Origin: Streptomyces sp. McG3
GTDB lineage: Bacteria > Actinomycetota > Actinomycetes > Streptomycetales > Streptomycetaceae
Direction: 5' to 3'
DNA: 64,000 nt
Assembly (NCBI RefSeq): GCF_018619185.1
Contig: NZ_JAAXYC010000004.1
Span: forward strand, 1-64,000
This document shows, piece by piece, positions 1 through 64,000 of this stretch. Every line of letters begins with the position of its first letter. The stretch's first letter is position 1. The translations under genes and the position numbers were made by a program. The notes under the pieces were generated by a model. The model did no database searches. It had not been told where the DNA came from and worked only from the letters and a program-made list of their open reading frames with translations.

Positions 1-138
1 GCCCTGGTCCCGCCCCACGCCACGCTGCCGGTGATCGGCGGCAGGCTGGAGCTGGGCACCTGGCAGTCGGTCTGCCTGGTGGACACAAACACGAGCAATA
101 CCAACCGTCAGGTTCGGTTGAGCTTCTTCGGCGGGTGA
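1..138 (+). CDS. yjbQ: YjbQ/UPF0047 family protein, C-terminal part
   Basis: Only the last 45 codons are inside the window; the gene enters from the left edge and ends in TGA. The visible tail contains PVIGGRLELGTWQSVCLVD, which fits the conserved C-terminus of YjbQ/UPF0047 proteins, where a GRL-LGTWQ segment precedes the last beta strand. Members of this small conserved family have thiamine-phosphate synthase-like activity in vitro, but their physiological role is unclear. It is likely a housekeeping neighbour rather than part of the polyketide cluster. The catalytic part cannot be seen, so the call rests on the tail alone. Confidence 0.7.
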   Translation, partial: ALVPPHATLPVIGGRLELGTWQSVCLVDTNTSNTNRQVRLSFFGG

Positions 139-590
139 GCCGATCTGGTTGCACGATAGGCGGTAAGTCCGGCCGCACCAACCGGATGCTCGGGCCGTGC
201 CCGAACCTGTCACGCAGGCCTGCTTGAGCTCTCTCCGTGCAATCTGGTTGGTCACTAAACTTCACCACCGGCTCTCGGTAAGGTGCCCGTAAAGACATGC
301 GGAGCGGTTCTTGAGCACGTAACCACGAGCGGCTCTGGCGTTTGACCCTCGCGTGTCTCATCGCCCACACGGCTGATGTCGGCGCCCGCGGGCACCGAGC
401 CATCCTGTCCTGCGCATCGCACGACCGCCCAGGAGCCTGCTGGCATGGAACGCTGGACTCCGTCTGGAGCGTGAGTTCGTCGAGTACGGCGTGGGCCTGC
501 CATCAGGCATCCGTCAGAATCCGGCGTGAGCGCGTATGACTTACGTATGGGGGTGCCGCGCCCTTCCCGGTGTTTCCTAACGTGACCGGG
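139..590. other. intergenic region without a supportable gene
   Basis: About 450 bases with no convincing coding sequence: the open frames here do not show the normal GC-rich third-position pattern and match no family I know. A small hairpin (TCGGGC-CGT-GCCCGA, 190-204) lies about 50 bases after the YjbQ stop and could be a weak terminator. A 7-bp inverted repeat (TTGCACG at 149-155, CGTGCAA at 236-242) and a direct repeat ATCTGGTTG (142-150 and 242-250) are also present. The rest may hold the promoter of the next gene or decayed coding sequence. Confidence 0.5.
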
Positions 591-1121
591 ATGCACGATC
601 CAACTCCCGCGCCCGCAGGGGCCGACGGGCACGAGGACGTTCTGTGGCGTCCGGAAGCGCGCCCGGCCGCCGTCATCGGAACGGCGTTCCTCGTGGCCGC
701 TCTGCTCATCGACGCGGTCGGCCCCGGTGTCACCCTGGCCCGCACGGCGTGCTGGGGCTGTCTGGCGGCGGTGCTGCTCCTGGTTCTCTTCCCGCCGAGG
801 ATCAGTCTGGCCCCCGGACGACTGCTCGTCCGGGGGCTGTTCACCACGAGAGTCGTCCACACGGACCGGCTGTCCGCTCTCCAATGGCCTGCCGACGTGT
901 CCGAGCGCGTGGTCCTGACCGATGTCCGCGGCACCCGGGCCCAACTGGACTTCTGCCTGCTGCGCGCCAACCCGTCTCTCTGGCTCCAACTGGAGGCCGA
1001 TGCCCGCGAGTCACGCCGGTGTGGCAGCCTCGTACGGGGTACGGCCTGTCTCGACCGGCTCGCCCGCCGGATGGACGAGGAAGCGGCGCGGTCGGTCTTC
1101 CGGTCGTCCGGGATCGATTAG
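591..1121 (+). CDS. small membrane protein, PH-domain-like
   Basis: A 176-residue protein of unknown function. Two hydrophobic segments (about residues 28-44 and 52-68) would form a membrane hairpin. They are followed by a soluble region with strand-rich character (ISLAPGRLLVRGLFTTRVVHTDRL), like the membrane-anchored PH-like proteins common in actinomycetes. The ATG at 591 is chosen; a GTG seven codons upstream (570) is possible, and neither has a strong Shine-Dalgarno. The next gene starts 9 bases after the stop, so the two are probably co-transcribed. No catalytic motif is visible. Confidence 0.6.
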   Translation: MHDPTPAPAGADGHEDVLWRPEARPAAVIGTAFLVAALLIDAVGPGVTLARTACWGCLAAVLLLVLFPPRISLAPGRLLVRGLFTTRVVHTDRLSALQWPADVSERVVLTDVRGTRAQLDFCLLRANPSLWLQLEADARESRRCGSLVRGTACLDRLARRMDEEAARSVFRSSGID

Positions 1122-1130
1122 GGGCTCACG

Positions 1131-2036
1131 GTGGCTGTACGAGGCGACGGTACGACTGCGGATCTTCCGACGAACGTCATCAGGACCGCATCCGGTTCCC
1201 TGGAATACCGGTGGGAGCCACGTGATGGTCCGGTGATCGTCGTGCTGCACGGGGGCCATATGCGGGCCGGGCTGTCACTGGGGGAGAAGGTCTACCGTGC
1301 GGCGGGATACTCGCTGCTGGTTCCCTCGCGGCCCGGCTACGGCGCCACGGACCTGTCGGTCGGGGCGGCTCCTGAGGACTTCGCCGACGCCGTGGCCGCC
1401 CTCTGCGGGCTTCTGGGGATCGATCAGGTCAAGGCGTGCGCCGGGGTGTCGGCGGGGGGTCCGACCGCCGTGGCCCTGGCTGCCCGGCATCCCGACCTGG
1501 TCCGCCGGCTGGTCCTGGAATCCGCTGTCGGACCGCTCTCCTGGCCGGGAGCGGGAACGAGAAGGCTCGGACGTGTCGTGTTCTCGCCCCGGTCCGAAGG
1601 CGCGGTCTGGCGGCTGACCCGGTGCTTGCTCGAGCGACGCCCGGAGGCAGCGTTGCGCATGTTGCTCGCGGAGCTGACCACGGGGCGCCCCCAGGATGTC
1701 CTCGACCAGCTGTCCGGGGAGCACCGGGCCGAAGTGACCGCGCTGCTGTCGTCGATGCGTTCCGGCCGAGGATTCGTGAACGACCTGGCTCAGCTCGGTG
1801 GGGGACGGAAGTCCTGGGAGGGGCGCGTCGCGCAGCCGGCGCTCGTCATCGCATCGAGGCGCGATGGTTCCGTTGCTTACGGCCATGCGGTCGAACTCGC
1901 GCGGATCCTGCCCCGGGCCGAGCTGGTGGACAGCGAGGCGGCCGGTCATTTCGTGTGGTTCGGCCCCGATCGGAACCGCATCGAACAGCTGATCACCGCG
2001 TTCCTGGCGCAAGGCGCCACGGCAGGCGGAGGGTGA
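1131..2036 (+). CDS. alpha/beta hydrolase
   Basis: A 301-residue alpha/beta-hydrolase fold enzyme with a GTG start. The oxyanion-hole segment VLHGGHMRAG lies near residue 38. The nucleophile elbow is GVSAGG (near residue 105; Ser is the nucleophile). An acid candidate lies in the RRDGSVAYGHA loop, and the catalytic His is in AAGHFVWFG near residue 275. All three triad elements are thus visible. The substrate cannot be told from sequence. It follows the small membrane protein by 9 bases and is convergent with the GbsR/MarR regulator on the other strand. It could be unrelated to the PKS cluster 7 kb away. Confidence 0.85.
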   Translation: MAVRGDGTTADLPTNVIRTASGSLEYRWEPRDGPVIVVLHGGHMRAGLSLGEKVYRAAGYSLLVPSRPGYGATDLSVGAAPEDFADAVAALCGLLGIDQVKACAGVSAGGPTAVALAARHPDLVRRLVLESAVGPLSWPGAGTRRLGRVVFSPRSEGAVWRLTRCLLERRPEAALRMLLAELTTGRPQDVLDQLSGEHRAEVTALLSSMRSGRGFVNDLAQLGGGRKSWEGRVAQPALVIASRRDGSVAYGHAVELARILPRAELVDSEAAGHFVWFGPDRNRIEQLITAFLAQGATAGGG

Positions 2037-2063
2037 GACGGGCGGGTGGGGTGACTGCGGAGG

Positions 2064-2546
2064 TCAGGCCTGGCCGCCGTCGTACTGTTCCCGCCAACGA
2101 TCGATCAGCGCCGCCATCTCCCGCTGCATGAAACCGTAGAAGTCCTGCATCTCGTCCAGGCGCAGACCCACGACGCTTTCCCTGCCCGCGATCTTGATGC
2201 CGCCCGCAGCGGCGTCCCACATGCTGGCCAGCAGCGTGTTCTGGTTGCCCATCAGGGTCGACCAGGCGTGCTTGCGGAAGCGGTAGTGATCGCGACGGCT
2301 CCCGGGGGCGGGTACGCGCTCGATCATGCCGGTCGGAATCAGCTGGTTCACCGCCCCTGACACTGCACCCGAACTGATGCGCAGCGACTCGCAGAGTTCG
2401 CCGGCGGTCATGGTCTCGTGCTGGCTGAACAGCAGTGCCGTCATCACCCGTGCCGTGGTCTTCTGCATGCCGCCTTGGGAGAGGGTCAGCGCCAGCTTCT
2501 CTGCGTGTTCGCGCAGTTCCTGGTCCACGTCCTCCGTGTCATGCAT
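2064..2546 (-). CDS. GbsR/MarR-family transcriptional regulator
   Basis: A 160-residue winged-helix regulator. The DNA-binding part is about residues 35-90, with the helix-turn-helix in TAGELCESLRISSGAVSGAV and the wing in RVPAPGSRRDHYRFRK, a pattern typical of GbsR-type MarR proteins. The C-terminal helices would form the dimer. The start has a good Shine-Dalgarno (AGGAGGAGG) on the minus strand. It is divergent from the ABC exporter genes at 2641-4394, and a palindrome lies in the 94-base gap, so it probably represses that exporter and itself. Two further members of this fold (8915 and 9447) lie at the head of the PKS operon. Confidence 0.85.
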   Translation of the reverse strand: MHDTEDVDQELREHAEKLALTLSQGGMQKTTARVMTALLFSQHETMTAGELCESLRISSGAVSGAVNQLIPTGMIERVPAPGSRRDHYRFRKHAWSTLMGNQNTLLASMWDAAAGGIKIAGRESVVGLRLDEMQDFYGFMQREMAALIDRWREQYDGGQA

Positions 2547-2592
2547 GCCGAGCCTCCTCCTGAGCCGGATCCCCAGGATACATACAAACCTT

Positions 2593-2607
2593 AACGCTCT
2601 GAGCGTT
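2593..2607. promoter_or_regulatory. candidate operator palindrome for the divergent regulator/exporter pair
   Basis: AACGCT-CTG-AGCGTT is a perfect 6-bp inverted repeat with a 3-base spacer. With a single-base bulge the flanks also match (CTT on the left, AAAG on the right). It sits midway between the divergent starts at 2546 and 2641. A TAGGCT hexamer at 2624-2629 could be the -10 box for the exporter genes. Placement and symmetry fit an autoregulatory MarR/GbsR site; binding is inferred. Confidence 0.55.
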
Positions 2608-2640
2608 CAAAGATCTCTGAAACTAGGCTATGTTTCGGGT

Positions 2641-3570
2641 ATGGAAAACGTGATTGAGCTCCGCGACCTCACCAAGACGTACGGCACGCGGCGCGGTCTC
2701 ACCGGCCTCACCCTCGATGTGGTCCAGGGTGAGGTGTTCGGCTTCCTCGGTCCGAACGGCGCCGGGAAGTCCACCACGATCCGGCTGCTGCTGGACCTCA
2801 TCCGGCCCACGGCCGGCCGGGCTACCGTCCTCGGGCTCGACCCGCGGGGCGACGGCGTCCAGTTGCGCCGTCGTGTCGGATATCTGGCCGGTGACTTCGT
2901 GTGCGACGGGCGCCAGAACGTCCGGGCCTACCTGCGGTTCCTGGCGGAGTTGCGGGGAGGTGTCCCGCAGACCCGTATCGACGCTCTGGCCGACCGGCTC
3001 GGCCTGGACCAGTCGACGAAGATCAAGAAGCTGTCGAAGGGCAACCGGCAGAAGGTCGGACTCGTGCAGGCGTTCATGCACACCCCGGAACTGCTCATCC
3101 TCGACGAGCCGAGCTCCGGACTTGACCCACTGGTCCAGCAGGCGTTCCTCGACATGGTGACGGAGGCCGCCGCGGGCGGCCAGACGGTGTTCATGTCCAG
3201 TCACATCATGAGCGAGGTGGAGGCCGTCGCCGACCGGGTCGGCATCATCCGCGACGGGAGCCTGGTCGCCCTGGACACCGTGGCGAACCTCCGCACCGGA
3301 GCGATCTGTGATGTCGAGATCACCTTCGAGGCAAGCGTCCCGGTGAGCGCCTTCGAGGGGCTGCCCGGTGTGGGCCGACTCCACCTCGACGAGGCGGGCA
3401 CGCGGCTCACCGGTCAGATCTCGGGGCCGCCGGACGCCTTCATCAAGGCTCTGGCCCACTTCTCCGTCACCGGCCTGCGCGCCACCGAGCCCGCTCTCGA
3501 CGAGGTCTTCCACGCGTACTACGACGGGGCCGAAGCGGCGCCGCGCACCGACTCGACCACTCTCGCCTGA
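2641..3570 (+). CDS. ABC transporter ATP-binding protein
   Basis: A 309-residue nucleotide-binding subunit of an ABC-2 type exporter (DrrA-like class). Walker A is GPNGAGKSTT, the signature motif is LSKGNRQKVGL, and Walker B is LLILDEPSSGLDP followed by the His-switch segment MSSHIMSE. The C-terminal 90 residues are the regulatory extension usual in this class. The ATG at 2641 is chosen because the family's first strand (VIELRDLTKTYG) starts there; longer in-frame extensions would overlap the promoter and the divergent gene. It pairs with the permease 50 bases downstream. With the neighbouring GbsR/MarR repressor it could be a drug or self-resistance pump, but the substrate is unknown. Confidence 0.9.
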   Translation: MENVIELRDLTKTYGTRRGLTGLTLDVVQGEVFGFLGPNGAGKSTTIRLLLDLIRPTAGRATVLGLDPRGDGVQLRRRVGYLAGDFVCDGRQNVRAYLRFLAELRGGVPQTRIDALADRLGLDQSTKIKKLSKGNRQKVGLVQAFMHTPELLILDEPSSGLDPLVQQAFLDMVTEAAAGGQTVFMSSHIMSEVEAVADRVGIIRDGSLVALDTVANLRTGAICDVEITFEASVPVSAFEGLPGVGRLHLDEAGTRLTGQISGPPDAFIKALAHFSVTGLRATEPALDEVFHAYYDGAEAAPRTDSTTLA

Positions 3571-3620
3571 CTCGGCACTCTCGCAGCTCCACCACACCGG
3601 TACGGAAAGGATCCACCCCC

Positions 3621-4394
3621 ATGAGCGCCGCCGCAATCCTCACCAAGACGCTGTCGGACAGCCGTCGAGGTCTGATCGGCTGGTCTGTCGGCACAGCACT
3701 GGTGGGGATGGTGTACGCCAGCACCTACCCCTCCCAGCGCGAGAACGTGGACAGCATCCCCGAGGCCCTTCGTCAGAGCCTCAACGTCGACGGCACGGCT
3801 GCCGGCTATCTGCAGGCCTCCGTGTTCGGCATCATTGTCCCGCTCCTCGCGATGATCTACGGCGTGACCATGGGGGCGAGGGCCATCGCCGGAGATGAGG
3901 AATCAGGGCAGCTCGATCTGCTGCTCGCGCACCCCATCACACGGACCCAGCTGGTCCTTCAGCGGTTCGGCGCTCTGGTGGCCGGAGCGCTGGGCATCTC
4001 CGCCCTAGTCTGGCTCGCGGTCCTAGCCGTGCGCGGCAGCGCCGAGCTGACCAGCGTCAGCCCCCTCCAGTTCCTGGCCCAGTGCTTCAACCTGGCTCTC
4101 CTTGCGATCACCTTCGGTGCTCTCGCCGTCGGGGTCGGAGCCGCTGTGGGCCGACGCGCGGTGGCCCTGGTCGTCGTGGCCATCGTGGGGGTGCTCTCGT
4201 ACACCGCCAGCACCTTCGCCACGCAGATCGGCGCCGACTGGATCGCCCACCTGTCACCCTTCCACTACTACATCGGTGGAGAGCCGCTGCGGAACGGTTT
4301 CCAATGGGGTGATGCCGCTGTGCTCGTCATCGCCTCGGCGATCTTCGTCGCGGCCGGTCTCGCTCGTTTCAACCGTCGAGACATCAACAGCTGA
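3621..4394 (+). CDS. ABC-2 type transporter permease
   Basis: A 257-residue integral membrane protein with about six hydrophobic segments (near residues 20-38, 68-88, 115-140, 150-175, 180-200 and 230-250) and a short cytoplasmic N-terminus. It contains the cytoplasmic loop GARAIAGDEESGQLDLLLAHPI, the EexG-type element typical of ABC-2 permeases (E-x-G before the second helix). The ATG follows a GGAAAGGAT Shine-Dalgarno. It pairs with the ATPase at 2641-3570 to form an exporter. It lies 130 bases upstream of the P450 in the same direction. Confidence 0.9.
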   Translation: MSAAAILTKTLSDSRRGLIGWSVGTALVGMVYASTYPSQRENVDSIPEALRQSLNVDGTAAGYLQASVFGIIVPLLAMIYGVTMGARAIAGDEESGQLDLLLAHPITRTQLVLQRFGALVAGALGISALVWLAVLAVRGSAELTSVSPLQFLAQCFNLALLAITFGALAVGVGAAVGRRAVALVVVAIVGVLSYTASTFATQIGADWIAHLSPFHYYIGGEPLRNGFQWGDAAVLVIASAIFVAAGLARFNRRDINS

Positions 4395-4523
4395 GGCTCC
4401 GCCGCAAGGGCACTCCCACCATTGCTGGGGTCGACTCTGGGGGGCACCCTGATGCACTGATCGATGGGTGGGAGCCAGACTTTCCGGCAACGACCCGACT
4501 TATCGGAGTGGGAAGGTGATGGG

Positions 4524-5714
4524 GTGTCCACCGTCGACAGCGGGATTGCGCCGCAACCCAACGTGAACGATCCGGCGATCTACGACTGGTATCGCATGAT
4601 GCGGGACAACCATCCGGTGCACCAGGATCCGGGTACCGGATGGTGGGTGGTCTACCGTTACGCCGACGCGCGCAATGTCCTGACCAATCCGGGCACGTTC
4701 TCTTCCGAAATGCATCGGATGGGGTTCCCCGAGTCGGGGCTGGAGAGTCTTCCGCAGATGGATCCGCCCCGGCACACGCGCGTCCGGAGGATTCTTGGTA
4801 CCACTTTCACGCCCAGTTCCATCGCGGCGTACGAGCCCCAGATCGTTCGGATCACCAACGAGATACTCGACGACCTCTCCGACCGGGATGAAATCGACCT
4901 CGTCGCTGATCTGGCGTACACCGTGCCCATCGCGGTCATTCTGGAGATCCTCGGCCTGCCGGCCGAGGACCGCCATCTCTTCTACAACTGGGCTCGCAAG
5001 GTCATGAGCGTAACGCCCGAGGAGATGGCGCAGGAGGGATACCTGGAGGCCCTGGGCGAGCTGCAGCAGGAAGCGATCACCTACCTTCGGGAGAAGGTCC
5101 GCTCACGCAAGAACAAGACCGGCGACGACATGCTGACGCGGCTCGCCAACGCCGAACTCGACGGTGATCGACTCACCGAGGACGAAACGGTCAACTTCGC
5201 GAACGTGATGTTCGCCGGCGGCCACATCAGTACGACGATGACCATCGCCAACTCGGTGGATCTTCTTGATCTGAACCCGCAGGCGCAGGCCGACGTGCGG
5301 GCTGACCGGAAGCTGATAGGTCCGGCGGTCGAGGAGGTGCTCCGACATCGGCCTCCGATCACGACCGGGCTGCGTGCATCGACCAAGGATGTCGAGGTTG
5401 CCGGCGTCACGATCCCGGCACACCAGCATGTCGCTGCCAGCTTCTGCTCCGCCAACCGGGACGAACGACAATTCCCCGATCCGGAAACGTACGACATCCA
5501 CCGGAACAGCGAGGGGCGCCACTTCGGGTTCGGCTTCGGGACGCACCATTGCATTGGCAATGCTCTGGGTAGGCTTGAGGCGAGGCTGGTCCTCGGCGTG
5601 CTCTTCGATCGTTTCAAAGAAATCACGGTCGAACGTGACGGCGACCTCGTCTGGGCCATCCCGCCGCAGATGGTCGGCTTCGAGAAGCTGCCGGTCACGC
5701 TGCGCAGAGCCTGA
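4524..5714 (+). CDS. cytochrome P450
   Basis: A 396-residue soluble bacterial P450 (class I, needing ferredoxin and reductase partners not seen here). The heme-thiolate loop FGFGFGTHHCIGNALGR places the cysteine ligand at about residue 343. The K-helix E-x-x-R is in EEVLRHRPP (near 270). The I-helix reads FAGGHISTTM (near 230), so the usual acidic residue before the Thr is not in its standard place, as in a subset of actinomycete P450s. GTG 4524 is chosen: GGAAGG lies 7 bases upstream, while the longer frame from 4464 lacks a good site. It ends 14 bases before a strong hairpin. Its position beside the LAL regulator makes it a likely tailoring hydroxylase or epoxidase of the polyketide, but this is inference. 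Confidence 0.9.
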   Translation: MSTVDSGIAPQPNVNDPAIYDWYRMMRDNHPVHQDPGTGWWVVYRYADARNVLTNPGTFSSEMHRMGFPESGLESLPQMDPPRHTRVRRILGTTFTPSSIAAYEPQIVRITNEILDDLSDRDEIDLVADLAYTVPIAVILEILGLPAEDRHLFYNWARKVMSVTPEEMAQEGYLEALGELQQEAITYLREKVRSRKNKTGDDMLTRLANAELDGDRLTEDETVNFANVMFAGGHISTTMTIANSVDLLDLNPQAQADVRADRKLIGPAVEEVLRHRPPITTGLRASTKDVEVAGVTIPAHQHVAASFCSANRDERQFPDPETYDIHRNSEGRHFGFGFGTHHCIGNALGRLEARLVLGVLFDRFKEITVERDGDLVWAIPPQMVGFEKLPVTLRRA

Positions 5715-5727
5715 CAGGCTCGCATGA

Positions 5728-5760
5728 GGGTGCTCGGAGGCATGACAGCTCCGAGCACCC
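5728..5760 (+). terminator. strong hairpin after the P450
   Basis: GGGTGCTCGGAG (5728-5739) and CTCCGAGCACCC (5749-5760) form a perfect 12-bp GC-rich stem with a 9-base loop, starting 14 bases after the P450 stop. No U tract follows, as is common for actinomycete terminators. It would insulate the P450 unit from the regulator downstream. Confidence 0.75.
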
Positions 5761-5934
5761 CCATGCTGTCGGGTGGTGAGTCGGGGAGGCGCGGGGTGCA
5801 GCCGACAGCGACAAGCCTGCGTTAATTTTGGCTGCGTTCCTTTTCTTCCGGCGTCAATCGCCCATAGCTTCCCCCTGTTCGTTCGTCGGCAGGTTCTGGA
5901 GCCTTACCGGGTTCCTCTTCAGGGGGTGTGGCGA

Positions 5935-8751
5935 ATGTGGCGTGACTGCGGGCTTCTGGAGCGCGAACGTGAGATCGATCTGCTGGATGACTCCTTGCGT
6001 CGAGCGCGGGACGGCAAGGGCCGTCTGGTCCTTATAGAGGGTGAACAAGGTTCTGGCAAGACAAGTCTCTTGCACGCTCTGCGCACTGCGGCGGAGGAAA
6101 GAGGATTTCGCGTGCTTCGCGCATGCGGAAGTGAGTTCGAGAGCGATTTTTCCTGGGCTGTTCTGAGGCAGCTCTTCTGTGATGCGGCTGATGGGGAGCG
6201 GTCAGAAGGGGCATACCGGAATTTCGGGGCGGCCTCGATCGAGAAGGTTCTCTCCGGCTGCGGGGCGGGAGAGGGTGCGACGGGGCCCGTCGCGACAGAT
6301 CTCCACCCCGCTTTTCGGAGCATGTTCGGTACATGTCGCGAGATATCTGCCGCTGAGCCGTTGCTACTCATCATCGACGAGGCCCAGTGGGGTGACGTCG
6401 AATCCATGCGTTTCCTTGCATACCTGGCGAACCGCATCGAGGACTACGGCATACTGATCGTTCTCACGGCGACCTGTGCGAAACGCGGACCGATTTCGGA
6501 TCTGCTTATGACGGCGAGCGCCTCGGCGTCGGCGTCCTACCACCGGCTGTCGCCGCTGACCAGGGAAGGCGCACGGCGACAGATCGTGGAACGGGTCGGC
6601 CGCGAGGTGCCCGAGAGTGTCCTGCGAACCTGCTTCGAACTCACGGAGGGCAACCCGCTCCACCTGGCCGAGCTCCTCGACGAGATTGTCGGGCAGGGGC
6701 TGGAGCCCGATGAGGCGGCGGTTGCGGAGATCTCCCTGATCACTCCCGTACGCATCTCGTGGAATGTCGGGAGCCGGCTCCGGAAACTTCCCGCCAACGC
6801 GACCGTGTTGGCGGAGGCCATCGCCGTGCTCGACGACCAGGCCGAGCCGCGGCACTGCGTCGGAGTGACCGGGCTGGGCGAGGCGGAGCTGCTCGACGCG
6901 GCAGGATGCCTCAGAGACGCCGACGTGCTCAGACCGGGAACACCGTACAGATTCCGGCACCCTGTGGTCAGGCAGGTCACCTACACACAGATGTCTCCGC
7001 GGGATCGCGGCAGCGTCCACCGCAGATCGGCTCGAACGCTCCAAGCCGCAGGAGCCTCGGCGCGTGAGGTCGCGGAGCATCTGGTCCGCACCGATCCGCT
7101 CGGTGACACGTGGAGCGTGTCCGTGCTGCACTCCGCTTCCTCCGGGGCGATGAAGGAGGGCGACCCGAACGCGGCGATCCGCTATCTCCGGCACGCCCTC
7201 GCGGAGCCTCTCTCCGAGGAGCGTGAACTGGCCACGCTGGCGCGGCTCGGTTCTGCGGAACTGCGTGCCCACGACCCGTCGGCCATAGAGCGTCTGCGGG
7301 AGGTGAAGACACGCGGGGGGGAGCCGGAGGGGCGGAGATTAGTCCGTACCGAACTGGGCGTTGCACTCGCCGCTTCGGCCCGGTACGAGGAGGCTCTGAT
7401 CCTTCTCGGCCAGGACCGGGAGCAGATGCCCGAGGACACACGCGCGTTCGCGGCGGTGCTGTCCCGGCTTGCCCCGTCGATGTCCGAGCGTACGCACCCC
7501 TCCTTCGTGCCCAGCGGGGGAACGCGGTCTCGCGCCGCTGTCGAGGCTCTCCTGCGGTGCGCGCCGCTGCGGCGCGTCCGCCGACTGGCCTCCGCCGCGC
7601 TGTCGGCCGGTGAGCGAGAGGCCTTGCACGACACCGGCCTCACCCCGGGCTCCATCGCCGCGTGGGCGCTCTCCGAATGCGACGAACTGGACGGCGCGGA
7701 AAGGGCGCTGGACGATCAGCTGCGCCGGGCGACGCGGGCGGGACAGCTCCTGACCGTGGACACGGTCAGGAGTTTGCGGGCCCGGGTCCTCTACAGCAGC
7801 GGACGACTTGCCGAGGCCGAAGCCGCCGCACGTTCCGTACTCCGGCATCAGCGCGCGACTTCCCTGCGCCCCCTGTCCGTGCCCCTGGCGGCCGCCGTCC
7901 TTGTGCACTGCCTGGTCGACACCTGCCGGCCCGATGAGGCCGAGGCCTTCCTGGGGAAGACGGGGTTGAGCGGGGAGCTGCCCGAAGCCGCCATGTTCCT
8001 TCCCCTGCGCGCCGCCCGGGGCCGGTTGCGGATCAGACTCGACCGCTTCGACGACGGTCTCGCCGACATTCGCAGTTATCGTGAACTCGCCGCCCGGCAT
8101 GGGTGGTGGCACCCCTCCGCCGTCTGCGACTACCTGTCTGACGGCGTTCGCGCCGTGGTCCGCTCCGACGGATCGGAGCAGGCGATCGACCTGGTCACCG
8201 ACGAACTGGCCCGAGCACGGGCCTTCGGTGCCGCCAGGCCTCTGGCTGTGACCCTGCGTACCTATGGGGAGCTGCAGGGCGGAGCGGGAGGCCTCGCCCT
8301 CATCGAACAGGCCCAGAGCATGCTGGCCGGGCTCCCCGACACCCTCGAACACGCCCGCACGTTGATAGCGCTGGGAGCCGCGAGGCGTCGCGCCGGACAG
8401 CGCAGCGAGGCCCGCCGACGGCTCACCGCTGGCATGAACCTGGCCGGGAGCATCGGGGCCGTGGATCTCGAGAACGAGGCCCGACAGGAGCTGCGGCTCG
8501 CGGGATCACGATCCGTTCGCGGTGAGGTGTCTGCCCCTGTTCCCCTGACTCCGGCAGAGGAACGCGTCGCCTGGCAGGCGGCCAAGGGGCTGAGCAACCG
8601 CGAAATCGCCCAGGCGCTCTTCGTCACCGTCAAGACCGTCGAATGGCACCTGAGCCAGACCTACGCCAAGCTCGGCATCGGCAGACGGTCCGAGCTGCCG
8701 GACGTGCTGGACCCGGCCTCCGACGCCGAAAACACCGCCAGGTCCGCCTGA
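5935..8751 (+). CDS. LuxR-family large ATP-binding (LAL) transcriptional activator with one TTA codon
   Basis: A 938-residue LAL regulator and probable pathway-specific activator of the PKS genes. The N-terminal AAA-like ATPase has Walker A GEQGSGKTSLL (about residues 36-46) and Walker B LLLIIDEAQWGD (about 143-154). The middle is a long helical, TPR-like region. The C-terminal LuxR helix-turn-helix (about 873-927) includes GLSNREIAQALFVTVKTVEWHL. ATG 5935 is chosen: AGGGGG lies upstream, and the family's conserved start LLEREREIDLL follows at once; a GTG at 5926 is also possible. Codon 469 (7339-7341) is TTA, the only one seen in this gene, so translation should depend on the bldA leucyl-tRNA. 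The 220-base upstream region is relatively AT-rich near 5820-5870 and probably holds its promoter. Confidence 0.92.
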   Translation: MWRDCGLLEREREIDLLDDSLRRARDGKGRLVLIEGEQGSGKTSLLHALRTAAEERGFRVLRACGSEFESDFSWAVLRQLFCDAADGERSEGAYRNFGAASIEKVLSGCGAGEGATGPVATDLHPAFRSMFGTCREISAAEPLLLIIDEAQWGDVESMRFLAYLANRIEDYGILIVLTATCAKRGPISDLLMTASASASASYHRLSPLTREGARRQIVERVGREVPESVLRTCFELTEGNPLHLAELLDEIVGQGLEPDEAAVAEISLITPVRISWNVGSRLRKLPANATVLAEAIAVLDDQAEPRHCVGVTGLGEAELLDAAGCLRDADVLRPGTPYRFRHPVVRQVTYTQMSPRDRGSVHRRSARTLQAAGASAREVAEHLVRTDPLGDTWSVSVLHSASSGAMKEGDPNAAIRYLRHALAEPLSEERELATLARLGSAELRAHDPSAIERLREVKTRGGEPEGRRLVRTELGVALAASARYEEALILLGQDREQMPEDTRAFAAVLSRLAPSMSERTHPSFVPSGGTRSRAAVEALLRCAPLRRVRRLASAALSAGEREALHDTGLTPGSIAAWALSECDELDGAERALDDQLRRATRAGQLLTVDTVRSLRARVLYSSGRLAEAEAAARSVLRHQRATSLRPLSVPLAAAVLVHCLVDTCRPDEAEAFLGKTGLSGELPEAAMFLPLRAARGRLRIRLDRFDDGLADIRSYRELAARHGWWHPSAVCDYLSDGVRAVVRSDGSEQAIDLVTDELARARAFGAARPLAVTLRTYGELQGGAGGLALIEQAQSMLAGLPDTLEHARTLIALGAARRRAGQRSEARRRLTAGMNLAGSIGAVDLENEARQELRLAGSRSVRGEVSAPVPLTPAEERVAWQAAKGLSNREIAQALFVTVKTVEWHLSQTYAKLGIGRRSELPDVLDPASDAENTARSA

Positions 8752-8852
8752 TTCCGTCCCCCGGCTCTCATGGACTCCGCGGACTGGGGTCTCTGCTGGG
8801 GCTGTACCTGGGGCGGAGACGGCGCTGCTCGGCGAGGCTTGCCGACAGTTCA

Positions 8853-8883
8853 CCGGGGGTGAGCGAACACCGCTCGCCCCCGG
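8853..8883 (+). terminator. hairpin between the LAL regulator and the PKS operon
   Basis: CCGGGGGTGAGCG (8853-8865) and CGCTCGCCCCCGG (8871-8883) form a 13-bp stem with one G-T wobble and a 5-base loop. It lies about 100 bases after the LAL stop and 31 bases before the GTG of the first operon gene. It may end LAL transcription or act as a leader hairpin of the PKS operon; the sequence does not decide. Confidence 0.6.
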
Positions 8884-8914
8884 AACCTCTTCCCTCGACG
8901 GAAAGGCGGGATCA

Positions 8915-9415
8915 GTGCACAGCACTGGCGAGAAGCGGCACGAGGAACTGTCCGACGCCGAGCGTTCCTTCGTCGACGCGGTCGCGCGGCATTACCACGA
9001 GGCACACGGGGTGACGTGGGAGAAAGGCCGCGTCATGGCCTGGATGATCATCAGTGATCCGGTCGAGCAGACCCTGCCCCAGATCTGCGCGGCCGTCGAC
9101 GCCACCCCCGACCAGATCGAGCAGCTCATCGAGCAACTCGTTCTGGCAGGCCTGTATCAGCGCATCGAGACTCAGGGAGCGGAGACGCGCTACCGGCTCG
9201 TCGACGACGGATACCCGAAGGCGGTGTCCGACACCTTCGCGAGCTGGCCGGAGTACCGGGGCATCTTCCAGTACGGACTGGAGGCGCTGAAGGATGCCAG
9301 CGCGGAACGCCGCAGGCGCATAGCGGAGATCGAGGAGCTCTTCGGGCACATCGTCGGCGACCTCGCCGACATGTCGCGGCGCTGGGAGCAGCACCGCGAG
9401 AACGCCTCCGTCTGA
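8915..9415 (+). CDS. GbsR/MarR-like regulator, first of a tandem pair
   Basis: A 166-residue protein with the GbsR fold. An N-terminal helix (FVDAVARHYHEAHGVTWEKGR) leads into a winged-helix segment, MAWMIISDPVEQTLPQICAA followed by a recognition-helix candidate TPDQIEQLIEQLVLAG. A helical C-terminus (SAERRRRIAEIEELFGHIVG) probably dimerises. The GTG start follows GGAAAGGCGG. It is the first gene of the 42-kb unit and lies 31 bases before a paralogue of the same length. The wing lacks the Arg-Asp-rich tip seen in the 2064-2546 protein. It could be a DNA-binding regulator of the cluster, or a heterodimer with its neighbour. Confidence 0.75.
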   Translation: MHSTGEKRHEELSDAERSFVDAVARHYHEAHGVTWEKGRVMAWMIISDPVEQTLPQICAAVDATPDQIEQLIEQLVLAGLYQRIETQGAETRYRLVDDGYPKAVSDTFASWPEYRGIFQYGLEALKDASAERRRRIAEIEELFGHIVGDLADMSRRWEQHRENASV

Positions 9416-9446
9416 CCCCCGACCCGCGCAACGAGGAGACCCCGCC

Positions 9447-9959
9447 ATGGCCACGGAAACCGCCCCCACCGCTCTCACGGAGAGCGAGAAGATCTTCGTG
9501 GAGAAGGTCGCGCAGTACTACTACGAGAACGACGGCATGCCCCATGAACGAGGCCGTGTCGTCGGCTACATGATGATCTGTGATCCGGCGGCACAGACCG
9601 CGGACGAGATCGCCCTGATGCTCGGCGTGGAGCGTGCGGCGATCGACCGTATCGTCGACCAGCTCACCCCCGAGAACGACCCGGTGAGCGTCTTCGAACG
9701 AACCGGCGCTCTCAGCGAGAACTACACGCTGCGCCTGCGCGAGAACAGCTGGGCGCCGAAGGTACGGGGCATCTTCTCGGAGTTCCCCGACTTCCACCGG
9801 ATCGCGGCCACCGGCCTGCGAGAGCTGCGCGCGGAGGGCGCGTCCGACGAGCGGCTGCGGCGGCTGGCCAACATGGAGCGCTTCCTCGGATTCGTCAGCT
9901 CGGAGATGCCCGTGATCCTCGAACGCTACGAGAAGAACCGGTCGTCCGGGAACGCCTGA
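9447..9959 (+). CDS. GbsR/MarR-like regulator, second of a tandem pair
   Basis: A 170-residue paralogue of the preceding protein, colinear along its length. It shares the helix FVEKVAQYYYENDGMPHERGR, the segment YMMICDPAAQTADEIALMLG, a recognition-helix candidate ERAAIDRIVDQL, and a C-terminal dimer helix ending ILERYEKNRSS. The ATG has an upstream ACGAGGAG Shine-Dalgarno. It lies 31 bases after the first regulator and 41 bases before the enoyl reductase gene, so it is probably co-transcribed with the PKS genes. Ligand and targets are unknown. Confidence 0.75.
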   Translation: MATETAPTALTESEKIFVEKVAQYYYENDGMPHERGRVVGYMMICDPAAQTADEIALMLGVERAAIDRIVDQLTPENDPVSVFERTGALSENYTLRLRENSWAPKVRGIFSEFPDFHRIAATGLRELRAEGASDERLRRLANMERFLGFVSSEMPVILERYEKNRSSGNA

Positions 9960-10000
9960 TCCGCGACAGGGGCACGCCGAGGAGCGGAAAGGAGACGACG

Positions 10001-11428
10001 GTGTCGGTGACGGAGATCGGGCCCGTGAGTCAGCGCCGCAGAGCAGCCGTGGACATCCCCCCGGAGGCTCTGGGAAGCGAGGAGTTCCGAGCGGACCACC
10101 AGGTGCGCTACGCCTACGTGGCCGGCTCCATGTACAAGGCCGTCGCGTCGGAGGACATGGTCGTCCGCATGGGCAGGGCCGGACTCCTGTCGTACTTCGG
10201 CGCGGGAGGGCTGAACCAGGAGCGGACCGCCGCCGCGGTACGGCGCTTCCAGCGGGAACTGGGTGACGGCCCCTGGGGACTGAACCTGCTCGCGAGCCTG
10301 GAGAACCCGGCGAAGGAGGAGGAGCAGGTCGACCTGCTCCTCCGCCACCGGGTTCGCCGGGTGGAGGCCGCCTCCTTCCTGCGTCCGACCGCCGATCTGG
10401 TCCGGTACCGGCTCTCCGGGGTGAGCCAGGGGCGCGACGGCAGGGTGTGCGTCCCCAGCCGGGTCATGGCGAAGGTGTCCAGGCCCGAGGTCGCCGACGG
10501 CTTCCTCGGACCCGCGCCCAGGGAACTGGTCGACGGGCTCCTGGCGGAAGGGCGCATCACCGCGGCGGAGGCCGAACTCGCCGACCGGGTGCCTCTCGCG
10601 GACGACATCGTCGCCGAGGCCGATTCGGGAGGCCACACCGACCAGCGCCAACTGGTCATCCTGCTCCCCGAACTCATCGCCCTGCGGGACCGGACAGCCC
10701 GGAGGTTTCCCGCCGCCGCCCGGATCCGGGTCGGCGCGGCAGGAGGTATCGGGGTTCCCCGCGCGGCCGCCGCGGCGTTCGTGCTCGGTGCCGACTTCGT
10801 GCTCACCGGCAGCATCAACCAGTGCACGGCGGAGTGCGGCACCAGCGATCGCGTCAAGGACATGCTCCAGCGGGCCGAGGCCCACGACATGGCGATCGTG
10901 CCCGCCGGCGACATGCTGGAGACCGGTGCGCGCGCCCAGGTACTCCGGCGCGGTCTGTTCTATCCGGCCCGGGCCAACAAGCTGTACGAGCTCTACCGGC
11001 GCCACGACTCCCTGGAGGACCTGGACCCGCGGACCGCCGAGCAGCTGCAACGCCGTTACTTCCGGAGGAGTTTCGACGAGGTCTGGGAGGAGACGCGCAC
11101 CTACTACCGGCGCGCCAACCCCAAGGCCCTCGCCCTGGCGGAGAGCGACCCGAAGCACAAGATGCTCCTGGTCTTCAAGGCCTACTTCGTGCAGTCCATC
11201 CGGCTGGCCATGAGCGGCTCCGAAGCCCACCAGGTGGACTACCAGATCAACTGCGGACCGGCGCTCGGAGCCTTCAACGAGCTCGTGCGCGGCACGGACC
11301 GCGAGAACTGGCGCGACCGGCACGTGGACGACCTAGGAGAGATGATCATGCGGGGCGCCGCCTCGATACTCAGCGAACGGTTCGAAGCTCTGACGTCCGC
11401 GAACATCCATCGGGGGCAGCGCCCGTGA
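10001..11428 (+). CDS. PfaD-family trans-acting enoyl reductase
   Basis: A 475-residue FMN-dependent TIM-barrel protein of the PfaD/2-nitropropane dioxygenase-like group. In trans-AT PKSs these proteins act in trans to reduce enoyl-ACP intermediates on modules that lack an ER domain. Recognisable parts are GLLSYFGAGGL near the N-terminus, the FMN/phosphate-binding GAAGGIGVPRAAAAAFVLGA, TGSINQCTAECGTS, and the C-terminal PfaD-specific region with YFVQSIRLAMSG. The GTG start has AAAGGAG upstream. Its stop overlaps the AT start by four bases (GTGA), so the two are translationally coupled. None of the PKS modules here has a cis-ER. Confidence 0.92.
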   Translation: MSVTEIGPVSQRRRAAVDIPPEALGSEEFRADHQVRYAYVAGSMYKAVASEDMVVRMGRAGLLSYFGAGGLNQERTAAAVRRFQRELGDGPWGLNLLASLENPAKEEEQVDLLLRHRVRRVEAASFLRPTADLVRYRLSGVSQGRDGRVCVPSRVMAKVSRPEVADGFLGPAPRELVDGLLAEGRITAAEAELADRVPLADDIVAEADSGGHTDQRQLVILLPELIALRDRTARRFPAAARIRVGAAGGIGVPRAAAAAFVLGADFVLTGSINQCTAECGTSDRVKDMLQRAEAHDMAIVPAGDMLETGARAQVLRRGLFYPARANKLYELYRRHDSLEDLDPRTAEQLQRRYFRRSFDEVWEETRTYYRRANPKALALAESDPKHKMLLVFKAYFVQSIRLAMSGSEAHQVDYQINCGPALGAFNELVRGTDRENWRDRHVDDLGEMIMRGAASILSERFEALTSANIHRGQRP

Positions 11429-12288
11429 CACTCATCCACCTCTTCGCCGGTCAGGGCTCCCAACGCGTCGGCATGGGAAGGGATCTGCTCGCCGCCTATC
11501 CCAACCTCGTCCGGCAGGCGGACTCCGTCCTGGGGTACTCGGTCGCCGAACTCTGCCTCGATGGACCCGCCGAGCGCCTCGCGGACACGCGCTACACACA
11601 GTGCGCGGTGTATGTCGTCGACGCTTTGGCGTACATCGATTCCGTGCGGACCAGCGGCCGGATCCCGGAGGCGCTGGCCGGGCACAGCCTCGGGGAGTAC
11701 GCGGCACTCTTCGCCGCCGGCGTCTTCGACTTCCGTACCGGTCTCGAGATCGTCGCCAAGCGCGCGGAGTTGATGGCGGACGCGGGCCCCGGCGCGATGT
11801 CGGCCGTCATCGGGCTGGGCGAGGACCGCGTCCGGGCCCTCCTGGACTCCTCCGGGCTCCCCGTCGACATCGCCAACCTCAACGCTCCGGACCAGATCGT
11901 GGTCTCGGGGCCGCGTGAAGCCGTAGGGGAGGTGCCGGCCCTGATGTCCGGGCACGCCCAGACCGTCGTTCCGCTCCGGGTCAGCGGCGCCTTCCACTCC
12001 CGCTCCATGGCACCGGCCGCCCGTGAGTTCGCGTCGTTCCTCGACGGCTACGTGCTGGCCCGGCTGAAGATTCCCGTCATCGCGAACACCACCGGGCGCC
12101 CTTACGACGACGACATCGCGGGCACCCTGTGCCGCCAGCTCCACTTGCCTGTCCGCTGGAGCGACACGGTCGTCCACCTGCTCGGGCTGCCCGACCCGGA
12201 GTTCCGTGAGATCGGGCCCGGCAACACGCTCACCGGGTTGACCCGGCGCATCCAGGCGTCACTGCGTGCATCGGTCGTCACCGCATAG
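11425..12288 (+). CDS. discrete trans-acting malonyl-CoA:ACP acyltransferase
   Basis: A 287-residue stand-alone AT of the FabD type and the only acyltransferase in the cluster, so it should load malonyl units on the ACPs of all three PKS proteins. The quality motif HLFAGQGSQRVGMG starts at residue 4. The nucleophile is Ser88 in GHSLGEY, and the His is at about residue 191 in GAFHS, where G-A-F-H is the malonyl-CoA-selecting form. The GTG start overlaps the reductase stop by four bases. No second AT-like domain (editing acyl hydrolase) is present, which many trans-AT clusters have; the type II TE at 50810 may fill that role. Confidence 0.93.
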   Translation: MTLIHLFAGQGSQRVGMGRDLLAAYPNLVRQADSVLGYSVAELCLDGPAERLADTRYTQCAVYVVDALAYIDSVRTSGRIPEALAGHSLGEYAALFAAGVFDFRTGLEIVAKRAELMADAGPGAMSAVIGLGEDRVRALLDSSGLPVDIANLNAPDQIVVSGPREAVGEVPALMSGHAQTVVPLRVSGAFHSRSMAPAAREFASFLDGYVLARLKIPVIANTTGRPYDDDIAGTLCRQLHLPVRWSDTVVHLLGLPDPEFREIGPGNTLTGLTRRIQASLRASVVTA

Positions 12289-12342
12289 CCGCGTCCGGCC
12301 GCAAGGGCCCCGCGCCTCCGTGGAGAGGAACAACGGCGAATC

Positions 12343-15300
12343 ATGGACTCCTCGTCCGCCACCGGAAGTCTGCATGTCACCCCCCAGGAGGTCCTGGCCT
12401 TCGCCGAGGCCACCGGCGACCGCAGCCCGCTGCACCTGGACGCCGCATACGCTCGGCGCACGCCTTTCGGTGAGCCCGTGGCCCACGGACTGCTGTGCCT
12501 GCTGAAAGTGCTGACGCGGGCTCGCGTGCCACAGGGCCGGACGCTGGCCGCTCTGCGCTCCCGGTTCGCGGCTCCGGTGCTTCCCGGGCAGGACTACCGG
12601 TGCACAGCACGGGAGACCGTCTCGGACGACGGCGACGTGCGAGTCGACTTCCAGGTGCTCGACGGCGACAGGACCGTCATCGAAGGGGAAGCCACCTTCA
12701 CCGGCGGCGAGGTGCGGCCGGCTCCGGCGCGCGCCGCCCGCCCCAGAGCTGCGGCCCGGGCCACGGTGGCCGCTTTCGAGGACATCTCCCCGGGAGATCT
12801 GGCGGGCGGCGACTACCGCCCGGACTGGAAGGCGCTGGAGGCGCTGGTGTCCGGTCTCCGCTTGCCGGACCACGGTGTCGGAGTCGAACACACCGCCGTC
12901 CTGGGCTGGGTCAGCCACGTCGCGGGCATGGAGGTGCCAGGGCGCGCGGCCATGATCAGCGGTCTGGACCTGGTCTTCCTGGAGGCTCCGAAACCACGGG
13001 GGTTCAGGGGACAGGCGGAGGTCACCGACCTCGACGACCGTTTCCGCACGGTCCGGCTGACCGGGGAGGCGAACGCCGGACGGACCGCGGCCGAGGTCGA
13101 GGTGCGTGTCGTCGTGCGGCGTGAGGCTGCGGCGCCGTCGGCCGAGGACGTACGCCGAGAGGTGGCGGATCTGGTCGACGGGCGGCAGCTGGCAGGCCGG
13201 TCCGCCCTCGTCACGGGCGGAAGCCGAGGGCTCGGCGCCGCCCTGGTCCAGGCTCTGGCCGTCGCGGGCTGCACGGTCCACGCGATGTTCCGCGAGAGCA
13301 GGACCGAGGCGGAGGCCCTCGTCACGGCTCTCGGGCGGGACGGTGAGAGGGTCCGCCTGCACCAGGGGGACGCGGCCGACGCCGACTGGTGCCTGCGGAC
13401 AGGGCGGGCCATCGAGTCGGAGTACGGCCCCGTCGACTACGTCTTCCTGAACGCGGGACCGGCAGCGAACTCGCTCGGCCTCCATCCGGCGACGGCCGCC
13501 CGTGCACGCGACCATGTCAGCAACGGCATGCAGCTCGCCCAGGCCCCGCTCAGCGCCTTCGCGGAGGGCCTGGCTCACCGGCAGGGCCGGGTGATCGCCG
13601 TGTCGTCGTCCTACGTCACCTCCCCACGTCGCGGCTTCGGTCACTACGTGGCGGCGAAGAGCGCCTGGGAAGGGCTCGTGCGGGCGAGCGCCGTGGAGTG
13701 CCCCGGCCTCGGGGTCTCCATCGTCAGGCCGCCCAGACTGGCCACCACCTTCGCCGACAGCGTCACCGGGGCGGAGGAGGCGCTGTCCGTCGAACCCGTC
13801 GCCGGCGCGATCCTGCGGCATGTGGCCGGGTGCGCACCGGGCTCCGTGGAGGTGCTGGAGGAGTTCGCCGGCCTCGGCCCGTCGCCCGCCGGGGCCCCCG
13901 GGCCGGACGCCTCCGCCGTATCCCGGGCGGACGGACTCCTGGTCGTGGCCGCGACGTTCACGACGGATCCGCTGCGACCGGTGCTGTCCCACTGGGTCGA
14001 GCGCCTGGGGCTCGACCTCGATGTGCATCTCGAGTCCTACAACCAGGTTTTCCAGGAGCTCCTCGATCCCCGGAGCTCCTTCGCCTCGAACCGCCGTGGG
14101 TGCAACGTCGCGTTGATCCGGCTGGAGGACTGGCCTTCGGGTGCGGCGGGGCGGCGTACCGTCGACGAGTTCGGTGAGGCGGCGTCCGAGGCCGCCGCAC
14201 GGGGGGCCGTTCCGCTGGTCGTCGCCCTGTGCCCGCCCTCTCCGGGAGCTCGGGCGCTTCGCGGTCCCGAACTGGCGGAGTGGGAGGACCGGCTGTCCGC
14301 TGTGCTGGGTGACCGCGCGGGACTCCACCTCATCCCCAGTGCCGAGTGGAGCGGGGCCTACCCGGTGGTGGACCACCACGACGCCGCACGGGAGGAGCAC
14401 GCCCACATTCCCTACACCCCGGCCGCCTGGACAGCGCTCGGCACGTCGGTCGTCCGCACGGTCCACGCGCTTGTCTCCCCGCCGTACAAAGTGCTGGTCC
14501 TGGACTGCGACAACACCCTCTGGAGCGGAGTCTGCGGGGAGGACGGGGCGCGCGGGATCACCATCGGGCCCGCGCGACGACGGCTCCAGGAATGGGCGCT
14601 GACCCAGCACGACAACGGTGTGCTCATCTGCCTGGCCAGCAAGAACGAGGAGGAGGACGTCGACGCCGTCTTCCGGCAGCGTGACGACCTGCTCCTGAGG
14701 CCGGAACACATCACCGCGCGCCGTGTGAACTGGGACCCGAAGCCGGACAACCTCCGGGAGCTCGCACGCGAACTCGGGCTCGGCCTCGACAGCATGGTCT
14801 TCCTGGACGACAACCCCGTCGAGACCGCCGCCGTCCGGGCGGCCTGCCCCGGCGTGCTCGCCCTGACCCTGCCGGCGGACGAGCAGGACCTTCCCGGCTT
14901 TCTCGACCGGTTGTGGGCCTTCGACCGGGGCCGGGTCACCGACGAGGACCGCCGGCGCGGCGCGATGTACCGCGAGGGGAGGTCCAGGGAGACGTTGCGC
15001 GCCTCCACCACGACCCTCGCGGAGTTCGTGGCCGGACTGGAGCTGCGGATCGACGTACACGAAGCCCGTCCGGACGAGCTTGCCCGCGTCGCCCAGCTCA
15101 CCCAGCGCACGAACCAGTTCAACCTCAGTACGGTGCGTCGGTCCGAGCCCGCTCTGCGCGAACTGCTGGACGCCGGGGCACGCTGCCGCGTGGTCGAGGT
15201 CAGCGACCGCTTCGGAGAGTACGGGCTCGTCGGCGCGGCCATCACACGGCCGGGCGCGCAGGTGGTGAACCTGGACACCTTCCTGCTCAGCTGCCGTGTC

Positions 15301-18300
15301 CTGGGACGCGGCGTCGAACACGCGTTTCTGGCCGCGGTCGCCGCCGAGGAAGCGGGGGAGGGGAAGGCGACCACGCTGGAGGCCGTGCAGCGGCCGACGG
15401 CGAAGAATCGTCCGGCCCGGATGTTCTTCGACCAGGCGATGGGAGCGGGAACATCCCGGCCCGGGGCCGTCGACGGGGAGATCGTCCACCGGGCGGATCT
15501 CGGCGTGCTCACCGGACTCACCTTCCGGCCCGACGACGGAGCGGACACCGGTGTCGCGTCTCCCGTACCGGACGCCTCACCGGCGGACGCCCCGCACGGG
15601 ACGGCGGACGCGCAGCGCATCGCGGCCCTGACCGCACTCGCGGTCGACCTCACGGATTCCGCGGCGCTTCACCGATCGGTGACGGGTGACCCGGACGTGA
15701 TCACCGGCCCGGCCCCGCTCCGTTCCCGGAAGTCGGCCCACGTCGCGCTCGACGCGGTGCGGGACGTCCTCAGCGCGTTGCTGCACGTCCCGCGATCCCA
15801 GCTGCGCCGGGACAGCACGATGGAATCCCTGCGGCTGGAATCCCTCCAGATCGTCGATGCCACCGTGGCCCTGGAGAAGCGGTTCGGACGCCTGCCGGGA
15901 ACCCTCTTCTTCGAACACCGCACCCTGGGGGCCCTGGCGGATGCCATCGCTCCGGCCCGCGCCGCCCACCGGACCCCGGCCGGCGCCGGCCCCTCCGGCG
16001 TCCGCGTACCGGCTGCGACCACGCTGCCGCCGGACACCGACGCCATTGCCGTCGTCGGCATCGCCGGCCGCTATCCGGGAGCCGAGGACATCACCCAGCT
16101 CTGGGACAACCTGGTCCAGGGCACCGACTCGCTCGGCGACATCGCCGAGCGCTGGGACCGGCTCGGTACGGCCGCCGCGCGCGTCGCCGCCGACCGCCGC
16201 ACGTCCGGCGGACTCATCGACGGGGTCGACGCGTTCGACTCCCTGTTCTTCTCCATCGCACCGAGCGAAGCGGCGACCATGGATCCGCAGCAGCGGCTCT
16301 TCCTCCAGACGGCCTACCACGCCATGGAGGACGCCGGGCACACCCCACGCACCCTGGGGCGGAACGTCTCCGTCCATGTGGCCTCCATGGGGCCCGACTA
16401 CGCCGTGCTCAATGCCGATGCCGCACTGCGCGGCGGCAGCAGGTATCCGAACAGCGATCTGTACCAACTCGCCAACCGTGTCTCCTACTTCTTCGACTTC
16501 ACCGGTCCGAGCATTGCCGTTGACACCGCCTGCTCCGGCTCCGGCGTCGCGCTCAAGCTCGCCTGCGACACGCTGCGGTCGGGCAGCGCGTCGGCCGCCA
16601 TCGCCGGCGGCGTCAACCTCATCCTGCACCCGGCACGCCGCCTCCAGTACACGGAACTGGGCATGATCTCCCCGACCGGCCGGTGCCGGCCGTTCGGCGA
16701 GGGCGCCGACGGCATGGTCACCAGCGAAGGCGTCGGCGCCGTCCTGCTCCGGCCGTTGAGCGCCGCGTTGGCCGACGGCGATCACATCTACGGCGTCATC
16801 AGGTCGGTGGAGACCAACAGCGGTGGCCGGACGGGCGGATTCACCGTACCCAGCCCCGACGCGCAGGCGGCGCTCATCGCCAGTGCGCTCCGCCGCGCGG
16901 ACGTCGACCCCGCGACGATCGGCTACGTGGAGGCGCACGGCACCGGGACACCGCTGGGCGACCCCATCGAGATCCGGGGACTCACCACGGCCTTCGGTAC
17001 GGAGCTGCCCCGGGCGTCCATACCGATCGGGAGCGTCAAGGGGAACATCGGCCACACCGAGGCGACGGCCGCTGTCGCCGGGCTCACCAAGACCCTGCTC
17101 CAGTTCGAGCACCGCACCCTGGTGCCCTCGTTGCACGCGGCCGCGCCGAATCCGGTCATCGACTTCGCGGCGACGCCCTTCCACGTCCAGCAGACCGTCG
17201 CCGACTGGAGCACCGGCAGGCACGATGCGCCGCGGCGCGCGGCGCTCAGCTCCTTCGGCGCCGGCGGAGTCAACGTCCACATGATCCTGGAGGAGGCGCC
17301 CAGCCCCCGGCGGGCCGACGCAGCGGCCCACCCGGGAAGCGACCTGCTCCTCCTCTCCGCACCGGACGAGGAGCGGCTGCGGCTGATGGCCGGGCGGCTC
17401 GGCTCCTGGGCGCGGGCCGCGGGCCGGCGCACATCCCTGGCTGACATCACGCACACACTGCGTGTGGGCCGAGCCGAATTCGATGCTCGTCTGGCCGTCC
17501 CGGTCAGCGGTCACCAGGCGTTCGTGGAGTGCCTCGACCGGCTGGCCGACCCGGCCGCGGATCTCGCCGAAGCGGTGGGCGAGGCCGGCGGAAGCCTCGG
17601 CCGGGTGACCCCCGGGCAGAGCCTGGCCGATGTCTTCGACGGCAGCCCCGACATGACCGAGGTGCTGCGCGGCCTGGCAGAGCGCGGCGACCTCGCCGCC
17701 CTCGGCCGACTCTGGTGCCAGGGGGCGGCTGTCGACTGGCAGGCGCTCCTCGGGGCGGAGGACCGCCGCCGGGTCTCGCTGCCCGGGTTCCCGTTCCGGC
17801 GCACCCGCCACTGGCTGCCGCGGGCCGAGCCGACGCCCGGCCGACGCCCGGCGGAACCTTCCGGCGAGGCCGCAGCAGTGACGTACTACGCCCCGCACTG
17901 GGCCCCCGAGTCCGACGGGCCGACTCCCGCCCGCACCGGACGGCACGTGATCGTCCTCGGAGCCGACGGCCCCTGGACACGGGAGGCCGACGGACGGGTC
18001 GCCGACGCCTCCGACCTGCTCGGGCACACGACCGAGCCCGGAACCCCCCTGGTCGTCGTCGACCGACGTGGACTCGACGCAGCGGGCGGCGACACCCCGG
18101 CTGAGCTGCCCCGTGAGATCGAGACCCTCCGGCTCCTGGCCCGGATGGCCGACGACGGGCGTCAGGTGACCTACGTCTGCGTGGACCGAACCGGCCGGCG
18201 TGACCCCGGCAGCGCGCTGGTCCCCGGCTTCGGCCGTGCGCTCGCACAGGAGAGTCCGCACATCCGGACCCTGCGCGTCGAAGTGTCCGGGACAGCGCAG

Positions 18301-21300
18301 CCGCCGACTCTCCCGGCCGTTCTCGACGAGGTGGCTCGCGGCACCGCCGAGGTGCTGTACGACGGGGAGCGCCGGGTCCGCAGATGGCAGCGGGTCGCCC
18401 GGGCCGTCACCGCCGAGGCTCCCTTCGCAGCGGGAGGCCACTACCTGATCACGGGGGGAGACGGCGGTATCGCGCGGCTCCTGACCGAGCACCTCACGAC
18501 CCGGTTCGGGGCATCGGTGACCCTGCTCGCGCGCACGGAGGCACAGCCCGGTACCGACGGGCCCCGCCCCGCGGAGCCGGCCGTAGGAGGCAGCGTTCTG
18601 CGGCTGCGGGCCGACGTCTGCGACGCCCGTTCGCTGGAGCGGGCCCTGCGGGCCGCGCGTGAGCAGCACGGGCCCGTCCGGGGCGTCATCCACGCGGCCG
18701 GTGTCCTGCGTGACGGAGCGGTGAGGGACACGACCGACGAGGAGACCTCGGCGGTCCTGGCCCCGAAGGTCCGGGGCACACGGCTGCTCGACGAGGCGAC
18801 CTCCGGGGACGAGCTCGACTTCTTCCTCGTCATGTCCTCGTTCGTCGGCACGTTCGGCAACAGGGGACAGGCCGCCTACTGCGCGGGCAACCGCTATCTC
18901 GACGCGTTCGCCGAACACCGCGCGGCCAGGGCGGTCCGAGGCGAGCGGCACGGCCGGTCGATATCGGCGATCTGGCCGCTGTGGGAGCAGGGCGGCATGG
19001 AGATGCCGCCCGCCGTGCGGCAGTTGACCGCCGTGACCGTGGGTCTGGAACCGATCGACACCCCCACGGCGCTGGCCGCCTTCGAAGACGTCGTAACGCT
19101 GGGAGCGCCCGTGGTGCTCATCGGCCGGGGCACGCCCGACAGGGTCACCGCGGCCCTCACCGCCCTGGAGCCGGCGCCCGATGCCGTGGTGGGTCCGGCG
19201 GCCCCGGCGCGAGAGAGCGACGCGTCGGACCGGGACGTGCTCCGTGGGTGGCTCCGGAGCGAGGCCGCGGCTTTGGCCGGTGTCCCCGCCGAACAGGTCG
19301 ACACGGCAGCCGATTTCGGCGCGTACGGATTCAACTCCCTCCTGTTCACCGACTTCACCAACCGCATCAACGCAAGGTTCCGGCTGGCCCTGACCCCTGT
19401 CGTGTTCTACGAGGCCCCGACGATCGACGCGCTGGCCGGAGAACTGACGTGCCGTCATGGCGCGTCGTTCACCGCCGACCACGAGCAGCCCGCATCGCGG
19501 GCCACATCCGACGTCGCCTCGCCGCACACGGGCTCCCGGACGCCGTCACTGAAGGACGAGCGGCCCTCCTCACCCGCGGTCGCGGTGATCGGGATGGCCG
19601 GACGCTTTCCGGGCGCGTCGGACCTGGACGCGTACTGGTCCCATCTCCTGGCGGGCCGGAACCTCGTCGGGCGTGCCGCGGCCGGCCGGTTCGGCGAACT
19701 GCGGCCCGTCGGCGGATTCCTGGACCGGGTACTGGCCTTCGACGCCGGGTTCTTCGGGGTCTCCCCGCGTGAGGCACGGCTGATGGACCCCCAGCAGCGG
19801 CTGTTCCTGGAGGAAGCCTGGCACGCCATCGAGGACGCGGGCACGGCTCCCCGCTCCCTGGCCGGGAGCCGGACCGGCGTGTTCGTCGGCGCGACTCTGT
19901 CCGACTACGCCGAGCTTCTCCACCGGTCCGCCGAGGAGGTGGCCGCCCACAGCGTCACCGGACACGTCCAGAGCATCATCGCCAACCGGCTGTCGTACCT
20001 GCTCGACCTGCGTGGCCCGAGCGAGGTGGTCGACACAGCCTGCTCCAGCTCGCTGACCGCTCTGCACCGGGCCCTCAACGCCCTGGCGGCGGGCGAGTGC
20101 GACCTGGCCGTGGCCGGCGGTGTCAACGTCCTGTTCTCCCCGCAGTGGTTCACCTCCCTGGACGCGGCGGGCATGCTGTCGGCCAGCGGACGGTGCTGGG
20201 CCTTCGACGAGCGGGCCGACGGATTCGTCCGGGGCGAAGGCGTCGGGGTCGTCGTTCTCAAACCCCTGGACGCGGCCCTCAGGGACGGGGACGAGATCCG
20301 GGCGGTCATCAGGGGAAGCGCGGTCAACCACGGAGGCAGGGCTCACTCCCTCACCGCCCCCAACCCGGAGGCCCAGGCGGACGTCGTCGCCACCGCGCTG
20401 AAGCGGGCCGGCCTCGCGCCCCGTTCCGTTTCGTACGTCGAGACCCACGGAACGGGGACGAAGCTCGGCGATCCGATCGAGGCCGCCGGGCTCACCAAGG
20501 CGTTCGGCGGCCCCGCGCCCGCACCGTGGTGTCACCTCGGGGCGGTGAAGGGAAACCTCGGCCATCTGGAGTCGGCGGCCGGCATGGCCGGTCTGCTGAA
20601 GGTTCTCCTGGCGCTGCGACACCGCACCCTTGCGCCCAACGCGGTCGGCGATCGCCCCAACCCTCATCTGCGCCTCGCGGACGGGCCGTTCGAGGTGCTC
20701 ACCGAACCGCGGGCCTGGCGTCCCGCGGACGACTCCGGCACGCCGCTCCCGCTCCGGGCCGGCGTGAGCGCCTTCGGGTTCGGAGGAGCCAACGCCCATG
20801 TGGTGGTCGAGGAGCCGCCGACACGCCGCGCACCCGAGGCGGACCGGACGACTCGGGACCGGGACGGCCACCTGGTTGTGCTCTCCGCGACGGACACCGT
20901 GCGGCTGGGGGAGTATGCCCGGCTGCTGCGGGACAGCGTCGCGCGGGCGACAGTCCCGCTGGCGGATCTCGCCTACACCTCCCGGGTCGCCCGGGACGCG
21001 CTGCCGGTACGGCTGGCGGCCGCGGCCGTCGACCACGACCACCTGCTCACGCTGCTGGACGCCTACCTCGCCGGCGAGGACGCCGACGGGCTGTTCACCG
21101 GTGACAGCGCGCCGGAGGCAGCACCGTCCCAGGGCGTCCGCCGTGAGGCCGTCGCCTGGGTGACCGGGGCGGACATCGACCGCACACCCGATCCGGCCCG
21201 TCGCCGTGTGCCGTTCCCGCTCTACCCCTTCGACCACACCACGGAGCACGGACCGATGGCGGAAGCCGACCCGGACGGACGACCGGCCGCACCGAGCGAG

Positions 21301-24300
21301 CACACCGACAACCCGCTCGCCGCCCCCGTACCGCAGTTGCTGGCACGGCGCTGGATTCCGCAGCCCGCCCCGGCCCCGGAGACCGACCCTCGCCGCCCTT
21401 CCTGTGTTCTGGTGATCGGCCGGGAAGCGGAGGCGTCCTTCGCCGAGGCCCTCGCCGGATACGACGCGATGCACTGGATCGTCGTACGCGAACCGTCCAG
21501 GCTTCCGGCCCTCTCGGCCGACCAGTACGAGATGGAGTTCGACGACCACGGGGCCGGACAGCGGGCGGCGGCTGACATCCTTGCCTCCCACCCGGGGCCT
21601 TTCTGTCTGGTCGACCTGGTCGACGCCACGGGCGGGATGGTCCCCGACCGGGAGAACGCCCGTCTGGGGCTGCTGAAGGGCTTGCTGGACGACGGTCGCA
21701 CGGCTGAGCTGCGCCTGGTGCACCTGCGCCGGACGGCCGGTTCGGTGACGAGCGAGGGGCAGCCGGACACCGGGGTGGGCGGAGCCAGGCTGGCCGGTCT
21801 GGTGCGTGCGGTCGGGGCCGAGCACTCCGCCGTTCGAGCCGTCACGGTCGAGACTGACGGGGGCGACCTGGCCGCCGGACTGGACCGAGCGCTGCGGGAG
21901 TTGGGCACCGCGGGGCAGGAGCCCGAGGTCCGCCGGCGCGGCGGGGTACGGGAGGTGGCCCGGTTCTCGCGGGTGGCCCCCGAAGCCGCCGCGCGGCCCG
22001 GTGCCCTCGGCGCGTTCACCCTGAGCGCGGAAAGGCCCTACCTCATCACCGGCGGTACCGGCGGTCTGGGGCTGGCGGCGGCTGAGCTGCTGGTGGCGCG
22101 CGGAGCCAGGAAGCTGGTCCTCACCGGACGCCGGGAACTGCCTCCGCGTCAGCTCTGGTCCGAGACGCCGGAGAACGCCTGGTGGGCGGACCGGGTCGCG
22201 GCCCTGCGCCGCCTGGAAGCCGCGGGCGCCGACATCCTGCTGCATAGCGGCCCGCTCCGCGGCGGCACGGAGACGGCACGCCTGCTGGCCGACGTACGAC
22301 AGCGGATGGGCCGACCCGCCGGTGTGCTCCACTGCGCCGGATCAGTCGCCCCGACGCCGGCGTTCGTCCGCAAGCCGTTGGACGAGATCCTGTCGTGCTG
22401 GGAACCGAAGGGGAGCGGGCTGGCCGAACTGGACCGGGCGCTCACCGAGGACGAGCCGGACTTCGTCGTCCTGTACTCGTCACTCTCCGCCGCCGTGCCC
22501 GCGCTGGGCGCGGGACTCAGTGACTACGCGGGAGCCAACGCCGCGCTCGACGCGTACGCCGGGTACGCCGCGCGACGCGCAGCCGCTCGCGGGTCGCGCA
22601 CCCACTGGGTCTCCATCGGCTGGGGGAGCTGGTCGGGAACGGGAATGGGCGAAGTCACCGGCCCCCGCTACCGCGGCCTCGGGCTCTCGGCGATGACACC
22701 GGAACAGGGTCTCGGGCTGCTCGACGCCGCGCTGTCCGTGACGGGACATCCCCAACTGCTGGCGGTGGTGGGCGAACCCGACGCGGCCAGGACGCTCCAC
22801 CGGCCCGAACCCGTCGACGCCGCGCGCCGGTCGCCCGGGACCACGACCACGAAACCGGACCTGCCGGTGCCGGGCACGCCGATGGACACCAGCGGCCGGG
22901 ACGACTTCGACGAGCTGAAGGCGCGGTGCTCGGCCCATATCACCGAGACCCTCGCCGCGACGCTGCTCCTCGACCGGGACCGTGTCCGGCCGGACAGCGG
23001 ATTCGCGGACCTGGGTGTCGATTCGATCCTGATCGCCGGCATCGTGAGGGCCCTCGAACCGCTGGCGGGCGCTCCCCTGGAGCCCTCGGTCGTCCTCGAA
23101 CACCCCAGCGTTTCCCGGCTCGCCGAACACCTCTGCCTCAGCCACCCCGAGGGAGTCGCCCGCTGGGCCGGACGCGACCGCACCCAGTCCGCTTCGGACC
23201 CGGTCCCGCCCGTACCGGCCACGCCGCCGAGCACGGCCACCGCGATGCCGCTCGCGGTCATCGGCATGGCGGGCCGCTTCCCGGGCGCCCCCGACACGGA
23301 ACGGTTCTGGGACCTGCTGCGCCGAGGCGGTTCAGGGGTGACGGAAGTGCCCCGGTCCCGCTGGGACGTGGCGACGCTGTACGCCCCGGAACACGCCGAA
23401 GGCCGGAGCATCAGCAAGTGGGGCGGGTTCCTCGACGGGATCGAGGAGTTCGACGCCGACTACTTCGGGGTGGCGCGGGAGCACGCCGCCCACATGGACC
23501 CGCTGACACGCCTGTTCCTGGAGGTCGCCGAGCAGACGTTCGCGGACGCCGGATACCGAGGAGAGGAACTGGCCGCCGGACGCGTCGGCGTCTTCGTCGG
23601 CTCGGGCACGAGCAGCTACGGCGGCAGGATCACCGTCCCGCACCGGGCCACCGCCACGGGACTCAACCCGAACTTCATCGGAGCCCACCTGGCGCACTTC
23701 CGCGATCTGCGCGGCCCCAACCTGGTGGTCGACACAGCGTGTTCGTCCTCGCTCACCAGCCTGCACCTGGCCCGCCAGGCGCTGCAGCTCGGGGAGTGCG
23801 AGACGGCTCTGGTCGGCGGCGCCGACCTGATCCTGGACGAAAGTCCCTACCTCTCGCTCAGCGCGGCACGCGCCCTGTCGCCGAACGGCGTCTGCCGGGT
23901 CTTCGACGCCCGAGCGGACGGGTTCGTGCCGGGAGAGGGCGTGGGAGCCGTCCTCCTCAAGCCCCTGGACAGGGCTCTGGCCGACGGCGACCGGATCTAC
24001 GGCGTCATCGAGGCCACGGCCATGAACAACGACGGCCGCACCATGGGTCTGACCACGCCGAACCCGCAAGCACAGCAGGCTGTGGTGCGGGACGCCCTGC
24101 GGCAGGCGGGCACGGACGCCTCGACGCTGTCGTACGTGGAAGCGCACGGCACCGGCACCATGATCGGCGATCCGATCGAGCTGAAGGCGCTGACCGGGGT
24201 GTTCGACGAGGCCACGGCCGAGCGCGGATTCTGCGCCGTGGGCAGTGTGAAGTCCAACGTCGGGCACCTGCTGATGGCGGCCGGAATGGCCGGCCTGCAC

Positions 24301-24660
24301 AAGGTGCTCCTCTCCCTCCGGAACGAGGCCCTTCCGCCCACCCTGCACTGCGAGCACCCCAATCCGCGGTTCGCCTTCGAAGCGTCCCCGTTCCGGCTCC
24401 AGCGCGAGCTGCAGCCGTGGACCCCCCGGAACGGAATCCGGCGGGCGGGCATCAGCGCCTTCGGATTCGGCGGCACCAACTGCCATGTGGTCCTGCGGGG
24501 GCTGACCGATTCCGAACGCGCCGCCCGCACCACCCCGCGCAGTCCGCTGCCTACTCCGGTGTTCCGCCGGACGCGGCACTGGATCGAACGGTCCGCGACG
24601 CCCGCTCCCCTGCCCGTGGACGACCCCCGTCCTTTGCTCCAGCTGGAGGAACTGATCTAG
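12343..24660 (+). CDS. trans-AT PKS 1: FkbH loading unit, two KS-KR-ACP modules, terminal KS
   Basis: A 4105-residue modular PKS without AT domains. Loading region: MaoC-like hotdog (about 12-122, with TGDRSPLHLD and FGEPVAHG), a second, degenerate hotdog (145-262), an SDR/KR-like reductase (283-475; TGGSRGLG and a Y-x-x-x-K in HYVAAKSA), FkbH (532-1025; HAD motif LDCDNTLWSG at 719, then a GNAT-like tail with TNQFNLS and GEYGLVG), and ACP1 (Ser1167). Module 1: KS1 (1233-1650, Cys1397, His1532), KR1 (NAD motif TGGDGGIA near 2036), ACP2 (Ser2332). Module 2: KS2 (2410-2825, Cys2567), KR2 (TGGTGGLG near 3236), ACP3 (Ser3561). KS3 (3635-4055, Cys3800) ends the protein. KS1-KS3 keep Cys-His-His. 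The sequence GAGAGGA precedes the ATG. The stop is two bases before the PKS2 start, and module 3 continues there. Confidence 0.95.
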   Translation: MDSSSATGSLHVTPQEVLAFAEATGDRSPLHLDAAYARRTPFGEPVAHGLLCLLKVLTRARVPQGRTLAALRSRFAAPVLPGQDYRCTARETVSDDGDVRVDFQVLDGDRTVIEGEATFTGGEVRPAPARAARPRAAARATVAAFEDISPGDLAGGDYRPDWKALEALVSGLRLPDHGVGVEHTAVLGWVSHVAGMEVPGRAAMISGLDLVFLEAPKPRGFRGQAEVTDLDDRFRTVRLTGEANAGRTAAEVEVRVVVRREAAAPSAEDVRREVADLVDGRQLAGRSALVTGGSRGLGAALVQALAVAGCTVHAMFRESRTEAEALVTALGRDGERVRLHQGDAADADWCLRTGRAIESEYGPVDYVFLNAGPAANSLGLHPATAARARDHVSNGMQLAQAPLSAFAEGLAHRQGRVIAVSSSYVTSPRRGFGHYVAAKSAWEGLVRASAVECPGLGVSIVRPPRLATTFADSVTGAEEALSVEPVAGAILRHVAGCAPGSVEVLEEFAGLGPSPAGAPGPDASAVSRADGLLVVAATFTTDPLRPVLSHWVERLGLDLDVHLESYNQVFQELLDPRSSFASNRRGCNVALIRLEDWPSGAAGRRTVDEFGEAASEAAARGAVPLVVALCPPSPGARALRGPELAEWEDRLSAVLGDRAGLHLIPSAEWSGAYPVVDHHDAAREEHAHIPYTPAAWTALGTSVVRTVHALVSPPYKVLVLDCDNTLWSGVCGEDGARGITIGPARRRLQEWALTQHDNGVLICLASKNEEEDVDAVFRQRDDLLLRPEHITARRVNWDPKPDNLRELARELGLGLDSMVFLDDNPVETAAVRAACPGVLALTLPADEQDLPGFLDRLWAFDRGRVTDEDRRRGAMYREGRSRETLRASTTTLAEFVAGLELRIDVHEARPDELARVAQLTQRTNQFNLSTVRRSEPALRELLDAGARCRVVEVSDRFGEYGLVGAAITRPGAQVVNLDTFLLSCRVLGRGVEHAFLAAVAAEEAGEGKATTLEAVQRPTAKNRPARMFFDQAMGAGTSRPGAVDGEIVHRADLGVLTGLTFRPDDGADTGVASPVPDASPADAPHGTADAQRIAALTALAVDLTDSAALHRSVTGDPDVITGPAPLRSRKSAHVALDAVRDVLSALLHVPRSQLRRDSTMESLRLESLQIVDATVALEKRFGRLPGTLFFEHRTLGALADAIAPARAAHRTPAGAGPSGVRVPAATTLPPDTDAIAVVGIAGRYPGAEDITQLWDNLVQGTDSLGDIAERWDRLGTAAARVAADRRTSGGLIDGVDAFDSLFFSIAPSEAATMDPQQRLFLQTAYHAMEDAGHTPRTLGRNVSVHVASMGPDYAVLNADAALRGGSRYPNSDLYQLANRVSYFFDFTGPSIAVDTACSGSGVALKLACDTLRSGSASAAIAGGVNLILHPARRLQYTELGMISPTGRCRPFGEGADGMVTSEGVGAVLLRPLSAALADGDHIYGVIRSVETNSGGRTGGFTVPSPDAQAALIASALRRADVDPATIGYVEAHGTGTPLGDPIEIRGLTTAFGTELPRASIPIGSVKGNIGHTEATAAVAGLTKTLLQFEHRTLVPSLHAAAPNPVIDFAATPFHVQQTVADWSTGRHDAPRRAALSSFGAGGVNVHMILEEAPSPRRADAAAHPGSDLLLLSAPDEERLRLMAGRLGSWARAAGRRTSLADITHTLRVGRAEFDARLAVPVSGHQAFVECLDRLADPAADLAEAVGEAGGSLGRVTPGQSLADVFDGSPDMTEVLRGLAERGDLAALGRLWCQGAAVDWQALLGAEDRRRVSLPGFPFRRTRHWLPRAEPTPGRRPAEPSGEAAAVTYYAPHWAPESDGPTPARTGRHVIVLGADGPWTREADGRVADASDLLGHTTEPGTPLVVVDRRGLDAAGGDTPAELPREIETLRLLARMADDGRQVTYVCVDRTGRRDPGSALVPGFGRALAQESPHIRTLRVEVSGTAQPPTLPAVLDEVARGTAEVLYDGERRVRRWQRVARAVTAEAPFAAGGHYLITGGDGGIARLLTEHLTTRFGASVTLLARTEAQPGTDGPRPAEPAVGGSVLRLRADVCDARSLERALRAAREQHGPVRGVIHAAGVLRDGAVRDTTDEETSAVLAPKVRGTRLLDEATSGDELDFFLVMSSFVGTFGNRGQAAYCAGNRYLDAFAEHRAARAVRGERHGRSISAIWPLWEQGGMEMPPAVRQLTAVTVGLEPIDTPTALAAFEDVVTLGAPVVLIGRGTPDRVTAALTALEPAPDAVVGPAAPARESDASDRDVLRGWLRSEAAALAGVPAEQVDTAADFGAYGFNSLLFTDFTNRINARFRLALTPVVFYEAPTIDALAGELTCRHGASFTADHEQPASRATSDVASPHTGSRTPSLKDERPSSPAVAVIGMAGRFPGASDLDAYWSHLLAGRNLVGRAAAGRFGELRPVGGFLDRVLAFDAGFFGVSPREARLMDPQQRLFLEEAWHAIEDAGTAPRSLAGSRTGVFVGATLSDYAELLHRSAEEVAAHSVTGHVQSIIANRLSYLLDLRGPSEVVDTACSSSLTALHRALNALAAGECDLAVAGGVNVLFSPQWFTSLDAAGMLSASGRCWAFDERADGFVRGEGVGVVVLKPLDAALRDGDEIRAVIRGSAVNHGGRAHSLTAPNPEAQADVVATALKRAGLAPRSVSYVETHGTGTKLGDPIEAAGLTKAFGGPAPAPWCHLGAVKGNLGHLESAAGMAGLLKVLLALRHRTLAPNAVGDRPNPHLRLADGPFEVLTEPRAWRPADDSGTPLPLRAGVSAFGFGGANAHVVVEEPPTRRAPEADRTTRDRDGHLVVLSATDTVRLGEYARLLRDSVARATVPLADLAYTSRVARDALPVRLAAAAVDHDHLLTLLDAYLAGEDADGLFTGDSAPEAAPSQGVRREAVAWVTGADIDRTPDPARRRVPFPLYPFDHTTEHGPMAEADPDGRPAAPSEHTDNPLAAPVPQLLARRWIPQPAPAPETDPRRPSCVLVIGREAEASFAEALAGYDAMHWIVVREPSRLPALSADQYEMEFDDHGAGQRAAADILASHPGPFCLVDLVDATGGMVPDRENARLGLLKGLLDDGRTAELRLVHLRRTAGSVTSEGQPDTGVGGARLAGLVRAVGAEHSAVRAVTVETDGGDLAAGLDRALRELGTAGQEPEVRRRGGVREVARFSRVAPEAAARPGALGAFTLSAERPYLITGGTGGLGLAAAELLVARGARKLVLTGRRELPPRQLWSETPENAWWADRVAALRRLEAAGADILLHSGPLRGGTETARLLADVRQRMGRPAGVLHCAGSVAPTPAFVRKPLDEILSCWEPKGSGLAELDRALTEDEPDFVVLYSSLSAAVPALGAGLSDYAGANAALDAYAGYAARRAAARGSRTHWVSIGWGSWSGTGMGEVTGPRYRGLGLSAMTPEQGLGLLDAALSVTGHPQLLAVVGEPDAARTLHRPEPVDAARRSPGTTTTKPDLPVPGTPMDTSGRDDFDELKARCSAHITETLAATLLLDRDRVRPDSGFADLGVDSILIAGIVRALEPLAGAPLEPSVVLEHPSVSRLAEHLCLSHPEGVARWAGRDRTQSASDPVPPVPATPPSTATAMPLAVIGMAGRFPGAPDTERFWDLLRRGGSGVTEVPRSRWDVATLYAPEHAEGRSISKWGGFLDGIEEFDADYFGVAREHAAHMDPLTRLFLEVAEQTFADAGYRGEELAAGRVGVFVGSGTSSYGGRITVPHRATATGLNPNFIGAHLAHFRDLRGPNLVVDTACSSSLTSLHLARQALQLGECETALVGGADLILDESPYLSLSAARALSPNGVCRVFDARADGFVPGEGVGAVLLKPLDRALADGDRIYGVIEATAMNNDGRTMGLTTPNPQAQQAVVRDALRQAGTDASTLSYVEAHGTGTMIGDPIELKALTGVFDEATAERGFCAVGSVKSNVGHLLMAAGMAGLHKVLLSLRNEALPPTLHCEHPNPRFAFEASPFRLQRELQPWTPRNGIRRAGISAFGFGGTNCHVVLRGLTDSERAARTTPRSPLPTPVFRRTRHWIERSATPAPLPVDDPRPLLQLEELI

Positions 24661-24662
24661 CC

Positions 24663-27600
24663 ATGGCGGACAACCTGAGTCCCGAGTACACCGAGGACCT
24701 CCTGAGCACCCTGGCGGGCCGACGCGCGACGACGACGATCGACGCCGAGGACGCGGCCGTGCGCGATCACTTGGTGCACGACGTTCCCGTGCTGCCCGGC
24801 GTCTTCCTCCTCGACCTCGTGCTCCGCCTGGTGGGCCGGGCCGGAGTCGACCCCGCGGCCGTGCAACTGCGGCGCGTCACCTTCCTCGCTCCCGTCCTTG
24901 GCACCGCCGAAGGACGCCGGATCGACGTGGAGATCGGTCCCGGCGGCACGGGGCGGCTGCCCGTCACCGTGCGCAGCAGGCCCGCCGGCTCCGACGGGGC
25001 CTGGGAGACCAACTGCCGCGCCGAGATCCACCCCGCAGCCCGCGAACCCCGGCCGGGGCGCGTCGATCACGTCGTGCTGGAAGCCGCGGGCACCGAGGTC
25101 GTCGATGTCGAGGACCTCTACGGTCTCGCACGGCGGATCGAGATCCGGCACCGCGGATTCATGAAGGCGACCGGTCTGGTGCACGTGGGCCGGGACCACG
25201 CCCTGGCCCGTATGCGTGTCGCTGCCGAGGCCGAGCCCTATCTGGAGCGGTTCCACGCCCACCCGGCGGTGCTCGACTTCGCCACCCTGGTGCCGATGCT
25301 GCTCCTCCGACAGGACCGGCGCGCCGACGCCGATCACGCCTTCATTCCCATCTACGTCGATTCCTTCCACGCCACCAGCGGCGTCGGGGCGGAGAACCTC
25401 GTCCACGTGCCGGGGCCGGTGACAGGGCGGCTGGACGGCGAACTGTTCGAGGCGGACCTGGAGGTGTGCTCACTCGACGGAACCGTCGTCGCACGACTCG
25501 GTGGCTTCCGGGCCAAGCGGGTACGCTCCGCGGATCTGATCACCCACCGGCCCCCGCAGACCGGGAAGCAGCGCGATGGGGCGACCACTCCCTCGCACGC
25601 CGCCGCCGACACGCCCCGCCCCCGTGCCGGGGGTCTTCGCGAGACCGTGGAAGCGCTGGTGGCGGCCAAGCTCGGGCTCGACCCGGACGAGATCGACCCC
25701 GACCGCGGCTTCTACGACCTCGGACTGAACTCCCTCGACCTGCTGGGCATCGCCGACGCTCTGGAGGACGGGCTGAGCACGGAGCTCTACCCGACGCTGC
25801 TCTTCGAGTACCCGACCGTGCGCTCCCTCGTCGACCACCTCGGCGGGATCGGCCTCGGAGCGCCGGTCCAGGAGGAGACCGCGCCGACTGCCCCGGTGAC
25901 GGCGCCCCCGCCCGCACGCCGGCCGTCGGCGGCTTCGCCGGCCGGGGAGGAAGGGCACCGCGAACCCGTCGCGATCGTGGGCATGGCGGGCCGCTACCCG
26001 GGGGCCGCGACGGCCGAGGACCTCTGGGAGGTGCTGCGCGACGGCGTCGACCAGGTCACCGGCGTCCCCCGTGAGCGCTGGGATGACACCGCCCAGACCG
26101 GGGCCTTCTGTGCGGGCGTGGCCGACTTCGACGCATCCTTCTTCCATCTGTCCGCCGAGCAGGCGCTGACGATGGATCCGCACGAACGCCTCCTCCTCCA
26201 GACCGCGTGGGAAGCGCTGGAGAACGCCGGACACACCCCCGAGGGACTGGCGGAACAGACCGGCGGAGCGGTCGGGGTGTTCGCCGGGGCGATGTGGAAC
26301 GACTACCAGCTGACGGGGCTCGACCGGTGGCGTGGTGGAGGGGGCGAGATCGTCGGATCGTGGTCCTCCGCCCTCACCAACCGGATCTCCTACGCCTTCG
26401 ACTTCGAAGGGCCCAGCGTGACCGTGGACACCGCGTGTTCCGCGTCGCTCGCCGCACTGCACCTCGCGGTCCAGAGCATCCGGCGCGGCGAGTGCCGGGC
26501 CGCTTTGGCGGGAGGCGTGAACCTCTCGCTGCACCCGTACAAGTACCTGCGGCTCGGGGAACTCGGGCTGCTCTCCGAGAGCGGTCGGTGCCGTCCCTTC
26601 GACGCTGAAGCCGACGGCTACGTCCCCGGAGAAGGGGTCGGCGTCGTCGTCCTCCGGCCGCTCGCCGACGCACTCGCCTCCGGGGATCGCGTCCTCGGGA
26701 TCGTCCGGGGCTCCGCGCTCCGGCACAGCGGGCGGACCGGTGGCTACACCGTGCCCAGCCCCGACGCACAGGCCAAGGTGATCTCCGCTGCCCTCACCGA
26801 CGCGGACGCCACGGCCGACACCGTCGGCTACGTGGAGGCGCATGCGAGCAGCACGACGCTGGGCGACCGGATCGAGGTGGAGGCGCTCACCTCCGCCTAC
26901 CGGCAGCACGGTGCCGTCACCCCCGGCGCCTGCGCCATCGGATCGGCCAAAGGCACCATCGGGCACCTGGAGGCCGCCTCGGGGATGGCCGCGCTGGCCA
27001 AGGTACTTCTGGCCCTGCGGCACCGGACGATCCCGGCGGGGCCCGGCATCGGCCGCCCCAACCCCGGGATCTCCTTCGACGGAACTCCGTTCCGCCTGCC
27101 CGCGCACGAGGAGCCATGGGCCGCCCCGGTCGACCCGGCGACCGGCGCCGTGGGCCCCAGGCGGGCCGCGCTCAGCACCTTCGGCGCGGGCGGAGCCAAT
27201 GTCCACCTCGTCGTCGAGGAGTTCACCCAGGCCGCGCCCCCGCCACCGGCCCACGGGGCCGGTCAACCCCGCACCGTACCGCTGTCCGCGCGGACCGAGG
27301 ACGAGCTGCGTCGACAGGCGCACCGACTGGCGGTGCACCTCCGGGCCGCTGCCGGACCGTGCCTCGACGACGTGGCGCACACTCTCCGGGCCGGCCGCCG
27401 GCCGATGGAGCACCGACTGGCGGTCGTGGTGCGAGACCTCGACGAACTCGCCGCGAGCCTCCAGGACTTCGCCGACGGGCGGGCGCCCGGGTCGCCGCTC
27501 CACACCGGCCGGGTGCGCCCCGGCCGGAGCGGCCACGGCGTCGCCGCACCCGACGAGGCCGCTCTGGCCGGACTCTGGGTCGGCGGAGAGCTCGCAGCGT

Positions 27601-30600
27601 GGCCCGTGATCGAAGGAGCCGGCCGGGTGCCCCTGCCCACCTATCCCTTCACGCTCCGCCGCTACTGGCTCGCCCCCCGGGACACGTCGACGGCCCCTGT
27701 CGCACCCGCCCCCTCCGCCGACGCGGTCCCGTCGGCCACCGACACCCCCCTGCTGTACGCGCCGCGCCGGCTGCCCGAGCCGCTGCCCGCGGAATCCGGC
27801 TCCGGCGCCTTCGCCGACGCGGTCGTCATCGCCCTCGACACCGACGACGCGCGGGTGGCGGAACTGCGCACCCGATGCCGGCGCGTGGTGCGGGTACAGC
27901 CCGGCATGGCGTACGCGCGCACGGGACCGGACAGTTTCGAGGTCCGGCCGGGCGACGAGGAGCACGCCTTCGCCCTCGCCGCCGACCTGAGGGCGGAGGG
28001 CGCCGAGCCCTCGGCGCTCCTCCACCTGTGGGCATGGGGGAGGGGCGAGGCACCCCGCGCCCAGGACGTCGGCGGGCTCCTCTCCCTGTTCCCGGTGTGC
28101 CGCGCCTGGGCCCTCGGCCGGACGGCCCCGCTCGCCCTGATCTACGCCTACCCCTGCGCGCAGGAGAACCCCCCGGACGCGGCCGTCGGCGGATTCGCCC
28201 GCAGCGTACGGCTGGAGCAGCCCAAGCTGGCCCTGCGGACGGTCGGCTTCGGCGGCGGACGGGTCGACATGGAGACCCTTTTGAGGGAGGCGGCCGACGC
28301 CCTGGCGGACCGGCCCGGGCGTGAGACGGAGAGCGACGCCGAGGTCCGGTACGCCGGGGGCGAGCGCACCGTCACCGGGTTCGTGCCGGTGAGCGCGACC
28401 GCGTCCGGCGACCGGCGCACGGACCGCCCGGTGCTCGCCCGTACCGGCGGCACCTACATGATCAGCGGCGGGGCGGGCGCGCTCGGCCTGCACACCGCGC
28501 GGTTCCTGGCGCGGACGCCCGGGGTGGCGATCGTTCTGACGGGACGCTCGCCCTCCGGCCCGGGAACCGAGGCGGCGGTCGCCGAACTGGAGGGGCTCGG
28601 CGCTCGCGCCGCGTATCTCTCCTGCGACCTGACGGACCGGGACGCGGCGAGGGTCCTGGTCCGTGAGATCACCGAACGCTTCGGACGGCTCACCGGGGTC
28701 ATCCACGCGGCGGGCGTCGTGGAGGACGCCCTGCTGGTCAACAAGACGGCCGAGTCCTTCCGCAGAGTTCTCGCTCCCAAGATCACCGGCACCGTCCTGC
28801 TCGACGCCGCCACCGAGGACCAGGACCTCGACTACTTCCTCCTCTACTCGTCCGTCGCGTCGGTCGTGGGCAACGCGGGCGCGAGTGACTACGCGGCCGC
28901 CAACCGCTACCTGGACGCGTTCGCGGACTGGCGGGAGGACCTACGGCGCTCCGGCCGACGCGCGGGCCGGACGCTGGCGGTCAACTGGCCGCTCTGGCGG
29001 GACGGTGGCATGCGCGTCGACCCGTCGATGCAGGACAAGGTGCTGGCCCGCATCGGAGCACGTCCCTTGGAGACGTTGGAAGGCCTGGTCGCGCTGGAAA
29101 GGGCTCTCGCCGCCGACGAGAGCCGGGTCGTGGTCCTCTGCGGCGACCGGGAGCTGCTGGAGCGCCGACTCGGTGTCACCGCGTCGAGGACCCAACCGGG
29201 GCGCGACGTCACGTGGGAGGAACTGCTCGTGACCGCGGAGTCGTCGCTGGAGGAACTGGTCCTCGGCCTGGTCCCCACCGGGGCCGGCCCCGGGCACCGG
29301 TCCCTCGGTGACACCGGGTTCATGGAACTGGGCCTGTCCTCCGTCCAGGTCGTCGACCTGGTGCGCCGGCTCTCCGAGCGGCTCGGCGTCGACCTCCAGC
29401 CGACCCTGCTGTTCCGGCACAGCAACGTCTCCAGCCTCGCCCGGTACCTGACCGACACGCACCCCGACGCGGTACGTGAACTTCGCCCGGCCCGGGGGGA
29501 GACGGCCGGTGGCGCGGATCGCGGCGCGACGGCGGTACCCGAGCGAGCCGGGGCCCGGCCCCGCGCCACTGCCTCCGACGACCTCCGGCCCACGGAGCAG
29601 CCCATCGCCGTCATCGGCATGGCAGGGCGCTTCCCCGGCGCCGCGAACCCGTCCCAGCTCTGGGACCGGCTCGTCCAGGGGCACGACCTGGTGAGCGAGG
29701 TCCCCGCCGACCGCTGGGACCACCGGGAGCACCACGACCCCACCGGGACACTCGCCTCCGGTACCGACTGCGGCCACGGTGCCTTTCTCGACGACGTCAC
29801 CCGGTTCGACGCCGCCTTCTTCGGCGTCCGGGACGCCGAGGCCCGGGGCATGGACCCGCAGTCCCGTCTGTTGCTGGAGGTCCTCTACGAGGCGGCCGAG
29901 GACGCGGGTGTCGCCGGAACGCTGAGAGGCACGGCGACCGGCATGTTCGTCGGCCGGTGCTTCAGCGACTACGAAGAGGAGATGGCCCGCCGGGGCGGGG
30001 CGCCGGGCGCCTTCGACGTCACCGGCACCTCCGTGTCCATGGCGGCCAACCGCGCGTCCTACGCCTTCGACCTGTCCGGCCCCAGCATGGTCGTCGACAC
30101 CGCCTGTTCGTCGTCGCTGTACGCCCTGCACCTGGCCGTCAACGCGCTGCGCTCGGGTCAGTGCGCCATGGCGTACGCGGCCGGGACGAACCTGATCCTC
30201 AGCCCCCAGCACTATCTGCGCAGTTCGGCGCTGGGCGCCCTGTCCCCGTCCGGGCGCTGCCACACCTTCGACGCCCGTGCCGACGGTTACGTACCCGGGG
30301 AGGCCGTCACCGCCGTACTGCTCAAGCCGCTCGACCGGGCGATCGAGGACGGTGACCCCGTCCACGCCGTGATCAAGGCCGTCGCCGTCAGCCACGGGGG
30401 CAACGCCGCGTCTGTCACAGCACCCCAACCGGCCAGGCAGAGCGAGCTGTTGGCAGCTGCGTGGCAGCAGGCGGGCATCGCCCCCGGCACCCTGAGCTAC
30501 CTGGAGGCCCACGGCACCGGCACCGCCCTCGGCGACCCGGTCGAGTTCGAGGCGGCCTCGACGGCGCTGAGGCCGCACACGGACGAGAGAGCAGTCTGCG

Positions 30601-33600
30601 CGGTCGGCTCCGCCAAGGCCCACCTGGGCCACACCGAGGCCGCCGCCGGCCTCGTCGGAGTGGTGAAGACCATCCTCTCGCTGCGCAACGAACTCATCCC
30701 CGCCATGCCCGCCTTCGAGACCCCCAACCCCGGCTGCCACGTCGACGCCGGCCCGCTGTTCGTCAACCGCGAGCCCCTGGAGTGGAAGCAGGCAGCCGGA
30801 ACACCGCGCCGTGCCGGGGTGAGCTCCTTCGGGTTCGGCGGGGCCTACGCGCACGCGGTGATCGAGGAGGCTCCCGCACGGTCCGTGCCCCGGCCCACGG
30901 CCGGTCCGGTCCTCCTGCCCTTCGCGGCGAAGGACGAGACCGCCCTGCGCGAACTGGTCCGCAGACACCGGGACTTCCTCGCCGAACGCCCCGACACTCG
31001 GCTCGACCGCGTCGCCGCGACCCTGCGCCGAGGAAGGGAACACCTGCCCTGCCGCCTCGCGGTCTTCGCGGACTCGATGTCCGACCTGCTTCGCCGGCTG
31101 GGCGCCTACGCGGACGCGACGCACCCGCACGACCGGGTCCTGGGAGAGGAACGCGTACGGGCGAGCGACCCGGAAACCGTGCGGGCAGCGGCCGAGTGGG
31201 CTCGCGGCAACGCGACGCTGCCGACGGCGCCCGCGGTGGAGGCACTGCCCCGGCTCTCCCTGCCGACCTACCCCTTCGCGGGGGACACGTACTGGTTCGA
31301 CGAGGCCACGACGGCCGCCCCGCGCACACCGCCTCGTGACGAGACGACCACCGCATCCGTCATCGCCGCCGTGGACACGTTCGTCTCCCGCAGCGGGTTC
31401 CGTGGCGTACAGGCGTCCCGGGGCATGGACCGCCTGGACGCCCTGCTGCGCCGCTGGAGCCGCCATCTACTCGGCGGCGCGGGCGACTCCGGCGCGCCCA
31501 CGCCGCGGAGTCTGCGCACACGCCTCGCCGACGAGACCCGGTACGGACGACTGGCGGACGCGCTGGCTCTCATGATCGCCCGCGCCCCGGCCACGCCGCA
31601 CAGCCGCCCCGGTACGCCCGAGGAGTCTGCCTGGCTCTCCGCCGAGGCGGCCGCGCTCGCCGACGACCATCCGGAGCTCCGGCCCTGGGTCGACGTGGTG
31701 ACCGGATGCGTGCCCCGGCTCCCGGACATTCTGGCCGGTGAGGCCGACCCCTTGGAGGTCTACTTCGCCGAGGCCCAGCCCGACCTGCTGCTGCGCGTCT
31801 ACGACGGCAACGCGGTGGCCGACCACCACAACGAGATAGTGGCCCGGACCGTGGCCGGACAGGTGCGGGCACTGCTCGCACGACGCCCCGGGCGCCCGGT
31901 GCGCCTTCTGGAGATCGGAGGAGGCACCGGCGGGACCACCCGACGACTGCTCGACGCGCTCGGCGACGTCGGGACGAACGTCAGCTTCGTCTTCACGGAC
32001 GTCTCACCCGGGTTCCTGCCCGCTGCCCGCAGACGCTTTGCCGGCGGGGCGGTCGCCTTCGAGTGCCGGGTCCTGGACCTCGACAGCGAACCGGAGGCAC
32101 AGGGCTTCGGCCAGGCGGCCGCGGACATCGTGATAGCGGCCAACTCGGTCCACGCCACCCGGAGCATCGCCGACAGCCTGGCGCGCGTCCGGCGGCTGCT
32201 CGCTCCGGGCGGACTTCTCGTCCTGGAGGAACTGGTCCGCAACCGGGACTGCATGACCGCCATGATCGGTGCCCTGCCCGGCTACTGGTCCAGCGTCGAC
32301 GCGGACGTACGGCTCCCGCACTCCCCGTTCCTGGATGTGGCCGGGTGGCGGCGGGCCATGCGGGAGCAGGGGTTCTCGGCCACCTGGGCCCTCGGCGCAC
32401 CGGATCTCGCAGAGGCCGAGTTCGACAACGCGGTCATGATCGGTGAGGTACCGGCGGAGCCGCAGCATCCGCGCGCGGCCACCGCCCCCGTCCCGACCGT
32501 GGCTGAGAGCCCGCGACCGGAGGCCGATCCCTTGAGGCCCCGACACGCATCGGAGCCCGTGCCCCCCGCCACCGTCGAGGGCAACGCGGTGGCCGCCACC
32601 CCCGAACGGGACGTCGACGCGGTCCGCACCCTGCTGCGCGCCGTCTTCGCCCGCTTCTTCGGGATGGCGGAAGAGGACGTGGACTCCGGGGCCTCGTTCG
32701 ACGCCTTCGGCATGGACTCGCTCAGCGCCATCCAACTGGTCCGCACCCTGGAGCCCGATTTCGGCAAGCTCCCCAAAGTCCTGCTGTACGAGCACGCGAC
32801 GATCGACTCCCTCGCCGAACACCTGGCCCGCCACGCCACCGGTCCCGAAGCGACGCCCGACAAGGAGACGCGGGAGTCGGCGGAGCGGCCGGCCAATGAG
32901 GAGCTGACCGCTGGGCCCGCGCCCAGGGCCGGGGCACGGGCGGAGAGCCGTCCGGCTGCCGAGCCCCTCGCCATCGTCGGCATGGCCGGCCGCTTCGCCC
33001 GGTCGCCTGACCTGGCGACATGGTGGCGTCATCTCCGGGACGGCGTGCACCTGGTGTCGGAGATCCCGGCGGAACGCTTCGACTGGCGGGAGTTCTTCGG
33101 CGATCCGCACCGCGACGAGGGGAAGGTGAACAGCCGCTGGGGGTCCTTCATCGAGGGGGTCGACCGGTTCGACGCCGACTTCTTCGCCATGACCCCGCTG
33201 GAGGCGGAGCTCATGGACCCGCAGCAGCGGATCATGCTGGAGACGGCGTGGAAGGCGGTCGAGGACTCCGGCCACCGCCCGTCGGAGATCCGCGGCAGCC
33301 GGACGGGTGTGTTCGTCGGCGCGACCTCGCGCGACTACGACTGGCTCCTGCACCGCGCGGGCCGTCATCGTGAGGGCCATGTCGTCAGCGGCAGCGGACA
33401 CTGCCTCATCGCCAACCGGGTGTCCCACCAACTCGACCTGCGCGGACCGAGCGAGGCCGTCGACACGGCGTGCTCCAGCTCCCTCACCGCCCTCCATCGC
33501 GCGGTGCGTGCCGTACGCGGCGGAGAGTGCGACAGCGCGATCGTCGGCGGCGTGCACCTCTTCCTCACCCCCGATCTCTTCGTCGCGCTCGGCCAGTTGG

Positions 33601-34880
33601 GCATCATCTCGCCGGACGGGCGGTGCGCCGCCTTCGACCGCCGTGCCAACGGGATGGTGCGCGGCGAAGGCGCCGTCGCCGTCGTGATCAAACCCCTCTC
33701 CCGGGCGCTCGCGGACGGCGACACCGTCCACGCGCTGATCCGGGGCAGCGGGGTCTCCCACGGCGGCGGAGACCGGCGGGACTCCCTGATGATGCCCAAC
33801 CCCACGGCACAGGCGGAGCTGATCGCCTCCGTCCACCGCGACGCGGCGGTGGACCCGCGCACCATCACCTACATCGAGGCCCACGGCACCGGTACCGAGG
33901 TCGGCGACCCGATCGAGGTACGCGGTCTGCGCAAGGCGTTCGCCGCGGGGACCGGCACGGCCGAGGACGAACGGACGGAATCCTGGTGCGCCCTCGGCAC
34001 CGTCAAGTCCAACGTGGGGCACACGGAGGCGGCGGCCGGTCTCACCGGAGTGGTCAAGACCGTCCTCGCCATGCGGGCCGGCGCGCTCCCGCCGACGCTC
34101 CACTTCACCGAGGCCAACCCGCTGCTCGACCTGGAAGGCAGCCCCTTCCGTGTCGTGGACCGGCTCACCCCGTGGCAACCGCCGAGCGGCCTTCCACGAC
34201 GTGCCGGCGTGAGTGCCTTCGGACTCGGGGGCACCAACGCGCATGTGCTGCTGGAGGACTACCCGCAATCCTCGCCTGCCGTGGACGCAGCGCCGGTACG
34301 CCCCTGTGTCGTCCCGCTGTCGGCCCGTACCGACGAGCGCCTCACGGCCTACGCCGGCGAGCTCCACGACTTCCTTGAGGACCTGCGTGAGGACGGAGCG
34401 GCCCTGCCGCCCCTGACGGACATCGCCTACACCCTGACCGTGGGAAGGGACCCGATGGCCAGTCGTCTGGCCGTCGTCGCGACCACCGCGCAGGAGTTGA
34501 CCGCCGCGCTCCGGGCGCACCTGGACGGAGTGCCGGACCCGCGGGTGATCACCGGGACGAGCGCCGGTACCGGGGAAGCGGACGGGAGGAGCCCCGGCTC
34601 CGTTCCGCGGTCCGCGGTCCTCGCGGACGCGGTCACCTGGGTGACCGGCGGGATGCTCCCGCCGCCGCCCCCGGGCCGTCGGACACCGCTGCCCACCTAC
34701 CCGTTCGAGCCCCAACGCCACTGGGCCGGTCCCACGGAGACGGCAGCGTCCGGGAATCCGCCTCCCGCCGCCGCGTCGGGTGATGGCGGGGAGGAGACGC
34801 TGCCCGACGTCCTGCAAGCACTCAGCGAGGGCCGTGTCTCGGTCGAGCACGTGGAACAGTTCATGGAAGGTGTGTTGTGA
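24663..34880 (+). CDS. trans-AT PKS 2: DH-ACP, KS-KR-ACP, KS-cMT-ACP, terminal KS
   Basis: A 3405-residue PKS starting at the ATG two bases after PKS1 ends; the longer open frame upstream lies inside the PKS1 gene and is not used. DH1 (about 20-300) has His36 in DHLVHDVPVLPG and Asp205 in HPAVLDFAT. ACP4 has Ser357. KS4 (434-855) has Cys592 and His727, but its HGTGT box reads HASST. KR3 has a cofactor motif near 1268 (SGGAGALG) and ACP5 has Ser1560. KS5 (1645-2070) has Cys1815. cMT1 (about 2230-2595) has the SAM motif LEIGGGTGGTT near 2416. ACP6 has Ser2686. KS6 (2767-3200) has Cys2937. The last 25 residues (LPDVLQALSEGRVSVEHVEQ) look like a docking helix. The stop overlaps the PKS3 start by four bases (GTGA). 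DH1 acts on the KS3 product from PKS1; KR4 of PKS3 completes the KS6 module. Confidence 0.95.
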   Translation: MADNLSPEYTEDLLSTLAGRRATTTIDAEDAAVRDHLVHDVPVLPGVFLLDLVLRLVGRAGVDPAAVQLRRVTFLAPVLGTAEGRRIDVEIGPGGTGRLPVTVRSRPAGSDGAWETNCRAEIHPAAREPRPGRVDHVVLEAAGTEVVDVEDLYGLARRIEIRHRGFMKATGLVHVGRDHALARMRVAAEAEPYLERFHAHPAVLDFATLVPMLLLRQDRRADADHAFIPIYVDSFHATSGVGAENLVHVPGPVTGRLDGELFEADLEVCSLDGTVVARLGGFRAKRVRSADLITHRPPQTGKQRDGATTPSHAAADTPRPRAGGLRETVEALVAAKLGLDPDEIDPDRGFYDLGLNSLDLLGIADALEDGLSTELYPTLLFEYPTVRSLVDHLGGIGLGAPVQEETAPTAPVTAPPPARRPSAASPAGEEGHREPVAIVGMAGRYPGAATAEDLWEVLRDGVDQVTGVPRERWDDTAQTGAFCAGVADFDASFFHLSAEQALTMDPHERLLLQTAWEALENAGHTPEGLAEQTGGAVGVFAGAMWNDYQLTGLDRWRGGGGEIVGSWSSALTNRISYAFDFEGPSVTVDTACSASLAALHLAVQSIRRGECRAALAGGVNLSLHPYKYLRLGELGLLSESGRCRPFDAEADGYVPGEGVGVVVLRPLADALASGDRVLGIVRGSALRHSGRTGGYTVPSPDAQAKVISAALTDADATADTVGYVEAHASSTTLGDRIEVEALTSAYRQHGAVTPGACAIGSAKGTIGHLEAASGMAALAKVLLALRHRTIPAGPGIGRPNPGISFDGTPFRLPAHEEPWAAPVDPATGAVGPRRAALSTFGAGGANVHLVVEEFTQAAPPPPAHGAGQPRTVPLSARTEDELRRQAHRLAVHLRAAAGPCLDDVAHTLRAGRRPMEHRLAVVVRDLDELAASLQDFADGRAPGSPLHTGRVRPGRSGHGVAAPDEAALAGLWVGGELAAWPVIEGAGRVPLPTYPFTLRRYWLAPRDTSTAPVAPAPSADAVPSATDTPLLYAPRRLPEPLPAESGSGAFADAVVIALDTDDARVAELRTRCRRVVRVQPGMAYARTGPDSFEVRPGDEEHAFALAADLRAEGAEPSALLHLWAWGRGEAPRAQDVGGLLSLFPVCRAWALGRTAPLALIYAYPCAQENPPDAAVGGFARSVRLEQPKLALRTVGFGGGRVDMETLLREAADALADRPGRETESDAEVRYAGGERTVTGFVPVSATASGDRRTDRPVLARTGGTYMISGGAGALGLHTARFLARTPGVAIVLTGRSPSGPGTEAAVAELEGLGARAAYLSCDLTDRDAARVLVREITERFGRLTGVIHAAGVVEDALLVNKTAESFRRVLAPKITGTVLLDAATEDQDLDYFLLYSSVASVVGNAGASDYAAANRYLDAFADWREDLRRSGRRAGRTLAVNWPLWRDGGMRVDPSMQDKVLARIGARPLETLEGLVALERALAADESRVVVLCGDRELLERRLGVTASRTQPGRDVTWEELLVTAESSLEELVLGLVPTGAGPGHRSLGDTGFMELGLSSVQVVDLVRRLSERLGVDLQPTLLFRHSNVSSLARYLTDTHPDAVRELRPARGETAGGADRGATAVPERAGARPRATASDDLRPTEQPIAVIGMAGRFPGAANPSQLWDRLVQGHDLVSEVPADRWDHREHHDPTGTLASGTDCGHGAFLDDVTRFDAAFFGVRDAEARGMDPQSRLLLEVLYEAAEDAGVAGTLRGTATGMFVGRCFSDYEEEMARRGGAPGAFDVTGTSVSMAANRASYAFDLSGPSMVVDTACSSSLYALHLAVNALRSGQCAMAYAAGTNLILSPQHYLRSSALGALSPSGRCHTFDARADGYVPGEAVTAVLLKPLDRAIEDGDPVHAVIKAVAVSHGGNAASVTAPQPARQSELLAAAWQQAGIAPGTLSYLEAHGTGTALGDPVEFEAASTALRPHTDERAVCAVGSAKAHLGHTEAAAGLVGVVKTILSLRNELIPAMPAFETPNPGCHVDAGPLFVNREPLEWKQAAGTPRRAGVSSFGFGGAYAHAVIEEAPARSVPRPTAGPVLLPFAAKDETALRELVRRHRDFLAERPDTRLDRVAATLRRGREHLPCRLAVFADSMSDLLRRLGAYADATHPHDRVLGEERVRASDPETVRAAAEWARGNATLPTAPAVEALPRLSLPTYPFAGDTYWFDEATTAAPRTPPRDETTTASVIAAVDTFVSRSGFRGVQASRGMDRLDALLRRWSRHLLGGAGDSGAPTPRSLRTRLADETRYGRLADALALMIARAPATPHSRPGTPEESAWLSAEAAALADDHPELRPWVDVVTGCVPRLPDILAGEADPLEVYFAEAQPDLLLRVYDGNAVADHHNEIVARTVAGQVRALLARRPGRPVRLLEIGGGTGGTTRRLLDALGDVGTNVSFVFTDVSPGFLPAARRRFAGGAVAFECRVLDLDSEPEAQGFGQAAADIVIAANSVHATRSIADSLARVRRLLAPGGLLVLEELVRNRDCMTAMIGALPGYWSSVDADVRLPHSPFLDVAGWRRAMREQGFSATWALGAPDLAEAEFDNAVMIGEVPAEPQHPRAATAPVPTVAESPRPEADPLRPRHASEPVPPATVEGNAVAATPERDVDAVRTLLRAVFARFFGMAEEDVDSGASFDAFGMDSLSAIQLVRTLEPDFGKLPKVLLYEHATIDSLAEHLARHATGPEATPDKETRESAERPANEELTAGPAPRAGARAESRPAAEPLAIVGMAGRFARSPDLATWWRHLRDGVHLVSEIPAERFDWREFFGDPHRDEGKVNSRWGSFIEGVDRFDADFFAMTPLEAELMDPQQRIMLETAWKAVEDSGHRPSEIRGSRTGVFVGATSRDYDWLLHRAGRHREGHVVSGSGHCLIANRVSHQLDLRGPSEAVDTACSSSLTALHRAVRAVRGGECDSAIVGGVHLFLTPDLFVALGQLGIISPDGRCAAFDRRANGMVRGEGAVAVVIKPLSRALADGDTVHALIRGSGVSHGGGDRRDSLMMPNPTAQAELIASVHRDAAVDPRTITYIEAHGTGTEVGDPIEVRGLRKAFAAGTGTAEDERTESWCALGTVKSNVGHTEAAAGLTGVVKTVLAMRAGALPPTLHFTEANPLLDLEGSPFRVVDRLTPWQPPSGLPRRAGVSAFGLGGTNAHVLLEDYPQSSPAVDAAPVRPCVVPLSARTDERLTAYAGELHDFLEDLREDGAALPPLTDIAYTLTVGRDPMASRLAVVATTAQELTAALRAHLDGVPDPRVITGTSAGTGEADGRSPGSVPRSAVLADAVTWVTGGMLPPPPPGRRTPLPTYPFEPQRHWAGPTETAASGNPPPAAASGDGGEETLPDVLQALSEGRVSVEHVEQFMEGVL

Positions 34881-37800
34881 AAGAGCAGATGTCGAGACGG
34901 CGCATCCTCGAACTGGTCCGGAGCGGTGAGCTTCCGGCGGCCGAGGCAGCCGCCCTCATCGCCGTTGGCGCCGCGCCCCGGGAGGACGCCGGCCACGGGA
35001 CGCTTCCCACGGTGCGGTGCTTCGCCCCGGGATGGGAGCAGGGCGACCGATCCGCCGTGTCCGTGGCCGGGACCAGAGCCGGGACCGTGTTCGTCCTCGA
35101 CCGGACCGGCGGCGGGCTTCCCACCTTCGTCCCGCCCACGGGCGCCGTCCTCGTCCACGCGACGCACGACGCCGGCCTCCACCGCGAGGACGACTCCACC
35201 TACTGGGTCGGAGCGCGGGACGAATCGGCATGGGCACGCCTGTGGCGGGAGACCGGCCTGAACGGCCCCGCCCCGGAACGGATCGTGATCATCACAACAT
35301 CCGGTCCCGAGCGCTGTCTGGACGCGGTGTACCCCGCACTCGCGACACTCGTCCGCGAGCGGGTCCATGACCGTCTCGCCGTGGCCTGCGTCGCCGTGGG
35401 CGACGACCGGGACCTCTCCGCCGACGCGCTCGGCGGCTTCTGCGGTATCGCCGCCCAGGAGGACCGCCGGCTGCGCATGGTCTCCCTGTCGGTCGACCCG
35501 TCGGCGGACCTCGCGACCCTGGCCCTGGGAGAGCTGGCACGCACGGACCAGCCCCTCTCGCAGGTGCGGTACGACGGCGGGGGACGCTGGGTCCGGGTGA
35601 TGCCGTCGGTGGAGCTCGCCTGGGACAAGGAGGCAGAACTGGCCGACGAGGGCGTCTACCTCGTCACGGGGGGCGCGGGCGGAATCGGACTGGCTCTCGC
35701 GGAGCTGCTGGCGAGCCGCTTCCGGGCGCGATGCGTCCTCATGGGCCGCACGGGGGAAGCGGACATCCCGCCTGCCGCTCTCGCACGCATCCAGCGGGTC
35801 GGTGGCCGGGCACGGTACGTCAGCGGGGACGTGACCAGGCTGGACGACGTCCGGGCCGCGGTCGCGGTGGCCCGCGAGGAGTTCGGCCCGCTCACCGGAG
35901 TGCTGCATCTCGCCGGCGTCAACGCCGACTCCTACATCGCCAACAAGGCGCCCTCGGCGCACCACGGCGTCCTGGACCCCAAGGTGATGGGGGCGCGAAA
36001 CCTCGACGAGGCGACCCGCGACGAACCTCTCACGTCCTTCGTGCTCTTCTCCTCCATGGCCGCCTACCTCGGCCATCCCGGGCAGAGCGACTACGCCGCG
36101 GCCGGACGGGCGCTCGGCGGCTTCGCCGCGCGCCGGGCCGCCCAGGTCGCCGGGGGCCACCGGTCCGGCACCACGGTCGCCATCGGCTGGCCGCTGTGGG
36201 ACGGCGGCGGGATGCGGCTGAGCGCGAGCGACGAACTGGCCGTCGCGACGCTGCAGGGCATGACCGCGATGCCCGCCGAGACCGGTCTCGCGGTCATGTC
36301 CGCCGCGCTGCGGGCCGACCGCCCGGAGACCGTCGTGGTGTACGGGGACGGCCGGCGCATCGACCGCTTCGTGGCGGACCGCCTCGCCTCCGGCCGCACC
36401 TCCGGGGCCGTCGCGCCGTCCGTCACCCCCGCGGCCGTGAGGTCCGAGGACGACGACCTTGTCCGGGCGGCGAGCGCGCACCTCGTCGAAGTCGTGTCAG
36501 GTCTCGCCCGGATGCGTCCGGGACAACTCGTCCCCGACCAGGAGTTCTCGGCGCTCGGCATCGACTCGGTCATGATCAAGCGTCTCTCCGTGTCGCTGGA
36601 GGACTTCCTGGGATGCCCGATGCCGGTGACGCTCCTGTTCGAGCACCGCACCGTGAACGAGCTGGCCCGACACCTCGCCACGGCCTTCGAGGAGCCGCTG
36701 CGTTCAGCGCTCCACCGCCCGGACCCGCTCACGACCGGCTCGTCGACGGCCTTCGCACCGGATGCCGCGCCCGCGCCCCCTGCCCCGGAAGGCGCGAGCG
36801 CCGACGAGGCCGTCGCCATCGTCGGACTGGCCGGCCGCTACCCCGGAGCCGACGACGTCGGCGACCTGTGGGAACTGCTCAGCGGCGGCCGTGACAGCAC
36901 GGGCGAGATCCCCGCGGACCGCTGGGACAAGGACCTGTGGCACGACACCGGGGACCGCAGGCCCGGCTCCAGCTACGGACGTTGGGGCGGCTTCCTCTCC
37001 GGCGTCACCCGCTTCGACTCCCTGTTCTTCTCCATAGCGCCGCGTGAGGCCCGGCGGATGGACCCGGCCGAACGGCTGTTCCTCGAAGTCGCCTGGTCCG
37101 CCCTGGAGGACGCCGGATACACACGGGCCCGGCTGCACCGTGCCACCCGGACCGAGGAGGGCCACGCCCTGGGCGTGTTCGTCGGCACCACGGGACTGGC
37201 CTACGGACTGGTCGGCGCCGAGGAATGGGGCAAGGGCAACCCCGTCTCGGCCCACTCCATGGAGTTCTCGCTCGCCAACCGGCTGTCCTACTTCCTCGAC
37301 GCCCACGGACCCAGCATGTCCGTCGACACGGCGTGCTCGGCCTCCCTGACGGCCCTGCACCTGGCCTGCGAGAGCCTGCGGCGCGGCGAATCCCGGATGG
37401 CCGTCGCCGGGGGCGCCTACCTCAACCTGCACCCCCTCAAGTACGCGATGCTCTCGGAGCAGCGGATGATGTCGCCCGACGGCGTGTGCCGCCCGTTCGG
37501 CGAGGGCGGCAACGGCTTCGTCCCGGGCGAGGGCGTCGGCGCGGTCGTGCTCAAGCCCCTGTCCGCCGCGCTCGCCGACGGCGACCACGTCCACGCGGTC
37601 ATCCGCTCCACCTCGATCAGCCACGGCGGACGGACCAACGGCTACACCGTGCCCTCTCCGAAGGGGCACGCCGCCGTGATCCGGTCGGCACTGCGCAGGG
37701 CCGGGGTTGACCCCCGCACGATCGGCTACGTCGAGGCGCACGGCACCGGGACCGAACTGGGCGACCCCATCGAGATCGACGGCCTGGAGCGCGCCTTCCG

Positions 37801-40800
37801 GGAGTACACACCCGACCGCGGGTTCTGCTCCATTGGCTCGGTCAAGGGGAACATCGGCCACGCCGAAGCGGCCGCCGGCATCGCCGGTCTGACCAAAGTA
37901 CTGCTCCAGCTCCGGCACCGGAAGCTCGCCCCCACTCTGCACAGCGACCCGCCCAATCCGCTGATCGACTTCGCCGCGACACCCTTCCGGCTCCAGCGAT
38001 CCCTGGAGCCCTGGCACGTGACGCGGGGCGGCACTCCCCGGCGGGCGGCGGTCAGCTCCTTCGGGGCCGGCGGTGCGAACGCACACCTGATCGTCGAGGA
38101 GTTCGGGGACCGCGAGGGGTCCCTTCCCGGCGCTGGGGAGGAGGGCAAGGAACATCTGATCCTGCTCTCGGCCCGGACCCCGGACCGGCTGACGGCCATG
38201 GCCGAACGCCTGGCGAGGGCGCTCACCCGGCCCGACGCTCCCCGGCCGCTTCGCGACATCGCGCACACGCTGCGCGTCGGCCGCGAGCCGTTCGCGTACC
38301 GCCGGGCGCTGGTGGTCGCCTCGGTCGACGAACTCGTCGAGCGTCTTCGGCAGCCGCACGAGCCGTACGAGCCGCAGCACATCGCCACGGCACCGGGGGA
38401 CGGACCGGCCGGCACCTCACGCCGAAGCACAGACGAACTGCTCCGCGCCCTGCGTTGGCGCGAGTTGGGCGACCTCTGGGCCCGTGGCGCCGACATCGAC
38501 TGGACCGCGGCACCGGGGACGTCCCCGCGGCCGAGCATCGTCCCGCTCCCCGGATACCCCTTCGCCGGGCCGTCCCACTGGCCGTCGGTCCGCCCGGCGG
38601 TCCGGCCGGGGTCGGTCTCCGACGAGGCCGTCGGCGCCCGTGGGGGAGCACCGCTCGTGGAGGTCGGGAACAGCGACGGAGCAGCCGAGTTCGCACTCGA
38701 CCTGCCTCCCACCGATCCGGTGATCGCGGACCATGTGGTCGACGGCCGACCGGTCCTGGCCGGCGTGGCCCATCTGGAACTCGTCCGGGCCGCCGCGGCC
38801 CGGCTGACCGGCCACGGCGTCGCCGCGCTGACCGACGTACGCTGGCGTGCCCCTCTCGATCTGGACACGGGTGCGCCGACGGTCCTGCTGACCGCCGAGG
38901 GCGACACCGTCCGCGGACAGGTCATCACGCGCGGCCCGGACGGCACCACCGTCCACGCGACCATGACCGCGTCGACAGTACCGGGGGAGCCGGCCGGACG
39001 CGCTGACCCGGCGGCGCTCCGCTCCCGCTGTACGCGGGAGGAGTCCGCGAACTCCTTCTACGGACGCGCGGCGGAACAAGGGCTCGCGTTCGGGCCCGCC
39101 TACCGTCTCGTCCGCCGGATGTACCGCGGGGACGGAGAAGCCTTTGCCGAACTGTCCGCCACCCCGCGAGGGGGCAGCGACTGGTGGCTGGAGCCCGGCG
39201 CGACCGACGCGGCCCTGCACACGCTCCACGGGGCGGTGCCCTTCTGGGACGAACCGGCGACCCTTCCGGTCTCCGTGGCACGGGTGGACCTCGTGGCTCC
39301 CTCGGGGCAGGCCCGCTACGCCCACGCGCGGCTGGTGGAGGCCGATCCGGCACGCGGCACGGTGCGCTGCGACGTGGACCTGTACGACGAGGACGGCCGA
39401 CCGCTCGTACGCTTCGCCGGCCTGACGGCTGTCCGACCGGCCCGGACCGGTTCCCTGCCCGCCTACCGGCCGGTGTGGCGGCTGACCGGGCCCGTATGGG
39501 AAACGCCCGGCGACCGCTCCGGGACGACCCTCGTGTTCACCACGGAACGGGACCACGGCCTCGGTGCCGCGATCGTCCGCCGAGCCGGAGCAGACGCCCG
39601 GCTGGTCGACATCACCGCCCTCGCCTCCGCGGAGGCGTTCGGCCGGATTCTTCGCGAGCTGCCCACGCTCGGGCACGTCTACTTCCTGGGCGGTGTGGAG
39701 CGGCGGCGCTACTCGCCGACCGACCTGGACCACCTGGAACTCTCCCAGCGCCACGGCTGCCTGGCGCTCTTCCACCTCGCTCGGAGCATCGCCGAACTCC
39801 GCCCCCAGGGCACCCGTCTGACCGTCGTCACCAACGACAGCCAGCAGACCGACGACGCACTTCCGACCGCCAATCCGTTCGCTGCCTCCCTGCACGGCCT
39901 GACCCGGACCCTCGCCCGCGAGATGCCGTTCCTGACGGTGGTCGGCGTCGACGTGGCGGGGGCGGAACTCGCCCACTGCTCCGCGGCGGACACCTGGGAC
40001 ACCTTGCTCGCGCGGATCGACGCCGAGCCGGGTGGGCTCCCCCACGAGGAAGTGGTCCTGCGCGACGGGGCCCGCCTGACGAAGCGGCTGATGCCGGTCC
40101 GGATGCCCGAAGGGGAGAGGACCCGTTCACCGTTCAGGGCGGGCGGCCGGTATCTCGTCGTCGGGGGTGCGGGTGGTCTCGGAGCGGCGATCAGCGAGCG
40201 GCTGGCCCGGGATTTCGGGGCCCGACTGCTGATCGTGGGCAGGCGCCCCGAAGCCGACCTGCCCGAGGGGCTGCTGGCCGGGCTGCGCCTGGCGGGCGCC
40301 GCGTCGGTCGACTACGCGGCGGCGGACGTGACCGATCCGTCGGCGATGAGGAACGTCGTGAGCCGGATGCGGGAACGGTTCGGCGGCGTGGACGGAGTGA
40401 TTCACTCCGCCTTCGTCCTGTCGGACCGGACGATCGCCCGTGCCGACGACGTCTCCTTCACCGACGCTCTCGGCCCCAAGGTGCGGGGGACCGTCGCCCT
40501 GTGCGACGCCCTGGCGGCGGAACCCCTAGACTTCCTCGCCTTCTTCTCCTCGGCCATCGCCCACACCGGCAACCCGGGCCAGTCCAACTACGCCGCCGGC
40601 TCCACGTTCCAGGACGCCTACGGGCTGCACCTGGCGAACGCGCTGCACTGGCCGGTGACCGTTCTCGACTGGGGCTTCTGGGGGGACCAGGGGGCCGTCG
40701 CGACCGATGAGCACCGCAGCCGCCTCGCGGAGTGGGGCGTACAGCCCATCTCGTCCGACGAAGGCTGGCGCTACCTCCGGCAGGCACTGACCGCGGACAC

Positions 40801-43800
40801 CTCCCACGTGGTGCCGTTCAAGGTCTCCGACGCCCTGGCGGAGGTGACGCCCGTCGCCACGAGCGAGCACCACACCCTGGAACCGTCGGCCACGCCCGCC
40901 ACGCTCGGCCCGGTCCTCGCCGCGACCCGTGCGGCGGTGCGCGCAGCGGGGGAGCCGTTCGCTCCGGACTACCTGGACACCGTGGACGAGTACGTACGAC
41001 AGCTCGTCCGGGAAAAGCTCACCGCCATGGGGCTGCCGGATCCGGCCGGGGACAGCCCGTCCTCGGACGGCCTCAGGTCCGCCCTCGGAGTCGTACCCGC
41101 GCAGCACCGCCTCTTCGACGCGCTCCGCGCCGCACTGGACAGCGCTCATCCTTTCCAACGTCCCCAGGGGAAGCCCGACGACAGCCACCGGCGGGAAGCC
41201 CTCCTGCGGCGGTTCCCCCACCTCGGCCCGACCCTGGACCTGATGGAGGAGTGCGTCGCCGCGCTCCCCGAGATCCTCACGGGTGCCCGGCGCGGCCTCG
41301 ACGTGCTCTTTCCCGGAGGCGACGACCGCCGTCTGGCCGCCCTCTACCACGACGATCCCCGTACCCGGCACTTCAACGCTCTGTGCGCGGCGGCGGTCGC
41401 GGAGGCGGTCCGTACCCGGTCGGCTCTTCTGGGCACGGCCACCGCAACGGCTCCGCTGCGCGTCCTGGAGATTGGGGCGGGCACCGGCGGCACCACCCGG
41501 CAGGTGCTGGACGTCCTCGACCGGTTCGCCGACCGGGTCCGCTACGACATCACCGACATCGCGCCGAGCCTGCTGCTCGGAGCGGAGCGGAGGTTCGGCG
41601 CCGGCCGCCCTTACGCCGTGTTCCGCCCGCTCGACATCGCCGCGAACCCGGCCGGACAGGGTTTTGCCGAGGACCGCTACGACCTCGTCGTCGCCACGAA
41701 CGTCCTGCACGCGGTCCCTGACGTGCGCGCGGCCCTGGGGCATGTGGCCCGTCTGATGAGGCCGGGTGCGCTGCTCGTGGTGAACGAGGCGACCCGCGTA
41801 CTCGACAGCGTCACCCCGGTCTTCGGCCTCACGGACGGCTGGTGGCATGCCCGGGACGAGGAACTGCGGCTGCCGCACTCGCCCCTGCTCGCCCCCGGCG
41901 CCTGGCGCGGCCTGATGACCGAGGCGGGAATGAGAGGCGTCCGGCATTTCGGCGTCGAGGGCTGGACGCCGGAGCAGTGCGGTCAGCGGCTCTTCATCGC
42001 CGAGCGCGGCCCGTGGGTCCCGGACCCCTCCGTCTCCCCGCGCGCGGAGCGGGCGACGACACCCCCTCCGACGGTCACCGACAGCGAGACCCCTGCGCAT
42101 TCGCCCGGGAGCGACGACCTCCTCGAACGGACCGTCGCCCTGCTCACGGAGACATACACCGGACTGCTGCGCATGGAGAAGGGCGAACTGGAGGCCGGAA
42201 CACCTCTGATCGCCTATGGGACGGACTCGCTGACCACCATGGAGGCACGCGAGATCCTGGAGCGCAGCCTCGGGCCGCTGCCCCGGGAAGTCCTCACCAC
42301 GGGGGAGTCCGTGACGGACATCGCCCGATGGCTCATCGACGCCTGCGGGCCACGGCTGGCGGCAGCTGTGGCCGGTGGATCCCCCGATCCCGTGGACGAC
42401 GTCGCGGCTACCCCGGAATCACCCGCTGCCGACGGGCACGACGGAGGCGCGACGCCGGCTCACCGCGATCCGGCCCCTCGCGCGCGGAATTCCGCCGTCT
42501 CCGCCCGCACCCCCCGCCACGAGGCCGTGGAGCCCGTCGCCATCGTCGGTCTGGCGGGACGCTACCCCGGAGCCCGCGATCCCGAGACCCTCTGGAGCTT
42601 GCTGCTGCACGGTGACGACGCCATCGGGGAGATCCCCGGGACACGGTGGCCGCTGACCGACCACGACGACCCCACGGGCAGGGCAGCGGGACGCTCCTAC
42701 CACCGCTGGGGAGCGTTCCTGGAGGACATCGACCGGTTCGACCCGCTGCTCTTCCGGATCTCGCCGCGGGAGGCGGAGCGGATGGACCCGGCGGAACGCC
42801 TGTTCCTGCAGACCGCGTGGGAGGCGCTGGAGGACGCCGGGTGGCCGCCCTCGCGGCTGCGATCGCGGGCCGGAGAGACCGGACGCGCCCGGGTCGGCGT
42901 CTTCGTCGGGATGATGCATCACGGGCAGTACCAGCTCCTCGCCACCGAGGAATGGGGGCGGGGCAACCGGCTCCAGGCGCCTGCGTCGTCCTGGTCCCTC
43001 GCCAACCGCGTCTCCCACACCTTCGGATTCGCCGGTCCCAGCATGACCGTCGACACCGCCTGCTCCTCCTCCCTGACCGCCCTGCACCTGGCGTCGGCGA
43101 GCGTACGGGCGGGGGAGTGCACCACCGCGCTGGTGGGCGGAGTCAACCTCATCCTGCATCCGAGCCACCATCTCGACCTCGCGACGGCCGGAATGCTCTC
43201 CCGCGACGGCCGGAGTCGGGTCTTCGACAGCGAGGCCGACGGCATGGTCACCGGCGAAGGCGTCGGAGCGGTCGTCGTGAAGAGACTGTCGGACGCCGTC
43301 AGGGACGGCGACCGCATAGACGCCTGCGTCCTCGGTTCGGCCGCCAACTCCGACGGGACGGCGGACCGCTACGGGGTGCCCAGCGCCGACGCACAGGTCG
43401 AGCTGATCGAGGACGCGCTGCGTGCGGCGGGAATCGACGCCGCCTCCGTGCAGTACGTGGAGGCCCAGGCCACCGGATCACCCGTGGGCGATCCGGTCGA
43501 GCTGGAAGCGCTGCGCCGCACGTACCTGACCGCCGGCGGTCGGACGTCCCTGGCCGTGGGCTCCCTCAAGCCCAACATCGGCCATCTGGAAGCGGCATCG
43601 GGAATGGCGCAGCTGACGAAGGCTCTGATGCAGCTCCGCCACGGAGTCCTGGCTCCCACCCTCGGAGCGGACGGGCCGCTCACCGCGGACGGATTCCAGG
43701 TGCCCCGGGAACCCACGCCCTGGCCGACCCGGCCGGCCGGCGCCCCACGCCGGGCCGCCGTCAGCAGCTTCGGGGCGGGAGGTGCCAACGCCCACGTCAT

Positions 43801-46800
43801 CCTGGAGGAGGCGCCTCCCCGCCGACTGCCGGAACCCGACCCCGCCGGGCCGGTCGGCGAGGTGCTGTTCCTGTCGGCGCGCACCGCCGGACAACTCCGC
43901 GCGCACGCGATCCGCATCGGTGACCATCTGCGGGAAACCGGCGCCGAACTGAGACTCGCCGATGTCGCCCACACCCTGCGCCTCGGGCGGGAACCCCTGC
44001 CCGCTCGCCTGGCCGCACCCGTGCGCAGCCTGGCCGACGCGGTGGACGTGCTCGACGCGTACGCGAACGGACGGTCGTCGCCGCATCTGCTGACGAACGC
44101 GCGGGCGGGCGGCTCCGCCGACACGGCCGGGAGTCCCGCAGCGGGCGCGTGGCCCGCGGGCGGATACCCGGCTGCGCGCGCGTGGGTGGACGGCCTCGCC
44201 GGCGTAGCCCACCCGAACGAGGACGGCGGTCGCGGCCGGATCGTCTCGTTGCCTTCCTATCCCTTCGCGGGCAACCGGTACTGGCTGGATCTGCCGGACC
44301 GGAGCCCCGCCGTCGACGACGGGCCCGCGTTCCCGTCCGAGGAGCTTCCCGTGACCCAGTACCCGTCGACCCCCGACACCGAGGAATCCACCAGGGCGGC
44401 CGACCGGCCGGGCCCGGACGCCGCTCAGGAGACCCTGGTCGGGCTGATCTGCGAACTCCTGGGCGTCTCACGCTCCGACATCGACCTGGCCGACCACCTC
44501 AGCGACTTCGGCTTCGACTCGGTGACCATGGTGAGACTGGCCGACCGGCTGGGTGCCGAGTTCGACCTCGACGTCAGCCCCGCGATCCTCTACGGGTGCC
44601 GTGACGTCGCCGCGGTGGTGGATCTCCTGACCGCCCCGCCGGCCGGGAGCCCCGATTTGGCGAGCGGCCCCACGGAGCCGCCGGTGCGGGAGGCGCCGAG
44701 CCGGGCCGAGGCCGCTGACGACCCCCACCCGTGGGTGAACGAACCCGTGGCCGTCGTCGGCATGGCGGGCGCCTTCCCGGGCTCACCGGATCTGGACAGC
44801 TTCTGGAACCATCTGGCGGCAGGCCGCGACCTCGTCGGTGACGCACCGTCCGACCGCTTCCCCGGAATCGACGCGGCCCGGCGCCCCCAGGGCGGATTCC
44901 TCGACGGCGTCGACCGTTTCGACGCCGAGTTCTTCCAGATATCGCCACGCGAGGCCCGGGTCATGGACCCCCAGCACCGCCTGTTCCTGCAGACGGTGTG
45001 GGCCGCGATCGAGGAGGCGGGACACGACCCGGCGGACCTCGCGGGCACCCGGTGCGGGCTTTACGTTGGTGTGGCCTCCTCCGAGTACGGAGAACTGGCC
45101 CGCGAACGCGGCGCGAGCGTGGACGGCCAGCTCATCACCGGCAACGACCACAGCGTGCTGGCCAACCGGATCTCGTTCCTGCTCGACCTGCGCGGTCCCA
45201 GCGAGCCCGTCGACACCGCCTGCTCCAGCTCCCTGGTCGCGATCCACCGGGCCGTCAGCGCCATCCGGAGCGGCGAGTGCGACCTCGCGATCGCCGGTGG
45301 AGTCAACATCATCCTGTCCACCACCGGATTCGACGCCTTCACCACGTCGGGCATGCTCGCCGCCGACGGCCGCTGCAAGGCCTTCGACCACCGGGCGGAC
45401 GGATACGTACGGGGCGAGGGAGTCGGGGCCGTTCTCCTCAAGCCGCTCAGCCGCGCACGGGCCGACGGGGACCACATCCACGGCCTCATCACCGGGAGCG
45501 CCACCAACCACGGAGGACGCGCCGCCTCGCTGACCGCCCCGAACCCCGCTGCCCAGGCAGCGGTGATCACCCGTGCCCAGGAGGACGCCGGGGTCGGCCC
45601 GGAGCAGATCAGCTACGTTGAGGCGCACGGTACGGGGACGGCGCTGGGCGATCCGATCGAGGTCACCGGACTCCGGACCGCGTTCGAGCGCGAGGGAGCT
45701 CCGGAGGGCGCTGGTCTCCAGCACTGCGGGCTCGGCACGGTCAAGACCAACGTGGGGCATCTGGAGACCGCCGCCGGCATCGCGGGACTCATCAAAGTGC
45801 TGCTCGCCCTCCGGCACGGCGTACTTCCGCCGACGCTCCACGTGGAGCGGGTCAACCCCGGTGTGCGGCTGTCCGGTTCCTCCTTCCACCTCGTCACTTC
45901 CGTACGGCCGTGGCAGCGGCCGATCGACCGGGCCACCGGCTCGCCGGCGCCCCGGCGAGCCGGTGTCAGCTCTTTCGGATTCGGCGGGATGAACGCGCAC
46001 ATCGTCGTCGAGGAGCCTCCCGCGACCGAGCCGGACACCACCCCGGACACAGCTGCGCCGCACCTCTTCGTACTCAGCGCGCGCACCCCCGAACGGCTCG
46101 ATGCCCACGCTCGGGGGCTGATGGCACATCTGGACCGCCTTGTCACGAGCGGCGGACCGCACAGGCCGACCGCCGCCGAGATCGCGTACACCCTGCAGGT
46201 CGGGCGTCGCCCCTTCGCCGCCCGCCTCGCGGTGACGGCCACCTCACTTGACGAGCTGGCGGACGTGCTGCGGAACCACGTGGCGGGAACTCCCGACCAG
46301 AGGCTGCACGCCTCCACCCCGGCCGGGGCGGAGTCCGGCCCTGGGTGGGACGCCGACGACATCGCCGCCGCACTCGACCGAGCCCGCCGGGGCGACGCGC
46401 GGAGGCTTGCCGCCCTGTGGGCGGGCGGTGCCGCCGTCGACTGGCGTGCACTGCATCCGGCCGGGGGGCGCGGGCGGGTGACCCTGCCGGCCTATCCGTT
46501 CGCGCCCACCAGCCACTGGCTGCCCGCGCCCTCACCGGGCCCCCGGCAGCCCAGCTCCACGCCTGCCGCCTCGGCGGATGGATACCGGGACGTCCCGGTA
46601 CCCTCCGCGGCCCGCACACCCGTCGCCGCAGCCCCGCTCCTTTCGCCGCCGTCGGCGGCCCCGGACTCGTCCGGCAGGCCCGCTCCGCTGTGGGCGTACG
46701 TCCGCGAGGCCATCGCCGACGGCATCGGGATACGCCCCACCGACGTGGACCCGGCACGGGAGTTCGCCTCGTACGGTGTCGATTCGATCGGCGCCATGCG

Positions 46801-48769
46801 CATCATGCAGACCATCCAGGCGCGCTACGGCGATCACATCCCGATGGCGGCGATCCTCGAACACCCCAGCGTCGACCGGCTCGCAGCCCACCTCGGACGC
46901 AGTTATGTGCTGCCCGACGAGATACCCGACACGGCCGCGCCGATGCTGCCGGACACGGCCGCCCCGGTCAGCGGCGCGGCGCCTCGCCTCACCGCCCAGC
47001 CCGTCTGGATCCCCTTCACGGAGACGGAGACGGGCGTCCCCGCCTACTGCCTGTTCGGCGACACCGGAGAACTGACCTGGCTGCTCCATCTGTCCGAAGG
47101 ACTCGCCGCGGCGGGACCGGTCCTGGGCCTCGAAGCCCCCGGCTTCGGCGACCACGCCGAACCGGTAGGAGACATCGCCGACCTGGCGCGATTCTGTGCC
47201 GAAGCCGTTCTGGCACGCCATGGTGAGGGGCCCTGCCGCGTGGTCGGGCACGGCCTGTGCGGCTTCGTCGCCGCCGAGACGGCGAGGCTGCTCCTGGACG
47301 CCGGTGTGGACGTCGCCGAACTCTTCCTTCTGGGCACTCCGGAGCCCGGACTCGTGCCTGCGGCGGAGTCGCCCGCCGCCTCCGTCGCCGCCGTCGCGGA
47401 GACCCTCGCCGCCGTCTGGGGTGCGGGTGCCCGCCCGGCCCTCGACGCGACGGTCCCCGCTGCGGACCTCGACGCCCGCACGGAGGCGGCGGCACGGCTG
47501 CTGGAGCCGTACGCGCCCATGCCCGCGAAGGCGTTGCACCGATGGCTGCCGAACGCGGTCCGGTGGCGCCGTGCCCTGGCCGACACGGCCGCCCGGTACC
47601 GGCCGAGCCCGCTCTCGGGCGTCGGCAGGGCGCAGGTGATCCGCGGTGTCCAGGGAGTCGAAGGGGAACTCGGCGACTTCGACCGGTGGATCGCGCCGCC
47701 TCCGGCCCTGCGCGAACTCGACCGCGCCCCCTGGGACCTCGTCTCCGAGGACGTCGCCCGTGAGATCGCCGAAACCCGCCCCGCCCCACGGTCCGGCGAC
47801 GGCGAACAGCCGTCACCGCTCGTGTCCATCAACCGCTACGGCAACGGCAGGCGCTCCTTCTGGGCCCACAACCTGTACGGCGAGGTGAGCTACGCCATCT
47901 ACCTCTCCCGCCACCTCGGCTCGCACACTCCCTTGATCGGGCTGGAGCAACTGGGCGTCGGGCCCCACGGCTCCGCGGGGTCGGGGAACTACTCCTCGGT
48001 GAAGGAGATGGCCGCCCACTACGTCTCCGAACTGCGGGAGCAGTTCCCCGGGGAGCCCTATCTGCTGGGAGGCTGCTCGTTCGGGGGCGTGCTCGCCTAC
48101 GAGATGGCCGCCCAGTTGCAGAAGGCCGGCGAAGCGGTGTCGCACCTGATCGTCATCGACCCGATCATGCCGGGCACGGAGTCGTGGGACAGCGTCGACT
48201 GGGGAACGGTCACCGAGGTCGAGGCCGAGTCGTTCTCCCTGGTCATGCTCGGGAACGCGATGTGCCAGAGGTACGGAGTCACGGAGCAGGTCACCCTGTC
48301 CGATCTCCACGGCCTCGACCTGGACGCCCAGCTCTCCTTCGTGGCCCGGCACATCCACCTGCGCGCCGCTTCCGGGCCGGACCAGGAGCTGATCAAACGC
48401 CAGATCCTGGTCCGGCACGAGGTGATGCTCCGCAACGGCGACCTGTTGCAGGAGTACCGGCCCGAGCCGCTGACCACCTCGGTCCCCACCACGCTCTTCC
48501 ACGCCACGGAGGGATTTCTGGCCCCGGGCAACGACAACCACCTTCCCGCCGTGCCCCGGACGAGCAAGGACACGTCCAACGGGTTCGCCGCCTTCGTGGG
48601 CGACCGCATGACCATCCACGAGATGACGGCCGACCACCACACCATCGCCCACAACGACAACCTCGCCCGGATCGCGCGCACGCTCTCGCCCCTTCTGGAC
48701 GTGGCCGGCGCTCCGGTCGGGATGTTCCCGGCCTCGCTGTACCCGGCCCAGCGACCCGGCAAGAAGTGA
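34877..48769 (+). CDS. trans-AT PKS 3: KR-ACP, KS-DH-KR-cMT-ACP, transfer KS-ACP, KS-ACP-TE-TE
   Basis: A 4630-residue terminal PKS. Residues 1-32 (RRRILELVRSGELPAAEAAA) are a docking helix matching the PKS2 tail. KR4: cofactor motif near 264; ACP7: Ser564. KS7 (643-1075, Cys820). DH2: His1286 in HVVDGRPVLAG, where Ala replaces the usual Pro, and Asp1444 in TDAALH. KR5: GGAGGLG near 1763, Tyr in QSNYAAGS with Ser where Asn is usual. cMT2: LEIGAGTGGTT near 2198; ACP8: Ser2451. KS8 (2552-2980): Cys2729, but Gln2864 replaces the catalytic His (EAQATGS). ACP9: Ser3215. KS9 (3289-3715, Cys3449) has all residues. ACP10: Ser3970. TE1 (about 4040-4290): GHGLCG, with Gly4126 in place of the nucleophile Ser. 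TE2 (about 4315-4620): GGCSFGG with Ser4401 and a His in TADHHTIAH. TE2 presumably releases the chain by hydrolysis or macrolactonisation. Confidence 0.95.
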   Translation: MKEQMSRRRILELVRSGELPAAEAAALIAVGAAPREDAGHGTLPTVRCFAPGWEQGDRSAVSVAGTRAGTVFVLDRTGGGLPTFVPPTGAVLVHATHDAGLHREDDSTYWVGARDESAWARLWRETGLNGPAPERIVIITTSGPERCLDAVYPALATLVRERVHDRLAVACVAVGDDRDLSADALGGFCGIAAQEDRRLRMVSLSVDPSADLATLALGELARTDQPLSQVRYDGGGRWVRVMPSVELAWDKEAELADEGVYLVTGGAGGIGLALAELLASRFRARCVLMGRTGEADIPPAALARIQRVGGRARYVSGDVTRLDDVRAAVAVAREEFGPLTGVLHLAGVNADSYIANKAPSAHHGVLDPKVMGARNLDEATRDEPLTSFVLFSSMAAYLGHPGQSDYAAAGRALGGFAARRAAQVAGGHRSGTTVAIGWPLWDGGGMRLSASDELAVATLQGMTAMPAETGLAVMSAALRADRPETVVVYGDGRRIDRFVADRLASGRTSGAVAPSVTPAAVRSEDDDLVRAASAHLVEVVSGLARMRPGQLVPDQEFSALGIDSVMIKRLSVSLEDFLGCPMPVTLLFEHRTVNELARHLATAFEEPLRSALHRPDPLTTGSSTAFAPDAAPAPPAPEGASADEAVAIVGLAGRYPGADDVGDLWELLSGGRDSTGEIPADRWDKDLWHDTGDRRPGSSYGRWGGFLSGVTRFDSLFFSIAPREARRMDPAERLFLEVAWSALEDAGYTRARLHRATRTEEGHALGVFVGTTGLAYGLVGAEEWGKGNPVSAHSMEFSLANRLSYFLDAHGPSMSVDTACSASLTALHLACESLRRGESRMAVAGGAYLNLHPLKYAMLSEQRMMSPDGVCRPFGEGGNGFVPGEGVGAVVLKPLSAALADGDHVHAVIRSTSISHGGRTNGYTVPSPKGHAAVIRSALRRAGVDPRTIGYVEAHGTGTELGDPIEIDGLERAFREYTPDRGFCSIGSVKGNIGHAEAAAGIAGLTKVLLQLRHRKLAPTLHSDPPNPLIDFAATPFRLQRSLEPWHVTRGGTPRRAAVSSFGAGGANAHLIVEEFGDREGSLPGAGEEGKEHLILLSARTPDRLTAMAERLARALTRPDAPRPLRDIAHTLRVGREPFAYRRALVVASVDELVERLRQPHEPYEPQHIATAPGDGPAGTSRRSTDELLRALRWRELGDLWARGADIDWTAAPGTSPRPSIVPLPGYPFAGPSHWPSVRPAVRPGSVSDEAVGARGGAPLVEVGNSDGAAEFALDLPPTDPVIADHVVDGRPVLAGVAHLELVRAAAARLTGHGVAALTDVRWRAPLDLDTGAPTVLLTAEGDTVRGQVITRGPDGTTVHATMTASTVPGEPAGRADPAALRSRCTREESANSFYGRAAEQGLAFGPAYRLVRRMYRGDGEAFAELSATPRGGSDWWLEPGATDAALHTLHGAVPFWDEPATLPVSVARVDLVAPSGQARYAHARLVEADPARGTVRCDVDLYDEDGRPLVRFAGLTAVRPARTGSLPAYRPVWRLTGPVWETPGDRSGTTLVFTTERDHGLGAAIVRRAGADARLVDITALASAEAFGRILRELPTLGHVYFLGGVERRRYSPTDLDHLELSQRHGCLALFHLARSIAELRPQGTRLTVVTNDSQQTDDALPTANPFAASLHGLTRTLAREMPFLTVVGVDVAGAELAHCSAADTWDTLLARIDAEPGGLPHEEVVLRDGARLTKRLMPVRMPEGERTRSPFRAGGRYLVVGGAGGLGAAISERLARDFGARLLIVGRRPEADLPEGLLAGLRLAGAASVDYAAADVTDPSAMRNVVSRMRERFGGVDGVIHSAFVLSDRTIARADDVSFTDALGPKVRGTVALCDALAAEPLDFLAFFSSAIAHTGNPGQSNYAAGSTFQDAYGLHLANALHWPVTVLDWGFWGDQGAVATDEHRSRLAEWGVQPISSDEGWRYLRQALTADTSHVVPFKVSDALAEVTPVATSEHHTLEPSATPATLGPVLAATRAAVRAAGEPFAPDYLDTVDEYVRQLVREKLTAMGLPDPAGDSPSSDGLRSALGVVPAQHRLFDALRAALDSAHPFQRPQGKPDDSHRREALLRRFPHLGPTLDLMEECVAALPEILTGARRGLDVLFPGGDDRRLAALYHDDPRTRHFNALCAAAVAEAVRTRSALLGTATATAPLRVLEIGAGTGGTTRQVLDVLDRFADRVRYDITDIAPSLLLGAERRFGAGRPYAVFRPLDIAANPAGQGFAEDRYDLVVATNVLHAVPDVRAALGHVARLMRPGALLVVNEATRVLDSVTPVFGLTDGWWHARDEELRLPHSPLLAPGAWRGLMTEAGMRGVRHFGVEGWTPEQCGQRLFIAERGPWVPDPSVSPRAERATTPPPTVTDSETPAHSPGSDDLLERTVALLTETYTGLLRMEKGELEAGTPLIAYGTDSLTTMEAREILERSLGPLPREVLTTGESVTDIARWLIDACGPRLAAAVAGGSPDPVDDVAATPESPAADGHDGGATPAHRDPAPRARNSAVSARTPRHEAVEPVAIVGLAGRYPGARDPETLWSLLLHGDDAIGEIPGTRWPLTDHDDPTGRAAGRSYHRWGAFLEDIDRFDPLLFRISPREAERMDPAERLFLQTAWEALEDAGWPPSRLRSRAGETGRARVGVFVGMMHHGQYQLLATEEWGRGNRLQAPASSWSLANRVSHTFGFAGPSMTVDTACSSSLTALHLASASVRAGECTTALVGGVNLILHPSHHLDLATAGMLSRDGRSRVFDSEADGMVTGEGVGAVVVKRLSDAVRDGDRIDACVLGSAANSDGTADRYGVPSADAQVELIEDALRAAGIDAASVQYVEAQATGSPVGDPVELEALRRTYLTAGGRTSLAVGSLKPNIGHLEAASGMAQLTKALMQLRHGVLAPTLGADGPLTADGFQVPREPTPWPTRPAGAPRRAAVSSFGAGGANAHVILEEAPPRRLPEPDPAGPVGEVLFLSARTAGQLRAHAIRIGDHLRETGAELRLADVAHTLRLGREPLPARLAAPVRSLADAVDVLDAYANGRSSPHLLTNARAGGSADTAGSPAAGAWPAGGYPAARAWVDGLAGVAHPNEDGGRGRIVSLPSYPFAGNRYWLDLPDRSPAVDDGPAFPSEELPVTQYPSTPDTEESTRAADRPGPDAAQETLVGLICELLGVSRSDIDLADHLSDFGFDSVTMVRLADRLGAEFDLDVSPAILYGCRDVAAVVDLLTAPPAGSPDLASGPTEPPVREAPSRAEAADDPHPWVNEPVAVVGMAGAFPGSPDLDSFWNHLAAGRDLVGDAPSDRFPGIDAARRPQGGFLDGVDRFDAEFFQISPREARVMDPQHRLFLQTVWAAIEEAGHDPADLAGTRCGLYVGVASSEYGELARERGASVDGQLITGNDHSVLANRISFLLDLRGPSEPVDTACSSSLVAIHRAVSAIRSGECDLAIAGGVNIILSTTGFDAFTTSGMLAADGRCKAFDHRADGYVRGEGVGAVLLKPLSRARADGDHIHGLITGSATNHGGRAASLTAPNPAAQAAVITRAQEDAGVGPEQISYVEAHGTGTALGDPIEVTGLRTAFEREGAPEGAGLQHCGLGTVKTNVGHLETAAGIAGLIKVLLALRHGVLPPTLHVERVNPGVRLSGSSFHLVTSVRPWQRPIDRATGSPAPRRAGVSSFGFGGMNAHIVVEEPPATEPDTTPDTAAPHLFVLSARTPERLDAHARGLMAHLDRLVTSGGPHRPTAAEIAYTLQVGRRPFAARLAVTATSLDELADVLRNHVAGTPDQRLHASTPAGAESGPGWDADDIAAALDRARRGDARRLAALWAGGAAVDWRALHPAGGRGRVTLPAYPFAPTSHWLPAPSPGPRQPSSTPAASADGYRDVPVPSAARTPVAAAPLLSPPSAAPDSSGRPAPLWAYVREAIADGIGIRPTDVDPAREFASYGVDSIGAMRIMQTIQARYGDHIPMAAILEHPSVDRLAAHLGRSYVLPDEIPDTAAPMLPDTAAPVSGAAPRLTAQPVWIPFTETETGVPAYCLFGDTGELTWLLHLSEGLAAAGPVLGLEAPGFGDHAEPVGDIADLARFCAEAVLARHGEGPCRVVGHGLCGFVAAETARLLLDAGVDVAELFLLGTPEPGLVPAAESPAASVAAVAETLAAVWGAGARPALDATVPAADLDARTEAAARLLEPYAPMPAKALHRWLPNAVRWRRALADTAARYRPSPLSGVGRAQVIRGVQGVEGELGDFDRWIAPPPALRELDRAPWDLVSEDVAREIAETRPAPRSGDGEQPSPLVSINRYGNGRRSFWAHNLYGEVSYAIYLSRHLGSHTPLIGLEQLGVGPHGSAGSGNYSSVKEMAAHYVSELREQFPGEPYLLGGCSFGGVLAYEMAAQLQKAGEAVSHLIVIDPIMPGTESWDSVDWGTVTEVEAESFSLVMLGNAMCQRYGVTEQVTLSDLHGLDLDAQLSFVARHIHLRAASGPDQELIKRQILVRHEVMLRNGDLLQEYRPEPLTTSVPTTLFHATEGFLAPGNDNHLPAVPRTSKDTSNGFAAFVGDRMTIHEMTADHHTIAHNDNLARIARTLSPLLDVAGAPVGMFPASLYPAQRPGKK

Positions 48770-48776
48770 GGACCCC

Positions 48777-49901
48777 ATGGAGCTGAGCGTCTACTTCTTC
48801 TCCGCCAACGACCGCTATGACTTCGGGGAGCGCTACCGCTTCATCCTTGACGTCGCCCGATTCATCGACGCCCGGGGCTTCGCCGCGATCTGGACGCCAG
48901 AGCGGCACTTCCAGGAGTTCGGGGGCAGCTTCCCGAACCCGGCCGTACTGTCCGCGGCCCTGGCCGTGGCGACGGAGAACATCGACATCCGGGCGGGCAG
49001 CGTGGTGCTGCCGCACCACCACCCAGTGCGCGTGGTCGAGGAGTGGTCCCTCGTCGACCAGCTCTCCGGTGGCCGGGCCGGCGTCTGCGTGGCGACCGGC
49101 TGGCACCAGGGCGACTTCGTGTTCTACCCCGACGGTTACGAGACGCGTCGGGAGGACACCCTGGGCCACATCGACACCCTGAAGAGGTTGTGGCGGGGCG
49201 ATTCGGTGGCCTTCCCTGGCCCGGGTGGCCGGGAACTGGAAGTGCGGACCTTCCCCCGGCCCCGACAGCCGGAACTCCCGCTGTGGCTCGTCCACACGTC
49301 GAACCCCCGGACCTGGCTGGAAGCCGGTCGGCGCGGGCTCAACATCCTGACTCTGCTGACGAGTTGGGAGAAGCTCGAAGAGAACGTCACCGCGTACCGG
49401 GCGGCGCGGGCGGAGGCGGGACACGACCCCGCCGCCGGGGTCGTCACCGTCGGCATGCACACCTACGTGGGCAGCGGCGACGAGGACGTCTGGGAGCTCG
49501 TCCGCCGTCCCGTCAAGCAGTACCTCAGCTCTTTCATGAGCCAGCAGAGGCAGGACGACAAGGTCAGCGGCACCTCACGGGGGACCGACACCGCCGAGCA
49601 GGACAAGCTCGCCGAGCTGATTGCCGAGGACTACTACAGCCGAAGGTCCCTGCTCGGCAGCGTCGACAAGTGCGCCGCCACCGTCGACCGGCTCGGTGCC
49701 GCGGGAGTCGACGAGGTCGCCTGCCTGGTGGACTTCGGACTCCCCTTCCCGACGGTGCTCGACGCCCTGCCCGCTCTGGACGAACTTCGCCGGCGTTGCT
49801 CGGCGAGAACGGCGCACGAGGTGCGCCCCACAGTCCCCGGCCTCGGCCCTCGGGCGGCCAGCGGTCGCCGGGACGTCAGCTGGTACTACGACCGAGGCTG
49901 A
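48777..49901 (+). CDS. luciferase-like monooxygenase (MupA-type natural-product LLM)
   Basis: A 374-residue flavin-dependent TIM-barrel monooxygenase of the LLM group found in PKS and NRPS pathways. Visible family elements are LSVYFFSAND at the start, GFAAIWTPERHFQEFGG, GSVVLPHHHPVRVVEEWS, DQLSGGRAGVCVATGWHQGDF and LPLWLVHTSNP. Relatives act on carrier-bound chains: MupA alpha-hydroxylates, and others insert oxygen in a Baeyer-Villiger manner. Which applies here is not readable from sequence. It starts 7 bases after the PKS3 stop behind GTGAGGA, so it belongs to the PKS operon. The last 35 residues (after ELRRRCSART) look like a disordered tail. Confidence 0.9.
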   Translation: MELSVYFFSANDRYDFGERYRFILDVARFIDARGFAAIWTPERHFQEFGGSFPNPAVLSAALAVATENIDIRAGSVVLPHHHPVRVVEEWSLVDQLSGGRAGVCVATGWHQGDFVFYPDGYETRREDTLGHIDTLKRLWRGDSVAFPGPGGRELEVRTFPRPRQPELPLWLVHTSNPRTWLEAGRRGLNILTLLTSWEKLEENVTAYRAARAEAGHDPAAGVVTVGMHTYVGSGDEDVWELVRRPVKQYLSSFMSQQRQDDKVSGTSRGTDTAEQDKLAELIAEDYYSRRSLLGSVDKCAATVDRLGAAGVDEVACLVDFGLPFPTVLDALPALDELRRRCSARTAHEVRPTVPGLGPRAASGRRDVSWYYDRG

Positions 49902-49938
49902 CAGCGAGAGCCGCCACCACCGAACCACGGAGAGCCGA

Positions 49939-50751
49939 ATGCCGAACGATCCCGAGTCCAACATCGACGGTGTCGCCGAACTCTACGACGAGTTCAGCGA
50001 GTTCCACGCCCGTATCAACGACAGCAACCTGCACCTTGGCTACTGGGAGGACCAGAACGACCGCCGTTCGTTCCAGGAGGCCACCGCGAGGCTCACCGAA
50101 CTCATGATGGCCCGGCTCGACCCCGCGCCGGGCCAGCGCATCCTGGACATCGGCTGCGGTATCGGCCAGCCGGCGTTCACCCTCGCCGAGGCCTTCGACG
50201 TGGAGATCCTGGGTGTCACGGTGAGTCCCCGTCAGATCGAGCGGGCCACCGCCACGGCGCGCGAACGGAAAATGGACGATCGTGTCCGGTTCGAGCGAGC
50301 CGACGCCCAGAAGCTGCCGTACAAGGACGCCTCCTTCGACGGCGCCTGGCTCTTCGAGTCACTGATCCACATGCCCGACAAGGCGCGTGCGCTCAGGGAG
50401 ACCGCCAGGGTGCTGCGTCCCGGAGGCCGACTGGCCGTCGCCGACATGTTCCACGAACCGGGAAACGACTGGTCCGGCATACACCCGCTGGTCACAGCGA
50501 TCGAACTCGACGCCTACACGCCTCTCCTGGAGGCGGAGGGGTTCGACGTGGTGGACGTCCAGGACGTGACCGAACACATCCATGTGCCCGAGGAGGTCCG
50601 GACGGCGCTCCGCACGCAAATGCTCGCTCACCGGGACGAGTGGGTGCGTATAGCGGGGGAGAGCGTGGTCGAGGCGCTGCTCGACCCCGAGGTGAACACC
50701 TTCTACACACCCGGCCTCGGCTACGTCCTGATCACCGCGGAACGCCGCTGA
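49939..50751 (+). CDS. SAM-dependent methyltransferase
   Basis: A 270-residue class I methyltransferase. Motif I is ILDIGCGIGQP (about residues 66-76), the acidic ribose-binding region follows, and RFERADAQKLPY and ARVLRPGGRLAVADM are motifs II and III. The N-terminal NLHLGYWED and the overall pattern resemble small-molecule O-methyltransferases of the RebM type, so O-methylation of a polyketide hydroxyl is the best guess. The ATG is chosen at MPNDPESN with GGAGAG upstream; the longer open frame begins inside the monooxygenase gene. It is the last gene of the operon and ends 6 bases before the bidirectional hairpin. Confidence 0.88.
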   Translation: MPNDPESNIDGVAELYDEFSEFHARINDSNLHLGYWEDQNDRRSFQEATARLTELMMARLDPAPGQRILDIGCGIGQPAFTLAEAFDVEILGVTVSPRQIERATATARERKMDDRVRFERADAQKLPYKDASFDGAWLFESLIHMPDKARALRETARVLRPGGRLAVADMFHEPGNDWSGIHPLVTAIELDAYTPLLEAEGFDVVDVQDVTEHIHVPEEVRTALRTQMLAHRDEWVRIAGESVVEALLDPEVNTFYTPGLGYVLITAERR

Positions 50752-50757
50752 GGCTCC

Positions 50758-50796
50758 GCTCGTGTGCGGGGTGGCAGTGACACCCCGCACACGAGC
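50758..50796. terminator. bidirectional terminator between convergent operons
   Basis: GCTCGTGTGCGGGGTG (50758-50773) and CACCCCGCACACGAGC (50781-50796) form a perfect 16-bp stem with a 7-base loop. It fills the 58-base gap between the stop of the methyltransferase gene (plus strand) and the stop of the type II thioesterase gene (minus strand), so it can serve both operons. Confidence 0.88.
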
Positions 50797-50809
50797 GCTG
50801 TCCGGGCCG

Positions 50810-51616
50810 TCAGGGCACGAGCGTGGCCAGCAGCTCCGCGGACAGCAGCTGGAGCAGCTGTTCACGCTGGGTCTCCAGGAAGAAGTGGCCCCCGGGCAGC
50901 ATGACGGTGGTGCAGCCGGCGGTGGTGTGCGCGCCCCAGGCGGCCAGGGAGCCGACGGACGTCTCGGGGTCGTCCTCCCCGCCGAGGGCGAGGATCGGGC
51001 AGCACAACGGTCTTCCCGGGCGGTGGGCGTACGTCTCCAGCATGGTGACGTCGGCCCGCAGGATCGGGAGATACAGGTCTCGCATCTGGGCGTCCTCGCG
51101 GATGACCTTCGGAATCGCACCGAACCTCTGGTCCAGCAGGTCCAGGTACTCGTCGTCCGGGAGATGACTCATCGCCACGCCGGATGCCCCGAGGTGTGGA
51201 GCGTTGCGTCCGCCGACAGCGAGAAACGTGGGCTCCGTGTCCCACCGGTCCCGGAGCGCCCGGGCGATCTCGAAGGCGAGGAACGCCCCGAGACTGTGGC
51301 CGAAGAGCGCGTACGGGCCCGGACCGAGTGCGACCAGTGCCGCAGCGGCGTCGGCCGCCACGGACACCAGGTCGGTGGCGAGAGGTTCCGCCATCCGCGC
51401 GTCGTGGCCGGGCAGACGCAGCGCCCAGGGCTCGACCGCCGGGAGCAGGGCATGCCCCCAGCGTCGGTAGACCGACGCGCCACCACCCGCGTAGGGCACG
51501 CAGACCAGGCGGAGCAGGGGGCCGGTCCGGAGGTCCCGGTCATTCTTCCGCGGGACCGCCGGCCGGACGATCCACCGGTCCGGCCGGACGGCGAGGCCGT
51601 CCGCCGGACCGTTCAT
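50810..51616 (-). CDS. type II thioesterase
   Basis: A 268-residue stand-alone thioesterase of the kind that removes wrong or decarboxylated acyl groups from PKS carrier proteins. The nucleophile is Ser in ALFGHSLGAFLAFE, the Asp lies in ALGGEDDPETS and the His in LPGGHFFLE, so the triad is complete. The start overlaps the stop of the KAS III-like gene by four bases (ATGA on the minus strand), which fixes the ATG at 51616. The larger open frame upstream lies inside the KAS III-like gene. It ends at the shared hairpin. Confidence 0.92.
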   Translation of the reverse strand: MNGPADGLAVRPDRWIVRPAVPRKNDRDLRTGPLLRLVCVPYAGGGASVYRRWGHALLPAVEPWALRLPGHDARMAEPLATDLVSVAADAAAALVALGPGPYALFGHSLGAFLAFEIARALRDRWDTEPTFLAVGGRNAPHLGASGVAMSHLPDDEYLDLLDQRFGAIPKVIREDAQMRDLYLPILRADVTMLETYAHRPGRPLCCPILALGGEDDPETSVGSLAAWGAHTTAGCTTVMLPGGHFFLETQREQLLQLLSAELLATLVP

Positions 51617-52671
51617 GCCGCGTGGTGGGGCTCGGGGCCACCGGCCCAGGCGGGGATGTCGATGATCTCGACAATCGCACAGGAGAAGGCGATTCCGGCG
51701 CCGGCGCCGAGCAGGAGCACGCGGTCTCCCCCCGCCAACTGGCCGGTGGTGAGGAGGTGGAACAGCCCGCTCGTCTGGTCGTTGGCCCCGGTGTGGCCCA
51801 TGGACCGCCCGAAGTCCCACACCCCGAGGTCGGCGGCGTTCTCGCCGAACGGTTCCAGGAGCCGCTGCAACACACCGCGATCCCCCACGAACTGGTGGGC
51901 GACCCGGGTGATGTCCCCGACTCCCAGCCCCGCTTCCTCCAGCGTCTCCAGGATCAGCGTCCGCTGCGTCTCGCCCATCAGGGCTCCGGCCCGGACCACG
52001 TCCTGTCCTCCCTGGTACGTGGCAGCCCTCTCCCGCAGATCGACCCGGCGGCCGGTCGTACATCCGGGCGGGAAGAGCGGTTCGCCGCCGCGGTTCAGCT
52101 CCTCCAGGTCCGGAAGAGACGTGGCGCGCACATTCAGCAGCCGGGCGAACCCCTGCTCCCGTGACAGGACCACGGCGGTCGCGGCGTCGCCGAACAGCCC
52201 TCCCGGAGTGGCGCGCCAGCGGTCCACCAGCGGGTCGCCCCAGTTGTCCGCGGACGTGACCAGTGCCGCGACGCGGTCGCCGCACGCCCCGAGCCAGCAC
52301 CCGGCGAGCTCCATGGCCGCCAGGAACCCGTTGCAGCCCTGGCGGATCTCCACGGCCGGGACATGGCCGCCCACGGTGTTGCGGAGGATGTAGTGCTGCG
52401 GGGACCACATGTCCGGGCCCTGGTGGTTGCACGTGGCGTGCATCAGCACGGCCACGTCCCGCGTGTCGTGCCCGGAGACCGCCAAGGCGTCCTTGGCCGC
52501 CCTGACGGCCATGTCCGGCGCGGGGACGTCGCCGGCGACCGCGACGGAGGCCCAGCCCAGGGCGGCCGCCTCATCGGCGTCGTACCGGCCGTCCGCGACG
52601 GCCTGTGCGGTGGTGACCCGTTCGGGCAGGTAGGCGCCCATCCCGGCGAGGTAGAGGTTGTCGAAGAGCAT
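51613..52671 (-). CDS. KAS III (FabH)-like enzyme, possibly an acyltransferase
   Basis: A 352-residue thiolase-fold protein of the FabH group. The active Cys is in EIRQGCNGFLAA (about residue 117), and His is in VAHQFVG. At the position of the FabH Asn (GNTSAAS) it reads GHTGANDQTSG, so the Asn is missing and an Asp follows shortly after. A Cys-His-Asp arrangement is known for CerJ-like members, which transfer acyl groups to hydroxyls rather than condensing them. It could acylate the polyketide or provide an acyl group, but the role is not settled by sequence. It lies 16 bases after the YczE-like gene and overlaps the type II TE gene. Confidence 0.85.
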   Translation of the reverse strand: MLFDNLYLAGMGAYLPERVTTAQAVADGRYDADEAAALGWASVAVAGDVPAPDMAVRAAKDALAVSGHDTRDVAVLMHATCNHQGPDMWSPQHYILRNTVGGHVPAVEIRQGCNGFLAAMELAGCWLGACGDRVAALVTSADNWGDPLVDRWRATPGGLFGDAATAVVLSREQGFARLLNVRATSLPDLEELNRGGEPLFPPGCTTGRRVDLRERAATYQGGQDVVRAGALMGETQRTLILETLEEAGLGVGDITRVAHQFVGDRGVLQRLLEPFGENAADLGVWDFGRSMGHTGANDQTSGLFHLLTTGQLAGGDRVLLLGAGAGIAFSCAIVEIIDIPAWAGGPEPHHAA

Positions 52672-52687
52672 GACGGGAACCTTTGCG

Positions 52688-53386
52688 TTAGGTGGAGGCG
52701 TGGACCGGGGAAACCGCGCTGGACTTGGCGAGCCCGTGGTTCTGCATCGAGAACAGCCGGGCGTTGAGCCACATGCAGGGCTGGATGAGGGTGTCGACGA
52801 GGACCAGGAAGCAGACCGTGCCCACCCCGGTCGGCCCGCCCATGAGGTATCCCGATCCCAGAAGAATCAGCTCCAGGCTTCCCTTGGCCACCCAGAAGGG
52901 CCAGCCCCACCGGTGGACCATGCTGATGGCCACCAGGTCCATCGCGCGGATGCCCACCCCGCTCATGATGATCAGGGCCGATCCGTAGGTGCACAGAAGG
53001 ACCCCGGCCAGCATGAGGGCGACGTCCGTGACGGGTATGTGGCCGGCGAGTCCGGTGGCGCGCAGCACGTCGATCATGCTGCCGCAGAGGAAGAAGGTGA
53101 AGAAGGGCGACAGCGGAGGCCGTCTGCGGTTCCAGCAGGCCCAGATCACGAGGCAGACCACCGCCACGAGGGCCTGGGCGATTCCGATGGTCAGCGGAAC
53201 GTGCTCCAGCAGCCCGAGCGCGAACACGTCCAGAGGGTCGGTACCCAGATCCGCGTTGATGAAGAACGCCGCGCCGAGGGAGAAGGAGAAGCACCCGGCC
53301 AGGTAGACGCCGTAGCGGGTTCGGCGCTCCGCCAGGTGGACGCGGAGGCGTGAGCCGGCGCCGCGATGGCGTGACGCATCATTCAT
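52688..53386 (-). CDS. YczE/YyaS/YitT-like integral membrane protein
   Basis: A 232-residue membrane protein with five or six hydrophobic segments. It has the family feature of an early helix followed by FFINADLGTDPLDVFALGL and a later MSGVGIRAMDLVAI repeat-like segment. Members of this family are often found beside lipopeptide and polyketide genes (for example YczE next to sfp in Bacillus), with an unclear, perhaps post-assembly role. ATG 53386 is chosen: GGGAG precedes it, and the further 57 codons upstream have no family similarity. It heads the minus-strand operon with the KAS III-like and thioesterase genes. Confidence 0.8.
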   Translation of the reverse strand: MNDASRHRGAGSRLRVHLAERRTRYGVYLAGCFSFSLGAAFFINADLGTDPLDVFALGLLEHVPLTIGIAQALVAVVCLVIWACWNRRRPPLSPFFTFFLCGSMIDVLRATGLAGHIPVTDVALMLAGVLLCTYGSALIIMSGVGIRAMDLVAISMVHRWGWPFWVAKGSLELILLGSGYLMGGPTGVGTVCFLVLVDTLIQPCMWLNARLFSMQNHGLAKSSAVSPVHAST

Positions 53387-53628
53387 GCGGACTCCCGAGT
53401 GAGACTGACGGTGGAGGGAGGGAGCGGCGGACGCGCCGCGCCCTGTCGGCGAGCCTGGCCGGTCCAGGGGGACGATCGCCCCGGTAGCACCCCCAGCACG
53501 CACCCCAGACTCGACCGAGCGGGGGCCGCGGTGCCTCCGGGTAGGCGGGCACGGCACCGCCGTCAGAATTCCGACAGTGATTCGCGTGCTCCGTGGTGTT
53601 TGCCGTGGGCGGCCGACAAGGTGGTCCC

Positions 53629-53802
53629 ATGAGAGATACCTGGGGTCCGGATCGCGGCGTGCTCGTAGCCGTGCGGGTGTCGGGTCTCGTCGGCCTGGCA
53701 GCCATCACAGCCGGTGCGCTGTCGAGCACCATGTGGATGGTCGGCGTCGGTGTCTGGGCCATGATCGCCGCGTTCCTCACCGAGCTCGTCTACCGGCCTT
53801 GA
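53629..53802 (+). CDS. small two-helix membrane protein
   Basis: A 57-residue protein with two hydrophobic segments (about residues 10-28 and 30-50: VLVAVRVSGLVGLAAITAGA and MWMVGVGVWAMIAAFLTELV). The ATG has a weak purine-rich upstream sequence (GACAAGGTGG). It stands alone between the divergent YczE-like gene and a gene-poor stretch. No family is recognised; membrane location is the only inference. Confidence 0.45.
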   Translation: MRDTWGPDRGVLVAVRVSGLVGLAAITAGALSSTMWMVGVGVWAMIAAFLTELVYRP

Positions 53803-54070
53803 GAGCCAGGCGTTGGGCGGTCCTTCCCGCCTTCTGCCGCTCACTCCGCGCAGTTTCCCGGGGCTGAGCCGGACGGCATGCTGCCGGCAGCCGACCAGGC
53901 CGGCCACTCCCTGCCTCGGCGCTCCGATGCCGTGAGAAGCTCGTCGCTTCCGGGCTCGGTGTTGGTGTCCGAGGAGCCGGGGGCCGGGGGCCGGGAGCAT
54001 CAGCGATCCGTAGGAAACGGCCGATGTCCGTGTAGGAGTGGGTGGCGGAGGTGCGCCCGGCTCGACGAGG
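53803..54070. other. gene-poor stretch
   Basis: Together with the remnant that follows, about 460 bases lie between the small membrane protein and the MerR gene without an intact gene. Long open frames here continue across the MerR gene on the opposite strand and do not have convincing coding character. I see no RNA gene or repeat in it. Confidence 0.45.
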
Positions 54071-54208
54071 CCTCGCGGACTTACCCCCCCGCTGCGGGAA
54101 GCGAGCTCCGCCCGACAGGACGCGCACCCGCGGCAGATCCGCGACGACGACTTCACGTACGGGCTCGAACGGGTCCTCGACGGACTGGCGGCCCGGCTCG
54201 AAGCCTGA
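54071..54208 (+). pseudogene. probable remnant of a TetR-family regulator (C-terminus only)
   Basis: One frame reads TPPLREASS, a short linker, then DDDFTYGLERVLDGLAARLEA and TGA. The D-F-x-(Y/F)-G-L-x-R-(V/I)-L-D-G pattern is the usual end of TetR-type regulators in actinomycetes. No helix-turn-helix or start codon is found upstream in the same frame, so only the tail remains. It is short, and the assignment is tentative. Confidence 0.4.
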
Positions 54209-54261
54209 CCGGGTCTCGACGCCGTCCGGGCATCTTCACTCGCCCCGGCCCCGTCGCCGGG

Positions 54262-54996
54262 TCATCGGCCCAGTCGTGCCCGGATGAGAGTGTCGAGTCG
54301 TCGCCACGCCGGGGACGACGCGTTGACCGTGCCCTGGATGAGGGCGGGGATCTCGGAGGTCCCGTCGTCCAGCTCGGGCAGTCCGTCCGGCCCGTAGCGC
54401 TCCAGGGTCGCCCCGACGATGCGGTCGGCGAGGTCGTCGACGCGAGGGTCGTCGGCGTCGAGGCCGCGCGCCTGGTCGTAGGCAAGGAAGAGCTGCCGCA
54501 GCGCGGGGTTCGCCAGCATCCCGGCCTGGTCGCGGAACAGCGTGAACGCATGGTCCGGGTGGGTGGCGAACGCGAGGATCCACAGGTCGCGTTGCAGATC
54601 TACCCAGGCCTGCGTGAACCCCCAGCGGGCCAGCTGCTCCAGATGACTTCCGACATCCTCCGGCAGCGGCGCCAGACGTCCGGCGGCGAGCCGGCGCAGA
54701 CGGTCCCGAGTGGCCCGCAGGTCACGGATGCGGTCGGTGAGCTCGTCGTCAATCTGCCCGAGAGCCTGCTGGAAGGACGCATCGTCCGCTGCTCGCAGGT
54801 CCCGGATGCGGGCCAGTGGGACACCGGCCTCGGCGAGCGTACGGATCTTGATCAGGTCGATGGCGTCGTCCGCGCCGTACCGCCTGTAGCCGGACGCGTC
54901 GCGCCCCGGCTCGGGGAGCAGTCCCTTGTCGTGATAGACGCGGACGGTCTTCACCGACACCCCGACGGACCTGGCCAGCTGTCCAATGGTGATCAC
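54262..54996 (-). CDS. MerR-family transcriptional regulator
   Basis: A 244-residue MerR regulator. Helix-turn-helix and wing are at residues 1-45 (ITIGQLARSVGVSVKTVRVYH, then GRDASGYRRYG). A coiled-coil dimer helix follows (about 75-115), with a 130-residue C-terminal helical sensor domain of unknown ligand. The GTG at 54996 (VITIGQLA) is chosen because MerR proteins normally begin right at this strand; the longer frame would run into the divergent gene. No Cys pattern for metals or an iron-sulfur cluster is visible, so a small organic ligand is more likely. It is divergent from the 55051 gene over a 54-base gap containing a MerR-type promoter. Confidence 0.92.
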   Translation of the reverse strand: MITIGQLARSVGVSVKTVRVYHDKGLLPEPGRDASGYRRYGADDAIDLIKIRTLAEAGVPLARIRDLRAADDASFQQALGQIDDELTDRIRDLRATRDRLRRLAAGRLAPLPEDVGSHLEQLARWGFTQAWVDLQRDLWILAFATHPDHAFTLFRDQAGMLANPALRQLFLAYDQARGLDADDPRVDDLADRIVGATLERYGPDGLPELDDGTSEIPALIQGTVNASSPAWRRLDTLIRARLGR

Positions 54997-55012
54997 CAGG
55001 CCATCGTCCCAC

Positions 55013-55044
55013 TTGACCCTTCCCTTGGGGCAGGGGTGCAGCAT
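55013..55044 (+). promoter_or_regulatory. MerR-type promoter with operator in a long spacer
   Basis: TTGACC (55013-55018) as -35 and CAGCAT (55039-55044) as -10 are 20 bases apart, longer than normal, as in promoters activated by MerR proteins. An imperfect dyad (ACCCTTCCCTT / GGGGCAGGGGT, centred at 55026/55027) fills the spacer. Transcription would start near 55050-55051, at the ATG of the next gene, implying a leaderless mRNA. Confidence 0.6.
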
Positions 55045-55050
55045 GGCGTC

Positions 55051-55338
55051 ATGCCGAACACGAACTTCGACTGGGACACCCTGCGCGAGCTGGCCGACGA
55101 GGGCAACGAAATCGCCCTGGACCGTCTGGCCGACCTCGCCGACGCAGCCGACGACCTCGATGAGCTGAGCGAACTCCTGGACGAGGGGGCCCCGCGCGCC
55201 GGTCTCCTGCTCACCCGACGAGCGGTGGCCGGCGGTGATCTGCGCGAACTGCAGCGGATCTCGGACGCCGGTTACGACGGGGCCGGGCAGGAGCTGGACC
55301 GGCTGCTGAAGGCGCCCGCGGACCTCCCGGACCTCTAG
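55051..55338 (+). CDS. small acidic helical protein
   Basis: A 95-residue, strongly acidic, all-helical protein (TNFDWDTLRELADEGNE, repeated D-E-L spacing, then LLTRRAVAGGDLRELQRISDAG). The pattern resembles short Sel1/ankyrin-like helical repeats, and similar small proteins of unknown role occur in Streptomyces. The ATG at 55051 lies right at the predicted start point of the MerR-type promoter, and no Shine-Dalgarno is visible. Control by the divergent MerR regulator is likely; function is unknown. Confidence 0.7.
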   Translation: MPNTNFDWDTLRELADEGNEIALDRLADLADAADDLDELSELLDEGAPRAGLLLTRRAVAGGDLRELQRISDAGYDGAGQELDRLLKAPADLPDL

Positions 55339-55359
55339 GATCTGCCGTCGCAGCGCTTC

Positions 55360-55837
55360 TCATTCCGCCCGCTCGCAACCGAAGGGCCTGCCTTGTCCCT
55401 CGCTGTTCGCGACGGGGGACTCCTCGGCGGGGAAAGGGGCCGGGCTGATCAGATAGCGGCTGCGCTCGGGCGAGGGCTCGTTGGTGATCCGGCGCACCAA
55501 GACGTCACGCATCTCGCCGATCAACGAAGTGAGTTCGTCCCGGCTGAGCCACATCAGGTGCCGGCGACAGCCCACCAGATCGGCGGCCGGATCGGCACCA
55601 GGTCGGTCGAGGTGGGCAATGAACTCGGCCAGCAGGGTCGCCATCGCCACGGCGAACACCTGCCGGTGCCCTTCGGCCGGAACCGGGGCAGCTGTGTCGG
55701 CGCCGATCACGGCCCGCTCGCGCCGCAGCCGATAGAGCCGCCCAACAGCCTCCCGGCGCCCGCTGCTCGCCCTCGACCTCCAGCGCGCTGCCGTCAGCCA
55801 GTAGCCTCATGTACCGGTACACGGTGGCCTTTGACAC
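55360..55837 (-). pseudogene. frameshifted winged-helix transcriptional regulator
   Basis: Two overlapping minus-strand frames together make one regulator. The upstream one holds a recognition-helix segment and wing (SKATVYRYMRLLADGSALEV, then EGEQR). The downstream one continues with GRLYRLRRERAVIGADT, MATLLAEFIAHL and a C-terminus ending near PERSRYLISPAPFPAEE. The switch of frame lies about 55750-55770. The N-terminal half of the helix-turn-helix upstream of 55837 is also not found in frame. This is a broken gene of the ArsR-like type. A sequencing error could mimic the frameshift but not the missing start. Confidence 0.55.
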
Positions 55838-56122
55838 GTCGGATCCACTCGAACTGGATGTTTGGGCGTTGCTGCCGGATTCGTCGGTGACGAACCGGAT
55901 GGTGCGGCTGGCGGTGTCACGGAGGAACCGTCGCGCAATTTCTCCACTTCGGTATCGGTGACGCGATGTTCGAAGTCCCGGGCGAGGCGGGGCAGCAGCG
56001 ACAGGCCCATGACGCCCGCGGTGAAGCAGGCGTCGATCTTCACGGCGTCGGCCCGGTCCTGCCCGCGCACCGTCCCCGCCCGCTTGGCCCCCGGGAGTAC
56101 CCCTGATGCAGACGAGTCCTTC
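55838..56122. other. gene-poor stretch before the PadR operon
   Basis: About 285 bases with no convincing intact gene. A minus-strand frame contains ACFTAGVMGLSLLPRLARDF and may be a decayed coding remnant, but I cannot assign it. GC content drops toward 56110-56170, where the PadR promoter lies. Confidence 0.4.
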
Positions 56123-56175
56123 GTATCACCGGTACTCGGTGATACTGTGTAGTGGTACTCGGTACTACGGAGTAC
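56123..56175 (+). promoter_or_regulatory. PadR-operon promoter region with two inverted repeats
   Basis: GTATCACC-N7-GGTGATAC (56123-56145) is a perfect 8-bp inverted repeat. GTACTC-N9-GAGTAC (56155-56175) is a second palindrome whose inner bases also nearly match. GATACT at 56141-56146 can serve as -10. The two sites flank the expected transcription start, 25-80 bases before the PadR ATG, which fits autorepression by PadR. Confidence 0.6.
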
Positions 56176-56199
56176 CGAGCGGGTGAGGAGGGCTCCGCC

Positions 56200-56526
56200 A
56201 TGGACGGCCTGACGGAGATGTTGAAGGGCACGCTCGAAGGATGCGTGCTCGAAATCATCGACCGCGAGGAAACCTACGGGTACGCCATCACTCGCCAACT
56301 GAACGACCTCGGCTTCGGTGACGTCATCGAGGGGACGGTGTACACCATCCTGCTGCGGCTGGAGAGGAACAAGCTCGTCCAGGTGACGAAACGGCCGTCC
56401 GGGGTCGGTCCGCCGCGCAAGTTCTACGCGCTCAACGACGCCGGCCGTGAGGAACTCGCGACGTTCTGGGCGAAGTGGCAGTACGTCTCAACACGCATCG
56501 ACAAGCTCAAGGAGGGCGGGCGATGA
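56200..56526 (+). CDS. PadR-family transcriptional regulator
   Basis: A 108-residue PadR protein: N-terminal winged helix (LKGTLEGCVLEIIDREETYGYAI, then the recognition region EGTVYTILLRLERNKLV and a wing with KRPSGVGPPRKFYAL), plus one C-terminal dimer helix (short, subfamily 2 type). ATG 56200 is chosen because GAGGAG lies upstream; the frame from 56152 would include the operator. It overlaps the next gene by four bases (ATGA). With two DUF1048 genes and an ABC-2 exporter downstream it forms a commonly seen drug-responsive operon. Confidence 0.92.
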   Translation: MDGLTEMLKGTLEGCVLEIIDREETYGYAITRQLNDLGFGDVIEGTVYTILLRLERNKLVQVTKRPSGVGPPRKFYALNDAGREELATFWAKWQYVSTRIDKLKEGGR

Positions 56527-56879
56527 ACTTCTGGGAGACCATCACCGGCAGCGATCTCACGAGGGAGTGGAAGGCGTTCGAAGTCAGGGCTGCGGCTCTG
56601 CCGGACGACCACCGGGAGGCGTGGGGGCAGATCAAGGTCCACCTCCTGCCCCACGGCAACTTCACCGGCCGCAATGTGATGCCGATCCTGGATTCCGCGC
56701 TGGGGCTCCTCGAAGAAACAGCTGCGGACGGGCAGAGCGCCAAGGAAGTGCTCGGCGACGATATCCAGGGATTCTGCGCGGCGTTGGTCGGTGGCGAAGG
56801 CGCGCGAACCTACCGCGACCGGTGGCGTGAGCAGTTGAACCGGAACGTCGCAAGGAAACTGAACCGGCTGGGAGGCTGA
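56523..56879 (+). CDS. DUF1048 family protein (first)
   Basis: A 118-residue helical protein. The pattern W-K-x-(F/H) with ALPDDHREAWGQIKVHLL, then LDSALGLLEETAADGQSAKEVLGDDIQGFCAALV, is that of DUF1048 proteins, which are regularly encoded next to PadR regulators. The ATG is fixed by the four-base overlap with PadR. No enzymatic motif is visible; the function of the family is unknown. It is followed one base later by a second copy. Confidence 0.85.
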   Translation: MNFWETITGSDLTREWKAFEVRAAALPDDHREAWGQIKVHLLPHGNFTGRNVMPILDSALGLLEETAADGQSAKEVLGDDIQGFCAALVGGEGARTYRDRWREQLNRNVARKLNRLGG

Positions 56880-56880
56880 C

Positions 56881-57207
56881 GTGGGCATCCAGGACATCAT
56901 CGAAGGCAAGAAGCAGTGGCGCGCGCACACGGCTCGCGTCATGACACTTCCGCCCGACTACCGGATCGTCTACCAGGAAATGCAGAAGTACTTCTTCAAA
57001 GTCGGACCGGTCGACCTGCCCGACGGACCTCTGCTCCCCGGGATCGTCGATTTCTTCGAGGAGGGCGTCGCTGCGGGCAAGGGGGTCCTGCAACTGATCG
57101 GCACGGATGTCGCCGCCTTCTGTGACGGCTTGATCAAGGACTCTGGTACCTACGCGGACATCTATCAAGAGTCCGCCAGTAGGGCATCTGGCACCACTGA
57201 AAAGTAG
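56881..57207 (+). CDS. DUF1048 family protein (second)
   Basis: A 108-residue paralogue of the preceding protein: GKKQWRAHTARVMTLPPDYR, YQEMQKYFFKVG, then FFEEGVAAGKGVLQLIGTDVAAFCDGLI align along the same helices. The GTG start lies one base after the preceding stop, so translation is coupled. It ends at a small hairpin before the ABC genes. Function is unknown. Confidence 0.85.
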   Translation: MGIQDIIEGKKQWRAHTARVMTLPPDYRIVYQEMQKYFFKVGPVDLPDGPLLPGIVDFFEEGVAAGKGVLQLIGTDVAAFCDGLIKDSGTYADIYQESASRASGTTEK

Positions 57208-57230
57208 GCCCCGCCTCGCTCCGGCGGGCC
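57207..57230 (+). terminator. small hairpin after the DUF1048 pair
   Basis: CCCGCC (57210-57215) and GGCGGG (57223-57228) pair around a 7-base loop, with GG/CC added across a bulge. It is weak and could attenuate transcription between the DUF1048 genes and the ABC genes rather than end it. Confidence 0.35.
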
Positions 57231-57351
57231 TGCCCCGCACGTGATTCCTCAGCCTCGGAACAACGCGATCAGACGTGGTCCGAGCCCACCGCGTGGTGCC
57301 GCAATCCTGTGCGCCGACGTAGCCGATTCCCCTGACCGATCAGGAAACCAC

Positions 57352-58359
57352 ATGCCTTCATCTGTCATGCCCGCATCAAGAAAGGGCGACGGTCACCCGG
57401 CGCCGACCGCACTCTCCGCCGTCGGGCTCCGCAAGTCCTACGGTGACAAGACCGTCCTGGACGGTATCGACCTGACCGTCCCGGCGGGCACGGTCTTCGC
57501 CCTGCTCGGCCCGAACGGCGCTGGCAAGACCACCGCCGTCAAGATCCTCTCCACCCTCATCACCGCCGACTCCGGTGAACTGAGCGTCGCCGGACACGAT
57601 CTGGCCACCGATCCGCAGTCCGTGCGGGCCGCGATCGGTGTCACGGGGCAGTTCTCCGCCGTCGACGGGCTGATCACCGGCGAGGAGAACATGCTCCTCA
57701 TGGCCGACCTCCACCACCTGCCCAAGGCCGAAGGACGACGCGTCACCGCCAAACTCCTGGAGCGCTTCGACCTGGTGGACGCGGCCAAGAAGCCCGCCTC
57801 GACCTACTCCGGCGGGATGAAGCGCCGCCTCGACATCGCCATGACCCTGGTCGGCGGGCCCCGCATCATCTTCCTCGACGAACCGACCACCGGCCTCGAC
57901 CCCCGCTCCCGCCACACCATGTGGGGCATCATCCGCGAGCTGGTCACCGACGGTGTGACCGTCTTCCTCACCACCCAGTACCTGGAAGAGGCCGACGAAC
58001 TCGCCGACCGCATCGCCGTCCTCAACGACGGAAAGATCGCCGCCGAGGGCACCGCCGAAGAGCTCAAGCGGATCGTCCCCGGCGGACACGTCAAGCTCCG
58101 CTTCACCGACCCGGGCGCCTACCGGTCCGCCGCCTCCGCCCTGGGCGAGGCCGCCCGCGACGACGACGCGCTGGCGCTGCAGATCCCCAGCGACGGCAGC
58201 CAGCGCGAACTGCGCTCCATCCTCGACTGGCTGGACTCGGCCGGTGTCGAAGCCGACGAACTCACCGTCCACACCCCCGACCTCGACGACGTCTTCTTCG
58301 CCCTCACCGCCTCCACCGTCCCGGCCCAGAACAACCAGCCCAAGGAGAACGCCCGATGA
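57352..58359 (+). CDS. DrrA-like ABC transporter ATP-binding protein
   Basis: A 335-residue ATPase of the daunorubicin-resistance (DrrA) class. Walker A is GPNGAGKTTAV (near residue 57), the signature motif is YSGGMKRRLDIA, and Walker B is IIFLDEPTTGLDP. A C-terminal regulatory extension contains DDALALQIPSDGSQRELRSI and ends in TVHTPDLDDVFFALT. ATG 57352 is preceded by CAGGAAACC; an upstream GTG frame from 57241 lacks support. It is coupled to the permease by a four-base overlap. The PadR regulator upstream probably controls it; the substrate is unknown. Confidence 0.93.
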   Translation: MPSSVMPASRKGDGHPAPTALSAVGLRKSYGDKTVLDGIDLTVPAGTVFALLGPNGAGKTTAVKILSTLITADSGELSVAGHDLATDPQSVRAAIGVTGQFSAVDGLITGEENMLLMADLHHLPKAEGRRVTAKLLERFDLVDAAKKPASTYSGGMKRRLDIAMTLVGGPRIIFLDEPTTGLDPRSRHTMWGIIRELVTDGVTVFLTTQYLEEADELADRIAVLNDGKIAAEGTAEELKRIVPGGHVKLRFTDPGAYRSAASALGEAARDDDALALQIPSDGSQRELRSILDWLDSAGVEADELTVHTPDLDDVFFALTASTVPAQNNQPKENAR

Positions 58360-59147
58360 GCAGCCTTTACCTTGCTGCACGCGACTCGAGAACGATGCTG
58401 CGCCGCAATCTCCTGCACGCCTGGCGCTACCCGTCCGGGACCCTGAACCTGCTGCTCACACCCATCATGATGCTGCTGCTCTTCGTCTACATCTTCGGCG
58501 ACGTGATGAGCGCGGGCATCGGTGGCGGTGGCGCGGACCGCTCCGAATACATTGCTTATATCGTCCCCGGTCTGCTGTTGATGACCGTGGGCAGCACCGT
58601 GATCGGAGCCGCGGTGTCCGTCTGTTCGGACATGACCGAGGGCCTCACCGCCCGCTTCCGCACCATGGCGATCTACCGGGGTTCTCTGCTGGTGGGGCAT
58701 GTCGTCGGCGGCGTGCTGCAGTGCGTGATGAGCGTGGTCCTGGTCGGCGCGGTCGGGGTGGCGATCGGCTTTCGCACCACGGACGCCACCCTGCTGGAGT
58801 GGGCCGCGGCACTCGGGCTGGTAACGCTGTTCGCCCTGGCACTGACCTGGATCGCGGTCGCGATGGGCGCGGCCAGCCCCAACCCCGAGGCGGCCGGAAA
58901 CATGGCGATGCCCCTGATCCTCCTGCCCCTCATCTCCAGCGCCTTCATCCCCGCGGCGACCATGCCGGGATGGTTCCAGCCGATCGCCGAGTACCAGCCC
59001 TTCACCCCCGCCATCGAAACCCTCCGCGGTCTTCTCCTCGGCACCGAGATCGGTAACAACGGCTGGCTCACGATCGCCTGGTGCGCCGGCCTGACCGCAC
59101 TCGGGTACCGCTGGTCGACAGCGCAGTTCAACCGCGACCCGAACTAG
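58356..59147 (+). CDS. DrrB-like ABC-2 permease
   Basis: A 263-residue membrane protein with six hydrophobic segments. It carries the ABC-2 permease pattern: an N-terminal RNLLHAWRYPSGTLNLLLTP, a cytoplasmic GLTARFRTMAIYRGSLLVG element, and the late LPLISSAFIPAATMPGWFQPIAEYQPFTP loop typical of DrrB proteins. The ATG overlaps the ATPase stop (ATGA). Together they form an exporter, the last two genes of the PadR operon. Confidence 0.93.
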   Translation: MSSLYLAARDSRTMLRRNLLHAWRYPSGTLNLLLTPIMMLLLFVYIFGDVMSAGIGGGGADRSEYIAYIVPGLLLMTVGSTVIGAAVSVCSDMTEGLTARFRTMAIYRGSLLVGHVVGGVLQCVMSVVLVGAVGVAIGFRTTDATLLEWAAALGLVTLFALALTWIAVAMGAASPNPEAAGNMAMPLILLPLISSAFIPAATMPGWFQPIAEYQPFTPAIETLRGLLLGTEIGNNGWLTIAWCAGLTALGYRWSTAQFNRDPN

Positions 59148-59330
59148 CGGGGTTCGTTGACTGGCTCTATCCTCGGGTTGCCTTAACGGAGTTTGGTGGA
59201 GTCGAGGGTCAGCAACCTAGACAACTGCGGAGCATGCCTAGAGCCGGAAAGCGGGTCTGCGCTCCCGGATGCCGGGCGGGAATGTCAGGAAATTTCTGCA
59301 GCGGTCGTGTTGGCCTGACATCATCCGCTG

Positions 59331-60161
59331 ATGATCGTCACTCCGATACCCGGAACCCACCGGGACAACGTGCTCAGCGCTTTGCGATCCGTCTTTGTTG
59401 CCGCGGGAAACCTGGACTCGCAGCACCACAGCTCCGCCTACGGCCGTCTCCTGGCTTACCTGGAGTGGGCCAACGATTCCCTGCGCCTGTTGGTCGGCCA
59501 GATCAGTGCGAGCGACATCGATCGTCTGATCAGGACTCGGATGTATCAGTCCCTGTTGGATGGTGTGGGGCATCTGGCAGGCAGTGACCAGCAGCGGTTG
59601 GTGAACGGGCTCCTCGCCAACGAGGTTAGGGAGCGCGTAGTCGCTCTGGAGGCGGCGGTGGGTGCCTTCCAACGGCAGATGCTGCGTTGGCCGGCTACGA
59701 CTTCCGTGCTTGTGCTCGACACCAGTGTGTTCATCAAGCATGAGACGAAGCTGGAGGACACTGACTTCTTTGTGCTGGCGGGCGCTGGAGCTGAAGCGGT
59801 TCGGGTGACGGTGCCGATGGTGGTCGTCGACGAGCTGGACCGCCTGAAGGAGTCGAGGGATAAGCAGGTCCGGTGGCGGGCCGGGTACAGCCTCGCGGTG
59901 CTGGACCGGCTCCTGGATAGCAATGAGCGCCTGGGGCGGGTGAAGGTCGAGGTGCTCTTCGACAACCCGGGGCATGTGCGCCTGCCGGACGAGGATGACG
60001 AGATCGTGGACCGGGCCCTCGCCGTGCACGCGATCGCGGCCGGGGCAGCGCAGTTGGTCACGTATGACACAGGAATGGCGATGCGGGCGAAGTGGGCGAA
60101 CTTGCCGGTGCTGAAGCTGCGGACGGATGCGGGTACGGGCCCGGAGCCGGAGAAGAGGTGA
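59331..60161 (+). CDS. PIN-domain protein (putative ribonuclease)
   Basis: A 276-residue protein. The first 120 residues are helical and unassigned. The C-terminal half is a PIN nuclease-like domain: LVLDTSVFIKHE (first acidic residue, near 127), VTVPMVVVDELDRLKES (second), DDEIVDRALAV (third) and LVTYDTGMAMRAK (fourth). These supply the acidic residues expected for metal-dependent RNA cleavage. No small antitoxin gene is adjacent, and the length exceeds VapC toxins, so a simple toxin-antitoxin call is not supported. Base composition is less GC-biased than in the PKS genes. A large SF1 helicase follows 213 bases later. Confidence 0.8.
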   Translation: MIVTPIPGTHRDNVLSALRSVFVAAGNLDSQHHSSAYGRLLAYLEWANDSLRLLVGQISASDIDRLIRTRMYQSLLDGVGHLAGSDQQRLVNGLLANEVRERVVALEAAVGAFQRQMLRWPATTSVLVLDTSVFIKHETKLEDTDFFVLAGAGAEAVRVTVPMVVVDELDRLKESRDKQVRWRAGYSLAVLDRLLDSNERLGRVKVEVLFDNPGHVRLPDEDDEIVDRALAVHAIAAGAAQLVTYDTGMAMRAKWANLPVLKLRTDAGTGPEPEKR

Positions 60162-60374
60162 CCTTGGGGGCCGGGGTGAGTCTTCTCGCGTTCGTGCTCG
60201 GCGGTGCTCCTGAAGTAGCTGCCCGCCTGCTACCTCAGGGGTGGCCGATCGGGGCGGGCAATGATCCGATGCCTGTCTGAAAGACGTCGTAGCTGAGGTC
60301 TGCCACATTGCCTAAGTCGTAGCGCTCATGGATCCTGGAAGGCTTGCCACGGTGGCGGGCGTTTGGGGGATTTG

Positions 60375-63300
60375 ATGGTACGCCCGGCAGTACGCGACAG
60401 CAGCGATCCCAAGGCTGTCCGTGACACGCGCGTGTTGGTCGACTGCCTGCAGGAGTTGGTGCGAGGCGCTTACCGGCCTGTCAGGAACTGCAGCAAGTAC
60501 CCCGAAACGGTGTGGCTTGCAGATGTTCCAGAGGGACTCGTCCGGCCCGTGAAGGACGCCGACTCCCGCATCATGGTGGTGAAGCACCATCCACCCTTGG
60601 ACGCGCCACGGTTGCCGGCAGTTCTGCAGGGCCGCGTATCAGTCGAGGCTGCAGCGACCGCCGCCGCGGAGCCTCCCGAGCTGCTCGACGACACGGCAAT
60701 GTTCAGTGAACGGACAGACCCCGTCACTGACGAGGCCGATGATCCGAAGGCATTGGATGTCGGCAGCTCAGATGTGCGTAAGGCCTACGAGGGCTGGGTC
60801 GGCCGATGGAAGCGATGGGCGCGGGAAGAGCTAGCGGCTGCGTCTCACCGCCGTCTGCACCAGCAGCTGTATCGGATTGCCAAGAAGATCCAACAGGACG
60901 GTGACGCCTTCGAAACCATCCTGGCCGTAGGCCTCCTGCAAGTAGGAGCCGAGCGAGCTTCGGCTCGGGTACGCAGGCACATTGTGACGGTTCCTGTCAC
61001 CCTTACGGTTGATCCGAATTCAGTCAACGTCACGGTGTCTCTGGTGCCGGGTCAGTCAGGTCGCCTGGAAGATACCGAGTTTCTCAGCGAGTCCGATGGC
61101 TACACCTCGGAACTACTGGGGGTCGTACGTTCTGAGGTGGAGGAAGCCGCCTTCCACCCCTTGTCAGACCGGGCGTCTGAGGCCGTGCGCTCATGGGCCC
61201 AGCGTGCCTTCGGTGTCGAGCGAACACTTCCGTTCGACTCCGGCAGCGGGCACCCTGACCTCACCGCGGACCCCCAGGCACGGTCACTGCATCATGCGCC
61301 GGCGATCGTCCTGCGCGAACATGGCCAGCGCTCGGTACTCGGTTTCTTCGAAAGTATCGCGCGAGTCTTGAAGCGTCCCGGAGCGCAGGCGCCTTTGGGG
61401 CTGGCGCAGCTGCTGTACGACCTCGAACCCGAGCAACGCACCGCCTGGGGGAGTAGTAAGGGTCCCGTCCCTCCGGCACTGGGCCCGGAACCGCTATTCC
61501 CCATGCTCACCAACGCGGCCCAGCTGGACGTGCTGGACAGACTGCAGCACGACACCAGCGTGGTGGTCCAAGGCCCGCCAGGCACCGGAAAGACCCACAC
61601 GATCAGCAATCTCATCGCGGCGCTTCTCGCGGATGGCAAGAGAGTCTTGGTCACCAGCGAAAAGGGACAAGCTCTCAAGGTACTGATCGACCAACTACCG
61701 CCCAAACTGCGCAGCATGTGCGTGCTCCAGCGCGATCAGTGGCAGGGCGGCAGCTCCGATCTGCGCCAGTCGCTCGGAGCTCTGGCCCACCTGAGCGCGA
61801 CCACGAACACTGAGCGGCTTCAGCAGCACATCGAGACCCAGCAGGCTCAGCGGCACCAACTTCTGGCTGAACGGGCCAAGCTGCGAGAACGTCTGAGAGC
61901 GGTACGGGAAGTGGAGTGGTATGAGCACCCCGAGATCGCACCGGGATACCGCGGCCGCCTCGACGAGATTGTGCAGACGGCCGAACGGGGCAATGCTGAT
62001 TACCAGTGGCTGCCGCCGCTGCCTGCACAACCAGGGCAACTGCCACCATTGGATACTGACGAGGCTCAGCGGCTATGGCTGCTGGTGACCCAGCACGGCC
62101 CGGAGATCCTCGATGCTCACATTCAGTACTGCCCCGATCCAGGCACCTTGCCCGACCCCGAAGAGGTCTCAGGCCGCATCAGGGACATAGAGGCAGCTAA
62201 CACAGCCCTCGGATTGGAGCCCGCAACGCCACTCGCCCAGGCTCTGGCCGAACACGGTGATGTGGAGCTTGCGGTGACGGAAGGCCTACTGGAGCAAGCC
62301 CAGCAGGCCCTTCAAGACATGGGGATGTCCGCAGACCCTGCAGCGTGGCAAGAGGAGAGCTGGCCCACTCGCGCGCTTGAGGACGGCATCGCACGACGCT
62401 CGCAACAGATGTGGGACAGCATCCGCAACGCCTCAAAGCGAGCCCAACAGACCCAACAAGAGATCGCGAACGCCTCCTTCCTGAATGTGGAAGTGCCCCA
62501 GCTACCCGAAGGCGAAGAACGAGAACTACTGGTAAGCAGCCGAGACGTTGAGAAGTACCTCCTGGGAAACGGTCAACTGAACAAGAGATGGCCCCGGCCA
62601 GCTGTCCTCAAACAAGCCCGGGTCCTACTCGAACAATGCCGAGTCGAAGGCATGGCACCCGCCAACCGAGAGCAAGTTACCGCGGTGGTGCGCCATCTGG
62701 AGATGCGCTCCCATATCCGTACTTTGCGCAGCCGCTGGGCAGGGGTCGGATGGGACGTCGAGAAGAACACACCAGAGTTACTGTTCTCCGAACTCCTGGA
62801 CAGAGCTTCCTTGCTGCAGGCCATCGACTGCTGCGTCGCGGCAATCCGCCAAGTCCACACGAGGCTGCTCACCAACGGTATCCCAGTACCTGTCACCACA
62901 ATCGATCAGTGGCAGAACGTCCGACGAGCTACTGCACAGGCCCGGAACCTGTTACGGGTCGAAGCCGCAGACCGCCAGCTCAACGAGCTTCTCACTAGCC
63001 TTCCTCAGCCACAAGCTCAAGGCGTTCAGGAGCTTCGCCAGGCAGCTGATGCCGTAGCTGCCCGCGACTCCCAGGCCTATGCCAACGCAGTGCAAGCATT
63101 GACGCTGGCGTACCAGCGTGAAGCGGACCGCCGAGAGACAGGAAAACTGTTCCAGCGTCTGAGCGAAGCTCACGCTGAGTTGGCGCAGGTGTTCGCCTCC
63201 GACCCTCTGGCAGGGCACTGGCGTGACCGATTCGCTGCTTTCCCCCACGCGTGGGCCTGGCGGCAAGCACAGGACTTCCTCGACACCGTTCTTCTCCCCG

Positions 63301-64000
63301 GTCGTGAAGAACAGCTCGAAGGGGAGCTGGCGCAGATCGAAGGCAGACTCCACGACCTTGTAGAGGGCCTGGTGTGCGACCGAGCGGCTTTGCACTGCGT
63401 GAGCCGCATGACCACGAAACACAAACAAGCCCTGGCCGCTTACGCCAGCGCCATAGCCAATGCCGGCCAAGGGACAACGGACTACGGAAAACGCCACCAA
63501 CGACACGCGCGCTCAGCCATGCAGACAGCTCAGGGCGCGGTCCCCGCATGGATCATGCCACTCAGGCAGGTAGCCGAGACGATCAGCCCGGAACGAGACT
63601 CCTTCGATGTTGTGATCGTCGACGAAGCCAGCCAGGTCGGTCTGAACGGCCTCCTGCTGCTGTGGCTCGCCCCGCGGATCATCGTCGTCGGGGACGACCG
63701 CCAGTGCGCGCCCTACTACACCGGCAGCAAACATGACCGGATCACTCAAATTTTCGACGAACGCATGGATGCACTTGAACCCTGGCAGCGCGAAGGCTTC
63801 GACCCCAAATCCAACCTGTACGAGCTGCTTTCCTCACGCTTCACCGAAGTGGTCCGTCTCACCGAACACTTTCGCTGCATGCCCGAAATCATCAAGTGGT
63901 CCTCCATGCAGTTCTACCCCGACAACGAGCTCATCCCGCTGCGTCAGCACGGCTCGGACCGGCTCTCCCCGCTGAAAGTCGTCCACGTACCAGAAGGCCA
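60375..64000 (+). CDS. large superfamily 1 (UPF1/DNA2-like) helicase, truncated by window end
   Basis: The first 1208 residues of an open frame that runs off the right edge. The first about 390 residues match nothing I recognise. Walker A QGPPGTGKTHTISNLIAALL lies at about 399-418. A long charged, coiled-coil-like insertion (about 470-980) follows, then motif II IVDEASQVG (DEAS at 1083), motif III VVGDDRQCAP and the SF1 element RLTEHFRCMPEIIKW. The later helicase motifs lie outside the window. The ATG follows GGGGGA. TTA codons occur at 62778 and 62952, which is unusual for a Streptomyces housekeeping gene. Large proteins of this kind occur in defence islands and integrative elements; a role with the PIN protein upstream is possible but unproven. 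Confidence 0.88.
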   Translation, partial: MVRPAVRDSSDPKAVRDTRVLVDCLQELVRGAYRPVRNCSKYPETVWLADVPEGLVRPVKDADSRIMVVKHHPPLDAPRLPAVLQGRVSVEAAATAAAEPPELLDDTAMFSERTDPVTDEADDPKALDVGSSDVRKAYEGWVGRWKRWAREELAAASHRRLHQQLYRIAKKIQQDGDAFETILAVGLLQVGAERASARVRRHIVTVPVTLTVDPNSVNVTVSLVPGQSGRLEDTEFLSESDGYTSELLGVVRSEVEEAAFHPLSDRASEAVRSWAQRAFGVERTLPFDSGSGHPDLTADPQARSLHHAPAIVLREHGQRSVLGFFESIARVLKRPGAQAPLGLAQLLYDLEPEQRTAWGSSKGPVPPALGPEPLFPMLTNAAQLDVLDRLQHDTSVVVQGPPGTGKTHTISNLIAALLADGKRVLVTSEKGQALKVLIDQLPPKLRSMCVLQRDQWQGGSSDLRQSLGALAHLSATTNTERLQQHIETQQAQRHQLLAERAKLRERLRAVREVEWYEHPEIAPGYRGRLDEIVQTAERGNADYQWLPPLPAQPGQLPPLDTDEAQRLWLLVTQHGPEILDAHIQYCPDPGTLPDPEEVSGRIRDIEAANTALGLEPATPLAQALAEHGDVELAVTEGLLEQAQQALQDMGMSADPAAWQEESWPTRALEDGIARRSQQMWDSIRNASKRAQQTQQEIANASFLNVEVPQLPEGEERELLVSSRDVEKYLLGNGQLNKRWPRPAVLKQARVLLEQCRVEGMAPANREQVTAVVRHLEMRSHIRTLRSRWAGVGWDVEKNTPELLFSELLDRASLLQAIDCCVAAIRQVHTRLLTNGIPVPVTTIDQWQNVRRATAQARNLLRVEAADRQLNELLTSLPQPQAQGVQELRQAADAVAARDSQAYANAVQALTLAYQREADRRETGKLFQRLSEAHAELAQVFASDPLAGHWRDRFAAFPHAWAWRQAQDFLDTVLLPGREEQLEGELAQIEGRLHDLVEGLVCDRAALHCVSRMTTKHKQALAAYASAIANAGQGTTDYGKRHQRHARSAMQTAQGAVPAWIMPLRQVAETISPERDSFDVVIVDEASQVGLNGLLLLWLAPRIIVVGDDRQCAPYYTGSKHDRITQIFDERMDALEPWQREGFDPKSNLYELLSSRFTEVVRLTEHFRCMPEIIKWSSMQFYPDNELIPLRQHGSDRLSPLKVVHVPEG

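Follow-up and report, generated by a model that had tools for sequence, protein, structure and literature searches.

A predicted lactyl-ACP starter unit (double hotdog, SDR, FkbH, and ACP) fused to the head of a trans-AT polyketide synthase in Streptomyces sp. McG3

FkbH proteins take part in the loading of the bryostatin (BryA) and oxazolomycin (OzmB) assembly lines. The starter of FR901464 is reportedly made by a glycerate dehydratase and alpha-ketone reductase (work by He et al. in 2014). The lankacidin pathway reportedly closes with oxidation by a quinoprotein dehydrogenase. For lankacidin, a lactoyl-ACP starter from 1,3-bisphosphoglycerate has been proposed, and the same article describes an lkcE mutant that accumulates the lactoyl intermediate, and only this form, while leaving a pyruvoyl-ACP starter open (PMC6162330). 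FkbH and an ACP yield glyceryl-ACP in the tetronate and methoxymalonate pathways proposed in another article (PMC7489565).

The window analyzed here (a stretch of 64,000 nucleotides from Streptomyces sp. McG3) contains a trans-AT assembly line (Table 1). Residues 1–1196 of its first protein, PKS 1, comprise a MaoC-type hotdog, a degenerate second hotdog, an SDR, an FkbH region, and an ACP, all ahead of KS1 (Cys motif at residue 1393 of 4105). A preliminary description had claimed this set of domains in the order hotdog, degenerate hotdog, SDR, FkbH, ACP1, and KS1, and profile matches, motifs, and predicted folds confirmed it. The same order, hotdog-SDR-FkbH and then PKS in one open frame, was found again in nine other loci, and the fusion is therefore not a product of chance. 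The order and the use of a MaoC hotdog had also been called notable, yet both turned out to be usual among the relatives found. We propose that the N-terminal 1196 residues are very likely a cis-acting lactyl-ACP starter unit, with chemical steps that we infer by analogy.

Table 1. Coordinates of the starter unit and surrounding gene cluster in the window.
Feature	Position	Strand	Basis or remark
Cytochrome P450 of the cluster	4464..5714	+	Profile match; 87% in S. poonensis, 82% in G499
PfaD-type trans-acting enoyl reductase	10001..11428	+	TIGR02814, 627.7 bits
Trans-acting malonyl-ACP acyltransferase	11425..12288	+	TIGR00128, 282.5 bits
PKS 1	12343..24660	+	Single open frame, 4105 aa
Hotdog 1, MaoC/R-hydratase type (DH*), residues 1-121, catalytic dyad D26/H31	12343..12705	+	Pfam PF01575
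Hotdog 2, degenerate, residues 145-260, without GDxxxxH dyad	12775..13122	+	Predicted double-hotdog fold
SDR ketoreductase (KR*), residues 281-512	13183..13878	+	Pfam adh_short; match 2jah_A
FkbH glyceryl transferase/phosphatase region (N-terminal stretch 530-712, FkbH domain 715-1032)	13930..15438	+	TIGR01686
ACP1, Ser motif LRLESL at residue 1163	15715..15930	+	Pfam PP-binding and motif
Rest of PKS 1: KS1-KR-ACP-KS2-KR-ACP-KS3	15931..24660	+	Pfam and motifs
PKS 2: DH-ACP-KS4 (HASST, probably non-elongating)-KR-ACP-KS5-MT-ACP-KS6	24663..34880	+	
PKS 3: KR-ACP-KS7-DH-KR-MT-ACP-KS8 (QATGS, probably non-elongating)-ACP-KS9-ACP-TE-TE	34877..48769	+	ACP places partly by eye
MupA-type FMN luciferase-like monooxygenase, candidate alpha-hydroxylase	48777..49901	+	TIGR04020, 416.9 bits
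SAM-dependent methyltransferase	49957..50751	+	Profile match; 74% to G499 orthologue

The Pfam family MaoC_dehydratas matched residues 9–99 (E 2.7e-13 with the whole protein as query and 7.3e-15 with residues 1–286), and PDB relatives of hotdog 1 include 5cpg, 3ir3, and 1pn2. In a 14-row alignment, D26 of the catalytic dyad is present in every copy and H31 in 13. Hotdog 2, searched alone against Pfam, gave no match at E<=1; its residues G195, M196, P199, and G200 are conserved in 14/14. The structure model of residues 1–264 (pLDDT 88.4) aligned to the double-hotdog MaoC hydratase 5i7n over model range 1..259 (Z 20.9, 2.9 A, 235 aligned) and to 1s9c (Z 17.6, 214 aligned). The degenerate second hotdog noted earlier is thus real as a predicted fold, aligning over its length to 5i7n despite the missing Pfam match, and in the model both hotdogs together are one double-hotdog hydratase fold. 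Over its whole length the model matches MaoC double hotdogs best, and a PKS-type DH identity was rejected. The trans-AT DH domains 5hst, 5hqw, and 7zmf also appear in the Foldseek list for the hotdog model, as expected of a shared fold.

The SDR matched adh_short (Pfam) at residues 288–472, and its model superimposed on classical SDRs with Z about 26 (2jah_A: Z 26.6, 228 aligned). The glycines G292, G296, and G298, together with S421, S422, Y435, and K439, are conserved in all 14 copies. The S-Y-K residues are present, and the helix-4 Asn position, read by eye in four sequences, is occupied by V, V, L, and F rather than Asn.

The FkbH domain matched TIGR01686 over residues 715–1032 well above the cut-off (287.4 versus 146.65 bits). 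It has the motif LDCDNTLW at residue 720 as well as an SCRVL motif, and its HAD part has 3slr as a structural relative. Four of the motif residues tested, both Asp of the HAD DxDxT motif LDCDNT and the Cys of LDCD and of SCRVL, are present in 13/13 FkbH sequences. The Cys of GVCGEDG is absent in three of them, leaving it a candidate for the Cys used in glyceryl transfer. Three stretches of PKS 1 matched PP-binding (Pfam), the best at residues 2303–2366; we assign the stretch ahead of KS1, marked by LRLESL, as the putative ACP1.

Relatives were searched with the double hotdog alone as query, at a threshold of E<1e-12 and in genus and class samples that overlap. The first genus sample yielded 2 of 101 genomes, G073 besides the source genome of the window; some match at E<=0.001 occurred in 100 of the 101, and apart from these two the matches fell short of 1e-10 and were for the most part single MaoC hits. 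The second yielded 6 of 295 (the source genome, G353 as a 99% copy of it, G499, G382, G450, and G073). Two of 246 genomes passed in the class sample: the source genome again, and G209, with a match confined to residues 8–116. A Gammaproteobacteria class sample, not known to include tartrolon producers, had no match at E<=1e-17 among 369 genomes. A scan of genome contigs gave 15 loci, of which four are full relatives (L013–L016) and 11 (L017–L027), matching part of the query only (hotdog or SDR), were left out. Five plasmid records were examined, among 10 listed of 18. Conservation counts leave out L013 and G353, which duplicate the window at 99%, G073 (by its length of 5649 bases the same contig as L015), and S. 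atratus H5 and H6; S. atratus L036 has no FkbH row.

An active-site check of the hotdog and SDR, on which the preliminary description had staked its reading, found D26/H31 and S-Y-K retained in all 13 FkbH-paired copies, down to 26–29% identity. The sole copy without H31 is also the one in whose surroundings no FkbH was detected, over about 51 kb in one direction and 43 kb in the other. Furthermore, the identities of hotdog-SDR and FkbH co-vary over 13 loci (Mantel r 0.962, 0/5000 permutations), in part through shared ancestry. Judging from its copies in fused, split, and decayed form, the hotdog-SDR pair seems to act as one unit with FkbH. Two Burkholderiaceae genomes have the same fused order, and cassette relatives also occur on an Ensifer plasmid and in other Streptomyces; recognizing the pair and FkbH as one unit helps to find lactyl-starting pathways in such genomes. 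A product common to all fused relatives was rejected by layout: G450, whose second frame has four KS Cys motifs, and G382 differ in KS/ORF arrangement, and Ensifer differs more.

We also identified an unfused form of the cassette (hotdog-SDR, ACP, FkbH, and a PQQ-type beta-propeller protein) in S. griseofuscus pSGRIFU1, Streptomyces sp. NBC_01224, and S. longispororuber. It adjoins a C-A-PCP-KS gene in these three loci (domains read in one), and the two plasmid loci also have DH, KS, AT, and FAD-oxidoreductase genes. From their gene order, set against that of the lkc cluster, we take all three to be lankacidin clusters; the records carry no lankacidin name. The window's hotdog-SDR is 34–37% identical to theirs over 494–500 aligned positions (34–35% when measured in the 14-row alignment), and its FkbH 41–42%. 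Unlike in lankacidin, no quinoprotein dehydrogenase gene is named among the window genes scanned.

In the proposed pathway, FkbH would take glyceryl from 1,3-bisphosphoglycerate, remove the phosphate, and load the glyceryl onto ACP1. The double-hotdog dehydratase, active in its first half and degenerate in its second, would remove the C3 hydroxyl of glyceryl-ACP, and the resulting enol would tautomerize to a putative pyruvyl-ACP intermediate. The SDR would then reduce the alpha-ketone to lactyl-ACP, L-configured by precedent, and KS1 would accept it, leaving a methyl carbinol as the chain terminus. The conversion of glyceryl-ACP to lactyl-ACP, already suggested in the preliminary description, is well supported by analogy, because a homologous hotdog-SDR adjoins the ACP and FkbH in the loci identified as lankacidin clusters, for which lactoyl-ACP is proposed, and because the catalytic residues are conserved in 13/13. 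The apparently replaced helix-4 Asn of the SDR and the GVCGEDG Cys missing in three of 13 FkbH sequences may count against it.

The hotdog and SDR could instead be remnants, with ACP1 passing on glyceryl unchanged, like the tetronate and other FkbH pathways; the glyceryl-ACP formed by FkbH and an ACP in the pathways proposed in PMC7489565 is consistent with this. Remnants are, however, hard to reconcile with a dyad and S-Y-K intact in every FkbH-paired copy at such low identities and with a catalytic His that is missing from no copy but the one lacking a detected FkbH, and we regard this reading as very improbable. Equally improbable is a unit that halts at pyruvyl-ACP, or whose reduction takes place elsewhere, so that the starter is pyruvyl. 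The usual SDR Asn is not recognized, and the article on lankacidin leaves pyruvoyl-ACP open, but the S-Y-K and tested glycine-rich motif residues are present in 14/14 copies and the lkcE mutant described there accumulates the lactoyl form only (PMC6162330).

Least credible of all is a role of the hotdog-SDR in making an extender unit or at a different ACP of the line, with FkbH feeding a methoxymalonyl-type unit. FkbH is known from methoxymalonyl-ACP pathways (PMC7489565), and the cluster has a SAM methyltransferase gene (Table 1). Against this, the hotdog-SDR is fused directly to FkbH-ACP1 ahead of KS1, and a scan of 15 other genes of the window named no acyl-CoA or hydroxyacyl dehydrogenase like those of the FK520 set; the methoxymalonyl extender reading was rejected on these grounds.

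A lactyl starter gives the entire line a first unit that is specific and can be tested. The line has nine KS, with HGTGT intact in seven and degenerate in two, and seven intact KS acting on a C3 starter correspond to seven predicted elongation steps and a C17 chain. Its domains predict that the chain ends in lactyl, keeps a carbonyl unreduced, and may be hydroxylated at an alpha position, where the MupA-type monooxygenase may act to give the vicinal oxygens. Such a chain presumably fits half of an aplasmomycin- or boromycin-type boron macrodiolide. Labelling of aplasmomycin decades ago reportedly pointed to a glycerol-derived C3 methyl-carbinol starter. Dimerization of the C17 chain to a macrodiolide of this type is a weaker inference that we consider somewhat probable, and the locus is moderately likely to be a Streptomyces cluster for such a compound, plasmid-borne in one S. 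anulatus strain. No boromycin or aplasmomycin gene-cluster paper was noticed in a search of open-access literature, which is no proof of absence. If true, the product reading provides starter genes for a classical boron antibiotic family, and the fused glycerate-to-lactyl unit would account genetically for aplasmomycin's starter.

Methoxymalonyl-ACP and tetronate FkbH systems (Mad14 and Mad7) go on by oxidation or tetronate formation, not by the dehydration and reduction proposed here. The glycerate dehydratase and alpha-ketone reductase said to make the FR901464 starter would resemble the window's hotdog-SDR in function. By analogy, the closest precedent would be the FR901464/lankacidin pair, named DH*-KR*, rather than bryostatin. 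The lankacidin-type cassette has the same catalytic residues as the window's unit but consists of separate genes, whereas here one polypeptide joins the unit to the PKS. Glycerate-to-lactyl starter chemistry thus already has precedent in lankacidin and FR901464, and what is new here is a fused member heading a trans-AT line.

All domains named in the preliminary description (a MaoC-like hotdog, a degenerate second hotdog, an SDR, an FkbH domain and ACP1) are present in residues 1–1196 of PKS 1, ahead of KS1. The first hotdog corresponds to a Pfam MaoC_dehydratas match (residues 9–99). The degenerate second hotdog was borne out as a predicted fold, though its stretch, searched alone, had no match in Pfam at E ≤ 1. 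An AlphaFold model of residues 1–264, built from four orthologues (pLDDT 88.4, pTM 0.88), could be aligned throughout its length with MaoC hydratases of the double-hotdog type: 5i7n (Z 20.9, 2.9 Å, 235 residues), 4v12 (Z 20.5), mesaconyl-CoA hydratase 8hgn (Z 19.0) and human MFE-2 hydratase 1s9c (Z 17.6). This full-length alignment predicts that both hotdogs make up a single hydratase-like fold, with a D/H dyad in the first half only. The SDR (residues 281–512; model of residues 1–512, pLDDT 80.2) fits classical SDRs (2jah_A, Z 26.6, 228 aligned). The FkbH domain scored 287.4 bits against TIGR01686 (cut-off 146.65), and its HAD part matches the solved structure 3slr; ACP1 and then KS1 follow.

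Conservation was counted in 14 aligned hotdog-SDR units and 13 FkbH sequences. Hotdog D26, second-hotdog G195, M196, P199 and G200, and SDR S421, S422, Y435 and K439 are kept in all 14 units, and hotdog H31 in 13. The sole exception at H31 is S. atratus, with Tyr at that position, and no FkbH was found near this copy by tblastn (E ≤ 1e-8) in flanks of 51 kb and 43 kb. With its histidine replaced and no FkbH found nearby, this repurposed or decayed copy serves as a natural contrast, albeit a single one. It lies on a plasmid (L036, 14953–16449) amid NRPS and glycosyltransferase genes. In FkbH, both HAD aspartates and the cysteines of LDCDNT and SCRVL are invariant (13/13). Because the GVCGEDG cysteine is missing from some sequences (kept in only 10 of the 13), an acyl-carrying cysteine common to all would, among those tested, be that of LDCDNT or SCRVL. 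Pairwise identities of hotdog-SDR and FkbH correlate across 13 loci (Mantel r 0.962, a value reached by 0 of 5000 permutations), which shared species history explains in part.

We infer from homology every step that the window's protein would catalyze. FkbH would place a glyceryl group on ACP1, the hotdog would eliminate the C3 hydroxyl of glyceryl-ACP1, and the resulting enol would become pyruvyl-ACP. Reduction by the SDR would then yield lactyl-ACP for transfer to KS1. Counting against this mechanism, the usual Asn of the SDR tetrad was not recognised by eye in the alignment.

The double hotdog is rare: of 295 genomes sampled from the genus, 6 carry it, counting the window's own and one 99% copy. 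Searching with the hotdog-SDR stretch recovered full relatives in S. anulatus JCM 4721 (99%), S. poonensis (65%), S. boncukensis (44%) and S. longispororuber (37%), and on plasmids of S. anulatus NBC 01759 (99.6%), S. griseofuscus, Streptomyces sp. NBC_01224 and S. atratus. An Ensifer canadensis plasmid gave only a partial match in that search (residues 186–558); its tblastn match spans query residues 2–492. A double-hotdog query added three genomes of the genus (G499, G382 and G450) and 2 out of 398 Burkholderiaceae genomes. By tblastn, hotdog-SDR and FkbH stand in series in the relatives' loci, S. atratus excepted.

Hotdog-SDR-FkbH runs into a PKS in one open frame in the window and in nine other loci: the S. 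anulatus plasmid, S. poonensis, S. boncukensis (whose contig stops shortly past the ACP), G499, G450, G382, Ensifer and two further genomes (G892 and G878). The domain order, called notable in the preliminary description, is therefore the usual one, shared by all nine. The PKS cluster of S. anulatus NBC 01759 (NZ_CP109126.1; L033, L060), 99–100% identical to the window's, sits on a 391-kb linear plasmid typed mobilizable. On Ensifer canadensis pT173a (typed conjugative), a 23.8-kb gene with an NRPS annotation comes after the fused PKS (L037, 7425–17077; also L051), and a lactyl-started pathway in a rhizobium is possible. Two Burkholderiaceae genomes carry the fused unit on PKS proteins of ~5000 aa (L054 from 14974; L056/L057), possibly for an FR901464-type product. 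Since KS layouts in G450 and G382 differ from the window's, the fused relatives need not share a product.

Features of the window around the loading unit and assembly line
Feature	Position (nt)	Strand	Details
Neighbouring genes	8915–9415 and 9447–9959		166 and 170 aa; without Pfam match
PKS 1 open frame, loading unit at N-terminus	12343–24660	+	4105 aa
KS4, degenerate HGTGT	26835		HASST
KS8, degenerate HGTGT	43460		QATGS
Tandem C-terminal thioesterase domains, PKS 3	47246–48090		
PIN-domain protein, outside cluster	59331–60161		PF13638

The 166-aa and 170-aa genes have counterparts at the corresponding position of the plasmid-borne cluster in S. anulatus. Past the PIN-domain gene, and likewise outside the cluster, a long open frame resembling an ATPase/helicase by eye runs off the window.

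Seven of the nine KS domains across the three PKS proteins have an intact HGTGT, and the orthologous cluster of G499 likewise carries nine, with degenerate motifs in the two corresponding domains (HASGT, QATGS). KS4 and KS8 are probably non-elongating; taking them so, we infer seven elongations on a C3 starter and a C17 chain. From the domains, KS1-KR and KS2-KR would each leave a hydroxyl, KS3-DH-ACP-KS4(0)-KR-ACP would be a dehydrating pair, KS5-MT would α-methylate and KS6-KR would give one hydroxyl. KS7-DH-KR-MT with a trans PfaD reductase would produce a saturated, methylated unit, and a carbonyl would stay unreduced at KS8(0)-ACP-KS9-ACP; a MupA-type monooxygenase could add an α-hydroxyl. 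The first thioesterase has GHGLCG where GxSxG is expected (Ser to Gly) and the second an intact GCSFG; the G499 pair is alike (GHGLAG, GCSFGG). The first, seemingly inactive, may help dimerisation.

With two exceptions, this reading matches the half-molecule of aplasmomycin or boromycin, and we consider a product of that type moderately probable. The half-molecule has a C2 oxygen, C3 hemiketal, C4 methyl, C7 oxygen, C8 gem-dimethyl, C15/C16 oxygens and C17 methyl. It also carries a C9 oxygen, whereas the window's line has no visible KR for it, and three C-methyls, whereas the line shows only two MT domains. Boron macrodiolides are described in passages of PMC7274485 as symmetrical or semisymmetrical dimeric esters of monomers with two vicinal hydroxyls and a pyran. 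Excerpts of PMC13029266 give marine S. griseus as the source of aplasmomycin and D-valine as a constituent of boromycin. The domain scan of the three PKS proteins reported no adenylation domain; a condensation-domain gene lies ~17 kb past the monooxygenase gene on the S. anulatus plasmid.

The cassette is split into adjoining genes in S. longispororuber, S. griseofuscus pSGRIFU1 and NBC_01224. These encode a hotdog-SDR protein, whose length is 499 and 504 aa in the two annotated records and 554 aa as an open frame in S. longispororuber, together with an MFS protein, a discrete ACP, a discrete 540-aa FkbH and a PQQ-type beta-propeller protein. A C-A-PCP-KS gene, its domains read in S. longispororuber, adjoins them, accompanied in the two plasmid loci by genes for a discrete DH, a KS, an AT (which we take to be lkcD) and an FAD oxidoreductase. 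We read these loci as lankacidin clusters because their gene order parallels the lkc set; that the label comes from gene order is a further point against the mechanism. A study of FR901464 reportedly found that DH*-KR* yields an L-lactyl-ACP starter and that lankacidin uses a comparable route. The lankacidin proteins listed in an excerpt of PMC6162330 include the hybrid NRPS/PKS LkcA, the discrete DH LkcB, the assembly-line protein LkcC and LkcE of the amine-oxidase family. The PQQ-type gene fits the quinoprotein dehydrogenase to which a reference title in PMC7296167 ascribes the final lankacidin oxidation. The MaoC-type hotdog, likewise called notable in the preliminary description, is usual too: lankacidin-type cassettes and the window's loading unit have it in common, but the cassettes' parts are separate genes whereas the window's are fused with the PKS. 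The cassette and its chemistry are already known; what is new is a member in fused form at the head of another type of assembly line.
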